NCBI GenBank assembly: GCA_938743325.2
Contig: OW568866.1
Coordinates: 124,001 to 188,000 of the forward strand
Source: Pycnococcus provasolii
Taxonomy: Eukaryota; Chlorophyta; Pseudoscourfieldiophyceae; Pseudoscourfieldiales; Pycnococcaceae
Reading direction: 5' to 3'
Length of the DNA: 64,000 nucleotides
Numbering within the stretch: the first letter of the stretch is position 1; each line of letters begins with the position of its first letter. The notes beneath the pieces are model-generated. The model worked only from the letters and a program-made list of their open reading frames with translations. It ran no database searches and had not been told where the DNA came from. The translations under genes and the position numbers were made by a program. Shown here one piece after another: positions 1-64,000 of this stretch.

Positions 1-1
1 G

Positions 2-2389
2 ACAGGAGGAGGGGACAACCGCACGCGCATATGGGACGCGCGACCGCTGTTCACACCCACGAACGCGTGGGCGGAGGCGTCGACGACAAACCAAACCAAC
101 GCGCCAAACGCGCCAGCAGCACCCGCGCTCGACAGCTCCATATTCACGGGAACGCTGCTGCTCGCGTCGCTCTCGGACCACTACGGGCCAGTCAACGCCG
201 TGCGATTCAACCCGCAGAACGAAAAAATGCTCGCGGCGGCGGGAGACGACAACAACATCCTGCTCTACGAACTTCAGGTTGGAACGGGGGCCAAGGAGTT
301 TGGAAGCAACACCGCGCCCAACGCAGAGAACTGGAGGGCGAGCATCGTCTGCCGTGGACACCTCTCGAATATCACCGACCTTAGCTGGTCCGTAGACGGG
401 CGCTTGTTCGCCACCTGCAGCCTCGACAACGCCGTGATCGTGTGGAACGCAAAGGGACGCGAGGTGGCGCGTCTGCAGGGACACGAAAGCTTCGTTAAGG
501 GTGTCACCTGGGACCCCGTGGGGAGGTACCTTGCAACGCAGGGTGACGACAAGAGGGTCATCATCTGGCGTACGGACACCTGGAAGCAGGCGAACGAGGT
601 ATCCGAGCCGTTTGCCAACACGCCGCCGAATCGAACGCACTCGCTGCGTCTCGCGTGGAGCCCCGACGGGCGGTTTGTGGCAAGCACGAACGCGTACGAG
701 AATCTCGTGGGAGCGCACACGGCGCCAATCATCGGGCGTGAGAAATTCGGGCAGCAGTTCAGCCTCGTGGGACACTCCGCTCCAGTCGTCACAATTCGCA
801 TGAACCCGCGCATGCGGCACAACAAGGGAAAGGGAGCTGTGTGCGCCGTCGCTATGGGCAGCCAGGATCGATCCATCAGCGTGTGGAATCTAGGCACGAT
901 GCGACCCAGCGTATACAAAGGGCTCTTCGAAAAGCAGGTTTCCGACCTCGCTTGGGATCCTTCGGGCCGCCTGCTTGTAGCATGCTCCCTAGATGGCACC
1001 GTGGCCACGCTTCAGTTTTTTGACGAGGAGATTGGAACGCCACTCACCGACGCCGAGCATTCCACATTCATGTCCTCGCTCTACGGTTCGATGCCTGGTG
1101 CGATGGGTGGCAAGACAGCCTTGCCGGAAAGTGCGAGGATGAGGGTGCCGGGTGGTGGCGGCGAGCATGCTGTCGCCACGGCACGTGAGGAGCGGCAGCA
1201 TCACCAACAGCCCTCAGTGATGCCCCAGCGTATGGATCGGCGGAACGACGGGCGCAAGCGTATCGTTCCGAACGCGGTCGAAGGCGGCGGCGGCGGCGGC
1301 GGTGCCATGACTGCCATGCCACTTCGACCGCCTCTCCCACCGCCGGCGGGCGCGGCAGCTGCGGCGGGAGCATCGCCGGCACCGATCGCGATGGTTGGGC
1401 GAAAGCGGCCAAGCGAAGGTGGTACGCTGCAGTTGCAGCCGGCACCCGCGCTCAGGGTCGTTCCACCCACGGAGATTACGCCGCAGCTTCACCTTCAGCT
1501 CTCTGAAAGCGGCATGGTGCTCGAGTTCCGCAATCAAGCTGAGAAGTGCGCGCTCGTCTGCCGGCGGGCAGATGGCACAGCGCTCTGGACGGATCAGCTT
1601 CCTAATCCATGCGCTCGCGCCGCGGGAGGTTCCGGTGGCGTGTGGATCGCCGCAGGGTGCGCCGATGGCACGCTGCACGCTCTGCTGCCCTCCGGCCGCC
1701 GCGTGCTGCCCCCGCTGGTGCTCGGCTCCGCGCCAGCTTTCCTGAGTGCATCGCCGTCTTCAGATGGCGGCGCGCCGCCACGGCTTCTCTGGTGCGGCGC
1801 GGACGGTGACCTCGCAATCTTCAACTGCGCGACGTGCCGACGCGAGCTGACGGCACGGCTGCCAGCCATTGTGGGTGCCGAGGTGGCGGACGTGAGGCTT
1901 CGAGACGCTGTGAAGGCGGAGGACGTTCCGGTGCCCCTCTGCGTTCTTGCGGATGGCAGGGTGCTAGCTTACCACGCAGGTCTCGAGTCGTGGATGTTGG
2001 TGCAAGATCACGACCCCTTCAGCCAAGCGGAGAGGAGGTTGGCTGCATTTTCCGAGGGCGGTGGCGATGACGACGGCTTGCTCGGTAGCTACGTGGCTGC
2101 ATGCAGGCACTGGGAGTCACAGCTGGCGGCAGCTCGCGTGCTTGGTAGACGACAGGATGCGTCAAATGCAGTCAAGGGGCTTGTGGGCGCGCTGGTTGCT
2201 GTTGGCGACGTGTATCGACTTGGTGGTTTGGTTAGGGCACTGCTCCGGAACAAGGGTGTGGAAGTCATCGGTGTCTCGGAGGGTGTTGAGGAGGACTGGG
2301 TGAGAAAGGCGATTGAGCCGATGAGGGAGAGTGCGAGTGTGAGCGTACAAAGACTGTATGAGGAGCTGACTGACGAAATGGCAGGATGA
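2..2389 (+). CDS. HIRA: HIRA histone chaperone, 5' end outside window
   Basis: HIRA deposits histone H3.3-H4 on DNA independently of replication, working with ASF1. The reading frame is open from the first bases of the window and runs through GDNRTRIWD and LLASLSDHYGPVNAVRF, so the true start lies upstream. At least six WD40 blades are visible in roughly the first 1,020 bases, including LFATCSLDNAVIVWN, YLATQGDDKRVIIWR and AVAMGSQDRSISVWN. A basic DGRKRIVPN motif near 1245-1275 matches the ASF1-binding B domain (DGRRRITP-like in animals). After a Gly/Pro/Ala linker, the C-terminal half (about 1440-2300) fits the Hira domain that contacts CABIN1-type partners. The gene is convergent with the coiled-coil gene that ends at 2564. 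The family call is firm; only the N-terminus is missing. Confidence 0.93.
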   Translation, partial: TGGGDNRTRIWDARPLFTPTNAWAEASTTNQTNAPNAPAAPALDSSIFTGTLLLASLSDHYGPVNAVRFNPQNEKMLAAAGDDNNILLYELQVGTGAKEFGSNTAPNAENWRASIVCRGHLSNITDLSWSVDGRLFATCSLDNAVIVWNAKGREVARLQGHESFVKGVTWDPVGRYLATQGDDKRVIIWRTDTWKQANEVSEPFANTPPNRTHSLRLAWSPDGRFVASTNAYENLVGAHTAPIIGREKFGQQFSLVGHSAPVVTIRMNPRMRHNKGKGAVCAVAMGSQDRSISVWNLGTMRPSVYKGLFEKQVSDLAWDPSGRLLVACSLDGTVATLQFFDEEIGTPLTDAEHSTFMSSLYGSMPGAMGGKTALPESARMRVPGGGGEHAVATAREERQHHQQPSVMPQRMDRRNDGRKRIVPNAVEGGGGGGGAMTAMPLRPPLPPPAGAAAAAGASPAPIAMVGRKRPSEGGTLQLQPAPALRVVPPTEITPQLHLQLSESGMVLEFRNQAEKCALVCRRADGTALWTDQLPNPCARAAGGSGGVWIAAGCADGTLHALLPSGRRVLPPLVLGSAPAFLSASPSSDGGAPPRLLWCGADGDLAIFNCATCRRELTARLPAIVGAEVADVRLRDAVKAEDVPVPLCVLADGRVLAYHAGLESWMLVQDHDPFSQAERRLAAFSEGGGDDDGLLGSYVAACRHWESQLAAARVLGRRQDASNAVKGLVGALVAVGDVYRLGGLVRALLRNKGVEVIGVSEGVEEDWVRKAIEPMRESASVSVQRLYEELTDEMAG

Positions 2390-2563
2390 TATCCCTGCTT
2401 GACTTTTGTTGATATTGTGTGTTATTTGTTTTTTTTTTGAGAAGATGTTTCAAAAAAGTCGTGGTCTTTACTCGCATCACCACCCTTTCTTCCCAGCCAC
2501 CAAAAAAAAAGTGTTCAACGGTGCGAAAAAGAAACAACGACGGGCTTGCGCACGGGTCGTCCA

Positions 2564-3581
2564 TCACACGTCCATGCTTCCCTCTCGCGCGAGGCTAGCC
2601 TTCAACTCTCGGCTTGCCAGCCTCTTGCGCGTGTTGATTTTACCTTCCTTGAGCGCATCCTTGAACGCTGGGCTGACACCCGCTGGCCTCTCCTCCTCCC
2701 CATTTTCATTTTCGTTTGCCGCGGCAAGAGCTTCCTCCGCCACTGTCCTCTTGCGGCTCTCGACGGCGTTGACAACGCGCTGCAGTCGTTCGAGCGCCGC
2801 CTCGAGCTTCGCACGCAAGCTTGGAAACGCCGCGACTGCGCCACGCAACCTCTGGCGCAGTGCGGCTGGCGATGGCACATTTTCCTGTGTTCCGTCAGCG
2901 GCAGCATCTTCCTCCTCGGCGGCTGTTGTGGGTGGAGGCAGAGGCTCTGACGGGCGAAGCGACGCAAGCTCTCCGTCGAGGTCGGTGAGAAGGTGCTGAG
3001 GCACAGATTCTCGCATAGATGCACACCTTTGCGCAAGTTGCGCCACCTCCTCCTGTTTGTGTTTAGTGGGAAAATGAATGAAGAAGACAAAACACGCAGG
3101 TTGTTGTTTGTTGTTTTTGGAAGAGTTAGTATCTATGGTGTTGGTGGACGCATGATGCGCATGGTGTGTTTGCTTGACGAGGAAAAGAAAAGGAAGAAAG
3201 GCGCACCTCTATTTGCGCGAGTTCCCCGAGTGCCGGTTGGATCGCGGGCATAGCTTGCAAGTCTTCGTCCGCGAGTTCCCATTCCTGCGGCAAGGCGCCG
3301 CTTGCGGCTGACCCGTTCCGTTCGTCGTCGTTTTGTCCTCCAGACATGCCTTCTGCGGTATTTTCTGCTTGTGTTGCGAGAGATCGTTCGAGCGACGCGA
3401 GTATGCACGTTTGCATGTCCGCGAGTCGTTGACGCAGCGCGTCGAGGTAGGCTGCAGATTCCTCCGCTTTCGAGGCGTCGGCGGATTCCCCCCTAAGTGC
3501 CGTGAGCCGAGCTTCCACGGACGTTTCCAAAAGGGAGCTGAGGTGCGCCTGAGCATTGAGCGAGGACACGCGAACACGCAT
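2564..3581 (-). CDS. coiled-coil protein of unknown function, two exons
   Basis: I do not recognise this gene. Exon 1 runs from the ATG at 3581 (MRVRVSSLNAQ) to 3207 and exon 2 from 3052 to 2564. They are joined by a 154 bp intron with donor GTGCGC and acceptor AAACAG, in phase 0, which gives ELAQIE-EEVAQLAQRC. The product is about 287 residues, mostly helical and rich in Ala, Glu, Leu and Arg. There is a probable coiled coil in the first 125 residues and another across ALRQRLRGAVAAFPSLRAK. The middle is acidic and proline-rich. No signal peptide or membrane segment is seen. A scaffold or kinetochore-type role would be a guess. Confidence 0.6.
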
Positions 3582-4098
3582 GCTGAAGATGAAAATGTGT
3601 ACTTGAAAAGTAAAATGAAGAAGAAGGCACAGAACAGAGTGCGTGTGCGTAATGAAGTGTGGTTCGTTTGGAAACCTGGTTCGGAACCAGGGGGAGGGAG
3701 GGAGGGACGGGACGGGGAAGGGAACGGGAACGGGAAGGGAAGGGACGGGAATGGGCGGGAACTCAGGGAAGGGAAGGCTTCGAAGGACACAACACAACAC
3801 AGGGAAGGGGGATCCCTCCAACAGGTCCCCCGCGGTGTTCTGTTCTATCTCGCTGGTGCTTGCGCCCCTGGGGTGCAAATTTCAAATTCCCGGCTGAATT
3901 CATTCGGGATTTCGGGGAGACTGTACTTCCTTCCTGTGTAATATGCTGTGTGGAAGGAAACCCAACCCGTGCCGTCACATTCCAACGCACATTCCGCTGA
4001 TTCCGAAAGGCTCTTCTTCGTAGTTCTATCTTTCGTAGTGGTACAGTACAGTACTACCTATAGTACGTTTACAGTGTCCTATATGAATTACACGGCGG
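3582..4098. promoter_or_regulatory. intergenic region with long G-rich polypurine tract
   Basis: This 517 bp gap lies between the 3' end of the MurC gene and the start of the coiled-coil gene. It holds a plus-strand purine tract at about 3690-3776 made of many GGG and GGGG runs. That tract is a C/T tract on the sense strand, about 110 bp before the coiled-coil ATG. No gene was found. Confidence 0.5.
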
Positions 4099-5886
4099 TC
4101 AAGTTTGCAAGCGTTTCACGCACGCGCGGCCGACGCGCGTCACGTCGCCCGCGCCGAGCGTTAGCACGGCGGTGCGGGGAGTTGAGGTTGACGCAGCAGC
4201 ACCACCGGTGCCGACGCGATCCAGCACTTTCGTGATGGCGTCGTCAACCGACGACGCGTACGTCACCGACGAACAACCGAGCACCTGCAGACGGCCAACA
4301 AGCGCGCGCGCGTCCAGCTGAGACGAACCGTCCAACGTCGACCCGTCGGCGTGCGAAAGACGGCCCTCGTCGCGAGCTCGAAACGTCTCCACCACGCAGA
4401 TCCAACAACCGCGCGGAACGCCAGATGCTAGCGCGTCGGCGAACGACTCGTGCATCGCAGCGAGACGAGTTTGCGTGTGAGCTTGTACGACGACCCAAGT
4501 GCCGTACGCAGTCTCGTCGAACTTCTCGCGCATCGCGGAAAGCGCGCTCGCAATCTCCGTCGGGTGGTGGGCGTAGTCGTCGACGAACTCGAACGTCGCG
4601 CCGTCATCGAGCACGAGCGGGCTGGGCGTGAGCAGCTCGAAGCGTCGCGCCACGCCGCGGAAGGTTGCAATGCGCCGGCATGCGGCATCCGCGGCGGCGA
4701 GCGCCGAGCGAGACGGCGTGCACGTCGTCTCTTCGTCGGCCATTTCGAGCAGCGCATTGGCGGCGACGGCGGCGGCGCCATTCAGCAGGTTGTACCGTCC
4801 TGGAAGAGGAACGTCGAGGTTGGCGACAAGCATGCCATCATCGGCAGACGACGAGGAGGAGTAAAATGTGAGCGTGCGATCCTCCTCGTCGACGTGAAAG
4901 CCGCCTCCGTTGCCGACCACGCAATCTCTTGACGTGCCATACAGCAGCGCATTGGGATGTTTGCGTGCAATCGCCAGCGCACCTTCGTCGTCCGCGCATG
5001 CGAGCAGCACGCGCGAACGGCTTGCAAAGCCATCAAAGGCGGCATGGTACGACTCCGGCGTGCGATAGTAGTCGACGTGCTCCCACTCAACGCTCGTTAT
5101 GACTGCAACGTGCGGTGACATCAGGTCGAACATGCCGCCGTACTCGTCCGCCTCAACAATCGCGACGGGTTTCGCAGCACCGTCGTTGACGTCGCCGTCT
5201 TGGTTCGAGAAGAAACCGTCCGTGTCGCTTCCAAAGTCCGCAACGTCTCCGCCAACAATCGCACGTACTGTCGTCGTGCTTGGCTGTGCACAGACCGCCG
5301 CGACGGCAGTCATACCCGTCGTGGTTGTTTTCCCGTGCGTTCCCGCGATCGCGACGATACGCGACTGTTCGAGCAGGTCCGGAACGAAGTGACTTCTCGA
5401 GAGGATGGGTATCCCGTACTTGCGTGCCGTCGCAAGCTCGACGTCGTCGTCAGGAACGGCTGTCGACCTTACGACAACGTCGACGTTGTTTTGAATGTGC
5501 GCAGCGTTGGAGCCAGCGTACGTGAGAATGCCGTGTTTTTCCGTGAGACGACGCAGCTTTGGCGACTCCGACGCGTCTGATCCTGAGATGGCTTTAAATC
5601 TTGTAGGCACCATGGTGGACGCGCATATGGCAAGCGGTGCGAGTCCCGCCCCCGCGATTCCGACGAAGTGGATTCTTTTGAGAGAACCAGGTGTGTTTGT
5701 ATTGGTACCATCAAGTGCTGATGCCCGAGACACGTGTCGTTGAGGACATCGTAATCTGACGAGAACGCCAGAAGGTGAAATTCGTCGCCACGAAGGGGAA
5801 GCTTTGAGATTTCTTAAGGAGGAGAGAAAACTATTACGATGGTGAGCAGAATTTGAGAATGGTGGTGGCCGCCGTCGCATCGTCAT
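4099..5886 (-). CDS. murC: UDP-N-acetylmuramate--L-alanine ligase (MurC), probably plastid-targeted
   Basis: MurC adds L-alanine to UDP-MurNAc, the first amino-acid step of peptidoglycan synthesis. The ATG at 5886 (MTMRRRPPPF) gives about 595 residues. The first 70 residues are rich in Arg, Ser and Pro with few acids, as expected of a transit peptide. The Mur fold follows: HFVGIAGAGLAPLA at the UDP-binding N-domain, the P-loop GTHGKTTTT near residue 180, EADEYGGMFDL and TSVEWEHVDYY in the central domain, and DDYAHHPTEI near residue 435 in the C-terminal domain. The last is diagnostic of MurC (DDYGHHPTEI in bacteria). An insertion rich in Asp and Gly separates the P-loop from EADEYGG. MurC is known from prasinophytes, streptophyte algae and mosses as part of a plastid peptidoglycan pathway. 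The plastid location is inferred. Confidence 0.88.
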   Translation of the reverse strand: MTMRRRPPPFSNSAHHRNSFLSSLRNLKASPSWRRISPSGVLVRLRCPQRHVSRASALDGTNTNTPGSLKRIHFVGIAGAGLAPLAICASTMVPTRFKAISGSDASESPKLRRLTEKHGILTYAGSNAAHIQNNVDVVVRSTAVPDDDVELATARKYGIPILSRSHFVPDLLEQSRIVAIAGTHGKTTTTGMTAVAAVCAQPSTTTVRAIVGGDVADFGSDTDGFFSNQDGDVNDGAAKPVAIVEADEYGGMFDLMSPHVAVITSVEWEHVDYYRTPESYHAAFDGFASRSRVLLACADDEGALAIARKHPNALLYGTSRDCVVGNGGGFHVDEEDRTLTFYSSSSSADDGMLVANLDVPLPGRYNLLNGAAAVAANALLEMADEETTCTPSRSALAAADAACRRIATFRGVARRFELLTPSPLVLDDGATFEFVDDYAHHPTEIASALSAMREKFDETAYGTWVVVQAHTQTRLAAMHESFADALASGVPRGCWICVVETFRARDEGRLSHADGSTLDGSSQLDARALVGRLQVLGCSSVTYASSVDDAITKVLDRVGTGGAAASTSTPRTAVLTLGAGDVTRVGRACVKRLQT

Positions 5887-6349
5887 CACACGACAACGAC
5901 ACGACACGCACGCACGCACACACACACACGCACACAAATAAATAATGTCCTCAAATAAATAAATGACAAGAGGAAAGCCGAAAGGCAAAATCGCGAAAAA
6001 ATCAAAAAAATGAAAAATCAGCGAACGAACCAAACCCCGAAACGAAACCAAACCCCGAAAAAGGGAGGGAAAAAGACAGAGACAGAAGGGGATAGCAGAA
6101 CCAGAAGGGGATACCGGATCGATATGTAGCGGTATCCCAAGAATGCGCCGAGCTCCTCGATGCCACCTCCCTCATTTTATTATCGATGCGTCTGATCCTG
6201 CTCGTCCTTTCTTCAAAAGCGGTGTAATCTTTCGCGTTATCTTCTAAATGCCCCGGGGGCGGACCCTTTAACCCTTTTCCTTCCCTGCCCCGGCGGGAGG
6301 GTCCGGGTCCCCCCTCCCCCCGGCGCGGACTCCGGGATCAAACAAAACC
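5887..6349. promoter_or_regulatory. divergent promoter region MurC / psaD
   Basis: This is the shared 463 bp upstream region of two divergent plastid-related genes. It contains a CA-rich stretch at 5903-5936, a duplicated AAACCCCGAAA-type motif at about 6033-6060, and a duplicated AGAAGGGGATA at about 6084-6112. No coding sequence was found. Joint control of the two genes is possible but not shown. Confidence 0.4.
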
Positions 6350-7245
6350 ATGGCGCCGCTTGCTGCACGAGTCTCTTCGCTGCGCCCCTCGCGCTCCGTG
6401 CGCCCGCTCTCCTCTGCCCGCCGCTCCGTGCGTGTCCGCGCCGAGGAAAAAAAGGCAAAGGCGGAGAAGGCGCCCTGGACCGAGCCCACGCTCGACCCGT
6501 CGACGCCCGCGCCCATCTTCGGAGGCTCCACCGGAGGACTGCTCTCCAAGGCGTCCGAGGAGGAGTTCTACGTCATCACCTGGGAAGGGTACGTCACGTT
6601 CTAATATGCATGCACGCACGCGCGCACCTTACCCTGGCTTTTGCTTGATACGAACAAAAAGAACGCGCGAACCCCTAAGACTCGGTCGTGAACATTGACC
6701 TCGTTGACGTGTGCGCGCGCATGCGCGTCGTTAGGTTTCTTTTGGGTTTTTCTTCCATTCAAAAAAAAAAAACAAGAAATAAAGCGCGTGGTGTGGTGCT
6801 ACCTGCAAACACAAAACTTAAACACAACTATAAGAAAGAAACATGACGACTCACACCACACAACACACTTTCCTCTTTTTATTTTTTAATTTTTTTTCAC
6901 GAGTACAGAAAGAAGGAGCAGATCTTCGAGATGCCGACGGGAGGTGCCGCCATCATGCGCAGCGGCCCGAACATGATGAAGCTTGCGCGTAAGGAGCAGT
7001 GCATGGCCATGACGACCCAGCTGCGAACGAAATTCAAGACGGATGCCTGCTACTACCGCGTGTTCCCGAATGGCGAGGTGCAGTACCTTCACCCGAAGGA
7101 TGGTGTGTACCCTGAGAAGGTGAACAAGGGCCGCGTGAGCGACAACATGAACATGCGCCGCATCGGACAGAACGTCAACCCTGTTGACGTGAAGTTCACC
7201 GGCGGCATGGGTGGTGGATTCAACGCGAGCGGCAGCCAGATCTGA
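6350..7245 (+). CDS. psaD: photosystem I reaction centre subunit II (PsaD), two exons
   Basis: PsaD sits on the stromal side of photosystem I and docks ferredoxin. Exon 1 is 6350-6588 and exon 2 is 6909-7245, with a 320 bp intron (donor GTACGT, acceptor TACAG). The junction codon is GG|A, which gives [18 protein letters not shown], a close match to the PsaD signature. The first 35 or so residues are a typical Ala/Arg/Ser transit peptide ending near SVRVRA. The conserved core is complete: [37 protein letters not shown] and VKFTGG. A Gly-rich tail ([14 protein letters not shown]) follows the usual end. Nuclear location with a transit peptide and an intron shows that this is a photosynthetic eukaryote. 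Confidence 0.97.
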
Positions 7246-7485
7246 GCATGTTGAACACGCGCGCCTTACCTTGGTGGACAACAAATAGGTGTTTTTCTTT
7301 TTTTTGGTAAAGAAACTTGCCATTCAACAACAACAACAACAACAACAACAACACCTTCCGTTCTTTCTATCATTTTTGTAGGGTCACCAGACACCAAATC
7401 AGAAAAAAAGTATAAAAGAAAGGCTACTCTTACAAGAGGTATTCTTTATTCTGAATTGATTGATGGTGGTTGATTCTTTACTATT

Positions 7486-7517
<32 letters not shown>

Positions 7518-7654
7518 TGTTGTTTTTCTTTTGTTTTTTTTAACCCACACACACACACCAATCACCTTCCTTCATTTTGTTGGTGTACATACACAACTAC
7601 TACAGTAATTGACCAGTCTCTCTTCATTTCTTCTCTCACTCTCTCTCCTTTGTT
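7246..7654. other. intergenic region with microsatellites
   Basis: This gap lies between two convergent genes. It contains an (AAC)n tract at about 7327-7352 and a (GTC)n tract at about 7485-7516. It is otherwise T-rich 3'-flank sequence, with no gene seen. Confidence 0.5.
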
Positions 7655-10600
7655 TTAGCTGATATCAATGACACCTTCGCTCTCCGCAATGCTCCTCGCA
7701 AGCTGCGTTTTTAGCACTTCGCGGCTCGAATACGGAGGAAGCTTGGTGAAGTGCAGGCACGTGCTTACGCTCGTCAGCGCATCGTCGCCAGCACCACGCT
7801 TCTCCACCACCGTCAGAGGAGGACGCAGCGCGGACAGGCCGCCGGCTGGCAGGTGCGGCGTTCCCGTGGCAAACTTCAGAAATGCGCGACGCTCGCTGAC
7901 ATTCATCTCCGCAAGCTCCGCAATCAGGAAGCGGAATGGCGGACTGCGCTTGTCGTAGCCATTCGTCGCAACGAGGCACTCCTCCAGCGTCGCGGCATCC
8001 CATGCAACGTCGCCGTCGCCGGCGGCGAGGTGGTTCCACTCCGCAGGCGTCAGAAGACGCAGCGTAAGCATGGCGGCGCTCGTTGCTGGCATGCTCTTGC
8101 AAGCAACCTCGTCAGCAGGGGTTCCGCCAGTGACAGCCGCAGCCGCCGTCGTCGTGGCAGCAGCTGCCGCACCAACAGCCGCCGCTCCCGCAGCCGCCGC
8201 ACCAACAGCAGCTTCTGCAGCTGCCGTCGTCGTCGCAGCAGCCGATCCACCACCGCCGCCACCACCACCACCAGGAACGTCGTCACCGCCACCTCCCACC
8301 AAGCTAGCACACACCGTGCTGAAACCTTGGCGGAAAGCCGCCGCCTGACGCGACATAGATGTCATGCACAGGTACTGCGTCGCAAGCATCACGTACGCTC
8401 TCACGTTCTCCGTCGTGACATCCTCCATCTCGCCGCCAGGTCGCAGAGCACGTCGCGGGTTGGATGGCGCCACGAAGCTGTAGAGATACATGTCGCCGTC
8501 CATCACAAGCGCGTTGTGCAGGCGCTCCATCGCCTCGGCGCTCTCCTGCAGAGCCTCGGAAACCTCAGCGCGCGCCATCACAAGCGCATTCGCCCGTCTT
8601 GCGGCACCCTGCGTCGCGTCACCCTCGAGCGCCGCGAGGGACGCGTGCGCAACGCTGAGGCGGTGCGCCGCAGCATCGCGGCGAGCAACCATCTCCGTGA
8701 GCTCCAGCAAGTGCTGAGGCACGCTGCCAAGAGCCTTCACGCCGTGAAAATCATCCAGGCGAGGCGTCTGGCCCATGCACAGGCGTAGGAAGGGAGCGCT
8801 CAGCACGACGGGAAACGTTCGCGCATCGGCAATCGCCTTGCCGTACAGCTGGCCGAGCAGCTCGAAGCGCTCGAGCACCTCGCGCGTGACAGCCGCACGC
8901 TCGGCATTCTGGGCAGACCTTGCCGCCGCATGTCCGTGTGGACGAGAGCGAGGGATGGTGGCGGGCGCATCACGGGTTGACGGCAAGAACGGCGAAACTT
9001 CGCCGGGGCACGTCGCGGTGCCAGAGCCCTCGTGGCCACCGCCGGCACCCGCGCTTGCACGCTTCGATCCCTTGCGGCGGCGGTGGTGGTGGTGATGGTG
9101 GTGACCACCCGCGGACGAGGGGATCATCGACGCGTCAGCAGGCGGGGGGCTGTCGCCGTCCGCCTCCTCCATCGCTGCAGCCTTCCAGAGCGCTAGGTGG
9201 TCAGCGGCGCCAACGGGATCCGAGTCGCCGCGCAACTCGAGAATGTCGTCTGGAAGCGCCGCAGGATGCAAGCCGCCGTCGCAGACGAGCTCCACGGCAA
9301 GGTCGTTGATGTGCTGGCTTGTCGTCCACATTGGCACCGAGTCGTTCTCGAGGCGGCTTGTCAGGCGGCTAGCCACCATCGCGTACCACTCGAGCGTCAC
9401 GCCGACGCCAAAGCCGCGCTCGCCTCGGAACGCAACCTCCATCTCCGTGCGCCGCGTCTCTGGCACGCGCATCAGGCTCTTGGCCCAGGGAAGTACGGGC
9501 TCGCGATCCACCACGAAGCGCATCTTCTTCAGCGTGCCTAACACCGCGTCGCGAGGCGCGCTGCCAGGGCCGGCGTAAAGCCCAATCTGGCGTCCGTATA
9601 TGCTCATGGGCCCGTCGCGTCCGTCGGCACCCGAGCCACCGCCGGCGCCCGAGCCGCCCGCTCCTCCGGCACCTCCACCTCGTGAGGCGCCGCCAGATGC
9701 GTAGAGACCACCGTCACCTCCCGCCGTCACGCTGAGCCCTTGAAGCACCACCCGCGGTGCGCTTTGCAGGCGATGCGCTGCTCGGCTCAGCCCGAGCATC
9801 GACAGTGCGAGCATCGTCTCGCGCACCGAGAGAGGCAGGAGAGGCGCGAGGCGAACGCTCACGACCAGCGCCCATGGAGGCAGCGCGCATGCCATCACGC
9901 TCACGGCGTCGGAAAGTTCCGCCCGCACGCGGTCGGCGAGCATTGGCACATCCCACGAAATTACCGCTCGCAGCGGCGCCGACGCCACCGACGCGGCCGC
10001 CGCCGATGCGCTGCCCGCACCATTCACCTCCCATCCGCGTAGGCGGCTGAGATTGGAAAGCAGCACGAGCAGGCGAAGCATCGGGCTCGTCGTCTCGTGC
10101 TCCACCCCAAAAGCGCGGCGAACCCAGGCACCCACGCGCATCGTGCGCGTGCAATCAAGCCAGATGTCGCTCGACAGGAGCGGCAGCGTCTTGCCGCTGT
10201 CGACGCCTCGCACCACGGGTGCGGGATCCACGAGGCTCTGGCGCAGCTCGTCCCAATCGTGAGACTCGTCGAGGTCGCCTTCGTCGCACTCCGCAAGCGC
10301 ACCCAGTCCATCGTAATCCTCCTCGGGCGAGTCGAGGCCGCCGGCGGACGTCGTCATCCTCTCGAGCGTCGCTCGTCGGATGTCGTTCGCGCCAGCGCAT
10401 GCCGACGGCGCTCCCTCGGATATCACCTGCTCCATCACCGATGCCAGGCTAGCCGCGCTCGGATCGTCCGACCCTGGCGCAAACTCGGCATTCTCGCCCG
10501 GTCCCAGCGGGCGATACAGCAGTGTCACGCTCGCGTTCCACAGCACCGCAGGGTGCCGGCCAATCATCGACGAGATGGATGGTGCCGCCGATGCCGCGTC

Positions 10601-12020
10601 AGATGTCGCCTCCGTTCCCGCTGTCGCGGCGGCTGCCGCCTCTCCGCCATCTCCTTGCTGACGCTGGCGAAGCACGCGGCGTCGCATGCGAGCCACAATG
10701 CGCTTCGAGATGCGACGAAGAGTGGCGAGAAGGCTTTCGTTAGGGTGCATGCGGTAAGCTCCATTCAAGTGCCGCAGCGCTGTGCGCTCCGCCGTGGTAA
10801 AGTTCACGCCGTAGCCGTGCGTGTTGAAGCCCATAGCTCGTGCCGCTGACGGGTTCGCGTCAAGGATAGACGCAAAGATGCTGGCGGCGTCCACGAACAG
10901 ATAGAAGGCAAGTCTTGGGAGCGAGGCTGCTGCAACTGGGCCGGAAATGCCAGCTGCAGCTGCGGCAGCGCCGGCGCTGGCGGATGGCGCTCCCGCAGCG
11001 GACATGTGCTGATTGCTCGTGGCATCCACAGGCGCACCGGAAACGAGCTCCGGTGGCGTTGGCACCTCTTGCTCGACGACGCCAAGATTGAGCACGTCCT
11101 CCTCCCCTCCAGCAATGATGGAGCTGAAAGCGCCGCGAAGCACCGCACGGGGCATCACCGTCAATCCGCTCCACGATCGCTGCAGCGTTTGGCTCGACGG
11201 GAACGGTGGCGTGCCAGGAACGCGCTCGGCGCTAGCAAAGGCTCCCAGTGTGGCCACTCCGCTGCCGCCAAAGAGGGGCCGCGCGCCGCGTGGATATCCG
11301 CTCGAGGGCATGCCATCTGGACGAATACCTGCGCCACCTCCTGCACCATCTCCACCGCCGCCACCACCTCCTGCACCCGCACCTGTGGCGGCAGCTTGCA
11401 CAGCTGCAGCGGCGGCACGAGTCGGAGAGCGAGACAGTCCACGCAGCAAGCTAGGCAAACTCTCCGGCAATGGGTCGCCAGATTGCCCGCGCACCACGAG
11501 CGTCTCCTGCCCCATGGGAGGCGATGATGGTCGATACGATGGCATGGCTGATATGGATGGCATGTATGCCGTAGCCGTGGGCGAGTAGGTTGGTGTATAG
11601 AGAGTGTACGTGCGAGGGTCCATCGCGGATGGGCCGCCTGCTCCCGACTCCACCGCACGCGTCACCGCCGCGTCAACCGCTGCCGCACGTCGCGAGGCTG
11701 CACCACTGCGCCTTGCGGCACCGCGCACCCCATCGCGCACCTCTTGTAACACGGAGGCAAGAGCGTTTCGACGATCGCGAGTTGCACGCACGCGGTGCCC
11801 TTCGAGCTCAGCCGATGCACCACCATCCGCTGCGAGCATCTCTTCTGCGGGCTCGAGCTCATCATCCGAAATCATGTGTCGCATCACCTGCTCACGAACA
11901 AGGCCCATCTCCTCGACCATGTCAGCCTCCTCACCGTCGTCGTCGTCGTCATGACCGTCGTCGTCGTCGTCGTCATCATGACCGTCGTCGTCGTCATCAT
12001 CATGACCGTCGTCGTCGTCG

Positions 12021-12052
<32 letters not shown>

Positions 12053-15000
12053 GTAAACTTCATGATGTACATCGTCGTCATCATCCATGTAGTCATCCAT
12101 CATACCAGCACGACGTAAATATAAATCGAGCCTTGGGGTCATGCCATCGGAGCGCTCAGATTCTATCAGGTAGATAGCGATGGCACGATCCTCCGCGTCA
12201 GTATTGCCACGCCGTCCTGATGCCTTGCCTTGTGCCAAGGTGGCAGCGGTGCCCGCATCTGCGCCTGCACCGGCACCCGCACCGGCACCCGCACCGGCAC
12301 CCGCACCGGCACCCGCATGCCGACTGCTCGCTCGAGTCGCGGGACGTTCCGCTTCCGCCATAGCCACTCGTGCGCTTCGTCGCGGACGCCCCGTAGCCTT
12401 CGAGGGATCGTCGGCGGTGCCCGTCGTCGTCGTGGCGCCACCACTGTTCTTACCACTGCCGTCTCCGCCCGATCGACGACCACGCTTTGACGGTGGAGGT
12501 TTCGGCGCATCTGCTGCATCACGATGTGATGCGGACCGCTTTGATCTGGATCCACGCCCGCCTGCATCAGCCGCCTCCACGTTAGGCACACCTGCGTGCG
12601 GCGGACGATCACCAGTGAGATCCTGGAGTACCCAGGTGGCTGGCACGCGTAACTCGCTGCGCTTAAGGTTGCTGGCTATGGAAGCGCGACCTTGGTAACC
12701 TTCGTCTAGGAATCTCACGTGGTAACGAGCCTCGCTACCAGCGGTTGGCGCCGTATGCGCGCTTCGCCCGCTACGGCGCCCAGTCTTTTTCGCCGGACTG
12801 CTTTCCGCGCCAGACGAACCGGTAACACGCGCAAGGCGGAAGTAATTGCTACCGCCCTCCTTGCGAGGTGCCATCACGGGATCGCCTAATTTCACATTCG
12901 TCGGCACACTCTGCGATGTGGCGGATTCCCTTCGACCGCCGGGGCCGAGACTTGCGCCAGCGCCGCGTCGCGACGCGTCGACGATACCAACGCGATCGCT
13001 GGGTGGCACTGACGTTGCCGCCGGAACCCAAAGCGCGAGGTTGGCAACGTCAGTAGCACCCTCCACAACTCCATACAGCTCGAGGCCAGATACCACGAGC
13101 ATAGTGTGCTGCTGCAGGGATCGCAGGCGGAAATATCGCATTGCCGTGGATGGTCGAGAAGGGGGCGGTGGCACAGGCGCGGCGGCACCTGCCGCAGCCG
13201 AAGCTTTGGCGTGTGCAGCTGCAGAGCTCTCGTCAAGAGAGTACAGGTATCCAGGCCGATAGGCGCCGCCGATGCGATGTGCAGCCCGCACCGACGCGTC
13301 GTCGCTGTAGGCTGTGTGCAGCACGTGCCACTCAAAGCCGTCGTCGCTGCCCTCGAATGTCCAGCCGCTCAAAGACGCGCCGTCAGATGCAGTGGAGGCT
13401 GCCGAGGCGCTATTACGTCCACGCGATGACGCACTTGGCGTGCTGCGAACTCCACCGTAGGGTACGCCAGCTGTCGTGCACGGGACACGCGCAACGGCGT
13501 AGTGTGTGACGCGCATGTGGCAGCCGGTGTCAATCGCAACCCACGGCCTCGTCGCGCAGCGCGTTGCATGCACGCGCAGACCGCCGTGTGTCGAGCCGTC
13601 CATCTTCACGGCGTCTGCTGCACGGCGCATGCGAGACGCGGTCGCCGACGAGCCGCCACCGTATCCGTCACCTCCCATCATGCCACCACGTCGGCTTGAC
13701 AGCAGCGGAGACACGGAGTTGGTTTCATCGTCGCTGCTGCGAACCGCAATGAGGCCAACGAGAGCGGGGTTAACGTATCGAACACTTTCGGCCCTGCCAT
13801 TCGTCCCGATGAAGTGGAAGAGACCGGGCCCGGCGCATGGCATCGGCGCGTTCCCGGGGGGAACGAGGTTGTGGCTGTCAGCCGCCGCCGCTACCGGATC
13901 ACCGCCGCGGCCGCGACGACCGCTTGACGGAGGTGTAGACGCCGCTGGAAGTGCCCTGAGCGTCAAGGGACCGGTGTGCATCGTCCGGTAGAATGCGAGC
14001 GTGTCGCGCGGCATCTCGTACCAGCGCAGAGGGCAGTGCGGCGCGAGCGATTCGTTCAGCTGAGCTGCGGTGACCAGTGGCTCAACTTGCACGCGTGCTC
14101 CACCAAAGTCGCGCAGCTTGCCCAGGGCTAGAGGGTGTGGCTCGAGCTTAAGGCTCAGCGGATGCGTGAGAAGGCGCAGGCCGTCGTGCACGCTGAGAGT
14201 TGGCGCGTCGTGTAGTGGGCCGTAGTCTCCGTCGCCGCCACCTCGGCCAACGCCACCACTCGAGGGTGCCGATCCTGCCGCGGACGCAGCCCTCGCCTGC
14301 CGCTGCATCGCCTTGGCGGCGTCGGCAGCTGTTGATGATGCCACCGCCGCCTGCAGACGCCCCACGATCGCCGAAAGGGTTCCGTTGACGCTCTCCGTCA
14401 GGAAAAGCGCGCGAGAGAAGAGTTCCACGCGGTGCTGGCGGCGCAGCCTCGATGCCTCTTTCTCGCAGACGGATGGGAGCGGCGTAGCATCCTCCCCTAG
14501 ACCAAGCGCGGTGGCGTCCACGTCCGCGTCCGTGCTCGATCGCGTGTCGGAAATGTCCGACTTCACCGTCAGGAAGGCGAACAGAGTTCCAGTAATGTCA
14601 CTGGAGATCATCTCGTGCGCCGAAATGCTCTCTGGGGCATTCACAAGCTCGCAGAGCTCACACAGAGCCTTGCGGCTCGACTCCGCAGCTTCCTCGGGCA
14701 TGCGGCTCAGCCCGTTCCACACGCCGCACTCCTCCTTTGCAACAATCTCCATCAGCTGCTTGGAGAGCGAAGTGAGGCGAAGCAGCACGGCGGATTCCAT
14801 CGACCCGTGCTCAGCAATTGCAGGCGTCAGCACCTCGTCGAAAAGGTTGCGTGCCCTCTCGTACACGGAGTCGGGAAGAACACGGCCCGCAAGACTCGAG
14901 GTGGCGGCGCCCGAGCCGGAGGCTCCTCCTGCGCTGGCTTTGCCCTTGGCTTCGCCGCCGGCGGCGGCGTTGGGATTGTGCATTTTCCCCAGCCGCTCCA

Positions 15001-17821
15001 CCTCCTCGATCACACCCTGGCGCTGCATGTTGATGAGCGTGCCGGGCAGACGAGCCTTGACAGCTGCTGCGAGCACGTCGAGCACCGCGCGGACGATACC
15101 GCCCGCCGCGTCGGCGCTGGCGCTCCCACCGCCGCCGCCGCCGCCGTAGCCGCCGCGCCTGCTGCCAGTTCCGAACGAGCTTGCTCCCGTGCTGGCTCCG
15201 GTCAAAACCTCGAGCGCAACGAGCGCGACGGCATCTGCGACGCGCGAGGCGGTGGGAGGCAGCTGTTCCAGCATGCTCGTCCCGTCGATGACGCTTCGCA
15301 GGAGCACGCTCTCCACGAGCTGCAGTGCCACGCGCCTGGACGAGTTGTCCGACATTGCGCGGTACGCCGCAAGAAGAGCGGGGATCGCCTCCGCCGCGAA
15401 CGTCACCCAATCCTCCGCGCCACATGCCGGATACGGCTTATCAGAAAGCCCTCCACATTCAGAGGCGACTCCCTTCGCGGCGCTCGCCACGCCTGCAGTC
15501 TCCGCTGCCGCGGCGCGCTCCTTCGCTTGCAGTGCGTGCACAGCCTCCTCGATCACGCCAGCAACGGCGTGGAACCCATTCGCGCGAGCCGCCTCCGCGG
15601 GTGTGCGCCGCCGCGATGTCACGCGTGGATCCGCGCCAATCTCCAGCAGCTTCCTGGCGACATCCTCTCGCCCGAACATTGCCGCAAACGTCAGCGGCGA
15701 TCCCTTCGAGTTGCACGCATTCACCTCCGCGCCCGCCCGCACAAGCATCTGAACAATGCGCGGCGACGCGCGATACGCCGCCCAGATCAGAAGGCTCTGC
15801 CCGTGCGTGTCGCAGAAGTTGGCGTCTGCATCCGAGTCGTTCAGCGCAGCTCGCACGGCGCTTTCGTTATTTTCCTGAATCGCCGTCAGCAGGCGCCGGT
15901 TCGCATTGTTGTCCTTCTCAGGCGCATGCCGACATGTGTGCGTCGCGGAGACGGAAAGCTGGATCATCTCAAGGATGTGCCCGTGGCCACCAACAAGCAG
16001 GCGAATAACGAGGCGAGCGAATGGCGCGGCGTCGTCGAACGAGCATGTGGTGAGGCGCTCCTCGGCGACGCCAGGTGCTGCTCCCTCAGTTGCCTCTGCG
16101 TCATCATGGCTGGCTGCGGATGCGGATGCTGGTGCTGCTGCGGCTGCGGCGGCAGCGGCAGCGGCGGCATCTCCGGCAAACGCATCTGCGGCGGTTGGCG
16201 CAAAGGCACGAAGCGTGTTCAGCAGCGCGCGCGTGAGGCCAGCGTCCAGCAGGCGCTGCGCAGCCTCGGCGCTCTCGACGCACAGTTGCTGAACGAGGCG
16301 CACGCTCGCCTTGTGGATCCCTGCGGTACGTGCCGGAACGCCGAGCGAGCCACCTCCCACGAACCCAAGAAGCTTGGCGCACATAGCGGGTGTGGCGAGG
16401 TGCTCCGCCGCACCTGAACGTGAGGAGGTTGGTGTGCTATTCATTTGTTCCGCTGTTGTTGTTGTGTCCATGGGAACGGCGGCTCCAGGCCCCGACTCTG
16501 TGCCACCGCCGCCGCCGAGCGACATGCCGCGAGCCGTCGCGACAGGTCGCAGCACACCGCCACCGCCACCTGCTCCCCCTGATATTCCTGCTCCACCGCC
16601 TCCTGCTCCTCCTGCTCCTCCTCCTCCTCCTCCTCCTCCTCCTGAAGATGGTGCAGGACGGTACGCCCGTCCCATCGGCCTGAGGTGGTCCCCTCGCGCC
16701 GCCATCACCGCCTCCATCTCCTCTTCCAGGTCGTCGTCCGGTTCGTCGTCATCCATCTCCTCCTCACTTGCACCTTCGCTCTCCGGGTCGTTCGGCCCCA
16801 GGCCGTCCGCGTCGTGCCTCGCTCGACGCGAACCGCCAATGCTCAGCATCACGCCGCCGTCGAAGCGGGCGATGGAAGGCGCGCCGCTTGCATGGCGCGC
16901 TGCGCTGACGAGTCCGCTCGCGACGCCGATGGCACGCTCCACCACCGCGGTGTCGTCAGCCTCCATGAGCTCGAGGAGAGGGTCCGCCACCTCAGCCATC
17001 GCGCTTAGCGTCAGATTTTCCTGCGGCGCGCGGCGCGCGACGTAGGCTGCTGCTGAGAGCGCGGAACGCCTGACGTCGCTGGGGAAGAGCGGCGGCCCGC
17101 ACTGCCGTGCGAACGTGAGCAGCTTTGGCAGCACCTCGGGCGCGTGCCTCGCGACGACATCCGCGTGCCGCCTGGCGAGGCTCTCGAGCAACTTTACGCA
17201 TTCCTCTGCAAGCTCCTTTCCCGGCGGCAGGGTTGGCTGTTGGTTGTTCGCTTGGTTGGCGCGTCGGCTTCCACCTGGCCTTGGGTTGCTGCACATCTCG
17301 CACGACGTGCGCATTCCGTCGTTCACGAATGTGCAGAGAGAGCACGCCCACCCGTCGTCGTCTGAGGTGGGAGGGGGTGGTGACGGAGGAGGGAGAGAAG
17401 GCGGGGCGGCGGCAGAGTCGCCTGCACCGGCGCCCGCCGCCGCTGCCGTGGCGACGTTCGGCGGCGGCGTCGGCGGCGCGGGCACGGCGATGTTGTCCGC
17501 CATGGTGCGAACAAACTGAGGCGCGAGCTCCGGTCTGAGGCAGTGCCTGATGGTATCGTGCTCGATACGCACGAAGTGGTTGAGTGCGCGCGCGGCGTTC
17601 GTGCGCAGCTCGCCCAAGGTGCTGTGTTCGTCGACGAAGAATCTCACGAGCAGCGGGCAGAACTGCCTCGGCTCGAACATCGTGAGCACCTCGCGTCTGT
17701 CCTCCGCGAGCGCGAGGCTCATGTTGAGCGCCTCGAGCACGACGATGGCGTTTGACGCGGTAGGTGCGTGCGCGCCTTCCGAGAGCTCGCGCAGCATCTC
17801 CGAGGGGTCCATGAGCGCCAT
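7655..17821 (-). CDS. giant HECT-type E3 ubiquitin ligase, HECTD1-like
   Basis: A single uninterrupted frame of 3,388 codons. N-terminal armadillo-like helices are followed by a RanBP2-type zinc finger at residues 157-181 (WACSLCTFVNDGM then CEMC). Two to three ankyrin repeats lie at about 640-760. A galactose-binding-like (SUN/F5-F8-like) module at about 1430-1585 includes GWTFEGSDDGFEWHVL and YFRLRSLQ. A Tudor/Agenet-like stretch lies at about 1640-1730 (LGDPVMAP, then YHVRFLDEGY). A poly-Asp/His tract lies at about 1920-1965. The HECT domain runs from about residue 2780 (MEVAFRGERGF) to the end. The catalytic Cys is about residue 3355 in STCLHFTKLPPYSSREVL. It should transfer ubiquitin to substrates through that Cys. 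The ankyrin, SUN-like and HECT order is that of HECTD1; the zinc finger and Tudor-like modules are additions. The HECT lobe carries long Gly/Ala/His-rich insertions. Low-complexity linkers are many. Confidence 0.92.
11928..12063. repeat. GAC/GTC microsatellite coding poly-Asp with His interruptions
   Basis: A tandem (GTC)n array on the plus strand is interrupted by ATGACC units. It encodes runs of up to 15 Asp broken by GHD inside the HECT ligase. Replication slippage here would change the length of an acidic linker without shifting the frame. Confidence 0.85.
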
Positions 17822-18456
17822 AACCCTCTATTTTCAATCAATCAGTGAAAAATTGAGAACGCTTTATGAATAGCTAAGATACAAAAAAGACCAAAGGAAG
17901 AAGAAGGTGCCACTAATGAATACGAAGAGGAAGACACAAAGGTTCTCTCTCGCGACGAGACGAGACCTTTAAGACCCTAACTGATGCACTGACAAATGAT
18001 GAGAGCAGGCAGTGCACTATCGTAGTGCACTACGACAGTCAGTGAGGTGTCGTGTCGCAAGGATGAAAAAACTGATGGGAGGAGGAGCGCGGCGCTCGAG
18101 CTCCTAGCTAGCGCGGCGAGAACAGAAAAAAAGGGGAAAGAGAAAAAAGAGAAAAAAGAAAAGAGGGGAAAGCAGATGGCAGATGGCAGAGGGGAGGGGA
18201 GGGGAGAGGGAGGGAGGGGGCAGAGCAGACGGGCAGAGCAGGAGCAGGATGGGCTCCTGGAATTTATTTGGTCGAGGGATTTGGTCCTCTTCTGTAGTTT
18301 AGTTGTAGTTTAGGGGTTCGGATTCGGATTCGGATTCGGGGTTTCACGCGGATGGGTTCTTTGGGTTCTGGGATTGCTTTTATGGGTACAGTATGGGTCT
18401 TCCTACCCATAGGGTTTCTCCACTCTGCTTTCCGTCTGGAGTGGGAACTTGGAACC
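17822..18456. promoter_or_regulatory. divergent promoter region with overlapping palindromes and purine tract
   Basis: This 635 bp region separates the HECT ligase start (17821) from the small membrane protein start (18457). Overlapping perfect palindromes lie at 18011-18031 (9 bp stems, 3-nt loop) and 18021-18034 (14 bp, no loop). A plus-strand purine tract runs from about 18122 to 18228 with many G runs and a duplicated CAGATGG. Three GGATTC units lie at about 18318-18336. No gene was seen. Confidence 0.5.
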
Positions 18457-18855
18457 ATGGCCGCCACAGGGACTCGGCGCACCGTCGCACCGCAGGCGTC
18501 CTCGATTATCCCGCCCAGCCTGCGCTCCACCGTCTACCGCGTCGTGCCGCCCGCGTCGCTGCCGTCCAAACCCATGCTACTCACGCTCATACCCTGGGGA
18601 GCGACGCTCGGACTAGGCGCCATCTGGATGGTGCAGGTAGGTTTCCGAGCCTTGTGGGTTTTCTCTCTGGATTTGCTTTCTCTTGCGCGGCAGCGGGGAA
18701 AGAGAGGGTGAACGATTACGTGCTGACACAAACTAACGCCTTACCTTCTGGTCTCCCAACAACAAAACAAAATATAAAACACACACACACACACACACAA
18801 ACAGCCTTGGGGTTGGCTGCAGGAGCAGGTTGGTCTCAAGAAGCCGGAGGAGTAA
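18457..18855 (+). CDS. small single-pass membrane protein, two exons
   Basis: Exon 1 is 18457-18636 and exon 2 is 18805-18855. They are separated by a 168 bp intron with donor GTAGGT and acceptor AACAG after a CA repeat. The product is 76 residues. The N-terminus is basic and Ser/Thr-rich, without acids (MAATGTRRTVAPQASS). One hydrophobic segment follows (MLLTLIPWGATLGLGAIWMV), then PWGWLQEQVGLKKPEE. The shape fits an accessory subunit of a mitochondrial or plastid membrane complex. I cannot place the family, so the complex is unknown. Clean splice sites in phase 0 support a real gene. Confidence 0.6.
18780..18799. repeat. CA dinucleotide microsatellite in intron
   Basis: A perfect (CA)n run immediately before the acceptor of the small membrane protein's intron. 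Confidence 0.85.
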
Positions 18856-18955
18856 GTACTCTTAGAAAGGGTTTATTCAAAACCTGTAACTGAACGACGA
18901 CAACTCCTTCATCTACATGATCATAAGAAAATACAAGAAGAGTTTTTACAAGTCT

Positions 18956-19495
18956 TTACAAGAGAAGGGGACCGTTAGTTGAACTCGATTTCATCAGGCC
19001 GAACGGGACGGCCAGAGGGATGACGCTCTTCTTCCCCACGTCTTTAGACATAGCCTTTCTCATGTCAAAGGCATCCTCCTCGCCCGCGTAGTACTGCAAC
19101 ACCCGTCTGTACACAGAGTAGCCAAACTTTTCGTACATAGAAATGGCGACGGCGTTGCTCACGCGCACGAAGAGGTCGACGAAGTAGCCTTCCTTGATCT
19201 CCGTAACCTCCTCCAGGAAATTCATGAGCCGTTCGGCGAGTCTCTGCCTCCGAAACGTCGGAGACACCGTTAACGCCGTCACGTGGCCGTGCCACAGCTC
19301 GCCGGAGCCCTCCGCCTTGCCGAGCACGTAGCCAGCCACGTCGCCTGACGCCGCCTCCGCCACCAGGCACATTTCAGGCCAGCGAGCTATGTAGCCCATG
19401 TAAAAACCCATGTTGTATGTTTCCGTTAAGGCATCTAGGTTCACTCCGTTGAACATGAACAGGTCGTCTGTCGTAAACGCGCGCAGTGTTGTCAT
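18956..19495 (-). CDS. NAA20: NAA20, catalytic subunit of N-terminal acetyltransferase NatB
   Basis: NAA20 acetylates the N-terminal Met of proteins starting Met-Asp, Met-Glu, Met-Asn or Met-Gln, in complex with NAA25. The 179-residue product is collinear with the eukaryotic family: MTTLRAFTTDDLFMFNGVNL at the start, the GNAT core WHGHVTALTVSPTFRRQRLA, and YFVDLFVRVSNAVAISMYEK. It ends with DMRKAMSKDVGKKSVIPL. The acetyl-CoA loop is RRQRLA, where many GNATs have a Q/RxxGxG/A motif; a similar degenerate loop is common in NAA20. The ATG is 36 bp from repeat element copy 1, so the promoter must lie within or beyond that element. It is convergent with the small membrane protein gene. Confidence 0.96.
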   Translation of the reverse strand: MTTLRAFTTDDLFMFNGVNLDALTETYNMGFYMGYIARWPEMCLVAEAASGDVAGYVLGKAEGSGELWHGHVTALTVSPTFRRQRLAERLMNFLEEVTEIKEGYFVDLFVRVSNAVAISMYEKFGYSVYRRVLQYYAGEEDAFDMRKAMSKDVGKKSVIPLAVPFGLMKSSSTNGPLLL

Positions 19496-19530
19496 GGTGG
19501 TGGCGGCGATTTAGGAATGGCGGGCTGTTG

Positions 19531-19778
19531 GGTGGGGAGGTTCGGTGGATTTTGCCCTGCAGGGGATCCGTCGCTGGTGGCTTCCCCTGGTCGAGGATTG
19601 GGGAGGGCCGTGTGGGATCCCGCTCCGCTCCCGGTTGTGCCAAAATGCAACAATGGCGCGCACATTCCCCACGCTTGCTTCGCGTAGGGAGGTTCTGGAA
19701 GGCCCTTCAACGTGCGTATTTGCCCAGAGGCGGCGGCGGTCCCCTCGCGCCGCCATCACCGCCTCGGCGCGGCGCCTC
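19531..19778 (-). repeat. dispersed promoter-proximal element, copy 1 (full)
   Basis: A non-coding repeat of about 248 bp that recurs at 21765-21892 and 43185-43422. Read on the minus strand it contains AAGGGCCTTCCAGAACCTCC, a hairpin with an 8 bp stem and 7-nt loop, GCCATTGTTGCATTTTGGCA, a GGGATCCC palindrome, and CAGGGCAAAATCCACCGAAC near its gene-side end. It ends 36 bp before the NAA20 ATG. No terminal repeats, poly-A tail or target-site duplication was clear, so its class (MITE, SINE or other) is open. Confidence 0.8.
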
Positions 19779-19901
19779 CAAATCTCCAATACAACACACG
19801 GCTAAGTCGGCTATATCTATGCATGGACAGTCATTGCAATTTTGGACAATTCGTTGTGTGTTTTGGTCGCAATTGGACGCGATTTTGGTTGTTGTTGTTG
19901 C

Positions 19902-20147
19902 ATGACCGTCTGTGACGTCATGGCAGACGATTGGAACTGGGATGATGAGAATCACGGGTTCTACGATACCGGTACTTTCTTTTACGACGACGAATTCGAC
20001 GAGGAGGCGGAAATGGATGGTGAGCTTGCATTGGCCAGGAGGCACAATTCACGGCAACCAACACGCCTTGCAATCGTACCTGAAGAAGGACGACGACGTG
20101 CTGAACTGCGAGAACCTCCGCACTGTTCGGGGTTGGGTCGGGTTTAA
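19902..20147 (+). CDS. small acidic ORF, doubtful
   Basis: An 82-codon frame starting MTVCDVMADDWNWDDENHGF with a strongly acidic, aromatic first half (TFFYDDEFDEEAEMDGE). The second half is basic and looks random. A GGTGAGC donor-like site follows the acidic block at about 20020, so this could be exon 1 of a spliced gene, but I found no convincing second exon before VPS36 ends at 20268. A perfect CRE-like TGACGTCA lies at 19913-19920 and overlaps the second ATG. I do not recognise it. Confidence 0.25.
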   Translation: MTVCDVMADDWNWDDENHGFYDTGTFFYDDEFDEEAEMDGELALARRHNSRQPTRLAIVPEEGRRRAELREPPHCSGLGRV

Positions 20148-20267
20148 GGGGAAATGGCGCGATAGGCAGGAACGGCGCGTCGCGTAGCACGCGTCGCCGC
20201 CATCGCAGGTAGCTAAACCCTACTAGGGTTACAGGCGGCTACATACAATAATCACATCTTACACATC

Positions 20268-21674
20268 TTACAAATCGCGGAAAAAGTTATAACTAAAGCG
20301 CAAGCCGCTGCCTCCGTCGTCGCGGCACAACCAGCCACGACTTTCTGCACACAGCAAATGCTCACGCGCGAGCTCGAGGCTCGTTCCCAGCACGCGCGCA
20401 GCTTCCGTCACGCCCACACTTCGCAGGCCGCCCGCACGCCTTGCGAGCCGAATAGCCTCCTCCAGAGGCCTCGTCGACCGTGCACTCTCCACGTCGTCGC
20501 TAGCCATTAGCACGAGCAGCTTTGCGTCCACAACGTCGTCGTCAAAGTCGCCGCTCACCACGGCTAGGCTGCCGCTCGAGAATGTGCGAAGTACGATGGG
20601 AATGCCAAGCTTGGGCCACAGCTCGCACGCCTTGCGAACATCCTCTGGAGACACGAGCGCCGTGCCCCGCGCGCGGTTGTATATGCACCACGCGTCCACG
20701 AGACTTAGCATGCCACCGGCGGCTGTCAGCGGCGCGCCGTGCGACGACTTGTCGCCCGTGGGTGGCACGAGCAGAAAGTCGGCGAGCTGGCGGCTCAGCT
20801 GTTGGTGATACAGAGCGCCCGCAGATTCCTTCGTCACCGGTGAGTCAATGCCAAGCGAAAGAAGCCATCCGTGAACGTCCTCCGTCGCACGCTTGTCGTC
20901 AGCGCCACCCTCCGAGCGAGCCACCGCAGCCTTGAGCTTGCTTGCGAGCGATACCATGGCACTCGCCTTCTCCTTCAGCGCGTTCAAGTCTGCGAATGCC
21001 TCACTCAAGTCTCGGTCCGCCGCCGCACTGTCGCGCTCCTGGCGTCTGAGAATGCCGGCGACGCCTGCGTCGGACGCACGGAAGAAAGTCGCCGTTTCCT
21101 CGCTCGGTGGTTGTGGTTGTTGTGCTGTACTGCTGTTATGGTTGCTGGTGGTGGTGGTGGTGGTGGTGACTGCGTTGGTGCCGTTGGTCGTGGAAGAGGT
21201 TGGTGGCGGGGAGGTGAGCCAGACGGTTGGTGGCAGTCGTGTCCACGCTCGCTGCGCGAGAATGCCAGGCAAGCTTGCAACGAGCGGATCGCAACCCGCC
21301 CGTCCTCGGAAGGCAGCCACGACGTGGCCGGTGGCGGACGTTGGCTGCACGGCGGGATGCACGTCCGGCGTGACGAACACCTCGAATCGCACGCGCGGCG
21401 ACTTTGTGCGAAACATGCCTCTGCTGAGTTCCTCGTGGTGACGCATTGCGGGAAGTGGCACGAAGTACGCGCCTGCTGACGTTGACGTCCACAGAATGCG
21501 CGCCGTGGTGAGGGTCAGCACGCCCGCGGTTAGCTTTTCGCGCGGGTTCGCGGCGTCGCCACCCGCTCCCGAGGGGAACTCGAGGTCCGTCGCCTCCATG
21601 AGGACCACCTCCACCTCGCCGGGGAAGAGCAGCGGTCGGCCGCTTGGTGTGAGGGTGAGCTTGTAGAGGAACAT
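20268..21674 (-). CDS. VPS36: VPS36, ESCRT-II subunit
   Basis: VPS36 links ubiquitinated cargo and membranes to the ESCRT-II complex on endosomes. The ATG at 21674 (MFLYKLTLTPSGRPLLFPGE) gives 468 residues. The N-terminal GLUE-type PH fold spans about residues 1-170, with GVLTLTTARILW and HVVAAFRGR. A Thr/Asn/Gln-rich linker follows. The EAP30 winged-helix region covers about 210-468 and contains SLVDAWCIYNRARGTALVSP and LWPKLGIPIVLRTFSSG, both close to yeast and animal VPS36. A longer in-frame extension upstream runs through repeat element copy 2 and is not part of the protein. Length and domain order are normal. Confidence 0.92.
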   Translation of the reverse strand: MFLYKLTLTPSGRPLLFPGEVEVVLMEATDLEFPSGAGGDAANPREKLTAGVLTLTTARILWTSTSAGAYFVPLPAMRHHEELSRGMFRTKSPRVRFEVFVTPDVHPAVQPTSATGHVVAAFRGRAGCDPLVASLPGILAQRAWTRLPPTVWLTSPPPTSSTTNGTNAVTTTTTTTSNHNSSTAQQPQPPSEETATFFRASDAGVAGILRRQERDSAAADRDLSEAFADLNALKEKASAMVSLASKLKAAVARSEGGADDKRATEDVHGWLLSLGIDSPVTKESAGALYHQQLSRQLADFLLVPPTGDKSSHGAPLTAAGGMLSLVDAWCIYNRARGTALVSPEDVRKACELWPKLGIPIVLRTFSSGSLAVVSGDFDDDVVDAKLLVLMASDDVESARSTRPLEEAIRLARRAGGLRSVGVTEAARVLGTSLELAREHLLCAESRGWLCRDDGGSGLRFSYNFFRDL

Positions 21675-21764
21675 TTTTATGGGCGGATGATGGCCTGCGC
21701 GCGCGCCGAGGAGGAGGATGCAAAAAAAAGAAACGAATGAAGAGGCCAGTGAAATGGCGGGCGG

Positions 21765-21892
21765 ATGGTTGGGGAGGTTTCGGTGGATTTTGCCCCTGAA
21801 GGGGATCCGTCGCTGGTGTCTTTCCCTGGTCGAGGATTGGGGAGGGCCCTGTGGGATCCCGGTTGTGCCAAAGTGCAACAATGTGTGACAGT
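21765..21892 (-). repeat. dispersed promoter-proximal element, copy 2 (truncated)
   Basis: The gene-side half of the repeat also found at 19531-19778 and 43185-43422. It keeps GCAAAATCCACCGAAACCTC, the BamHI-site pair and the GTTGCACTTTGGCACAACC block, but stops before the hairpin. It lies 91 bp upstream of the VPS36 ATG, in the same orientation to its gene as the other copies. Confidence 0.8.
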
Positions 21893-22555
21893 AGTTCTTC
21901 TCGAGGACAACGTAGGCGCGGTGACGAGAGAGATGGTGAAGGAAAAGTATGGAGTCGTTACAAGGGAGAGAATAGGTCGGGCCCAATTCTATAACGGGGC
22001 GTCCCGTTATAGGGGTTTATCACGTGATCGGTCACGTGATCAACCAACGGCTCTCTTACAATAGTAACCAAACAATAAAGTATCCCTAAATAATAACCTC
22101 AACAATACATATATACCTTGTCTAGTTCGGGGTTAGTCTCACACACCACCCCAAGGTATAAATGTATGGCTGAAATTTTGAATAACTGAGTAATGATTTA
22201 TGAGTGAAAAGAAAAACCTGTAGTGCAGGGGAAAAGAAAACCCATAAACCTCAAAATGATATCACAGTCCGTCGTGAAATCTTGGTTGGAAAGCTGGAGA
22301 ACACCCAGTGACATCACAAACTCGCACCATACCGCTTCACGTCTTCGTGACGGAGGCACATGCGGCGACGGAGAGCACACATGCGTGTATGGGCGAAGAC
22401 TTGAAAGGCGCCACGGCGGGAACTAACAAGGAACAAAGAGGAAAAGAAGAATAACAAAGAAAGAGTTGGCTACTCCGTCGCCGCCACGAATGCACGCGTA
22501 TCACCCGATGTCGATGGTGGTAAACCCCTACTACTTTCATGGTAAGTTAGGTGTG
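21893..22555. other. intergenic region with palindromes and hairpins
   Basis: No coding sequence was recognised. A 9-bp-stem palindrome (TATAACGGG, GCGT loop) lies at 21990-22011. Two CACGTG-centred palindromes lie at 22019-22028 and 22032-22039. A hairpin with stem TATACCTTG/CAAGGTATA pairs 22112-22120 with 22152-22160 and has an inner GGGT/ACCC pairing. The rest is AT-rich spacer behind the ankyrin-kinase-TIR gene, which ends at 22556. Confidence 0.6.
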
Positions 22556-25500
22556 TTACACGTGTTCATTGGCACTACTGTTACTAGTATTAGTATTGGC
22601 GCGGATGCCTGCGCCCATCGACTTGGCGCGCCTTAGTGTAAGCGCGCCCATACGCGCAGGCTGCGAGGCGGGCTGCGCCAAAGTCGCGGCGTCGAGGCGA
22701 GAACGCAACGCAAGGCGACGGAGCATCTCGGTCGTCACGCGCTTGCTCAGACGGTCAATCTCCTCCTGCTGAGTCTTGACAAGCACCTCGAGCTCCTCCG
22801 TGGGACTCTTCTTTCTCATGGCGACCGCGCGCCGACGATCGTGAACCGAAACGTGGCGAGGCACAGCCACGGATTTCAGGCGTTCCAAGATGGCGCAGAT
22901 GGCCGCCTCCCGAAACTCTATCGGTGCAATGAACGGTATGATCTCCGAAGCATCAATTCCACAATCGCATACTTCACCTTCCAACTCCTTGCGACTCACA
23001 CCTTCGTAGCCAGACCGCTCGTCCATTTGGCAAAGAAGAACAATCGGCTTGCGATTCTTTAGGGGTGCACGCACTATCGTACTCATATGCTGCATTACGG
23101 CCCTCGTGGCAAGAACGACGCTCAAATCTGTATTCGCGGAGCAATCAGCCGCCGCAGTCACTGTCACTGTATATGGCTCGGGAACATCGTCGTCTGCATA
23201 GCGCCGCGCGACTGACCGTAGTTCGTCAGCCAGCGCGAGCACCTGAGTTTCATGGTGCGATAGACCGTCGCCTTGCAATCCCTCAGGCGGAACCACCACA
23301 TTGATTCTTGCTCCATACGGAATTGACTGCACAAGGCTTCTCAAGCGAATGTGACTACCATGATCTGCAGAGAGTCCCATCGCATGGAGGATCTTTTGCA
23401 CAGTCACGTTGGACAATACCGCGTCATGGTACAGAGGGATAGATGTAATGTCGAACAAGCTCTTCAATTTTCCAGCGTGCTCGTAATTAGCGTAATTCCC
23501 TTGAGACTTTTGCTCGTCCTTCAGCTCGTTCACAAAGTCGCTGAAACTTGCGGAGCCGCCGTGCAGTGGATCAGTCTCATGCACGAGGATGATGTTCGCA
23601 TCGTATTCAAATGCCGTGGTAAGCTCAAGCTTACAGAACCATCGCTTGAAGTATCCCTTTGTTAAGAGCAGAAGGAAGTGTTTGTGATTTCTGACCCCCT
23701 CTTGCATGGCCTTTGCACTTAGCTCGGTCCGATCCATGTCGTACCAAATGTGCTGCTGAAGCCAACGGCGCTGCTCTTTTAAGAGTCCCACTAACCATCG
23801 GGCTGTCGTTCCACCTCCGCCCTCCTGATAGTGACTGACAAAACAGCCGGGTGACAGAATAGCCTTGCCATTTGCGAACACACCAAATGTGCCCCTGTCC
23901 GCACTGTTATGAAAGAAGCGATGCTCCAATACTTCGTTGATTGAGACTGGACGCTCGATTGGGGATGCCCGTAGCAACCATCGGATGAGATCAGCAAGAT
24001 ATTGTGCGTGCTCTGTACCTTGAAAAGTTGTAGAATCTGATGAGGATGCAGAGTACAGAGTCTCTTCGAGTCTGATATCATTCCAGCTCGCAAGGGCTTC
24101 AAGATCTCCAAGCGTAACATCATCATTATGATCGGTGAGCCACAGAGGCCTGCCAGTGTACAATTCGAAGAGAACAACACCAAGGCTCCACAAGTCGTAA
24201 CTTTGCTGTGCAGTGTAGTCTTGCAATGTGCGTCCGGGTACTTGCCTGGCTATATCGAACAGCACACGTGCCATCTCGGGTGGACAATATCCGCTTGATG
24301 GTGTCTTTTTCCCGAAGGAGGTTTGGATCTGGCAAGAGCAATCGAAGTCAATCAGCTTGTACTTGCCATCGCACCGCATCAGATTCTGAGGCTTGAAGTC
24401 TCCGTGTATGATGCCATTTGAGTGGATGTGCCCGAGCGAATGCGTGAGCTGCGTGACAATCTCACGGATTTTGGTGATATCAGATCCAGCGATATGATCG
24501 TGCGTGAGGGAGTCGCAAAGGCTGAAATCCCCTCGAGGCAAAACCACGCAAAACTTGTACAGAGCTATATGTGCTTCGAGTGATGCTGATGCAGTAGTGC
24601 TATCCACGGTTGTTAATCTATCATTCATGATCCCCGTTTCTTCATCAGCAGGATCCACTTCGACTTCATGAGCTAGCGCCAGTGTCGTTGTTTGTGGAAG
24701 ATGATCGCCTAGTCGAAGACGCATCAGACCTTTCGCAAATGAATTCCTCACGACTGATTCTTCACAGATATCTCCTGATGCATCATATGAAGTCATGATG
24801 TGGATAACATGACGGTGATCGAGATCATCGCGCGACTCGATCTCGCGATGGTATTGCCCTTGATCACGCATAAGCTTCAGTGCGACAGGAATCGGCAGCG
24901 TGCCGCCACTGCCGCTCCTCATTTCTTCATGATGGTCCATCGCAAATATCACAATGCATGTGCGGCTGATATGAGCTGGAGGACCTTCGACAATTTCGTA
25001 TCGTCCAAGGAAGTAGAGAGCCTGCTGCATAGCCACCCGCGATTCTGCGCATGCAACATCCAACACGGTTCGTCCATAAGAATCTTTTAGCAACGTAAGG
25101 TCTGGCTGTGCCTCTACAATCTTGTTCAAGAGCTTTGCGTACAACGGGCAGAGAGAGAGGCAATGCATTACTGTCTCGCCTGTAACATCCGTGCATGACA
25201 GGCACTCGTGCGAAGATTTTGATGCGGCAAGAAGGGCCCCAATCACAGCAGGTGGCGTATTGTTTTGTGAAGCCCAGTGGATCGGCAATCTGCTCATCTT
25301 CCGATCCTTTGAGTCGCATTGATGAAGGAGCAATTTCACCACTTCGAGATCAACATGGTTCTTGCAATTGCAGATAAGTGCCGTCTCACCTAGAGTATTG
25401 CGCACTTCGAGATCGGCGCCCTTGCTGACGAAGAATTCTAAAAACCGAACAAGTCCGTACTTTGCGGCTTGAAAAACGCAATTTTCGCCACTGCCTGCTT

Positions 25501-27523
25501 CCATCATCGCCGTCAAATCCGTGTTCTCCTGTAAGGATGCAAGAATCGCCAGATATGGGGTCAAATCGCCGGCTTCGTGTGCGCTCTTGCAAATCGTCTG
25601 GAGCACCGTAAGGTCAATTCGAGCGCCGCGGTCGGCAAATAATTTGACAATGTGATGTCGACCATTACTACGGCAAGCATGCACCAGTGGCGTTGTGCCC
25701 CAAGTCGAGACATCCTTGTTGACGCCAAAGTCAAGCAGCATCGACAATATTTTTGTAATTTTGATCTCATCCCATCCATCTGGCGTAACGAACGACTTCT
25801 GAATAAGTGCGACGACTAAATTGTAGTCTTTTTGCTGTCCACTGTTGAAAAGATCGATCCAACTGCGATCCTTCTTCTTGACCATCAAATCCTCAACTCT
25901 GCTCATGACAATTGAGTTAAAGTGCGATGGTGTGACGAACGAATCCGAGTCAATATTGCTGATGCTTGTCTCCCTCGTACGGAAATTGGGATGCAGCTCC
26001 TCATTGTCGGATCGTTTGTTTCTAGTTGATGTAGCTGCAGCGTTTTGTTCCGCATCGAGAAGCTTTCGCACCAAATCGCAGTCTTCTCTCATGCAAGCGC
26101 TCCAAATGTCTGCAAATCTCTGGGAGACTTTCAGCGACCGTCCCTCCTCCTCATCTTCCTCGTAATCTCCCGAGTCGTCTGAGACAGATTCCAAGTCAGA
26201 ATCCGAGACAGATTTTCCTCTTAAATGCCCTGCCCAAGCTGCCTCTAGAAGCGTGTCTAGCGCCGTCAATCCATCGTGGTTACGTGCATTTGGATCAATT
26301 CCCTCGACGGTGAGCAGGTATCGAACAACCTTGAAATTATGGCGAGCCATGGCATGATGCAGCACCGTATTCCCGCGGCCGTCTAACAAGTCTGGCGGTG
26401 CTCCGTACTGCTCGACCATCAGGCGCACAAGCTCACATTCGTCACCATCTGAACCAGCGAGCAAATGGAAGCTGCTGACGAGCTCGCCCTCGGAAAGAAT
26501 GACAAAATCGGTATTTCCCGCGTGCACGTCATCGTAGGCGGAGTCGAGGTGCTGCGGATCCATTCCATATTCAAGCAGCATGCGCACCATGTCATGCCGT
26601 TGCTCGCCAGGCTCGCGGAATTCTACCATGTGTCCACTGTCGAGACACCAGCACGCAACCCATAGAGCGAAATGCGCTCGGGGATGCTTAGTGGCGCCGT
26701 GCATGCAGAGCACGCGTCCAACACCTGTCAATCCGAACATCGCAGCCTTCACGAGCGCGCTATTGTTGTGATCGTCCAAGTGCGTAACGTCTGCGCCAGC
26801 GTTGATCAAGAGCTGGGTGCACACAATGCGCTTATGCACAAAGTTTTTCAGCTCTTCGTACGATAAGAGCCCTGTGCGATACGCTCTGTGTTCCTCTTGG
26901 TTTCCAATCACCGTCATAGAGAGCGCCGCAAGGTGCCCATCGCTCTTGCTCGTGGTATTTGGCGAATGGCCGCCGTCGAGCAACTCGCGGAGTTTGTCCA
27001 CATCGGCTGCGTTTGCAGCCTCCACAATTTCGTCATCGTCCTCTTCGTCGTCGTCCTCCTCCTCCTCGCCATCTTCTTCGACGTCGGCGTCCGTGGTGCC
27101 ATCCTCGTCCTCAACGGTTTCCCAGCTGGTAGTGCTGAGAGAGGACGGTGGATGAACACCTCCACCACTTCGATCGAGCCATTCGCCAAGGAGCTTGATG
27201 CACCTGCCGAAGGTGCCGCGCGCTTGACTTCTTTGCAAACCGCCTAGCGCCTTAACGACGCCGGTGTACGCCGAACGCACAACCTCCTGTTCGTCGTCTT
27301 CTAGCTCAGTTAAAAGGTCCTCGAACTCGTTTTCGCCTTCAAGTATGAGCAGCTCGTCGAGTTCTGGAACGGATACAAAGTCATTGCTACTTTCACGAGT
27401 GCCATTGTCCTCGAGTACGAGGTGACCTGACCCTGCGTCTGACGACTTTGCCTCTTCCAACTCGGACGTATCGTCATGATGTTCTGCCGGCTTTTTCTTT
27501 TGTTTCTTTTTTTTCCTGGGCAT
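22556..27523 (-). CDS. ankyrin repeat - protein kinase - TIR domain protein
   Basis: An intronless gene of 1,655 codons starting MPRKKKKQKKKPAEHH, a basic patch that could be a nuclear signal. Acidic stretches cover about residues 57-80 and 137-165. Ankyrin repeats cover roughly 165-440 and 470-830 in two blocks. A kinase-like domain spans about 855-1205, with Lys in VALKLM at 883, catalytic loop HGDFKPQN at 1040-1047, DFD at 1059-1061 in place of DFG, and YDLWSLGVVLFELYTGRPLW. A TIR domain spans about 1225-1375: GCFVSHYQE, IWYDMDRTELSAKAM, LLLTKGYFKRWFCKLEL with Glu1300 at the usual catalytic position, and IILVHETD. A second alpha/beta region (1405-1550) and a C-terminal coiled coil (1575-1610) follow. 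It is likely a cytoplasmic signalling or immune-type receptor. The domain calls are mine; the role is inferred. Confidence 0.85.
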   Translation of the reverse strand: MPRKKKKQKKKPAEHHDDTSELEEAKSSDAGSGHLVLEDNGTRESSNDFVSVPELDELLILEGENEFEDLLTELEDDEQEVVRSAYTGVVKALGGLQRSQARGTFGRCIKLLGEWLDRSGGGVHPPSSLSTTSWETVEDEDGTTDADVEEDGEEEEDDDEEDDDEIVEAANAADVDKLRELLDGGHSPNTTSKSDGHLAALSMTVIGNQEEHRAYRTGLLSYEELKNFVHKRIVCTQLLINAGADVTHLDDHNNSALVKAAMFGLTGVGRVLCMHGATKHPRAHFALWVACWCLDSGHMVEFREPGEQRHDMVRMLLEYGMDPQHLDSAYDDVHAGNTDFVILSEGELVSSFHLLAGSDGDECELVRLMVEQYGAPPDLLDGRGNTVLHHAMARHNFKVVRYLLTVEGIDPNARNHDGLTALDTLLEAAWAGHLRGKSVSDSDLESVSDDSGDYEEDEEEGRSLKVSQRFADIWSACMREDCDLVRKLLDAEQNAAATSTRNKRSDNEELHPNFRTRETSISNIDSDSFVTPSHFNSIVMSRVEDLMVKKKDRSWIDLFNSGQQKDYNLVVALIQKSFVTPDGWDEIKITKILSMLLDFGVNKDVSTWGTTPLVHACRSNGRHHIVKLFADRGARIDLTVLQTICKSAHEAGDLTPYLAILASLQENTDLTAMMEAGSGENCVFQAAKYGLVRFLEFFVSKGADLEVRNTLGETALICNCKNHVDLEVVKLLLHQCDSKDRKMSRLPIHWASQNNTPPAVIGALLAASKSSHECLSCTDVTGETVMHCLSLCPLYAKLLNKIVEAQPDLTLLKDSYGRTVLDVACAESRVAMQQALYFLGRYEIVEGPPAHISRTCIVIFAMDHHEEMRSGSGGTLPIPVALKLMRDQGQYHREIESRDDLDHRHVIHIMTSYDASGDICEESVVRNSFAKGLMRLRLGDHLPQTTTLALAHEVEVDPADEETGIMNDRLTTVDSTTASASLEAHIALYKFCVVLPRGDFSLCDSLTHDHIAGSDITKIREIVTQLTHSLGHIHSNGIIHGDFKPQNLMRCDGKYKLIDFDCSCQIQTSFGKKTPSSGYCPPEMARVLFDIARQVPGRTLQDYTAQQSYDLWSLGVVLFELYTGRPLWLTDHNDDVTLGDLEALASWNDIRLEETLYSASSSDSTTFQGTEHAQYLADLIRWLLRASPIERPVSINEVLEHRFFHNSADRGTFGVFANGKAILSPGCFVSHYQEGGGGTTARWLVGLLKEQRRWLQQHIWYDMDRTELSAKAMQEGVRNHKHFLLLLTKGYFKRWFCKLELTTAFEYDANIILVHETDPLHGGSASFSDFVNELKDEQKSQGNYANYEHAGKLKSLFDITSIPLYHDAVLSNVTVQKILHAMGLSADHGSHIRLRSLVQSIPYGARINVVVPPEGLQGDGLSHHETQVLALADELRSVARRYADDDVPEPYTVTVTAAADCSANTDLSVVLATRAVMQHMSTIVRAPLKNRKPIVLLCQMDERSGYEGVSRKELEGEVCDCGIDASEIIPFIAPIEFREAAICAILERLKSVAVPRHVSVHDRRRAVAMRKKSPTEELEVLVKTQQEEIDRLSKRVTTEMLRRLALRSRLDAATLAQPASQPARMGALTLRRAKSMGAGIRANTNTSNSSANEHV

Positions 27524-27862
27524 GTCCGTTGCGTTTTAGAAGTTACGATCACTACTTCGTGTGCCTGACGATGTCCACCGTAGGGCGAGGCTCGTTGGTT
27601 CTTGGTTGAACAAGCGCACCACGCAAGGCGCACGTCGCAACTGCAATAACTACCACGAGCACGAGCAGTTGGGTCGTGCGGGCGAGGTTGCGGCCGGGGT
27701 GCAAGGAATTGTCACAGGGGAGGCTTGATTTGACAGGAGTTCGGAGTGGGGGTTGGGATTACTCGTGCGCCCTTGTTTTTGATTATAGATTTTAAGGCGG
27801 CTGATGGTTAAGTAACGTGTTTTATATTACAGTTATTCATAGGTACTTCATCGAAGAGTAGG
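27524..27862. promoter_or_regulatory. 5' region of ankyrin-kinase-TIR gene
   Basis: A 339 bp gap between the start of the ankyrin-kinase-TIR gene and the 3' end of the TPR gene. No repeat, palindrome or ORF worth naming was seen. Confidence 0.4.
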
Positions 27863-29050
27863 CTAGAGCTCCATGGCATCCTGCCACATGCTCACCCACC
27901 TCGCCGTCCATCCGAGCGTCTCGCTCACGTAAGTCGTACTCGCGAGCTGGGGCATCGCCGCCAGCGCACGCGCTGCGTCGATCGCCGCGCGATCCTGAGC
28001 ACGTGCGTACTCCTCGGGTGCAGCCGCGGCGAGCGTCAGCGCCGCGCGTGCCGCTCGCGCCTCCGCGTAGTTGCCGTACTTGCGCACGAGCGCGTCAAGG
28101 ATCTGTGCCGCGTCAGCCGACTCGTCGACGGCGCGCTTCACGCCGGGAATGAGGTCAGATGCCTCACGCTCTGCAACGACCAAGACTTCGTCGTCGGGAA
28201 CGGACGACTCATCTTCTGCGCCTGAGCCTGTCTCCTCTACCGCCATCGCCTCGAAGTCAGTCATGCGCGCCTCGTGCAACGCAAGGGCCCACTTCAGGCG
28301 GTATCCTGCAATCCCAGGAGCGAGCACGGCAGCGGCGCCGTACGCCTCCGCAGATTCCTTGTGCTTATTCTGCATGCGAAACGCGTCGCCGAGGTTGTGC
28401 CATGCTGCAAATTCCTCTGGATCGAGCGTGACAGCCGCCTCGCAGTCGACAACCGCCTCGTCGAGTCGGTTCAGCCTCTGCAATGCTATGCACCGATTCA
28501 GCAAGGGCACGGGAGCGGAGGGTGCGAGTTCGTGCGCGGCGCTGAAGTTGCGCGCCGCCTCCTCGTACTGCTCGAGCTGCAGGTGAATGTTCCCCAAGTT
28601 TGACCACGACGACGCGTCGTTTGGGTCGTTGCGTGTTTGCTTTGCGAAGATTGCCTCTGCTAGTTTGAGATCGCCGTTCAGAGCAGCTTTTAATGCAGTT
28701 CTCGTATCCGCGGACTCGACGTTTTTCAAGAAGATGGACGAGTCAGTCGAAGAGTCCGAGGAGGAGGAGTCAACGGGACTGCTGGTGCGAATGTTTTTCC
28801 GAAGGAGCTGCTGAGCCGGTTGCGTTGGTAGTGGCGTCGCGGTGGTGGTGGTTACGGCGGCGAGGGCTGGGGATGTTGTTGTAAGGACGGGTGAAAAGGA
28901 GAGCCAGGCGGCGAGTAGAAGTGATGAAGCAGCACGAGACGTAGGAGGAGGAGGAGGAGAAGGTGGTGGTGGTGCGTGGCCACGTATGGAAAGGGTGCGT
29001 GAGGACTGCGGCGGTTGGCGTGGTTGTGACTGCATCATCGAACGCGACAT
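27863..29050 (-). CDS. TPR protein, probable thylakoid lumen or plastid
   Basis: The ATG at 29050 (MSRSMMQSQPRQPPQSSR) gives 395 residues. A longer in-frame extension begins only with GTG. The N-terminus looks bipartite: a basic Ser/Pro-rich stretch, then a hydrophobic segment ending SPALAA, an Ala-X-Ala site typical of lumenal proteins. TPR repeats at about 110-240 include DASSWSNLGNIHLQLEQYEE, NRCIALQRLNRLDEAVVDCE and AAWHNLGDAFRMQNKHKESA. The C-terminal third is Ala-rich and helical. A role in assembling photosynthetic complexes, as for other plastid TPR proteins, is possible but unproven. A five-unit CTAACC tract lies 88 bp upstream of the ATG. Confidence 0.75.
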   Translation of the reverse strand: MSRSMMQSQPRQPPQSSRTLSIRGHAPPPPSPPPPPTSRAASSLLLAAWLSFSPVLTTTSPALAAVTTTTATPLPTQPAQQLLRKNIRTSSPVDSSSSDSSTDSSIFLKNVESADTRTALKAALNGDLKLAEAIFAKQTRNDPNDASSWSNLGNIHLQLEQYEEAARNFSAAHELAPSAPVPLLNRCIALQRLNRLDEAVVDCEAAVTLDPEEFAAWHNLGDAFRMQNKHKESAEAYGAAAVLAPGIAGYRLKWALALHEARMTDFEAMAVEETGSGAEDESSVPDDEVLVVAEREASDLIPGVKRAVDESADAAQILDALVRKYGNYAEARAARAALTLAAAAPEEYARAQDRAAIDAARALAAMPQLASTTYVSETLGWTARWVSMWQDAMEL

Positions 29051-29137
29051 CGTCGGGTGTGCTTGCCGTGTGATGAGAATGAGGAGATACGTTGCACGGG
29101 CACTTTTGGGCCACAAATGAAGCACGTGGCCGCAGCA

Positions 29138-29167
29138 CTAACCCTAACCCTAACCCTAACCCTAACC
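29138..29167. promoter_or_regulatory. interstitial telomere-like tract upstream of TPR gene
   Basis: Exactly five CTAACC units, 88 bp upstream of the TPR gene's ATG. Similar tracts precede four other genes in this window. Confidence 0.75.
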
Positions 29168-29590
29168 GACATCACACGCCACCCCTCTGAATCCCCGAAC
29201 GATTTTCTCCCCGACCAAAGAGAGAGCGAGTTTTCGCCCGAGGGTTTACGCCTCTCGTGATGGCGGCGCGCGCAAGGCCCTGCCCTTCATCCGACCCAGG
29301 TTGTCGATGGAAGGTGAACGGCTTCTCAAAAGTAACACAAACTGCCTCTACGACAAAACCAACACCCAACCCCCTTCACAGTCGGTCCTTTTGGCGATGT
29401 CGCAGGCTTACAAGTAGGCGTGTGGATGCGTAGACAACATGATGAACTCCAGTAGCCGGATTTGGGTTGTCTCCACATACAAACGCGACAACAGCTCGTT
29501 GTGGGGATACACTAAGATATACTTAAGGTGCAGCTGGTTGAGCAAACTCACTCGCAGGCGCGAATCAGGCGGCGAGCAGCACCGAGGAGG
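29168..29590. other. intergenic region, no clear gene
   Basis: This stretch lies between the TPR promoter and the left inverted arm. Short frames exist on both strands but none has a recognisable domain or splice structure. I see nothing supportable here. Confidence 0.35.
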
Positions 29591-29645
29591 AGGCTTTTCC
29601 ACGGAGGAGGAGACGATGGCGCACCTGAAGAGAAAGATAAACTAA
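29591..29645 (+). pseudogene. copied 3' end of MYND gene
   Basis: Encodes FSTEEETMAHLKRKIN and a stop codon. It differs from the real MYND C-terminus by Ile for Lys at the penultimate residue. It lies at the outer edge of the left arm and has no gene in front of it. Confidence 0.85.
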
Positions 29646-30378
29646 ACAACAACACGTGAAGCAAGATCGACAAGCATCAAGATGAGGCACTCGCGCATTG
29701 CAGACTGGATAGCAATAGGTAGGTGGAAGACAGCCCTACGCGAGTTGCACTGCACCTACGCGCGTGCGCCCGCAGCCGCGCGCGCGACGTCGGCACGTCG
29801 CTGCCGCGTGCTTCCGACGGACGGACCTGACGGGCGAACCGATCGTAGCCGAGTATCTGGCCCACGACGATGAGTTGGTGTTGCTAAAGGAGGAGGAAGC
29901 TTGCATGAGTACCACCTTGCATTCCGCGCCTCCTTCCCGGCGCCGGCAGGGCCCCCCAAATCGCATCGACTTTGTCGCACATGTACCCCGTCTATACTTT
30001 CGTCAATTTTTTGGCATTTGGCATTTTTATCATCTCCTGCCTTATATGGCTCGGATTAATTTGTAGTAACTGTTTTATAATCATTGAAATGATTATTGGG
30101 AATCACTGATTCCTATAACATATTTCATATAATTTCTTACGAGGTAGCCAGTTGCTTGCAACAGACTACAGCTTGTCCTCGGCCATCCACATCTGCCATC
30201 GACGAGCGACTCTTTTTCCTCCCATCCCCCATTCATCTCTCCTGCAACCCATCCATCCCATGTCACATCAAATCCAAACCCTAACACATCAAATGATGTT
30301 CGTTCGGTCTTCGTCCTTAATATATAATACAACGTTTGATGTATGTAACGTATCTTACAAGTGATGATTTTCATTCAT

Positions 30379-30484
30379 AATAATTTACCACCAACGCTCG
30401 CACTTGATGCGATCCCTCATCAGTCCACAGCTCACCAAATGTGCGATGACGTCATGGTGGGCCGACTTGCTGCATTCCTGGCGA
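30379..30484 (-). pseudogene. copied 3' end of OXNAD1-like gene, left arm
   Basis: Contains the end of the reductase coding sequence (IKCERWW and stop) plus a short piece from about 130 bp further upstream, with the intervening part missing. It is a mirror of 34282-34387 in the right arm. Confidence 0.8.
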
Positions 30485-30491
30485 AAGTGTG

Positions 30492-32579
30492 CTAGTCGCT
30501 CTTGCGCTCGACATGCGCCGACGACGATGCCATACTCGCGTCCAGGACAACCACCAAACGACGAAGCAGGGCGTACCGTTTATCGTCATCCGTCGAGCTG
30601 CTGCCATTCTCCTCCTCGCTCGCCTCCTTCTCCTCGAGAGCGCGTGTCCTCTCACGCAGCGCGGTAGAAACGGACGAACGCAACGTCACAAGCTCAGAAT
30701 CCAGCGCGGTGTCGCCGACGAGCGCGTTACGTCCGGCGCTGTCCGCACAACGAAGCAATGCCACGCGAAGCTCGAGCGCCTCCGCGACGGCACGATGCGG
30801 CGCGGTGGCCGAAGCAGCATCCGTGGGCATGGGACCTGCAAGCGACGCAGATGCATCACGCACGCACGCGAGAAGCGCGGACGTGCCGCCGTCGGGTAGG
30901 AGCAGCGGCGCGGCAGCGCAGCTGCCGCGCAAGGCACAGCGGCGCGCGTCTCTGAAAGCCTCTGCAAATCCGGGAACGGCGCGTGCCGCCACGCCGCAAG
31001 GCGCGTGAGCTCCAGCAGCGAGCGTGACGCAGCGCCAGAGACTTTCCGCGGCTGGTGCCCCGAGTCCACCCGCGCATGCATGGCATGCATCACGCACCGC
31101 GCCCGTCGACATCTGCCGACGAGCCGCGGACGCCGTGTCCGGTGCATGGGAGAGGTGGAAGGCAAGCACCTTGCCAATGTCGTCGGAAAGGTCCCAGTGT
31201 TGCCCCATCGCGTCGTCGAGCTGCTCCTGCTCCGACGGCTGCGAGTCAGCGGCTGCGGCGGCGGCTGCGGCACTTTTCCTCGCGCTCTTCTTCGCCGCGG
31301 TGGCTCGCGCGTCAAGGCTCGATCGCAGCGCTGCCGCGGCATCTGCGAGCGCAGCGTCGACACATCTCCACAGCGCGCCTGCCGCCTCGCTATTCCCACG
31401 CCGACCTGTCGGTGAAGCACCAATACCCACGCTCCCAACGCACCTTGCGAGTGCCTCAAGGGCACCCAGGCGACGGCGCGTGGGTGCATCCTGAACACCA
31501 CCCTCCCTTTCACGAGAACGCAGCAATGCGACGAGACGTGGCAGATTCGACTCAACGTCACGAGCAGCTGACGATAACGACGCGCCGCCGTGAAGCGTGG
31601 CGTGCACACGATCGCACAGCGCGCGAGCGGCGGTGTCAGCCCAGGCTACGGCGAGTGCGTCACCGCACAGCCTCTCCTCGTCCGCGGCGGCTGGATCCAT
31701 CGCATCCGCGTCCAACGTGGAAGGTACGTCGAGCCATGCACCCGCGCCTGGTGCGGAGAGCTGATCGACGAGCGATATCGCATGCTCGCTCAGGCCAAGC
31801 GTTTCCCACACTCCCGATGCGCTTACTGCGGTATACGACGTGCGTGCCGCAAGCGAGCGCGCCGTCGCAAGAGCACGAAGCGGCATGACATCGTCATCAT
31901 CGTCGTCGTCGTCGTCGTCGTCGTCGTCTTGATAGTGGAAGGCGGCGTGGGCGCCGCCAGGTCCCGCATGTTTTGGAGGATTTCCGCCGAGAGCTCTTCT
32001 GCGAGCATACGTCGCCCGCGCGAGGCGCAGCACTGTGGCAGGTATGGCAAAGAGGTGCAGTGCGGCAAGGTCGTGCCTTGCTCGCCTAGCCGTTCCTTGG
32101 CTCGTGCTTGCACCGTCGCTCGATTCCACACGCGCGGCGGCGTTTGTTGCGTCTATCGATTGGTTTGCATCGCGCTCCGCGGCGTCGACGACGGTGCGCA
32201 CCGCCTTTGCACACATCGGCCAGTTTTCGACGAGCCGATCGACGCCGTCTCGTTTCGTGTCCGCGACCGCGCTGGCGAGTGCATCCGCAAGTGCGCGCAC
32301 TTCGTCGTGTTCGAGCAGCGGCAGGTCGAATCTCAAGCGCGCGTGGCACCTGCGCGCAAGCTGCATACGTGACGCGCGCGAGTCTAAAGGTGATGACGAT
32401 GCTGCACTTGTGTCGGGTGATGCGTCTGATGATGCCGCCTGCCGCCTCGCCTCCGACGCCTCGATTTCCCGGATGAGCGCGGATGAGAACGCGTCGTGCT
32501 CGCGGGACGCCTGCGTCTGCGTGTGGTTGCGGTGCGCGCGCGCTAACGAAAGCGCCTCCTCGAGCGTGAGGGACGTCAT
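30492..32579 (-). CDS. 695-residue alpha-helical protein of unknown function
   Basis: A single exon starting MTSLTLEEALSLARAHRNHT. It is almost entirely helical, rich in Ala, Arg, Leu, Asp and Ser, without membrane segments. This suggests an alpha-solenoid or tethering-complex subunit, but I cannot assign a family. An Asp run of 13 lies near residue 225 (a GTC microsatellite at 31896-31929), and an Ala run lies near 440. The C-terminal 109 or so codons lie inside the left inverted arm, so an identical copy of the gene's end exists at 33947-34274. It is divergent from the OXNAD1-like gene across 180 bp. Both genes lie in the segment that the inverted arms could flip. Confidence 0.75.
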   Translation of the reverse strand: MTSLTLEEALSLARAHRNHTQTQASREHDAFSSALIREIEASEARRQAASSDASPDTSAASSSPLDSRASRMQLARRCHARLRFDLPLLEHDEVRALADALASAVADTKRDGVDRLVENWPMCAKAVRTVVDAAERDANQSIDATNAAARVESSDGASTSQGTARRARHDLAALHLFAIPATVLRLARATYARRRALGGNPPKHAGPGGAHAAFHYQDDDDDDDDDDDDDVMPLRALATARSLAARTSYTAVSASGVWETLGLSEHAISLVDQLSAPGAGAWLDVPSTLDADAMDPAAADEERLCGDALAVAWADTAARALCDRVHATLHGGASLSSAARDVESNLPRLVALLRSREREGGVQDAPTRRRLGALEALARCVGSVGIGASPTGRRGNSEAAGALWRCVDAALADAAAALRSSLDARATAAKKSARKSAAAAAAAADSQPSEQEQLDDAMGQHWDLSDDIGKVLAFHLSHAPDTASAARRQMSTGAVRDACHACAGGLGAPAAESLWRCVTLAAGAHAPCGVAARAVPGFAEAFRDARRCALRGSCAAAPLLLPDGGTSALLACVRDASASLAGPMPTDAASATAPHRAVAEALELRVALLRCADSAGRNALVGDTALDSELVTLRSSVSTALRERTRALEEKEASEEENGSSSTDDDKRYALLRRLVVVLDASMASSSAHVERKSD

Positions 32580-32759
32580 ACCTTATGGAGCACGCGAGGA
32601 GGGGAGTCCTCGGCGGCGGGTTGGTGCCGGAGGGCGAAGGCTGCGGGGAGGGGAGGGAAAAACAAGGGCGCAGATTCGGGGAGCCGAGGAGGAGGAGGTC
32701 CACATATTTATTCCGCGATCACAACTGGGCGCAACAATCCAATACATAGCGCCCTCCTC
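32580..32759. promoter_or_regulatory. short divergent promoter inside the invertible segment
   Basis: 180 bp separate the ATG of the 695-residue gene from the ATG of the OXNAD1-like gene, so the two must share or abut promoters. The sequence is G-rich with several GGGGAG-type runs. No telomere-like tract is present. Confidence 0.55.
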
Positions 32760-33941
32760 ATGGCGCGTCTCCCCAGCGCGCTGCGTCGACTGCTCGCAGC
32801 CGTGCCTGTGCCAACGTACCTGTGCGGAAAGCAGTCTATGACAAGCACCGTCAACTCCTCGACGCGACGATCCCTGTCGTCGTCGGCAAGTGCTATACCG
32901 TCATCTAAGGTGTTCCCCGCGAATTTCGTGGGAACCAACCACCCATCACCTGCGACTGCTCCAAAAGCGTCCTCAGGTCAGCCTCAGGTGCGCCAGTGCG
33001 GCACGTCGTCCGTGCACCCAGTGGCGGCGCCACCAGTGGCAGATCACAGTGTGCAGACGTCTTCATCGCCGGAGACGCAAGCGCCGTCGACTCGCGTACC
33101 CGCGCTTGGGTCGGTGGTGGCGATAGCAGGGGAGACGCCGACGTGCGTGCGCGTTACAATCAGAGTACACGGTGGAAACGACGGTGCGTCGACGAAGTTT
33201 GCATTCGAGGCGGGACAGTGGGTCGACATGTGGCCTGCAGACAGCACCGAGGCGGGCGTGGGATCCGCGGTGGGCGGCTACTCCATAGCTAGCCACCCGC
33301 GTGACCTTGCCGCTGACGGGACGATCGAACTCGTCGTGAAGCGAAGCAGACATCCTGTCGCTACGTGGCTGCACGACTCCGCGCGGGTTGGCGACAACGT
33401 GTACGTGTGCGCGGGAGGCGGCGACGCACTTCGCGTGGACGCGGCTGAGCTGGCGCACCACGCCGTGCTCGTCGCAGGTGGCATTGGCATCACGCCTCTC
33501 ATGAGCATCCTGCGCGAGGTGGCACACGTCGCGCAGACTCGCGTCGTCGACAACCACGGTTCCATGGCGCCCATTCGCACGTCCGTCTTGTACAGCACGA
33601 AGTCGGAGGACGAGTTTGCTCTGCTGCCGGCGATGCGTGCCGCGGCGGAGGCTGCCTCCCCTCGCCTGGAGGTGGACTTCAACCTTCGCGTGACGGCGCC
33701 TCTAGGTGCAGTATCGCCAGGAATGCAAGTCGGCCGCATCGAGCGTAGCCACATCGCCGACGTCGTTTCGAAGCTCGCCGCCGCACCTCGCGCGGCACTG
33801 ATGATGAGCGGCGCTAAAGATGATGTGGCCATGCCAACCGCTTTTGTGTGCGGCCCACCGGCGATGGCGGATGACGTCATCGCACATTTGGTGAGCTGTG
33901 GGCTGATGAGCGATCGCATCAAGTGCGAGCGTTGGTGGTAA
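32760..33941 (+). CDS. OXNAD1: OXNAD1-like NAD(P)H/FAD oxidoreductase
   Basis: A ferredoxin-reductase-fold flavoprotein of 393 residues. The N-terminal 110 or so residues are Ser/Ala/Pro-rich with few acids, as in a mitochondrial or plastid presequence. The FAD-binding barrel follows, with FEAGQWVDMW and GGYSIASHPRDL. The NAD(P)-binding domain has VLVAGGIGITPLMSILREV, TSVLYSTKSEDEF and FVCGPPAMADD. The end, IKCERWW, matches the Trp-Trp terminus of animal OXNAD1 (CFEKWW). The physiological substrate of OXNAD1 is not known. The stop codon falls 5 bp before the inner edge of the right inverted arm. Two degenerate copies of its 3' end sit in the arms. Confidence 0.88.
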   Translation: MARLPSALRRLLAAVPVPTYLCGKQSMTSTVNSSTRRSLSSSASAIPSSKVFPANFVGTNHPSPATAPKASSGQPQVRQCGTSSVHPVAAPPVADHSVQTSSSPETQAPSTRVPALGSVVAIAGETPTCVRVTIRVHGGNDGASTKFAFEAGQWVDMWPADSTEAGVGSAVGGYSIASHPRDLAADGTIELVVKRSRHPVATWLHDSARVGDNVYVCAGGGDALRVDAAELAHHAVLVAGGIGITPLMSILREVAHVAQTRVVDNHGSMAPIRTSVLYSTKSEDEFALLPAMRAAAEAASPRLEVDFNLRVTAPLGAVSPGMQVGRIERSHIADVVSKLAAAPRAALMMSGAKDDVAMPTAFVCGPPAMADDVIAHLVSCGLMSDRIKCERWW

Positions 33942-33946
33942 ATTAT

Positions 33947-34274
33947 TGCTGCTTCGGCCACCGCGCCGCATCGTGCCGTCGCGGAGGCGCTCGAGCTTCG
34001 CGTGGCATTGCTTCGTTGTGCGGACAGCGCCGGACGTAACGCGCTCGTCGGCGACACCGCGCTGGATTCTGAGCTTGTGACGTTGCGTTCGTCCGTTTCT
34101 ACCGCGCTGCGTGAGAGGACACGCGCTCTCGAGGAGAAGGAGGCGAGCGAGGAGGAGAATGGCAGCAGCTCGACGGATGACGATAAACGGTACGCCCTGC
34201 TTCGTCGTTTGGTGGTTGTCCTGGACGCGAGTATGGCATCGTCGTCGGCGCATGTCGAGCGCAAGAGCGACTAG
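33947..34274 (+). pseudogene. copied 3' end of the 695-residue gene
   Basis: Carries about 108 codons in plus sense, in frame and intact up to SSAHVERKSD and stop. It has no upstream part in the present arrangement. If the spacer inverts, this copy becomes the functional C-terminus and the left copy becomes the orphan. Confidence 0.88.
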
Positions 34275-34281
34275 CACACTT

Positions 34282-34387
34282 TCGCCAGGAATGCAGCAAG
34301 TCGGCCCACCATGACGTCATCGCACATTTGGTGAGCTGTGGACTGATGAGGGATCGCATCAAGTGCGAGCGTTGGTGGTAAATTATT
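34282..34387 (+). pseudogene. copied 3' end of OXNAD1-like gene, right arm
   Basis: It begins with a block matching about 33715-33735, then jumps to a copy of 33868-33947, omitting about 130 bp. I count two substitutions in the roughly 76 bp of the second block. The missing segment has no GT-AG borders, so it is not a spliced copy. Confidence 0.8.
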
Positions 34388-35120
34388 ATGAATGAAAATC
34401 ATCACTTGTAAGATACGTTACATACATCAAACGTTGTATTATATATTAAGGACGAAGACCGAACGAACATCATTTGATGTGTTAGGGTTTGGATTTGATG
34501 TGACATGGGATGGATGGGTTGCAGGAGAGATGAATGGGGGATGGGAGGAAAAAGAGTCGCTCGTCGATGGCAGATGTGGATGGCCGAGGACAAGCTGTAG
34601 TCTGTTGCAAGCAACTGGCTACCTCGTAAGAAATTATATGAAATATGTTATAGGAATCAGTGATTCCCAATAATCATTTCAATGATTATAAAACAGTTAC
34701 TACAAATTAATCCGAGCCATATAAGGCAGGAGATGATAAAAATGCCAAATGCCAAAAAATTGACGAAAGTATAGACGGGGTACATGTGCGACAAAGTCGA
34801 TGCGATTTGGGGGGCCCTGCCGGCGCCGGGAAGGAGGCGCGGAATGCAAGGTGGTACTCATGCAAGCTTCCTCCTCCTTTAGCAACACCAACTCATCGTC
34901 GTGGGCCAGATACTCGGCTACGATCGGTTCGCCCGTCAGGTCCGTCCGTCGGAAGCACGCGGCAGCGACGTGCCGACGTCGCGCGCGCGGCTGCGGGCGC
35001 ACGCGCGTAGGTGCAGTGCAACTCGCGTAGGGCTGTCTTCCACCTACCTATTGCTATCCAGTCTGCAATGCGCGAGTGCCTCATCTTGATGCTTGTCGAT
35101 CTTGCTTCACGTGTTGTTGT
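34388..35120. other. non-coding interior of right inverted arm
   Basis: About 730 bp with short frames on both strands but no recognisable domain. It includes an AT-rich half (34388-34770) with a near-palindrome around AATCATTTCAATGATTA at 34672-34688 and a GC-rich half. It is duplicated as the mirror 29646-30378. Confidence 0.5.
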
Positions 35121-36599
35121 TTAGTTTTTCTTTCTCTTCAGGTGCGCCATCGTCTCCTCCTCCGTGGAAAAGCCTGTGCCTAGCGCCCAATTCGGCGCAT
35201 AAGGGGACAATCGCCAGTACTCAGCCTCGCGTTCCGCATTCGTACGAAGCTCTTTCTCAAGCGCGGCGCGCATTTTCGATGGAGCTTCGAGAAGCATAGA
35301 CTGCGTGATAACCTTCCATGCCTCCGCATCTTCCGTCCCGGGTATAGGCATCGACGCACCCTTCTCGCCTTTTGTTTGAAATCTCTTCTGAACCCGACTC
35401 AATGCCGCCCGGGATGGCTGACGTCGTTCGCGCACGGCGATGCCGCCTGCACCACTTGCTTCGGCTTTCCCCTTTTGCTTGCGGGTGGCGCATTCCGCCT
35501 TGTGAGCGGCTTTCCAATGCGCCTTCTGGCACTCTTTGCTGCAGTACACGATGGCCGGGGCGCGGCACGCACACGAGAGATGCTTCTTGTCTGGTGTCTC
35601 TTGCACGCTGCAGTGTACGCATAGACGTGCGATCCCCTCCGCCGCCATCTCTGGGATACTAATGCCATACTTCTTGAATGCGCGTTTCATCGCCGCGGGT
35701 AGAGGTTGCTTCTTGCGCCTCTGGCCGTAGATTTCCATCAAATCTCCGCTCGTCAATCCGCACCCTAGCCCACCCTTCACACCCACACGCTGTGATGAGA
35801 GCAGCTCCCAAATGAACGACAGGACGTTGTCCCGCTCTGACGCGGGAAGCGGCGACGCCACTTGATCTAGCCGATGCTTCACGTAGGCAAATGCGGTGGG
35901 GTACCAATTCCCCTTGCCGTCGCACACTCCCTCACCTTCGGCGCCGATGAAGTAGCACAGTGCCGGGCGCGCAGAAAGATCCTCCAAGGGATGTTCCGCA
36001 CATAATAGCTCCTGCGCGCGCTTCCAGAGGAAGCCCGTGTCGAACTCGAGGGCGGGATCGCCGTGCGCATCCACCTTTGGGGAGATCCAGAAGGTTGTAC
36101 CAGCCTCGAAATTGCGGAAGCAGCAGTCGCTCGCCCGGAAGCGACTGTCGCCCGTAACGACGGAGTCGAACGCATCGGGCATTTCGGCGTGGAGCGCGGC
36201 CCACCGGGTCGGCGCAACCTTGTATGACAAACTCAATATTAAGCCCGCCGAGTCCTCAGGGTTAGGAAGCACGTCGCTCGCCTGGGATATGAGAATCGCA
36301 AGCAACCACGACCAGTGGTTTGCGTCCCACCCTGCCATTTCTCGCACCCATGGCAAGGCGGATAGCCTCACAATTCTTTTCCTCCCATCATCCGGGGCAA
36401 ATCGCGCGGCTAGGCCCAAGAGGAGGTTCGAGGATGGCGTCAGGTTTGGCTCGTTTGGTTCGAGCGCGGATAGCGTGAGCGACACGGTCACGGGGGGGCC
36501 GTTGTACCCGCGCAGGTACCGCACGTCCTCCGGCGGCGCGGCTTCGATCTGCCGCGCCGCCGTCACCAGGCACTTGAGCACCGCGCGGGGCGGCGGCAT
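35121..36599 (-). CDS. MYND-type zinc finger protein
   Basis: The ATG at 36599 (MPPPRAVLKCLVTAAR) gives 492 residues. Longer in-frame starts upstream would translate a telomere-like promoter tract as LGLGLL and are rejected. The first 320 residues are a globular region I cannot assign. A MYND finger lies at about 345-385: CVHC, CACRAPAIVYCSKECQKA, HWKAAHKAEC. A basic, helical tail ends AHLKRKKN. MYND fingers bind proline-rich peptides and are expanded in some algae. The last 17 or so codons lie inside the right inverted arm and are duplicated at 29591-29645. The function beyond protein binding is unknown. Confidence 0.8.
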   Translation of the reverse strand: MPPPRAVLKCLVTAARQIEAAPPEDVRYLRGYNGPPVTVSLTLSALEPNEPNLTPSSNLLLGLAARFAPDDGRKRIVRLSALPWVREMAGWDANHWSWLLAILISQASDVLPNPEDSAGLILSLSYKVAPTRWAALHAEMPDAFDSVVTGDSRFRASDCCFRNFEAGTTFWISPKVDAHGDPALEFDTGFLWKRAQELLCAEHPLEDLSARPALCYFIGAEGEGVCDGKGNWYPTAFAYVKHRLDQVASPLPASERDNVLSFIWELLSSQRVGVKGGLGCGLTSGDLMEIYGQRRKKQPLPAAMKRAFKKYGISIPEMAAEGIARLCVHCSVQETPDKKHLSCACRAPAIVYCSKECQKAHWKAAHKAECATRKQKGKAEASGAGGIAVRERRQPSRAALSRVQKRFQTKGEKGASMPIPGTEDAEAWKVITQSMLLEAPSKMRAALEKELRTNAEREAEYWRLSPYAPNWALGTGFSTEEETMAHLKRKKN

Positions 36600-36647
36600 G
36601 GCGGTCACAGGTGGAAGGGAGCTCCGCACGGGGGGTACGAAGAGAAG

Positions 36648-36664
36648 TAACCCTAACCCTAACC
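36648..36664. promoter_or_regulatory. telomere-like tract upstream of MYND gene
   Basis: TAACCCTAACCCTAACC, 49 bp upstream of the chosen ATG at 36599. Confidence 0.7.
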
Positions 36665-37139
36665 TGGCATCCATCCTGCTCTCTCTCTCTCTCTGCCCAG
36701 TCTCTTCCCAGGGTGGTGCCGTGTCCCGACAAACAGACAAAGGGCGGGCGGGAGGAAGATGAAGTCGGAAGCGTTGGGTGGTTGATCCCGACCTTGCCAC
36801 GTGACCTTGCCCGCCTTTTCTCCTCGCCTTGTACGTAAAGTATCCATCCGACCATCCTCGCCTCATCAGGCTGTCAGGCGCATCATCTCGTCGCGCTCCC
36901 TCGCGTTGATGGACGCCTTGCCTTGGCCCTTGGGACTTGCAAGGGAGTCATCATTTGGCGGGACCTTTTGGCGGGTCCCACCTCCTTCTGTCCTTCCTCT
37001 CTTTCTTTCCTTGCTCCCCTCCCCAAATGAATAGCGCGGGTGGTTCGACGAAACCTTCCTCCTCAACCTTCCCCCTGAACCATTCCTCTCTCTGCTCGTC
37101 ATCTTCCCAACCCTTTCTTTTTTTTGAGAGCTTGTCAAG
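36665..37139. promoter_or_regulatory. divergent promoter region MYND / membrane protein
   Basis: About 475 bp, pyrimidine-rich on the plus strand near 36990-37130 (CTTTCTTTCC-type runs and a T run right before the 37140 ATG). A (CT)n run lies at about 36677-36693. No gene was seen. Confidence 0.4.
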
Positions 37140-37694
37140 ATGAAGACGGCCGGCGTGGTGATGAACTTGGTGGACGCGTTCGCGAACTTCGCGTGGATGT
37201 TCGGCGCGTCGGGCAGCTCGCCCATACCGCACCCGTGGGTGATCGGACCGGCGCTGAAGTTCACCATCATGCTCGTGGACTTCATGTTCCTCGGAACGGT
37301 TCTCCCGCACCACGTTCTCATGACGGTGGCGCAGGGAACTCTGCTCACGAACGGCCTGTGCGATGCCGGCGTCATGACGGACATGACTTGCACCTACGCC
37401 GCAAAGATTCCGCCGTACGTGATGCCCGTTGCCATCTTGCTGTACGCGGCCCTTATCTACAACTTCAAGGGCGCGAACCTGGACGTGCTTGCCCAGCTCG
37501 CCGGCTCGTTGTCGCTCGTCGGAAATGTGTTCTGCTCGTTGGGTTTCATCCCTCTCGAGCCGGTGTGTGCGTTGTTCGCGAAGGTGAAGGAGCCGGCGGT
37601 GTTCCTGCCTCGGTGCATGATCTTCGGGAATGCCATTCGCACTCTTCGCAACCTTCTTGACACGGACGAGTTCGACGAGGACGAGGACGACTAG
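37140..37694 (+). CDS. multi-pass membrane protein of unknown function
   Basis: A 184-residue product starting MKTAGVVMNLVDAFANFAWM. Three to four hydrophobic segments are visible: around ALKFTIMLVDFMFLGTVL, YVMPVAILLYAALIY, and LAQLAGSLSLVGNVFCSLGF with the following Pro-rich turn. Cys residues lie in NGLCDAG, MTCTYAA and NVFCSLG. The end is a soluble acidic tail, DEFDEDEDD. No targeting peptide is obvious and I cannot name a family. Good codon structure and a clean ATG after a T-rich leader support a real gene. Confidence 0.7.
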   Translation: MKTAGVVMNLVDAFANFAWMFGASGSSPIPHPWVIGPALKFTIMLVDFMFLGTVLPHHVLMTVAQGTLLTNGLCDAGVMTDMTCTYAAKIPPYVMPVAILLYAALIYNFKGANLDVLAQLAGSLSLVGNVFCSLGFIPLEPVCALFAKVKEPAVFLPRCMIFGNAIRTLRNLLDTDEFDEDEDD

Positions 37695-38674
37695 AGGAGC
37701 AGTTCAAGCAGACACGGAACACAGAGGAATATATTTTATATCCCTCATTCAGTAACGAAGTGTACTTTGCTCTATCCAGCGGTTGTCCATTCACACCATT
37801 CACTTTCACCATTCAGCCCATGCTTGCAGTGCCAGGGAGCGTTACATACACGAAAAAGCACCCCCGGGAAATCGACTCGCTCCTTCTCGCGTGCATGGAT
37901 CCCGACCACCTTTACCTGTCGTGCGCGTGTCCCTAACTAGTCTACTGTAAAGGTCTACCAACCTTTGGTAAATCGCTCGACCATCCCTCCGGCAAGTCCA
38001 CACCCTTGTACAAGCTCTGCTCATCATGATCAAGCTCCAGAAAGAAGGGCGGAAGCAGGAAGACGACTTGTATGGAAGAACCACTCGAGAAACTCAGAAC
38101 TCAGAAGACGACCAAATACCTCGACCAAATACCTTATTAGGCCGAGAAGCCCGAGACGAGAGCCGAGTGCAAGAGCCGAGAGAAAGAGCCGAGTGCAACA
38201 GCCGAGTGCAAGAAAGCCGAGTGCAAGAGCCAAAGGAGAGCCGAGGCGAGAGGAGCAAGTTCGGGGTTAGAAAAAACAAAACGCAAGTCCATGGGAAAGG
38301 TCCAGTACCAACGCAACCAACTACGGGTACAGAAATCGGTTGGAAGAATCGTTCAAACATAGGGGACACGAAAAGAGCATGCGAACAAACCCCTTTTTTT
38401 CTCCAGCAGTCCATCCAGGCTTGCATTGCAGTGAGTGCCAGGCTTTTGCAAAGTGAACGGCGGAGGGCGAATCTCCCTCCGAGTGAGGAGTCCCCGAATA
38501 CAGGGGAAGTGGGAAGTGTTTGCCTGTTTGGTGTCGGAACCAAATAAATGCAACGCGGGGAAGGAAGAACTGAAGAAAGAAGCAGGTGCCTCCCCTCCCG
38601 ACGTCTTGAGGAGAACCTTTCCCCTCCCTCCCCCTCCCCTCTCCCCTCTTCTGATATTCTTCCCCCAGAGCAAC
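37695..38674. other. 980 bp intergenic region with a minisatellite
   Basis: It holds a degenerate minisatellite (see 38141-38256) and pyrimidine-rich leader sequence before the REF/SRPP-like gene. A 173-codon frame across 38026-38547 consists largely of the minisatellite read through and shows no domain, so I do not call it a gene. Confidence 0.45.
38141..38256. repeat. GCCGAGTGCAAGA-type minisatellite
   Basis: About eight degenerate units built from GCCGAG followed by TGCAAGA or AGAAAGA. Units differ in length, so reading frames through it are not conserved. Confidence 0.65.
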
Positions 38675-39799
38675 ATGTCCGCCGCGTCTGAATACAAGCG
38701 CCTCGCGTGGGTCCCCTCCTTGACGACCACCGCCTCCACGTACGCCATTGGCACGTACGCCTACCTCAAGGACAACGCAGGACCGCTCAAGGTACGTCAG
38801 CTTGATAATATGGTGTCAGCTTACTTGGTACTTCAGGGGCATGCATGTCTTTTTTAGGCGCATGTTCAGTGTTGAGGGAAACGAAACGAAACGCGTTCTG
38901 TATGGTTTGGTTTGGTTTGGTTTCTTGGTTGACTTGTGTTTTTTTTTTGTGCTTTTTTTGCAGTATTTTCGTAGTTCACACTAGCGAAACCATGTGTCTC
39001 ACACGAACTAACACATATTTATTTATTATCATAAAATACCCAAACCAACCTACAATAAATAAATAAATAGTCTGGCGTCGAGTCCATTGAGACGAAGCTC
39101 GTCGAGTACGGAACGCCGCTCGTCGAGAAGTACGACATCAAGGACAAGGCGGCGACGCTGCTCGCGAAGAGCGACGAGCTCGTTGACAGCGTCATCAACT
39201 ACGCCGACGCGAACGCACCTGTGACGATGGGATTCGTCGACGCCGTGCTCAAGCAGGCGCTGCTGGACCCGGAGAATGTCACGCACTTCCACGCGGTGCG
39301 CGCCGAGTACCTGTCCAAGGTGCAGACGGCTCTCGACGCTGTCAAGGAGCGCGTCGTGTCGTCCAAGGAGAAGAGCCTCGAGCTGTTCCACGAGCGTGCG
39401 GCGGCTGTGCAGAAGTCAATCACAGACGCGCTCGAGAGCATTCGCACGAGCGAGATGCCGGCGACGCTCATTGGACGCGTCGCGGAGGCGTGGGGCAGCT
39501 TCCTCGAGCTCGACGTCGTGAAGAGTGCTCTCGAGAAGGCTGCGCCGCACGTCACCAAGGCGGTGTCCCTCGCGAAGAGCGCGGCGGAGTCGGTCAAGGC
39601 TGACAAGCGCTACAACATGGTGTACACGAAGGCTGTGGAGGTGCTGGAGAAGGTGACCGCCACGCAGATCTACGCGACGCGCGTTGAGCCGACCATCAAG
39701 CCCGTTCTGAGCAAGGTGACGGAGTACGAGAAGTACTACACGCCGGCGCTCGAGTACATCAAGCCGACGATTGCATCTCACGAGATCACGGCGAAGTGA
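38675..39799 (+). CDS. REF/SRPP family lipid-droplet-associated protein, two exons
   Basis: Exon 1 is 38675-38791 and exon 2 is 39071-39799, with a 279 bp intron (donor GTACGT, acceptor AATAG) in phase 0. The product is 281 residues. The first 60 residues align by eye with plant rubber-elongation-factor/LDAP proteins: TYAIGTYAYLKDNAGPLK, then SGVESIETKLVEYGTPLVEK. The rest is amphipathic helix: VDAVLKQALLDPENV, LIGRVAEAWGSFLEL, and a C-terminus with KVTEYEKYYTPALEYI. Land-plant LDAPs coat cytosolic lipid droplets and help in oil storage and stress. A similar role on algal droplets is inferred. There is no signal peptide or transmembrane segment. Confidence 0.8.
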
Positions 39800-40150
39800 G
39801 CACCAAGTCAACGAAGCCTGGCTCAACTTCTCCATCCTCCCATCTCACAATCTCATTCTTCTCCTCCTTTTTGAGTTGCTCAACCACCGACATTGATTTT
39901 TTTTTCCCCAAAAGTAACACCACATTCTTTCGCTCCATCTAACTTAACTCTGGCTGCAATAAATACGGGTGAACGAAGTTACCAACCAACCCCTTTCCTA
40001 AATACAACTCCGTAACCCTACCCGGTAACCCTAACCCTAACTCTTCGGTGTGTGTCCCATTGGAGGCACGCACGTACGTCACCGGCGATTGATTCTCCGC
40101 CAGTCAGCTTTCCTTTCCTTCCCTCCCATCCCTCCCCCTTCCGGAACTCC
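39800..40150. promoter_or_regulatory. 5' region of GatB with telomere-like tract
   Basis: A 351 bp spacer between two genes in tandem. A variant TAACCCTACCC at 40013 is followed by TAACCCTAACCCTAAC at 40026-40041, 110 bp upstream of the GatB ATG. A pyrimidine-rich leader follows. Confidence 0.6.
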
Positions 40151-42379
40151 ATGGCGCCTCGCCGCCTCCCCGGAGGATGCGCCGCGCTCCCTGGGCTGCT
40201 CTGGCGAAGTGCAAGCTATGGCAGAGACTGCCTTATTAACGCTACATCCATCCACCCTGCTCTTCCACTCTTAAGGTCGCTCGTCGGTTCCTCTGGGTCT
40301 TATCGCTCGTCTCTGGTCACGTCCCGCCCATCCTCGTCCTCCTCCTCGTCCTCCTCCTCCTCCTCATCGTCGTTTCCTCGCCCTCGCCTTATGGAGCAGC
40401 AACATCAGCAGCAGCAGCACACACCTTCGTACCAGGATACGCCACCAACACCATCCACGTCATCATCGTCACCATCAACATCACAAAGCAGCATCAGCAG
40501 CAGCAGCAGCAGTCACAGTCACACTCCTACCTCACACACACTGCTGCCGCCCACACCTCTCAGCTTAACCGTGGGACTGGAGGTGCACGCACAGCTCGCC
40601 CTGAGCACAAAACTGTTCAGCACAGCCAGGCCGCCCGACGAGCTCGGAAACGACGCCGCTCCTAACTCGCACGTGTCGCCGTTCGACGCGGCGATGCCCG
40701 GAGCTTTGCCACGACTGTGCGAGGAGGCGGTGCCCGCCGCGGCTAGAGTTGGACTTGCGCTCGCAGCGGACGTCGCGCCCATCGTTGCATTCGACAGGAA
40801 GCACTACACGTACTACGACCTGCCTCACGGCTTTCAAATCACGCAGAAAAGATACCCGCTGTGCACGAACGGATTCGTCGACGTGCACGTGGACGTGCCG
40901 CTGCCTCTGCCAATCGAGAGAGAGGGTGTCGCTGACAACAGCGTGCTGCCCGAAGGGGCACGGCGCGTGCGCGTCACGAGCGTTCAGCTGGAAATGGACT
41001 CGGGAAAGACCACGCACGGCAAGGATGGGAAAACGCACGTCAATTTGAATCGCGCGGGCATGCCGCTCGTCGAGGTGGTGACTGCGCCAGATGCGACGTC
41101 AGGCAAGGAGGCTGTGGGAGTTGCCAAGGCAATCATGCGAGCGCTGCGCGCTACGAGCTCGGGCGATGCGGACATGTCGAAAGGTCGCATGCGCGTCGAC
41201 GTGAACGTCGCCGTGTGGCCACCACGGGAGCAGTGGCTGAAGGCACGACGGGAAGGGAGACCGATGTCCCTGCCCATTGCGGAGGTGAAGAATCTCAACT
41301 CATTTCGGGCCATACGCCGCGCGGTGGAGTGCGAACAGGCTCGGCTGACAATGGCGTGGGAGCAGTTGAATGCCACCGATTCCCAGGAGGAATCGGCGTG
41401 TGACCATGCCTCCGATTCTGGTCATCCGCCAGCCATCAGCTCCGTCTTCGATGTGGAAGGTGACGAGGTGGCAGTTGTGCTCGACAAGGAGACGCGGCGC
41501 TTCAATCCTGGAACGAACTCGACGGAACGTTCGCGAAGAAAGGACACGGCGCTCGACTATCGCTTCCATCCAGAGCCTGACGTTGTGCCTCGCCTCGTGT
41601 CCCCTTCGGATGTGATGAAATGGCGAATGGAATCGGCGGCGCGCATCGAGGCGCACAATGCGCAGAGCCTGGGTGGAAGCGTCGAGGCTGCTGCCATCAA
41701 GCGCCTGCTCATTCGTCAGCACGCGCGTGGGCTCACGCCCCTGAGCGAGGCGATGCTTGGCCGGCTACAGGACGAAGGCGGTGCCGCTGGCGCGCGCTTT
41801 TTCCTCGCGCTTCACGGCGCATTCGCCGCGCTGTGCGGTGGACCGCACGAAGAAAGGGCTGCTGGCAGTGTTGGGCACGGCTGCGACGACCTTGCGCTGT
41901 GGATGCTTTCCACCTTGAAGGGTGTGCTGCGCAGGGTGCCCGAGATTGCCGACAAGGTGTCCGAGGGTACGGACGGCGAGTTTGCGCACGTGCCACCAGG
42001 AGGCTGCCCAGATCGGTGCGCAGAGCTGCTCATGCTCGTTCGTCGTGGCGAGCTCCCTCCCGCGGCATTTCGCGGCAAGCCTCTTGGCGCGCTGCTTCTC
42101 TCCGACCCATCCGTGGACGTGCGCACTGTCTTGATCGAGGCGCTCGGCGGCGCGTCCGAAGGCTCCGACCTCAACGCGCTGTGGAAGCACGCACTTTCGC
42201 TCCCTGGCGTGGACAAGCGCATTGCAAAGTACGCGCGATCGGGCAAGCGCGACGCAAAATCACGCGGTCGATTGGTTCAGATGCTCTCAGGCCTTTGCGT
42301 CAAGGCATCGAACGGCGGTGCGAATCCTCGCGACGTGGTTGCGTTCGTGGAGGCTCACGTCGACGATCTGGTAGACTAA
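40151..42379 (+). CDS. gatB: glutamyl-tRNA(Gln) amidotransferase subunit B, organellar
   Basis: GatB, with GatA and GatC, converts Glu-tRNA(Gln) to Gln-tRNA(Gln) in plastids and mitochondria. The ATG at 40151 (MAPRRLPGGCAALPG) gives 742 residues, longer than bacterial GatB (about 480). The extra length is an N-terminal presequence and a Ser/Gln/His/Pro low-complexity stretch (about residues 55-135). The catalytic domain starts with LTVGLEVHAQLALSTKLFS and continues with YYDLPHGFQITQ, TSVQLEMDSGKTTH and NRAGMPLVEVVTAP. An Asp/Ser-rich insertion precedes LDYRFHPEPD. The C-terminal YqeY-like domain ends VVAFVEAHVDDLVD. Dual targeting is usual for plant GatB but cannot be read here. Confidence 0.95.
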   Translation: MAPRRLPGGCAALPGLLWRSASYGRDCLINATSIHPALPLLRSLVGSSGSYRSSLVTSRPSSSSSSSSSSSSSSFPRPRLMEQQHQQQQHTPSYQDTPPTPSTSSSSPSTSQSSISSSSSSHSHTPTSHTLLPPTPLSLTVGLEVHAQLALSTKLFSTARPPDELGNDAAPNSHVSPFDAAMPGALPRLCEEAVPAAARVGLALAADVAPIVAFDRKHYTYYDLPHGFQITQKRYPLCTNGFVDVHVDVPLPLPIEREGVADNSVLPEGARRVRVTSVQLEMDSGKTTHGKDGKTHVNLNRAGMPLVEVVTAPDATSGKEAVGVAKAIMRALRATSSGDADMSKGRMRVDVNVAVWPPREQWLKARREGRPMSLPIAEVKNLNSFRAIRRAVECEQARLTMAWEQLNATDSQEESACDHASDSGHPPAISSVFDVEGDEVAVVLDKETRRFNPGTNSTERSRRKDTALDYRFHPEPDVVPRLVSPSDVMKWRMESAARIEAHNAQSLGGSVEAAAIKRLLIRQHARGLTPLSEAMLGRLQDEGGAAGARFFLALHGAFAALCGGPHEERAAGSVGHGCDDLALWMLSTLKGVLRRVPEIADKVSEGTDGEFAHVPPGGCPDRCAELLMLVRRGELPPAAFRGKPLGALLLSDPSVDVRTVLIEALGGASEGSDLNALWKHALSLPGVDKRIAKYARSGKRDAKSRGRLVQMLSGLCVKASNGGANPRDVVAFVEAHVDDLVD

Positions 42380-42391
42380 TGTTTTTATAGA

Positions 42392-42796
42392 CTATTTGTA
42401 AATGTGTAGATACATTAAAGTTCTTGCAAGAGTGCGCACTTGATTGATGCGGTTTCGACCTGCCTTCCAGGCTCGACGATAGACCCACACCTCGTAGCCT
42501 CGTAGGCGTACCCTGCCTTCCTCGCCGCCTCCGCCTTTTTTTTCCTTCACACCATAGACTAGGTGGTCTAGATGTGCGAGTCCAATTCCTGCCTGAGCGA
42601 ATTTTTGCTTCACCTCTCGATTCCAGTGTTGCGCGGCAGGATGATGCGCTCGTCCTAACGTGCCCAAGCGGTCCAAGTATCTGCGGTGCACAGCCGCCCT
42701 CTAGTAGTACTGTTATCCTCTATCAGATCTGGGTTCGTGCGCAACGCCTCGTATGCGAGCTCCTTGTCCTTCAGATATATCTGTAGAACGTGCATT
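42392..42796 (-). pseudogene. possible small gene or pseudogene with a frame break
   Basis: On the minus strand a protein-like start, MHVLQIYLKDKELAYEAL, runs from about 42796 and is lost after roughly 45 codons. A second frame then carries RYLDRLGTLGRAHHPAAQHW, WNREVKQKFAQAGI and GYEVWVYRRAWKAG to 42392. The two look like parts of one basic protein, reminiscent of an organellar ribosomal or RNA-binding protein, but I cannot name it. A sequencing error, a short unseen intron or a true pseudogene would all fit. Confidence 0.3.
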
Positions 42797-42873
42797 GATC
42801 CATCAATACTTAAAGATTGGTATTATTTGATTTATTTCAATGTTTTATTTTGTGTTACTTGTTTACCCATCCG

Positions 42874-43128
42874 TCACCCACGCGTGTAGCGCCGTAGCGC
42901 ATCCACACCCGCTTTCAAGGAAGGAGTCTCGTACGTCGGCCAAGGCCCTAAGTTGCGCGGGCTGCGCGTCACGGCGTACGTCGGTTTTGCCGTGACCCTC
43001 ACAAGCACTGGTAGCTTGTCCATGCCACCATCAACACTCGCCTTCGTGACGTGATGAACTCGCCAGATGAAGTTCCACAAGACGGTGAGGTCGTCTTGCT
43101 CCTCATTTCCCGCGAGGAGTCTCGCCAT
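42874..43128 (-). CDS. small ORF beside repeat copy 3
   Basis: An 84-codon frame from MARLLAGNEEQDDLTVLWNF to ALRRYTRG. The composition is protein-like (IWRVHHVTKASVDGGM, LVRVTAKPTYAVTRSP), but the family is unknown. Its ATG is 57 bp from repeat copy 3. The in-frame extension upstream is repeat sequence. It could be a small gene or a cut-off 3' exon. Confidence 0.35.
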   Translation of the reverse strand: MARLLAGNEEQDDLTVLWNFIWRVHHVTKASVDGGMDKLPVLVRVTAKPTYAVTRSPRNLGPWPTYETPSLKAGVDALRRYTRG

Positions 43129-43184
43129 AGTTGTCGCCTCCCCGCTCGACTTTGGCGCGTGCTTGTTTCGGAAATCGGAAACAC

Positions 43185-43422
43185 CGAGGCGCCGGCGCCG
43201 CGCCGAGGCGGTGCCGCCGCCTCTGGGCAAATATACACGGTGAAGGGCCTTCCAGAACCTCCCTACGCTTGCTTCGCGTAGGGAATGTGCGCGCCATTGT
43301 TGCATTTTGGCACGACCGGGAGCCGGAGCGGGATCCCACAGGGCCCTTTCCCAATCCTCGACCAGGGAAAGACACCAGCGACGGATCCCCTGCAGGGCAA
43401 AATCCACCGAACCTCCCCAACC
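43185..43422 (+). repeat. dispersed promoter-proximal element, copy 3 (full)
   Basis: About 238 bp, closely similar to 19531-19778 read on the opposite strand. The hairpin at about 43261-43283 keeps the same stem (CCCTACGC/GCGTAGGG), but its 7-nt loop is the reverse complement of the loop in copy 1. It ends 83 bp before the CBM25-SPP ATG and starts 57 bp from a small ORF on the other strand. GGGATCCC and GGATCCCCTGCAGGGC are present. Confidence 0.82.
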
Positions 43423-43504
43423 ATCTTCCCCAACCATCGTTGGCTCACGATCTTCTGCACTTGATCCACAATCTATATTGCCGTCTTTTCGTCCGCCATA
43501 CGCC

Positions 43505-44773
43505 ATGCCCGTCCCACTCGCGGCGCACTCCTGCACTTTGCCACGTCGCGCATGGTCGATAAGGGTTGCTGCGTCGCCGTCGTCATCGCCGTCGCCCTCA
43601 CCTGCGCCCTCACCTGCGCCCTCACCTGCGCCGTCGCCGTCGCCGTCGCCGCCGGGGGCGTCTACTGGAGTGCGCGTCGTGTACGAATCAGGATGGGCAA
43701 AAGCCATCGTCCACTTCTCCATCGGAGGTGCGCCCTGGAGCAACGCCGAGATGACGCGAGCACACGACGGAAAATTCGCTGCAGCTCTGCCAGTCGACCA
43801 GTCAACGTTCAAGGACGGCGCGCCGTTCGTCGAGCTCGTCGTCACGAACGGCGACGACGACTGGGACAAGCCACAGAGCGGGGGCAACTACAAGTACGTC
43901 GGCGTTGCGTGCAAGGAACTCGAGCTCAAGGATGGCAAGCTCGCACCAGCGGCAACACCTGTGCTCGTGGTCACGGACCTTGACGGGACGATGGTGGGCG
44001 ACGACGACTCCACCGCGGCGTTCAAGGCGTGGTGGGACGCGACCGGGCGAAAGCGAGGTGGCAAGCTAGCGTTCAGCACTGGACGCACGCTCACGCAGTT
44101 CGAGGCTCTATGCGAGGAGAAGGATGGCCTGCTTGCGAAACCTGACGTGCTCGTGAGCGCCGTTGGAACGCGCATTTACCTGCGCGACAACGACGGCGAC
44201 GGCACCTGGCGCGAGGACAAAGGGTGGACCGCGCGTCTCGACGACGGTTGGGACTACGACCGCGTGCGCGACGCGTGCTACGCGTGCCTCGGACAGGCGG
44301 GAGAGGAAAGATGCCATTTCAGGCCGAAGGAGGAAATGCACGAACACAAGGTGACAATGGGCATGCACGCGGACGTCGTGGACGCGGCGACACGCCTCCT
44401 GCGAAGCCTGCTTTCCGGCGCTGACGTGGAGGCGAAGGTGATCGTGAGCGGCACGGGCGATTGGAGGTACGTGGACATTCTCCCCGCCGGCGCGGGTAAG
44501 CTGGAAAGTCTCGAGTATGTGCGCACGTCGCTGTACGACTTCGATTCTTCGCAGACGCTCGCGTGCGGCGACAGTGGCAATGATTTGGACATGCTCCGAG
44601 GCCCTCATCGCTGCGTGGTGGTTGGCAACGCCCAGGAGGATGTGAAGCGCGCGATGCGAGGCGAGACCACTGCAAACGACGGCGTGCTAGACGCTCATGG
44701 TAGCTTGTTTGTCGCGAACGGCGAGGTGGCATTCGGCATTCTCGAGGCACTCGAGCACTTTGGCCTTCGGTAA
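43505..44773 (+). CDS. CBM25 starch-binding domain fused to sucrose-6-phosphate phosphatase
   Basis: 422 residues. The N-terminus (MPVPLAAHSCTLPRRAW) looks like a transit peptide, followed by a Ser/Pro/Ala linker made by 12 bp tandem repeats. A CBM25/53-type module lies at about 56-131: VVYESGWAKAIVHF, GGAPWSNAEM, and WDKPQSGGNYKY with the ligand-binding Trp and Tyr. The HAD phosphatase of the S6PP family follows: VVTDLDGTMVGDD (nucleophile Asp158), LAFSTGRTLTQFE, KVTMGMHADVV, GDWRYVDILPAGAGK and ACGDSGNDLDMLRG. Plant S6PP releases sucrose from sucrose-6-phosphate in the cytosol. A starch-binding module plus a likely transit peptide suggests a plastid, glucan-associated phosphatase. The substrate is uncertain. 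Confidence 0.85.
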   Translation: MPVPLAAHSCTLPRRAWSIRVAASPSSSPSPSPAPSPAPSPAPSPSPSPPGASTGVRVVYESGWAKAIVHFSIGGAPWSNAEMTRAHDGKFAAALPVDQSTFKDGAPFVELVVTNGDDDWDKPQSGGNYKYVGVACKELELKDGKLAPAATPVLVVTDLDGTMVGDDDSTAAFKAWWDATGRKRGGKLAFSTGRTLTQFEALCEEKDGLLAKPDVLVSAVGTRIYLRDNDGDGTWREDKGWTARLDDGWDYDRVRDACYACLGQAGEERCHFRPKEEMHEHKVTMGMHADVVDAATRLLRSLLSGADVEAKVIVSGTGDWRYVDILPAGAGKLESLEYVRTSLYDFDSSQTLACGDSGNDLDMLRGPHRCVVVGNAQEDVKRAMRGETTANDGVLDAHGSLFVANGEVAFGILEALEHFGLR

Positions 44774-44840
44774 GTTAAAGTTAAATAGACTATTGTTATA
44801 ACACAGAAGAAATTTTATTGAAATCATATATATAATAATT

Positions 44841-47800
44841 TTACACCTTACCATCGCCAACGACAAGCTTTAGGCAAGCGCGCGCCGCAGCCGTGGCGCC
44901 CACGTCGAATTGCGGATCCTCCACCTTCCTCAAAAGCGCTCGGTCCAGAGAGCCGCGCAGACGACGCACGAGAACGCCAACGCGAGCGGGAGCGCCGTAC
45001 TCCACCCACTTGCCAACGCGCACGAGGCTCTTTTCGTGCACAACCTCGAGCTCGCCACCAAACAGAAGCAGCGCGTACGGGCTTGCCATGGAGACAGCGC
45101 GAGCCACCACACGAGGCCTGCCCGCAAAGGCATTTTGCTTCGCCTTGCTCGCAGCCGCCTGCTGGAGCGGCTGCGTCTCAGCCTTGTCCGTAACCACGAG
45201 CCACGGGCACGCGTACTTGGAAATGTCAAAGGCGAGGCTGCTGGGATGCAGAAACACGCGGCTGCCGTCGGAGCTGAAGAACTTCACCTGGCTCGCGTCG
45301 CCGTCTGTGCGAACGCTGCCTCCAGAGGTCTCCACGTACGTCGCCTTAGGGTGCTGCACGCGAAGCACGTGCGGATAGTACGCAGCCAGCAGGGCAGCCT
45401 TGACGACGCGGTGCGGCGCCGGCGCGCCGAGAGCCGCGAGTGCGCTCGTGTCGTCCAGCGCGCGGCGCTGTCGCTCGACGAAATCCGCGTCGCAAAAGCC
45501 ACGCTCGAGCAAAGCCTCCGCAAATTCGATACGCGATGCCGCGATGTTAGACATCAGATTTCCGTCGGCGAAATGCGCTTCCGCGAAAGCGCGCGCACCG
45601 CGTTCGCCGTTGCGAGAGCGTGCACGACGCCAAGCGTCGAACGCGTACGCGTCCAACATATGATCACTTGCAACAGTCGTAGCTGCCTTGGCGCTCAGCG
45701 CGCCTGAAGGGTCCACCTCGTCCGCATCCTCGCCGTCGCGCACGGTTGGAAGGAGCAAGCTTCGAATCGCGAGCTTGCGTTCTTTGCGATCCTCCTCGCT
45801 CGCATCGTGCGCGGGCGGCGGGAACATGCTCTTCTCTCCGAGGCAAGCCGCGATGGTAAGCACCTCATCCAGGCAGCTGAGAATGCTGCCGAACACCAGC
45901 AGCTTGCCAACGCGTGGGTCCACCGGGAGGAGCGACAGATGCCTTCCAAGGGGCGTCAAAACCTCAAGAACGGGTGCGCTTGGCGATGTCTCATCGCTCA
46001 ACGCACCCATGGACCTGAGCGCATCCACGGCGGCATCCACCGACTCCTGAGGCGGCGCGGTGAGCGCCTCCGAGATCACCTCGCGCACCGGAACACGAGC
46101 GCCCAAAATCGCCTTGATGCGCAGTATCAGAGGCTCGAGCGGCGTTCGGACAATTTCGGGAGCCTGCTGGTGCGGCATGTCGCCCCAGAAAGTGAAGCGG
46201 CTGTATAGACGAACGCAGGCACCTGGTCGCGTGCGACCTGCGCGGCCGCGGCGCTGCTTCGCCGCCGCGCGGCTGCACCAAGTCTCGGCAAGAACGCTCA
46301 ACCCACGCGCCGCGTCGTGCCGACTCTCGTTCACCTTGCCAAAATCGATCACGTACTGCACGTCATCAATCGTCAAACTCGTCTCCGCGACGTTCGTCGC
46401 GAGGATCACCTTGACTGAATTTTTAGGCGGACGGGCAAACACCTTGCGCTGCTCGCGGGGAGGTAGCGAGCCGTGCAGAGGCAACACGAGAAGCCGATGA
46501 CCCACTTCATCCTCGCATAGGCGCATTCCTGGCTGGCTCGCGCTATCGAGTCTGCGCATGCACTTGAAGATTGGCGCCGCACCACTGAGGAAAACCAAAA
46601 TCGCCGGAGCTGCATCCGCCGCAGCTGGCGCGCGCTTGGCGCTTGGCGGGGGTATCAGGCCACCATCGCCGTGGCGAAGCAGCACAAGCCGCACCGCCTC
46701 CACAAGAATGTCCGGATTGAGAATCTCCTCATCCACCTGTTCAGTCGAGCGCCTCGTCGCCTCTCCGAGTTCCTCGAAGTGCTGCCTAGCGCGTGCCAGC
46801 TCGTCGCGCGCGAGACGCTTCGCCTCCGCCTCTTCACCAGCCTCCGCAGCTCGATCCGAAGCTGCGGTCGCGGGGGCATTCCACAACAATTCCTCTTCCT
46901 CGGGTGTGGGAACTTCCAAAGTAGGCTTCGCCGACGCAGGCGCCACGGGAAGCATCGGCGTTGCCGAGTCGTCGTCGTCATCGCCGCCGATGCCGCTGCC
47001 ATCCGCGAGTTCCTCCCACGAGTCAGCTTGAAGCGACATCGCTTCCAACCTTGCGCTTGCCGCCTCGGCTTCCAACCTTTCTCGATGCCTCGCTCGTTCC
47101 GCCAGCTTTTCACGCTCAGCAGCCTCAGCGAGCGCCGCCTTGGCTGCCGCCGCCTTCTGACCGCGCTTCGCATACTTCGATCCTTTGCCCACGCGATATC
47201 CCGTCATTTCAAACACGTCCTCGAGGAAGTGCTCACGCACAGGGTGTGTGAAGCCTGGGATGTGCATCGTTGCGCTTTCCATGCCGGCGCGTTCAAAGTA
47301 CTCGCAGAACAGGCTAGCATTTGCCGTCGCGGACATCATCACCGCCTTGAGAGGACGGTTGCCGCGCACACCGCCGGCTGACACACCCTTTGCGATGCGC
47401 TCCATGTCGCGAACCAGTGCACGCCGAAGCATGAGAAGCAGCAGGTCGCCCTCGACCGAGCGCTCGTGCACCTCGTCGACGACAACGTGCGTGACTCCAA
47501 CGAGCTTCGGGTCGCGGATGAGCATCTGAAGCAGCACACCAGTCGTGCAAAACAGAAGTCGAGTTCGTCGGCTCCGCTTCGTATCGAGTCGGACGGAATA
47601 GCCAACGACATCGCCGCATCTTTCCGACCGCTCACTTGCCACGCGCTCGGCAAGGCTGGTTGCCGCAACTCGTCGCGGCTGCGCGACGACGATAAATGCC
47701 GCGCCACCGTCGCCGTCTTCAATCCTCGACTCGAGTATGTACTGTGGCACTTGTGTCGACTTGCCACATCCTGTCTCACCACTCACCACCACGCAGGGTC

Positions 47801-50123
47801 GTTCGCACGCATCGATGAGCGACTGTCTTGCCTCATACGCTGGTAGACGCTCGCGCTGTGCCTTCATCGCCACCGCCGAAGCTCCAAGCCTGCCACTTTG
47901 GTACGCGTCCCAGTCAGTCTTCAGCTGCGCGCTTTCCGCAGCCACCGCTGTGGCACTCGGCACCAACGGAGGTTCGTCGCGACCCCTTCGATGGCCACCG
48001 CGCCTCCTCGCGGGCTGCTGCTGCTGCTGCTGCTTGGAATGACTTGCTTCTCCCCAGGCTTCGCGTGGTGTCTGCGCACGATCCTTAGAGGTGCTCGTCG
48101 TCGTCGTCGTCGTCGTCTCCGGTAAGAGCTCTCCGCGATTCTCCGCCTCCACCGCCTCCGCGACGAACGTGCACGTCTCCGCTGCGAGCGACACAAGGAT
48201 TGGCTCCCAAGCGCCATCCGCGGCGGTCTGCATGGCATGGACAAGTCCTGCCGCCGCCAGGCGACGCGTAGCGTCACCAAGCGCAAGCTGGCTCACGTGC
48301 GAAGATGGCGAAACGCGAAGAGCGAACATCGGCACCGTCTGCGGGTACGCGAGGGTATCAAATCTGTATGCTTCGAGCACAACGCTCGGCGCATCGACGG
48401 ACGTGTCCTCCCCCTCGCGTCCTGGAGAAGGCGGTCCGTCGTACGGCAGCGCCACAGCCGCGAGCGACGCCGACGCGTCACCTAAGTTGTCGCAATCATG
48501 GAACGTTGCATCGTCACCGTACATGGCTGCGAGCGCCTCGCACTCCTCTTGCCAGGCATCGCCGCTCGAAGAGGATACCTCTTTCGCAGTGGATGTTGCC
48601 GCAGGCCAGGCAGCTGCAACATTAACGGCAGCTGACGTCGTCGCGGCGGCACGCAGCTGCGCGCCAAAGAGGTGAGCGAGCGAACCGAGCGTCGTCCGCG
48701 AGTCGGCTAGTGCTGCAGCAGCAACGGATGGCGCATAGCCGCGTGCGACAAGCGGATGCATTTCGGGCGTAATGGATGATACGTCCTCCGTTGCCACGAC
48801 ATTCGTGGTTGATGTTGATGTCCGCGCCGCGGCGATAATCTTCACGGCTCCTTCTGCGTGCTGCGGCGCAAATCGCGCAGGCAGCTCGTTCTCTGGCAAC
48901 TCGGTGCACAGCCAGTCTAGCGCCTCTCGATACGCCGCTTTTGGATTCAGCCATGCGTCAGCCCCTTCTGCGGCAAAAGCTCCCGCCTCCACTTCGCGTG
49001 CCGACACCTCCGCCGCACGCCGTGCGTCGTGCGTCTGGAATCCGAGCTTTTCAAGCTGCGGCACGAGAAGTTCGACAAGGCGCCGGCACGCGTCAGCGTC
49101 GGCATCATCAAGCGTCGTGAGCCACTCTTCAAATGCCACAGTCTTGACATCGCTGCCATCTTCTAGCTCCGCATGCAGAGCAGCCTCAACGATGCGCCGA
49201 TTATCTTCCGTCAGAAACACCTGAGGCACCTCAACCACCTTCTTCGGTGGCGGTGCCTTCTTTGCATTTTGCGAACGACGAGCCTTCTCACGATCTTTCT
49301 CGCCTTTTACGGCCTTTGAGAATGGCCCTCGCCAACATTCCGGCAGTATGCGCTCGAGCGGCAAGTTGGTGCCGACGCGCGCGAGCGCGAGCACCGCCGC
49401 CGCATCCTCCGCGTCGTCCTTTGATGCGTGCACGTCGTCGCAGAAAAGCACGACGTCGTTATCTGGCTTGAACTTGTCTGGCAGCACCACCTTGCACGTG
49501 AATTTTCCGTCAGCTTTCTCAGTCACGCGGTATCTCGGTTTGTTCTTCTTGTGCTTCTGCAGCCACTCTTGTAGAATACCTCTCGGCGTTTTCGACGTTT
49601 GTGGGCGGCGTATCATAGGTTGCTGCGTCGTTTGCTGCTGCTGCTGCTGCTGCTGCTGTGGTGGAGGATTCGGTGGTTGTGCTGGTGGTGGCAAGCCTTG
49701 TGCCGCGGCTCGTTTTGCCTCTCTTGCCGCCTTGGCAGCGGCCTGCGCCTCTGCAAGCTTTGCGGCTGCAGCCGTCGTCGACGACTTGGCGGACAACTGG
49801 AACTGCGTCGCGAGGTCATGCTTTGTTGAAGCTGCTGCTGCTGAGGCTGGCTGTGCTGCTGCTGCTGCTGCTGACGACGACGACGCTTCTGCTGATGCGG
49901 CGGTCCCCTCTGCTTCCGCGTTGAGAATGTCCGCGTGGTGTTTTTCCTTGTGCATGCGTAGCCTGTCAAGTTGCTTGAAGATGCGGTCACAGTACGGGCA
50001 TTGCATTTCTTGCGTTTGTCCTTTTTGCGCCGCGAACGCGCCCGCGCCTTTGTTGGAGAGTCCCGCGGCTCCTCCTGAGAGAATGCCCTTCGCGGCTTTC
50101 TTCATCTGCTTGTTCATCGGCAT
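44841..50123 (-). CDS. DExH-box RNA helicase, DHX57/DExH7 group
   Basis: The ATG at 50123 (MPMNKQMKKAAKGILSGG) gives 1,760 residues in one exon. A C2H2 finger lies at about 36-62 (CPYCDRIFKQLDRLRMHKEK). A Gln-rich linker is followed by a dsRBD-like region near 170-240 (GILQEWLQKHKKNKPRY). A UBA-like segment lies at about 455-490 (VARGYAPSVAAAALADS). An RWD domain starts near 530 (WQEECEALAAMYGDD). The helicase core begins near 780: GETGCGKSTQVPQ, DEVHERS near 882, SATAN, and QRRGRAGRTRPGA near 1290. HA2 and OB-fold parts follow. The finger/UBA/RWD/DExH order matches animal DHX57 and plant DExH7. It probably remodels RNA or ribosomal complexes; a plastid location, as claimed for DExH7, is not obvious here. 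Confidence 0.92.
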   Translation of the reverse strand: MPMNKQMKKAAKGILSGGAAGLSNKGAGAFAAQKGQTQEMQCPYCDRIFKQLDRLRMHKEKHHADILNAEAEGTAASAEASSSSAAAAAAQPASAAAASTKHDLATQFQLSAKSSTTAAAAKLAEAQAAAKAAREAKRAAAQGLPPPAQPPNPPPQQQQQQQQQTTQQPMIRRPQTSKTPRGILQEWLQKHKKNKPRYRVTEKADGKFTCKVVLPDKFKPDNDVVLFCDDVHASKDDAEDAAAVLALARVGTNLPLERILPECWRGPFSKAVKGEKDREKARRSQNAKKAPPPKKVVEVPQVFLTEDNRRIVEAALHAELEDGSDVKTVAFEEWLTTLDDADADACRRLVELLVPQLEKLGFQTHDARRAAEVSAREVEAGAFAAEGADAWLNPKAAYREALDWLCTELPENELPARFAPQHAEGAVKIIAAARTSTSTTNVVATEDVSSITPEMHPLVARGYAPSVAAAALADSRTTLGSLAHLFGAQLRAAATTSAAVNVAAAWPAATSTAKEVSSSSGDAWQEECEALAAMYGDDATFHDCDNLGDASASLAAVALPYDGPPSPGREGEDTSVDAPSVVLEAYRFDTLAYPQTVPMFALRVSPSSHVSQLALGDATRRLAAAGLVHAMQTAADGAWEPILVSLAAETCTFVAEAVEAENRGELLPETTTTTTTSTSKDRAQTPREAWGEASHSKQQQQQQPARRRGGHRRGRDEPPLVPSATAVAAESAQLKTDWDAYQSGRLGASAVAMKAQRERLPAYEARQSLIDACERPCVVVSGETGCGKSTQVPQYILESRIEDGDGGAAFIVVAQPRRVAATSLAERVASERSERCGDVVGYSVRLDTKRSRRTRLLFCTTGVLLQMLIRDPKLVGVTHVVVDEVHERSVEGDLLLLMLRRALVRDMERIAKGVSAGGVRGNRPLKAVMMSATANASLFCEYFERAGMESATMHIPGFTHPVREHFLEDVFEMTGYRVGKGSKYAKRGQKAAAAKAALAEAAEREKLAERARHRERLEAEAASARLEAMSLQADSWEELADGSGIGGDDDDDSATPMLPVAPASAKPTLEVPTPEEEELLWNAPATAASDRAAEAGEEAEAKRLARDELARARQHFEELGEATRRSTEQVDEEILNPDILVEAVRLVLLRHGDGGLIPPPSAKRAPAAADAAPAILVFLSGAAPIFKCMRRLDSASQPGMRLCEDEVGHRLLVLPLHGSLPPREQRKVFARPPKNSVKVILATNVAETSLTIDDVQYVIDFGKVNESRHDAARGLSVLAETWCSRAAAKQRRGRAGRTRPGACVRLYSRFTFWGDMPHQQAPEIVRTPLEPLILRIKAILGARVPVREVISEALTAPPQESVDAAVDALRSMGALSDETSPSAPVLEVLTPLGRHLSLLPVDPRVGKLLVFGSILSCLDEVLTIAACLGEKSMFPPPAHDASEEDRKERKLAIRSLLLPTVRDGEDADEVDPSGALSAKAATTVASDHMLDAYAFDAWRRARSRNGERGARAFAEAHFADGNLMSNIAASRIEFAEALLERGFCDADFVERQRRALDDTSALAALGAPAPHRVVKAALLAAYYPHVLRVQHPKATYVETSGGSVRTDGDASQVKFFSSDGSRVFLHPSSLAFDISKYACPWLVVTDKAETQPLQQAAASKAKQNAFAGRPRVVARAVSMASPYALLLFGGELEVVHEKSLVRVGKWVEYGAPARVGVLVRRLRGSLDRALLRKVEDPQFDVGATAAARACLKLVVGDGKV

Positions 50124-50610
50124 ATTCGTGAGTAGAGTCAAGTATAACAACAAGAATCCACACCAACAACAACCACAACCACAACAAACTCCGATCAGTT
50201 CACTTAAGTACAACTGCGAATAATGACGGCGAGCAATCCCACCCCTATTGGCAACATCCGGACGGCCTGCTTTGAGCCCAAAGAAGGCAAAGGGAACGGC
50301 AGTAGGGTAAATGGGGGTTCCAAAATAATTGTTCAAGGGAAATGTTGAATTTTTCTAAGCGAAACCCGAATCACAGCTTAAAGTTACCCGTTCCTTTTTA
50401 TCCGCTTTGCCCTTTGGGGTTCTTCCGGCCCCGCTTTTTTTCCCTCCCCCCTTCAGCCCTTTGGGATTTTTTTTCTCCGCCATCCGACTCGGCATTCTCG
50501 CACTGAGACTTTTGCTCGTTCGCTTGTCACTGCCGCCTTGGTGGCTCGTGCGCTTGTCATATTCAGCTTGGTTCTACTCGTGACTCGTGGTGTACGACTC
50601 GTGACTCGTG
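50124..50610. promoter_or_regulatory. divergent promoter region helicase / hydrolase
   Basis: A 487 bp gap. Several GACTCGTG units cluster just before the hydrolase ATG (about 50577-50611), and a related CTCGTTCGCTTGTCA / CTCGTGCGCTTGTCA pair lies at about 50513-50560. T-rich and G-rich runs lie at 50395-50480. No gene was seen. Confidence 0.5.
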
Positions 50611-51543
50611 ATGACTCTCAACTCGCCTTCCTCACTATCACGCCTGGGAAGCAGGCGTGTCTTGCCCGCACGCATGCCGCGTGATCAAAATACTACCACC
50701 TTTCGGACCTTGGGGCGAGGCGTGCCGCGCACAAAAGCGATGCTCATCAGAGAACGCGAAGTCAACGTCAAAACGCCAACGGGAGACATGAGAAGCACGC
50801 TCTTCGTGCCCAAAATCACAACAGACGACCAAAATATCACCTTCCCAGGAGTTATCCTCTACAGCGAGATCTACCAAGTCACGGGACCTGTGGAACGGCT
50901 GGGACGCCGGCTTGCAGGAGAGGGGTATGTCGTCCTCGCACCCGACGTGTACCACGAATACGAGACTGGCAGCATGGGGTACAGCGACGAAGCGGGTGAG
51001 CGTGGAAATAGCCTGAAGACGGAGAAGCCACTGGCCAGCTACGACAGCGACGCTGTCGCAGCTGCCGCCTGGCTCAAGGACGCGCCCGAATGCAACGGAA
51101 GACTAGGAACGTTCGGCGTTTGCCTGGGTGGTGGACTCGCACTGCGTGCCGCGCTCGCCGTGCCCGAGGTGAGAGCGGCGGCGTGCTTCTTTGCGACAGA
51201 TATCCACAATCGCGGACTAGGCGCGCCTGATCCATCGGTTCCTCACTCCATCGACAGTCTTGACAAATTGAACGGCGAGGCGCTCATGGTGTGGGGCAAC
51301 CAGGATACGCACATCCCGTACGACGACCTCACAACGATCCGCAACGCCTTCCGCGCCGCGAACGCCAACTTTCAGTGGTTGGAATTCAACGCGGCGCACG
51401 CCTTCATGCGCGATAACGGCGGCAAGGGCCGGTACGACCCCGCCATCAGCCACTTGGCGTGGGAGGCTGCATTTGAGCTGTTTCAGCGCCGTCTGACGTT
51501 CGGGCTCGTGGACGACGGGCTTACGCGCATCCGCGCGGACTAA
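50611..51543 (+). CDS. dienelactone hydrolase family protein
   Basis: A 310-residue alpha/beta hydrolase starting MTLNSPSSLSRLGSRR. The first 45 residues are basic and Ser/Arg-rich and could target an organelle. The catalytic triad is visible in order: Cys in FGVCLGGGLALR, Asp in WGNQDTHIPY, and His in FNAAHAFMRD. The motifs GVILYSEIYQVTGPVERL and YVVLAPDVYHEYE are typical of the family. Members cleave cyclic esters or act as carboxymethylenebutenolidases. Most eukaryotic ones have unknown substrates, and nothing here narrows it. Confidence 0.9.
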   Translation: MTLNSPSSLSRLGSRRVLPARMPRDQNTTTFRTLGRGVPRTKAMLIREREVNVKTPTGDMRSTLFVPKITTDDQNITFPGVILYSEIYQVTGPVERLGRRLAGEGYVVLAPDVYHEYETGSMGYSDEAGERGNSLKTEKPLASYDSDAVAAAAWLKDAPECNGRLGTFGVCLGGGLALRAALAVPEVRAAACFFATDIHNRGLGAPDPSVPHSIDSLDKLNGEALMVWGNQDTHIPYDDLTTIRNAFRAANANFQWLEFNAAHAFMRDNGGKGRYDPAISHLAWEAAFELFQRRLTFGLVDDGLTRIRAD

Positions 51544-51712
51544 CCTTACCTTTACGATAGTATATTTCTTCGCGGGTTATAGTTGACATGTCACATTGAC
51601 TTTTTTCACCAACGGTTACCCCAAACCCCTAAACCGGGGCCTTAATTTCCCCCGGGGCCAACTGCCGCCGCCGCCGCCGCCGTCCTTTTTCCAATTTTCC
51701 GCCCGCGACGCG

Positions 51713-54290
51713 ATGCCCGTCGCCATCGCGCGAGACCGGTACAAGAAGCATGACAAGCCGTCGCGCGCGTCCAGACGGCAAGCCTCGTCGTCGGCGCGCT
51801 CGATGGAGTCGTCCGAGCTCGCAACCATCGAGTCCCTCCTGACGAAGCAACCGCCGCCGTCGCAGTGGTCCGGCGAGGATGCGGAGAAGGCTGCCGGTTC
51901 CAATGCCCCTTGGTATGCATCATCCACGCGATTCGACGGGCTTCCCATCTCGCAACGCACAAAGTCTGCACTCGAAAGTGCAGGTTTCAAGCACATGACG
52001 GCGATTCAGCGCGCAGCTATCCCCCACGCACTCGTCGGAAGGGACATCCTAGGTGCCGCCAAGACGGGGTCAGGAAAGACGCTCACATTCGTCATACCTC
52101 TGCTCGAACGACTGTGGAGAAACAAGTGGTCAGCCAAAGATGGACTCGGCGCCATAATCATCAGCCCAACGCGAGAACTTGCGACGCAAATTTTCGGCGA
52201 GCTCAGGAAGGCTGGTGCCAAGCACGACATCTCCGGAGGTGTGCTCATCGGAGGGAAGGATGTTGAGGAAGAGGCGAGAGCCGTGCACGCAATGAACGTG
52301 CTCGTGTGCACGCCGGGAAGACTTCTTCAGCACATGGACGAAAGCCCAGGATTTGATGCGACGAATGTGCAGGTACGAAACCATGACCCCACTGTGTGCG
52401 AATTGTTGTCTCCATAAGCAAGCGCCGCGCGCCGCACAGAGGACGACGAAAATCCATACAATGGTTTCAGATTGGCGACTGCTGTTCGGCGGCATGAGCC
52501 CTAAAATCTAAAAATAACACTCTAATTTTTTGCTGATGCGTGCGCAAGTGCCTGCCGTAAGATGAAAGAGGATGGCGCCCACCAAAATCAAAAAACCGAC
52601 GACTCACGTGATTCCCAAACCACTCCTACAACAAATCAAAATCCACAAGGTTCTCGTGCTCGACGAGGCGGACCGTCTCATGGACCTCGGGTTCCAGCGC
52701 ACGCTTGATGCTATCGTGCAGAACCTGCCTTCGAAAAATCGCAGCGGACGGCAAACGATGCTCTTCTCAGCCACGCAAACGCGAAAGGTTGAGCATCTTG
52801 CACGCCTCAGTCTTCGCGACCCGGAGTACATAGCGGTGCATGCCGAGTCCACATCCGCAACACCCGCAGGGCTCAAGCAGGCGCTATGTGTTACGCCGCT
52901 GGGAGATAAGACATCCGTCTGCTGGAGCTTCCTGCGAAGCCACCTCAAGTCTCGAATTCTCGTGTTCCTGTCAAGCTGCAAGCAGGTTCAATTCTACTAC
53001 GAGACGTTTCGCAAGTTGCAGCCTGGTATTCCGCTGCGATGCCTTCACGGAAGCATGAGCCAGGCACGTCGTCTGGCGGCGTATGAGGATTTCGTGCGTC
53101 ACAAGCCGGCAACGGGGGGTGAGAGCTCTGGGCTCGGCATGGCGCTGTTCTGCACGGACGTGGCAGGGCGTGGCCTCGACTTCCCGCGCGTGCAGTGGGT
53201 ACTGCAAATGGATTGCCCCACAGATGTTGACGAATACATTCACCGTGTCGGGCGCACGGCACGCAACCGTACAAAGGGACGAAGCTTGCTTTGCTGCACG
53301 CCGGAGGAGTTTACCGCATTCCACGGCGACCTGGTTGCAAAGAAGGTGCCTGTAGAATTAGTCAAGATCAAGGCAAATAAGGCGGAGAGCATCGCACCGG
53401 CACTTGCGGCACTTCTTAGCAAGCAGGTGGAAATGAAGGAACTCGCGAAAAAGGCGCTGGTGAGCTACCTGAAGAGTCTCTATGTACACAAGAATCGCCG
53501 TGTCTTCCCCGTGGAGCACGTGCAATCGGTGGACTTGGGAACCTTCGCGGCAAGCTATGGACTTGCGGTGGCGCCCAAGGTGAGCTTTCTGAACGGGGGC
53601 AGGAGCGCACCTCAATTAGCCGAAGATAAGAAAGGCAAGGCGAAGGCGAAGATGGCAATGGAGGAGGAGGAGGAGGAGGAGGAGGAGGAGGAGGAGGAGG
53701 AAGAAGGAGAAGAAGACGGCGACGACGATTGGCTCCGTGTGCGCCGGGCTGATCATGCTCTTGACGAGGGCTCAAGTGAGGACGAACTAGGTGACCACGC
53801 CATGCCAGTATCTGGGAAGAAGCGAAAGCGCAAAAAGCTGAAGCTGAATACTCTGGGTGCTTCGACGCGAATGATGAATCAAAAGCTGGTATTTGACGAC
53901 GATGGCGCGAAGCCGCTTGAGGAGGCACTTTTCGAACGACCGCGGCACTACGCGTTTGACGATGCAGGGACGTCAACCGAGGTTGCAAGATCCGAGGCAG
54001 CTTCGGTGGTTGCGTCGCACGCATCACGTGCAAGGGCACTTTTGGCGGAAGCTGATGATGAGGATAAGGCGCGTGAGAAAGAAAAGCGACGGCAGGCACG
54101 CCTGGAGAAGCGTGCAAAGTTTAAGGCTTCTCTGGCAGGTGAAGTTGGCGGTGGCATTGCGATGATAGGCGGCGGACCGGCGGAAGACCCTGACGACGAC
54201 GACGCTGACGGCGGTGATGATGCCTACGACGAAGACAACACCGACGTGCGAGATAGGCGCTCGATGCGCTGGAAGACGCACAGAATTTAA
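51713..54290 (+). CDS. DBP4: DBP4/DDX10 DEAD-box RNA helicase, two exons
   Basis: DBP4 acts in 18S rRNA maturation in the nucleolus, where it releases U14 snoRNA. Exon 1 is 51713-52372 and exon 2 is 52650-54290, with a 277 bp intron (donor GTACGA, acceptor CACAAG) in phase 0, giving FDATNVQ-VLVLDEADRLMD. The product is 766 residues. Motifs appear in order: HMTAIQRAAIPHAL, AKTGSGKT, PTRELATQ, GGKDVEEE, TPGRLLQH, DEADRLMD, SATQT, CTDVAGRGLDFP and HRVGRTAR. The C-terminal domain carries the usual DBP4 helical extension (VSYLKSLYVHKNRRVF) and long acidic and basic tails. A poly-Glu tract (53662-53705) comes from GAG repeats. Confidence 0.93.
53658..53712. repeat. GAG microsatellite coding poly-Glu
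   Basis: A nearly perfect (GAG)n array within the DBP4 gene that encodes about 17 Glu in the C-terminal acidic region. Confidence 0.85.
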
Positions 54291-54308
54291 AATGAATGTG
54301 TAAATGTG

Positions 54309-54941
54309 TCAATCTTGTTGTGACAACAAGTTCAATCTCATCTCAAACCACGTGTCTTTGCCGTGTACGACGTCGCTTTTCCCGATAAGCTCGAAGCCGC
54401 CACCCTCGTAGAACTTGATGAGGTGCTCCTTGCACAGAAGCCGCATTTCCTTCACGCCGCTCTGTTCTTTCTGCGCGTCAATGAACCTCACGTACGCGCG
54501 CAGCATCGCCGCGCCTAGTCCGTTTTTTCTCTGCGTTTCCTCGACCACGACGCTGTGTATGCAGAGGATGGCGCCGTCTGCGTCGTGTGTCGACATGGAG
54601 TCATGTGTGAGTGAGTCTTGCTTGGTTCTCGTTCCGCACACGAATCCGACGGGTGCGTCCGGCGTTTCTGCCTTGGTCATGACGAGGAAGCACTCCGCCG
54701 CGTCGTTTGCGCGTAAGGTGAGGCTTTCGAGTGACGCCGCCTCGTCTTCTGGGTAGGACGCCTGTTCGATGGCGAGGAGCGCGGGCACTTCCGCGGGGTC
54801 GACGGGTCTGAATATGGGCGACGAGGGTGCGAATGCGGACGCCATGGCAGTCGTTACGCCTCGGAGCTGGTGTAGTGTGCGCTTCGATCGCAAACTGATC
54901 TGTGACGGCACCGCCGCCGCCCAACTGTGTTGACTGAGCAT
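54309..54941 (-). CDS. serotonin N-acetyltransferase-like GNAT (non-vertebrate AANAT type)
   Basis: The ATG at 54941 (MLSQHSWAAAVPSQIS) gives 210 residues, with a basic Ser-rich N-terminus that may be a transit peptide. A second in-frame ATG at 54845 (MASAFAPSS) would remove it. The GNAT fold shows VPALLAIEQASYPEDEAAS, CFLVMTKAE, ILCIHSVVVEETQRKNGLG with the acetyl-CoA loop QRKNGLGAA, and LLCKEHLIKFYEGGGFELIG, then VVHGKDTWFEM. These blocks match the fungal, algal and bacterial AANAT group, which acetylates arylalkylamines and polyamines. Serotonin as substrate is unproven. A telomere-like tract lies 49 bp upstream of the first ATG. Confidence 0.85.
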   Translation of the reverse strand: MLSQHSWAAAVPSQISLRSKRTLHQLRGVTTAMASAFAPSSPIFRPVDPAEVPALLAIEQASYPEDEAASLESLTLRANDAAECFLVMTKAETPDAPVGFVCGTRTKQDSLTHDSMSTHDADGAILCIHSVVVEETQRKNGLGAAMLRAYVRFIDAQKEQSGVKEMRLLCKEHLIKFYEGGGFELIGKSDVVHGKDTWFEMRLNLLSQQD

Positions 54942-54989
54942 GGGAACACGAAGAAGAAAAAGAGAAGAAAACAGCAAAAGGAGGTACCG

Positions 54990-55016
54990 TAACCCTAGTC
55001 CTAACCCTAACCCTAA
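54990..55016. promoter_or_regulatory. telomere-like tract upstream of AANAT-like gene
   Basis: TAACCCTAGTCCTAACCCTA and two further bases-worth of repeat, with one unit degenerate; another ACCCTAAT lies at about 55031. It is 49 bp from the ATG at 54941 and about 110 bp from the 3' end of the neighbouring ATG11-like gene. Confidence 0.65.
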
Positions 55017-55125
55017 TGGGAATGACGAATACCCTAATCCACATCCTATGTGAAGTGTGTGAAATGGACGGTCGCTGGACAAAGTAAAGTACATTCCATT
55101 ACTGAATGAGCCAAACTTAGTTTGG

Positions 55126-56991
55126 CTATATACCGCCGCCACCGACGCCGTCGCCGTCGTCGTTCTTCTCTAATCCAAGTGCCGACGCTGCCGAGGCAAC
55201 CTGCTCAGCGGTTACCTCCCTGGAGTTCTGCAGAATTCCTCCGCGCGGGCGAGCCTCCACCAGCCACGGTGGCTCTGGGCTAATCAGCCCAAGTCGTTCG
55301 AGCATCTCAACGGGCACGGCACCGTCCGCCACCAGGCGTCCAAGGCTTTCCTCTCGTGCACGAGCCTCGGTGAATCGCAACTCGGCCATGCGCTCGAGAA
55401 ACCGTTCCACCTCCGCGCGCCAGCTCGCCTCAACGGCGGATCGACGGCGTGCCTCAGCGAGACTGTCGACGTACCCCGCTAGCATCTTGGGCAATCGCCC
55501 GAGCGCGCTTGCGCGTAGACTCGACCGTGCGGACGACACCGCCTCGCGGTACGCTACGTGGCGTTTGCGCAGGTCTCGAATGCGTACCTGCAGTGCACTC
55601 ACGGCACGAACCTGTCGATATACGGTCGCCGTTGCAAGCGCCTTGGCGTTGGCACACGACGTGCACAGCGCTCGTCCCTCCGCCAGTGCGTTCTCTAGAG
55701 GCTGCATAATATCGCGCGCGGACGCCATGGCGGCTTCGTCGCCGTCGCTTTCGTCGTTCGCCGCGAGTGCCGCGATGCGCTCGTCGCACTCGTTCAGTGC
55801 CCGCTGAAATGCGGGTGCATCTGAAGCGACTCGCTCCAGCAGCGCGCCAACGCAACGCCGCAGCGACCTGCGTTCGTCGCTGAATGCACGCTCGCCTCGC
55901 TCTTCCGCCTGCGCGGACTCGATCGCCATTGTCACCATCGACGTGACAATACCAGAAATGGACAGGTTTTCCTCCGTGGTTGGTGGTGGTGGCGCCAGTT
56001 CCTCCGTCGGCGGTTCCTCGAGAAGCAGGCTCTCCACATCTGATTTTAGCTTGGTGTACAGCTCGTGCAGCTGCTGCATCTTCGCGTTGAGCGCGTCGCT
56101 TCTCGCCGCGAGCGCGCTCGCCTCGGCACGCAGCTTTTCCTCGCCACCGGCATAGTCGAGCAAGTCGCGCCTGCGCGCGGTGACGAGCGCCGCGTGAAGC
56201 TGCGTCGCGCTGGCACGCGAGATGGCATCGTTAAGGTGCGCCACGGCGTGCCTCTCGTCCTCGCGCAGGGCGACGAATGCGCGCACGAGCGCGTCGTGAC
56301 TCGAGACGGTAGCGTGGTAGTGCGATTCGACGTTCTCGCGTGCGGCGTCCGCAGCCATGAGCTGTCCGTCACGCTCGTCAAGAGTGCGCTGGCAGTACTC
56401 TACGCACGTCCTCGCACGTTGCCATGCGCGCGCCGCCCTTGCGCGTGCGAGCGCGAAAGGCTCGAGTCGCGCGGGCCACGCCGCGACGTTTGGCGCGCAC
56501 GCCGGGTCGTCAAGCAGGCTCTGCTGCCTGTTCTCGCCGTCGCCGTCGCCGTCGTCGTCGTCGAATGGCACGCGCGGCGGTGGCGGTGCGGGTGCGGGTA
56601 CAGCTTCGCCATCCCCAGCACCTGCGACGCCGCGCAACATCGTCTTGTCGTAGACGAAAATGCGTACGTCGTTTGCGTTTGCGTTTGCGTTTGCGTTTGC
56701 GTCGTCGTCCTCCGCGTTGTCGTACGCCGAAAGTTCGTGTCCACTTTCGAGTCGCACCCCTTGTTTGACCACCACCTGTTCGTTCGGCGGTGTGTTTGTG
56801 ACAGCGCTCGCCGCTTGTACGACATCCTCGACGCGTGCGTTTCTTTGGAAGTGCAGGCACGCGCCTGTGGCAGCGATGACGGCAAGGTAGACACCACTAC
56901 TCTGTGTTGTGGTTGCAGATGCTGCCGATGCTGATGCTGCTGCTGATGCCGCAGATGCCGCAGATTCTGATGCGAGAAGCTGGTGACTCAT
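55126..56991 (-). CDS. ATG11/FIP200-like autophagy scaffold
   Basis: The ATG at 56991 (MSHQLLASESAASAASA) gives 621 residues. The region at about 33-120 resembles the ubiquitin-like N-terminus of ATG11/FIP200: VYLAVIAATGACLHFQ, TNTPPNEQVVVKQGVRLE, ELSAYD, and VRIFVYDKTML. Helical coiled-coil sequence like the ATG17/APF1 region fills 170-580, with RARTCVEYCQRTLDERD and QQLHELYTKLKSDVES. It should scaffold the ATG1 kinase complex. It is much shorter than plant ATG11 (over 1,100 residues) and no C-terminal claw domain is visible. An Asn-Ala repeat (ANANANAN) comes from a GTTTGC microsatellite at 56666-56701. An additional exon cannot be excluded. Confidence 0.68.
   Translation of the reverse strand: MSHQLLASESAASAASAAASASAASATTTQSSGVYLAVIAATGACLHFQRNARVEDVVQAASAVTNTPPNEQVVVKQGVRLESGHELSAYDNAEDDDANANANANANDVRIFVYDKTMLRGVAGAGDGEAVPAPAPPPPRVPFDDDDGDGDGENRQQSLLDDPACAPNVAAWPARLEPFALARARAARAWQRARTCVEYCQRTLDERDGQLMAADAARENVESHYHATVSSHDALVRAFVALREDERHAVAHLNDAISRASATQLHAALVTARRRDLLDYAGGEEKLRAEASALAARSDALNAKMQQLHELYTKLKSDVESLLLEEPPTEELAPPPPTTEENLSISGIVTSMVTMAIESAQAEERGERAFSDERRSLRRCVGALLERVASDAPAFQRALNECDERIAALAANDESDGDEAAMASARDIMQPLENALAEGRALCTSCANAKALATATVYRQVRAVSALQVRIRDLRKRHVAYREAVSSARSSLRASALGRLPKMLAGYVDSLAEARRRSAVEASWRAEVERFLERMAELRFTEARAREESLGRLVADGAVPVEMLERLGLISPEPPWLVEARPRGGILQNSREVTAEQVASAASALGLEKNDDGDGVGGGGI
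56666..56701. repeat. GTTTGC hexanucleotide repeat
   Basis: About six units within the ATG11-like gene, encoding alternating Ala and Asn on the minus strand. Confidence 0.8.
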
Positions 56992-57696
56992 CGTGCAAAC
57001 TCCCGGGATACAGAGGTATACCAAATAATAATGTTGTATGTACAGTATGACTATAAAAAAGGCATATACATACACAGCATATAATCTAAAGAAAAGAAGA
57101 AAAGAATAATCCAGACAGCCAGAGCCAGACACACACACACGGCGTGACGCGGAAGTGGTTTTTCAGGAAGATGAATGGAGCCACGTGTTGGGACCCTGTG
57201 GTGGGACGGGACGCGTATTCCTAGGCGGGGGGAGGGGAGGGTTGAAAACGAAACGGGAAACCACAAAGCAAAAGCCACAAAAGCCTGCTTTCCCTCCCAC
57301 AGTGCCACAGTGTCCTTCGAAGTTCCCCTCGGATATTCGACGGACTCAAGACGCTCCTTCGCAGCAGACAGAGTTCGCCTGATATTCCGGAGCAGGAAGC
57401 CTGAAGCTCGGGCCTCGAGGGGAAGAAGGTCCAATGCAGGCCGGGCTGCAGCATTCGGGGTCGGGTTAGGGTTAGGGTTAGGGTTAGGAAGTAGGTTCCT
57501 GCCGCCTGAGCCATCATCTTCAGGAGTTCCGTTCAAAGGTTCAATTCACAGTTTTACACTTACCTGTACTTAAAACATTTTAAAACATTTAGATTTAATC
57601 AGACCAGAATGTATTACAACGATGCTGGCTGCTTAAAGCAATCATGGCGTGTGTCCTCCTCCTCCTCCATGACGATGATGATGATGTTGATAAATG
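56992..57696. promoter_or_regulatory. 705 bp upstream region with telomere-like tract
   Basis: The region lies between the ATG11-like start and the 3' end of the Cache sensor gene. A four-unit GGTTAG tract sits at 57464-57488, 473 bp from the ATG. G-rich runs (GGGGGGAGGGGAGGG) lie at about 57226-57241. A 161-codon frame on the minus strand across the tract shows no domain and reads the repeat as Asn-Pro, so I reject it as a gene. Confidence 0.5.
57464..57488. promoter_or_regulatory. telomere-like tract, GGTTAG x4
   Basis: Four perfect units on the plus strand, far upstream of the ATG11-like gene. It is the most distant of the five tracts. Confidence 0.7.
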
Positions 57697-60600
57697 CTAA
57701 ACCCATCCTTGCTCCACATTCACCAACGGTAACCCTGTGTAATCTTCCTCATCTTTATTTTTCATGGAGCTGATCGTGGGACCAAATCCATTGTTAGGAG
57801 CCACTTTCACATTTCGCATCCCTACAGCTTTTGGCTCCTCCTCCTCTCGACCCCAAGAAGACTTTGCAAGAGTCTCCACCCTTTTAAGTAAACTTTGGCT
57901 GCGTCGCAATGGTGACGCCAATGATGTGACGCGTAAATCCCTGTTCCCGTCACCGTTTCCACTCTGCGGAGCAATCACTCGCGCGGGAATATTGACTTCT
58001 TTCACCCAGTCATTGAAACGCTTCGACACACTTCTACTTCTACCGGCCCGCCTGTCCAAAGTAGAAGTATCATTTCGACAAGCATCAACCACAGAGACAA
58101 GCCAGAGAAAGGAAGAGCGATCTCCGTCACTGCTACGAATGATCCATTCCAGCAGAGGAGCTAGATCGAAAGGCGAAATCATGTCCGAAAATCGATTCGA
58201 ATAATTATTATTCAATTCGTGATTCTCTTCAACAAAGGTCATCATTCGAGCAACTGCAGCACAGTCCTCATGTGAACTCTTCTCCGGATCGCTGAAGTAT
58301 TCAAGCAAACACGGCAGCGCCCCAATAAGAGCGCGATAAATCTCAGCTTTAGAGTTGTGAGCGTATTCACTCACCTCAGCGGAATCCCCGACGACAGTAT
58401 CCAGGATGGACTCAAGACGAAGTATCTCAACAGCGTCTGATTTCGATACATCGCGTGAAAACAAAGCTTCCAAGGCATACGAGTCCAATGTGGTGAGCAT
58501 TTCAGCGAACAGAGACTCTGTCATGAGTTTTACGTTATCTTCGGCGTTGAATTGTTCAACCTCGAAATTGACATGTGTGGCTGCAAATGACTGTTTGAAA
58601 TCTGATATATCGCCAATGATCTTTGAGAACGCCTCAACACCATCACTCACGAATGTCTTAGATAATCCCAATGCAAGCAGATCCTTTGCTACACCTGCAT
58701 CGTCGTTTTCCTCTCCTGTCCGCGAGTCTACAACCTCGTCGTTTGCTCGCATCAATTCGTGGCCAATGTGAACGAGAAACTCAGACTATATGTTTTTCAA
58801 AATATGGAAAAATTATATTAAGTTCATGTGGTTTGGATTGTTGTATTTGGTTAGCATTCATTGTCACCGTGAAAAATATGAAAAGAGCGCACTGAAGCAG
58901 AAAACGAATTAAACACGCGCAAAAAAAAAAAAACAAAAAAACACTCAAAAACAAACAAATTAGGAGAAGAAAAATCAGTACCTCAACAAAACCGACTTCA
59001 ATGTCTTTATGTACTGTTCCGCCTCCGATTAGGTCTGTCAGAGCATACGCCTGATCATCAGTCAGCATTTGCCTTCCCCCCTTTCGCTCACCATACAATA
59101 TGGGAAAATTTTTCATGAACTCAGTGGGACTCACTACGCCGTCGCACTTTGAATCGAGCACCCGAAATGCAGCGCGTGATGCGCCAAGAACACGGCGAAC
59201 GCGATCTTTTGCCATGTCCATCGTTTCTGCAGCTCTTGGTACAATCTCTTCTAGAAGAATTTTGGTAAATCGCTCAGAAGTTTTACGTACAGCGTTCTTG
59301 CGTGATGTCTCATAGCTGTGCTCCAAGTATAACAGACTTATAATTGCAATTGTAACCGCACAAAAGACAATGGTAATTGTGATCTCAAAGATTAATTTCA
59401 TGACTGCGCTTGTTGAGAACGTCTCTACGAGCCCTGCAACAATGTAAAACATGTTAAGCATACATGCAGCAAACTCAAGTTTATCTAGATAGGAGATTGA
59501 ATATGGTCGTGAATACGCTTGCATGGCCAAGAACAAGCCACAAAGTATTAATCCCGCTGCAGCTTGAAGCATTGGGTCGTCTGCCATGAATTTGAGCACT
59601 GCAACAAGAAGTACGCGCCTTAAGATCACAATCAGCTCCCAAAAGTAAAACTCGGCATCATAGCGCGTATACAAAAACCCGTACCTCACAAGGTATGAGG
59701 GGGAAGAGAGTTTGTCCATGGCTTTTCCATAAAAGAGCACCCAAGCAAAAAACGCAGGCATGCCAATCACGTAAACTGCAATGGCAAAGCTGCCAAGAAT
59801 CTGAAGGCCGGCATAGCTGCTGCTATTCACACCAATCCATGGCGCCTCTTCGATAAATTCCACACCATCAGGACGTGGAGCGGTGGCGAAGATGTCAAAC
59901 GCTCTTTCCGTAAGGGCCAGATAAAGAATATGGTGGAAGGCTATCAATTCATTGATTAATATGTCGTCGCTGTCGTCCATTTCCTTTTGAGTTGTTAAAA
60001 GTCCTCTGGGAAATTTTTGAATGCGACCCGTCCTTATGAGGTATAAGGAGATGTATTTTGCAAGATGAAAGAAAGCAAGTGCTGTCACCTTAACAAACGG
60101 CAATACCATCAAAAGCAGAAAGCCGTCTTTAAAATCCCATGGCATATGACATTGCCACATGACGACTATATCAGGATCGAAGTTGACAATTTGCGAGAGA
60201 ACTTGCCAAAAGCTGGCCATTGTAGCGGGCCACTCGAGACTAAACTTGCCGATGATATCACTGATTTGCATAAATTCCAGACTCACATTCAAAGCTTCGT
60301 AGGGAACCTCGTTGAGCCCAAACCAAACTGCAAAAATAGCTGAGGTCATCAAAGCCGTATATATCCACTGCATAAAACCATCAGCACATTTAAAGCACGC
60401 ACCCTCGCCTGAGGGCCCACCGTCCCATCCAGTGGCGTACGCTTTGAAGTACCCTTTTCCGCACAGCGTACAAAGTGTGCCATGTCGCTCGTCTGCACAT
60501 GTGAAGTTTTCGCCACCTTTGCATGCAAACTCGCCAAGCTCGCACTCAAGAAACTCACTTGGATAGCCACGCTGCCCCCAGAATCCAGGCTGTGGATATG

Positions 60601-63538
60601 GTTCGAGGTTTATTTTTTCCAATGCACCGGGGCAAACGCCGCCTTCCTCACAAGGCGAACATAATGCGCCATTCGGAAGCAAATCTTGCTGATAAAATCC
60701 CTCCGCGCAGTGACACTCGCCAATGCTTGTTGCTGAATCGGTTAAATCACGCATGGTGTTGTCAGGACACAGCTCGCACTTCGTGGCACCCGTCGCATTC
60801 TGGTACCGCCTTTGCGCGTCGGGAAGGTCTCGGCATAAGGTGCATTTCTTTTCTCCCGGACGCGAACTGTACGAACCTGGGGCGCAAGGAACGCACTTAT
60901 CGGTGTCGAGATACTCACCAGCTGGACACGGAATGCATATATCGTCAACCACCCGCGACCCATCGCCACATCCCAAATTGGCTTCATCAACAATTAAGTA
61001 TGCACAGGAATCGCCAGAGCTCAAAAAGTCTAGACTGCATACCAGTTGAGAGATGTATCCCCATCGGTTTCCATGAGGCGTTTCCCATTCAAAGAAAGCA
61101 CCACCGTCATCGCTTGCTTTTTGAGATTCTTGGGAATAACTATTGTCGGAATCATAGCGACCCTCAGCTTTAAGGATAAATGCTTCGGTCATCCCGGAGT
61201 AGCGCATTCCCCAGGTTCCGTTGCCATCTTTGCAAGGTTTGTTTGATGCGATCAGCGTTCCTTGTAAGCGATGGAACAAGGAAACACCAATGTTTGCCCA
61301 CTGTGAATCTCGACCAGGCCAATCTTTCTGCGAATTTATGATAACTCTTTCGTCCACAATTTCGTTTATGTTCATATTTTGAATAGTGTTGGCCATAGCC
61401 TCCTTGCCAATCGTCATCGCATCGATAAACGTTGAGAGCGTATAGCCTACCTTAGACAAGACCATTCTTCGAGAGCAAGCCGTGTTCATTGTGAGACTGC
61501 ACGATTTTTGACCCACCTTGAGGGGAATCTGTGGCGCAGCAGAGAGGTAAAATCCAGAGCCTATGACGACGTCCCGCAAAGCCGAGTCACCATCCGAAAT
61601 ACGAAAACCTAACATAAACGAAATCTTGGGAACGACGGCGTACACAGGGTGTGTCCAGTTATAAGACACGTACCCACCTCCCATTTCGGCTCTTTCCTGC
61701 ATATCCATGAAAAGTGTGTCTCCGGATAATTGATCAGGTCGTAAACCAACTGACGATGCGGCGTTGATGAGCGTCACCTTTTCCTCGACGAGGCGCGGGA
61801 CCGCACCATGAGCTAAAAATTCTGCTGATTTGAAATCAAGGATAAACACGTAGAAATTGCCTGCCTTGTATTCTGACGAACCAGATGTAATGTCCGCAAA
61901 CACCTTGCCAGAATTTGAGCTCCTGAGCGCACTCTGAGTGTAAGAAACGAGGCGCCGGGCTGCTTCATCTGCACATGGCAAACTGTATGCATCCGAGCAA
62001 AATCCGAGTGCGGGCGCACTCGGATCTTTCACCGGGTACGGTGGGCGCATGTGATTTGAACCGACACCGACGATTAGCTTCGTTCGCAGCGTGCGCACGG
62101 AAAAAGTCAATGCATTCTTCACCAATGGTTCGCAGGTGCCACCAGTCAGGCTATTCTGACACGAGGCAGAAGGCCACAGATACGTAGCGTACGATCCAAA
62201 GCCATCGTCACGTACTGAAGCTTTGTGGATGGCATTGAAAGCGCGCCTGCCATGAAAGTCTGTTGCTTCAGACCCTATATCGTTCAAGTTGCGCCCGACC
62301 AAGGCAGAGTTCGCGCCGTGTGCAATAAAGTCGCCCTGCTCATCAACGATGAATGCGTAGAAATAATCCTGCGTGATTTCTTTTCCAATGGTGTACCGCG
62401 TGTACCTTGTCACGCCCTCAATCACACTGTTGATGCATCGTTCGTCTCTGCCGCAAGAGAAGAAGTCGGCCTTGATGCGGCTTGCAAGAAGTTTCACGTT
62501 GGCTATGGTGCAAGGTAGAACAATCCTGCTATCACACGGCAGTACCTCGCCATCCTCAACGTCCAGAAAGTATGACATGGCAACGAGTCCCTCTGCCCGA
62601 TTCCCAGTTGGATCGTCTCTTGGCAGCCTCGCACGAACCGCGTGAAACGCCTCGGGCAAGCTCTCAGGCGGAATAACTCTGATGTGAAATGTCGCATACA
62701 GCATTATGCCGACGTCAAAACCAGGCAGGCTTGAACCAGGCCGTGCAGTCAAGCAGCTTGTCAGCTTGATGCTTCCATCACTCTGCCTGCTGCTGGAGCC
62801 CGCAATGAAGTCTTGCACGGCATTACCGCAAAGAAGGAACGGGGAGGAGAACCACGCGCCGTCCTCGCCTGCCACTTCGAGTGCTGCGGCGATGTTCTCC
62901 TGCATCGTCTTCGCCAACGTGGTGTTCACCTCACGCATGGCCGACAAGAGCGTGCCTTGCACATTATTGCTCTGTTCCAGTTGATGTTCGAAGTGTTCTT
63001 CCCAAGACTCGTTTTCATCGGCGTGCCCCGCATAGCTCGGCGACGTGCAAATGTTGCCCGAACTACTGCACAGCAGCGTGACAAATTCTCCCTTGGTAGT
63101 ATACTCCTGTTGAGATACGCCAGAATCAGCCGCTGCTAGACCCCGTCTCCGTGTCGACGCTCCGAACCACTGCTCGTTAAACTCACCCGCAAGCGGTTGG
63201 GTGTTTGCGCCAGTGACCGCCCGCGCGACTTTTTCCGTTAGGAACGAGGCGGCCACCCATGCGCATATTGAGTTGGTTGTGACAGCGCATGACCTTTCTT
63301 CCAACTTCTTCGGTGTCGCTAGCCCTGGCGCGACAACTCGTTCCGAGTTCGTGCATATGGACTGAGACGGATCCGCGGCCACAGGTTTGACAAGAACGTC
63401 AAGCAGGAGCAAAGTGAAACCAAGGCAACGAAACAAGTCTGAAGTTGAAGTTCGAATTCTTCTTCGTCCTCCTCCCATAGAAATAGATGAACCTTCACGA
63501 GACAACCGAAGACGTGAAGCTAAGCAGCCAACCAACAT
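57697..63538 (-). CDS. membrane sensor: Cache domains, GCC2/GCC3 Cys-rich repeats, polytopic region, EF-hand-like loop; two exons
   Basis: Exon 1 is 63538-58982 and exon 2 is 58785-57697. A 196 bp intron (donor GTACTG, acceptor ATATAG) joins GFVE to SEFLVHIG in phase 0. The product is about 1,881 residues. A signal-anchor lies at residues 38-55. The ectodomain has two Cache-like modules, at about 345-460 (YFYAFIVDEQGDFIAHGANS, LVGRNLNDI) and 525-640 (NFYVFILDFKSAEFLAHGA). Ephrin-receptor-like GCC2/GCC3 Cys repeats follow at about 900-1080 (CPAGEYLDTDKCVPCAPGSY). Then come about seven membrane segments from about 1110 to 1430, an EF-hand-like loop (LDSKCDGVVSPTEF) and a 400-residue cytoplasmic tail without a recognised catalytic domain. 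Cache domains bind small ligands outside the cell. Ligand and output are unknown. Confidence 0.82.
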
Positions 63539-64000
63539 GTGAAAACTGCTGTTAAGACACTTTTGCTTGTTGGAGCGAATGAAACGAGAACGAGCGAGGG
63601 AAACGATACGAGAAGTTCAGTTCAGTACGAGACGCCTAAAGGTTTAAGGGCTAAGGCCACCTTCACCTGACCCACGCGGCCAAGCCAGAGTGGCTGATAG
63701 TTGATTCTTTTTCTTATGGGTGGCTGATACCATTGGCTAAGGCCACCTTCCCCTGGCACGGCGGCCAGGGACAGAGCGACGGTGTTGACTCGGACTATGA
63801 CGGACTATGACGGAAAAAGGGACCTGAAAAAGGGGAGGTGGTGGCGTCTTGGCCAGCTGTAGATAAAGAAATATCTCAGGGACGGATCCCCGGAGCACTG
63901 AAAGAGGAGGGAAGGGAGGCACGTGCATGCCTTTGGCGAATCTGGATCAGCGATTGGGGTGCGGGTTAAGGCTAAGAACTAAGAACTACTGATCAACGTT
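63539..64000. promoter_or_regulatory. 5' region of Cache sensor with 21 bp direct repeats
   Basis: GGCTAAGGCCACCTTC followed by ACCTG or CCCTG occurs at 63649-63669 and 63735-63755, 86 bp apart. Each is accompanied by a TGGCTGATA copy (about 63691 and 63721), so the unit is a degenerate tandem duplication. No gene was seen to the window end. Confidence 0.55.

Follow-up and report, generated by a model that had tools for sequence, protein, structure and literature searches.

The analysed window, i.e. the whole stretch of 64,000 nt, contains two inverted arms which enclose a divergent pair of protein-coding ORFs. Each arm carries a gene for the U2 spliceosomal snRNA, and the outer edge of each is formed by the 3' end of a MYND-finger ORF. 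The arms and the genes in contact with them are given below.

29591-30819, no strand: left of the two inverted arms (1,229 bp), matching the right one at 1228 of 1229 positions
33947-35175, no strand: right of the two inverted arms (1,229 bp), continuous with the full MYND ORF at the outer end
30492-32579, minus strand: ORF of 695 aa, unmatched in Pfam and NCBIfam, with the final 109 codons including the stop (30492-30818) inside the left arm
33948-34274, plus strand: copy of the last 109 codons of the 695-aa ORF including the stop, in the right arm immediately after the OXNAD1-like gene
32760-33941, plus strand: oxidoreductase ORF of 393 aa, termed OXNAD1-like in the preliminary description, with an NAD-binding domain (PF00175, E = 6.9e-8)
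32580-32759, no strand: intergenic 180 bp between both start codons, inside the invertible segment and without a second copy in the window
35121-36866, minus strand: MYND-finger ORF with a longest frame of 581 aa, the right arm containing its final 18 codons including the stop (35121-35174)
29592-29645, plus strand: orphan copy of the last 18 MYND codons at the outer end of the left arm, containing the sole arm difference (K to I)
30029-30213, plus strand: U2 snRNA gene of the left arm (RF00004, 73.8 bits, E = 1.1e-12, model positions 1-192 of 192)
34553-34737, minus strand: U2 snRNA gene of the right arm, identical to the left copy

The arms are separated by a spacer of 3,127 nt (30820-33946). 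A base-by-base comparison gave one difference in 1,229 positions (identity 99.92%), namely at 29638, where the left arm has T and the reverse complement of the right arm has A. At this length, the match needs no formal calculation of chance. Similarity drops abruptly at both edges of the arms: the outer flanks (1,000 nt) match each other over 11 nt at best, and the inner flanks show nothing beyond a gapped 32-nt match of chance quality. When the left arm was compared to the window using blastn, only itself, the other arm and one piece of 77 nt were found. Read inwards from its outer edge, each arm starts with the 3'-terminal 18 codons of the MYND ORF, followed by U2, a TGTAA motif and a decayed OXNAD1-like 3' end, and closes with the 3'-terminal 109 codons of the 695-aa ORF. 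The full 695-aa gene is continuous with the left arm and the full MYND gene with the right arm; thus, parts of both neighbours were copied.

The 695-aa ORF has G+C contents of 0.72/0.59/0.67 at the three codon positions, similar to the values for the HECT and GatB ORFs in the same window. For the 393-aa oxidoreductase, six PDB matches were obtained, five of them flavohemoproteins and one a cytochrome P450 reductase. The 180 bp between the two start codons presumably form a divergent promoter region. The geometry reported in the preliminary description is confirmed by the base comparison and the ORF coordinates, i.e. two arms of 1,229 bp with one substitution, a divergent gene pair in the 3,127 bp between them, the C-terminal 109 codons of the 695-aa gene in the left arm with their copy at the inner edge of the right arm, and an OXNAD1-like stop codon ending at 33941, 5 bp short of that arm. 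Three components of the arms had been overlooked: the MYND 3' end, the U2 gene and the fossil OXNAD1 3' end.

A search of the whole window with Rfam at the gathering threshold (score 46 for RF00004), to which the above E value refers, gave two matches only, both of them U2 and one in each arm. The folding energy of the U2 sequence has a z-score of -3.71, and none of 200 shuffled sequences was as stable. In U2, GUAGUA between stem-loops I and IIa serves branch-point recognition; the corresponding stretch UGUAGUA aligns with the consensus UGUAGUA. Judged by eye from the RF00004 alignment, an Sm-like site, AAUUUCUUA, is located near the expected place and has a non-textbook form when set beside the standard Sm-binding site of U2. 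The sequence is divergent, and four non-standard base pairs are marked in the alignment. Upstream of the U2 genes the two copies have 438 bp of arm in common, of which the nearest 390 bp are identical; the single arm difference sits 391 bp upstream. A second copy of the U2 gene is the likely present effect of the structure. For annotation, the locus contributes a U2 gene, divergent and present in duplicate, from an alga-like genome.

Relatives of the locus were searched in further collections, which, as far as viral contigs, plasmids and prokaryote genome contigs are concerned, are not meant to contain eukaryotes. In the viral contigs neither the OXNAD1-like nor the MYND protein had a relative, and the plasmids gave no near match to the left arm. 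A U2 pattern had no match in the prokaryote genome contigs. In the viral contigs, a U2 pattern of 19 bases matched a single locus (L001), which was without an RNA family match at the gathering threshold and was regarded as a chance match. A search with RF00004 over L001 and 14 control genomes gave no match anywhere, controls included, and hence is uninformative.

The 77-nt piece found by blastn belongs to the 3' end of the living OXNAD1-like gene, a longer portion of which is present in both arms in decayed form:

33871-33947, plus strand: living OXNAD1-like 3' end, identical to 34311-34387 at 75 of 77 positions
34282-34387, plus strand: decayed OXNAD1 fragment of the right arm, a copy of 33714-33947
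30379-30484, minus strand: decayed OXNAD1 fragment of the left arm, the same as the right-arm fragment
34407-34411, plus strand: TGTAA, a probable poly(A) signal, with its left-arm counterpart at 30355-30359 on the minus strand

The fossil begins 7 nt behind the stop codon of the 695-aa ORF. It differs from OXNAD1 33714-33947 by two deletions of 120 nt and 11 nt, an insertion of 3 nt and two substitutions. The 120-nt deletion spans the region between two CGGCC copies (33731 and 33851), and the 11-nt deletion corresponds to 33860-33870. In the upstream portion, 34282-34306 matches 33714-33735 with the 3-nt insertion, and none of 1000 shuffles scored equally high. At its other end the match between the living gene and the fossil stops exactly at 33947, i.e. 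where the arm begins, and both sides have a single T in common at this base. Since the fossil is identical between the arms and unlike the living gene, its decay preceded the last homogenisation of the arms. The common fossil and the single difference in 1,229 positions are signs that the arms may have exchanged sequence in the past.

UGUAA is a poly(A) signal of green algae. The TGTAA of the arms is located 25 nt behind the stop codon of the fossil and 132 nt behind that of the 695-aa ORF. From the present OXNAD1 stop it is 465 nt away, with no other TGTAA on that strand in between. For comparison, 14 ORFs of the window were chosen, five of which have a TGTAA at most 40 nt behind the stop codon. 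Shuffling the same 40-nt stretches, which retains their A+T-richness, gave a mean of 0.77, and 3 of 5000 shuffled sets reached five; with random window positions the mean was 0.16 and none of 5000 sets reached five. TGTGT is equally frequent in these stretches, and the poly(A) argument is taken as supportive, not as proof. As the TGTAA follows the fossil stop at 25 nt, just as it follows other ORFs, OXNAD1 probably once ended at the position of the fossil, which would have placed its 3' end beside U2.

The gene content of the window is eukaryotic, including a HECT ligase, Vps36, DHX29-like and SPB4-like helicases and a HIRA-like WD40 protein. The SPB4-like gene appears to be split by an intron, its DEAD domain being distributed over two ORFs with a donor of the type CAG|GTACGA (identified by eye) between them. 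A sucrose-phosphatase-type protein is also encoded. On the minus strand at 4099-6051, an ORF resembles MurC, the UDP-N-acetylmuramate-alanine ligase (TIGR01082, 258 bits, below the curated cut-off of 335.1), and possibly is a plastid peptidoglycan gene. MurC and sucrose phosphatase are pointers to plastid-bearing lineages; together with the TGTAA signal, they suggest a green alga. Using ARAGORN with the bacterial code, no tRNA was found in the window.

The preliminary description had proposed that recombination between the arms inverts the gene pair, leaves both proteins intact and changes what lies downstream of them. Reversal of 30820-33946 in silico bore out the second point, as the 695-aa, the 393-aa and the outside MYND proteins were each present once and identical. 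The third is largely wrong: about 1.2 kb beyond each gene is the identical arm. That interpretation, which also missed the U2 loci, is thus supported in part. Arms of 1.2 kb are long enough for homologous recombination to invert a segment of 3.1 kb, and such a flip is plausible. It would be near neutral and almost invisible, because the arm following each gene is the same in either orientation; 3' ends and the first downstream sequence remain unchanged, hence little that is switch-like is left for selection. It is unlikely that the gene pair serves as a switch. With duplicated U2 snRNA loci as arms, a simpler origin is suggested instead.

We assign a probability of about 0.7 to the reading that the locus is an inverted segmental duplication of a U2 snRNA locus which encloses a divergent gene pair and originated in two steps, in a eukaryotic, probably green-algal nuclear genome. 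In the first step, a block consisting of the OXNAD1 3' end, the poly(A) signal, U2 and the MYND 3' end would have been duplicated in inverted orientation to a place 7 bp behind the stop codon of the 695-aa gene; a staggered-break inversion or a templated insertion would account for this copy. Its OXNAD1 portion would have been functionless and would have decayed. In the second step, a break just behind the OXNAD1 stop codon would have been repaired using the other arm as template. Copying may have traversed first the U2 region, then the decayed piece, and have entered the 695-aa gene before being terminated by end-joining with one shared base; both arms would thereby have been extended by the C-terminus of the 695-aa ORF and left almost identical. 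A match ending exactly at 33947 is what is expected if the arm starts at the repair join. The single-copy ancestral state is inferred by parsimony from one sequence. The near-identity of the arms could reflect the plain youth of the second step, without any ongoing conversion, and flip-neutrality is best regarded as a by-product of arm growth.

Other two-event orders are possible, chiefly two successive inversions of the same pair, each with a staggered-break duplication. An old inversion would have left the OXNAD1 3' end by U2; the 1,229-bp arms would stem from a recent inversion in the opposite sense. A single-copy ancestor would have had the 695-aa gene, one arm and the MYND gene contiguous, corresponding to the pair in flipped orientation; the fossil beside U2 suggests that, at an even earlier stage, OXNAD1 occupied that place. 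Inverted duplications at the ends of inversions are a described footprint of staggered breaks (PMC7584159). However, the second break would have to coincide exactly with the end of the match between OXNAD1 and the fossil, and the left flank 29139-29590 contains no remnant of the arm or of OXNAD1, with only telomere-like repeats matching elsewhere in the window. Taken together, this order of events is unlikely. A DNA transposon with terminal inverted repeats was disfavoured: no direct repeat of 2-11 nt abutting the two outer arm edges was found that would represent a target-site duplication, and the arms enclose the oxidoreductase and the ORF without a Pfam or NCBIfam match, with no transposase among them. 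Long identical inverted arms are known to cause misassembly, for which reason an assembly artefact was considered as well; it is very improbable. Each side of the arms has two different neighbours, giving four distinct sharp junctions, and the living OXNAD1 end differs from the fossil by substitutions and indels, unlike a false duplication. Since all four junctions must exist, a misassembly could only have swapped partners, i.e. the orientation of the middle segment.

Active toggling, in which both orientations persist in the population through recombination between the arms and arm identity is preserved by conversion, is compatible with the two-step origin, and the odds of the two overlap. 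Arm identity of 99.92% extends to the useless MYND and OXNAD1 pieces, the proteins survive the in-silico flip, and among human inversions at inverted repeats, 11 of the 16 analysable ones show signs of recurrence (PMC3961182). A recent copying event explains the arm identity equally well, however, and a flip would be without visible effect for selection. We keep toggling as a tentative, possible reading. Somewhat more doubtful is its stronger form, according to which the pair toggles freely in the living population and conversion-driven growth of the arms made each flip seamless. If true, the repeats would have grown over a gene 3' end with its poly(A) signal, whereby a once-damaging inversion became invisible to selection, and snRNA duplications may create flip-neutral islands in compact genomes. 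A regulated DNA switch with a dedicated recombinase is hardly credible, even though the layout is invertible and the presumed promoter region lies inside: the arms measure 1.2 kb and are composed of gene ends and U2, and the downstream sequence is the same in both orientations. Among the Pfam matches listed for 21 ORFs of the window (of 191 with at least 100 aa; one table holding the best 25 of 28 families), no recombinase, integrase or transposase was present, a result that concerns these 21 ORFs. As no site-specific recombinase was among these matches, a recombinase-driven phase-variable switch was rejected.

Several known systems resemble the locus in part. The palindromes of the human Y chromosome are far larger than 1.2 kb. 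Palindromes such as P6 are similar to this locus in having near-identical inverted arms; theirs are more than 99.9% alike via gene conversion, and inversions are rare (PMC3723533). Unlike in those palindromes, conversion is here deduced from one sequence and the arms measure 1.2 kb. In PMC3961182, the human inversion HsInv0389 is described to turn FLNA and EMD, changing only the orientation of the genes inside; in this and other human inversions, inverted repeats likewise surround a gene-bearing segment, and recurrence is described. Set against those examples, the present arms are 1.2 kb long, contain U2 and the 3' ends of neighbouring genes, and are known from one orientation. In PMC7584159, inverted duplications at the ends of inversions are explained by staggered breaks or by repair alone. 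An inverted duplication at the ends of the inverted segment is common to those cases and the present locus, which differs from them by two nested generations of duplication and by a pre-duplication state that is inferred. Human RNU2 also has more than one U2 gene at one locus (PMC3795722); RNU2, however, is a tandem repeat, whereas here one inverted U2 pair has protein genes between its members. Among the open-licence literature matches listed, no title or abstract beginning reported an inverted U2 pair around genes, and passages on nucleomorph U2 (PMC6461891) contained nothing bearing on such an arrangement.

The arrangement is instructive but of an ordinary kind among genome rearrangements, and probably not a switch. 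Its value lies in documenting, within a small and legible region, how an inverted repeat may arise and then grow by repair, with the fossil inside the arms ordering the events. A flip-neutral layout which seems designed can thus emerge as a by-product of the duplication of an snRNA locus.

Telomere-like CTAACC runs are present in the window at 29138-29167, 36648-36664, 40027-40036, 55003-55012 and 57463-57488. At these five places, AACCCTAACC has 11 exact matches, with 0.03 expected. Two of the runs are located within about 25 bp upstream of ORF starts (29125 on the minus strand and 40052 on the plus strand), one about 325 bp upstream of an ORF start (57138, minus strand) and two inside mechanically called ORFs. 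Runs of the CTAACC type are reminiscent of the telo-box promoter elements of plants. A dispersed repeat family has copies at 19516-19737, 21753-21883 and 43213-43425, which are about 130-210 bp long and 85-91% alike, two on one strand and one inverted. Finally, two long ORFs on the minus strand have composite domain contents. An ORF of 1,655 aa (22556-27523) combines ankyrin repeats and a protein kinase with a weak TIR-like match below the cut-off, and an ORF of 1,585 aa (58781-63538) combines Cache sensor domains with a TRP-channel-like region, which to our knowledge is an unusual combination.
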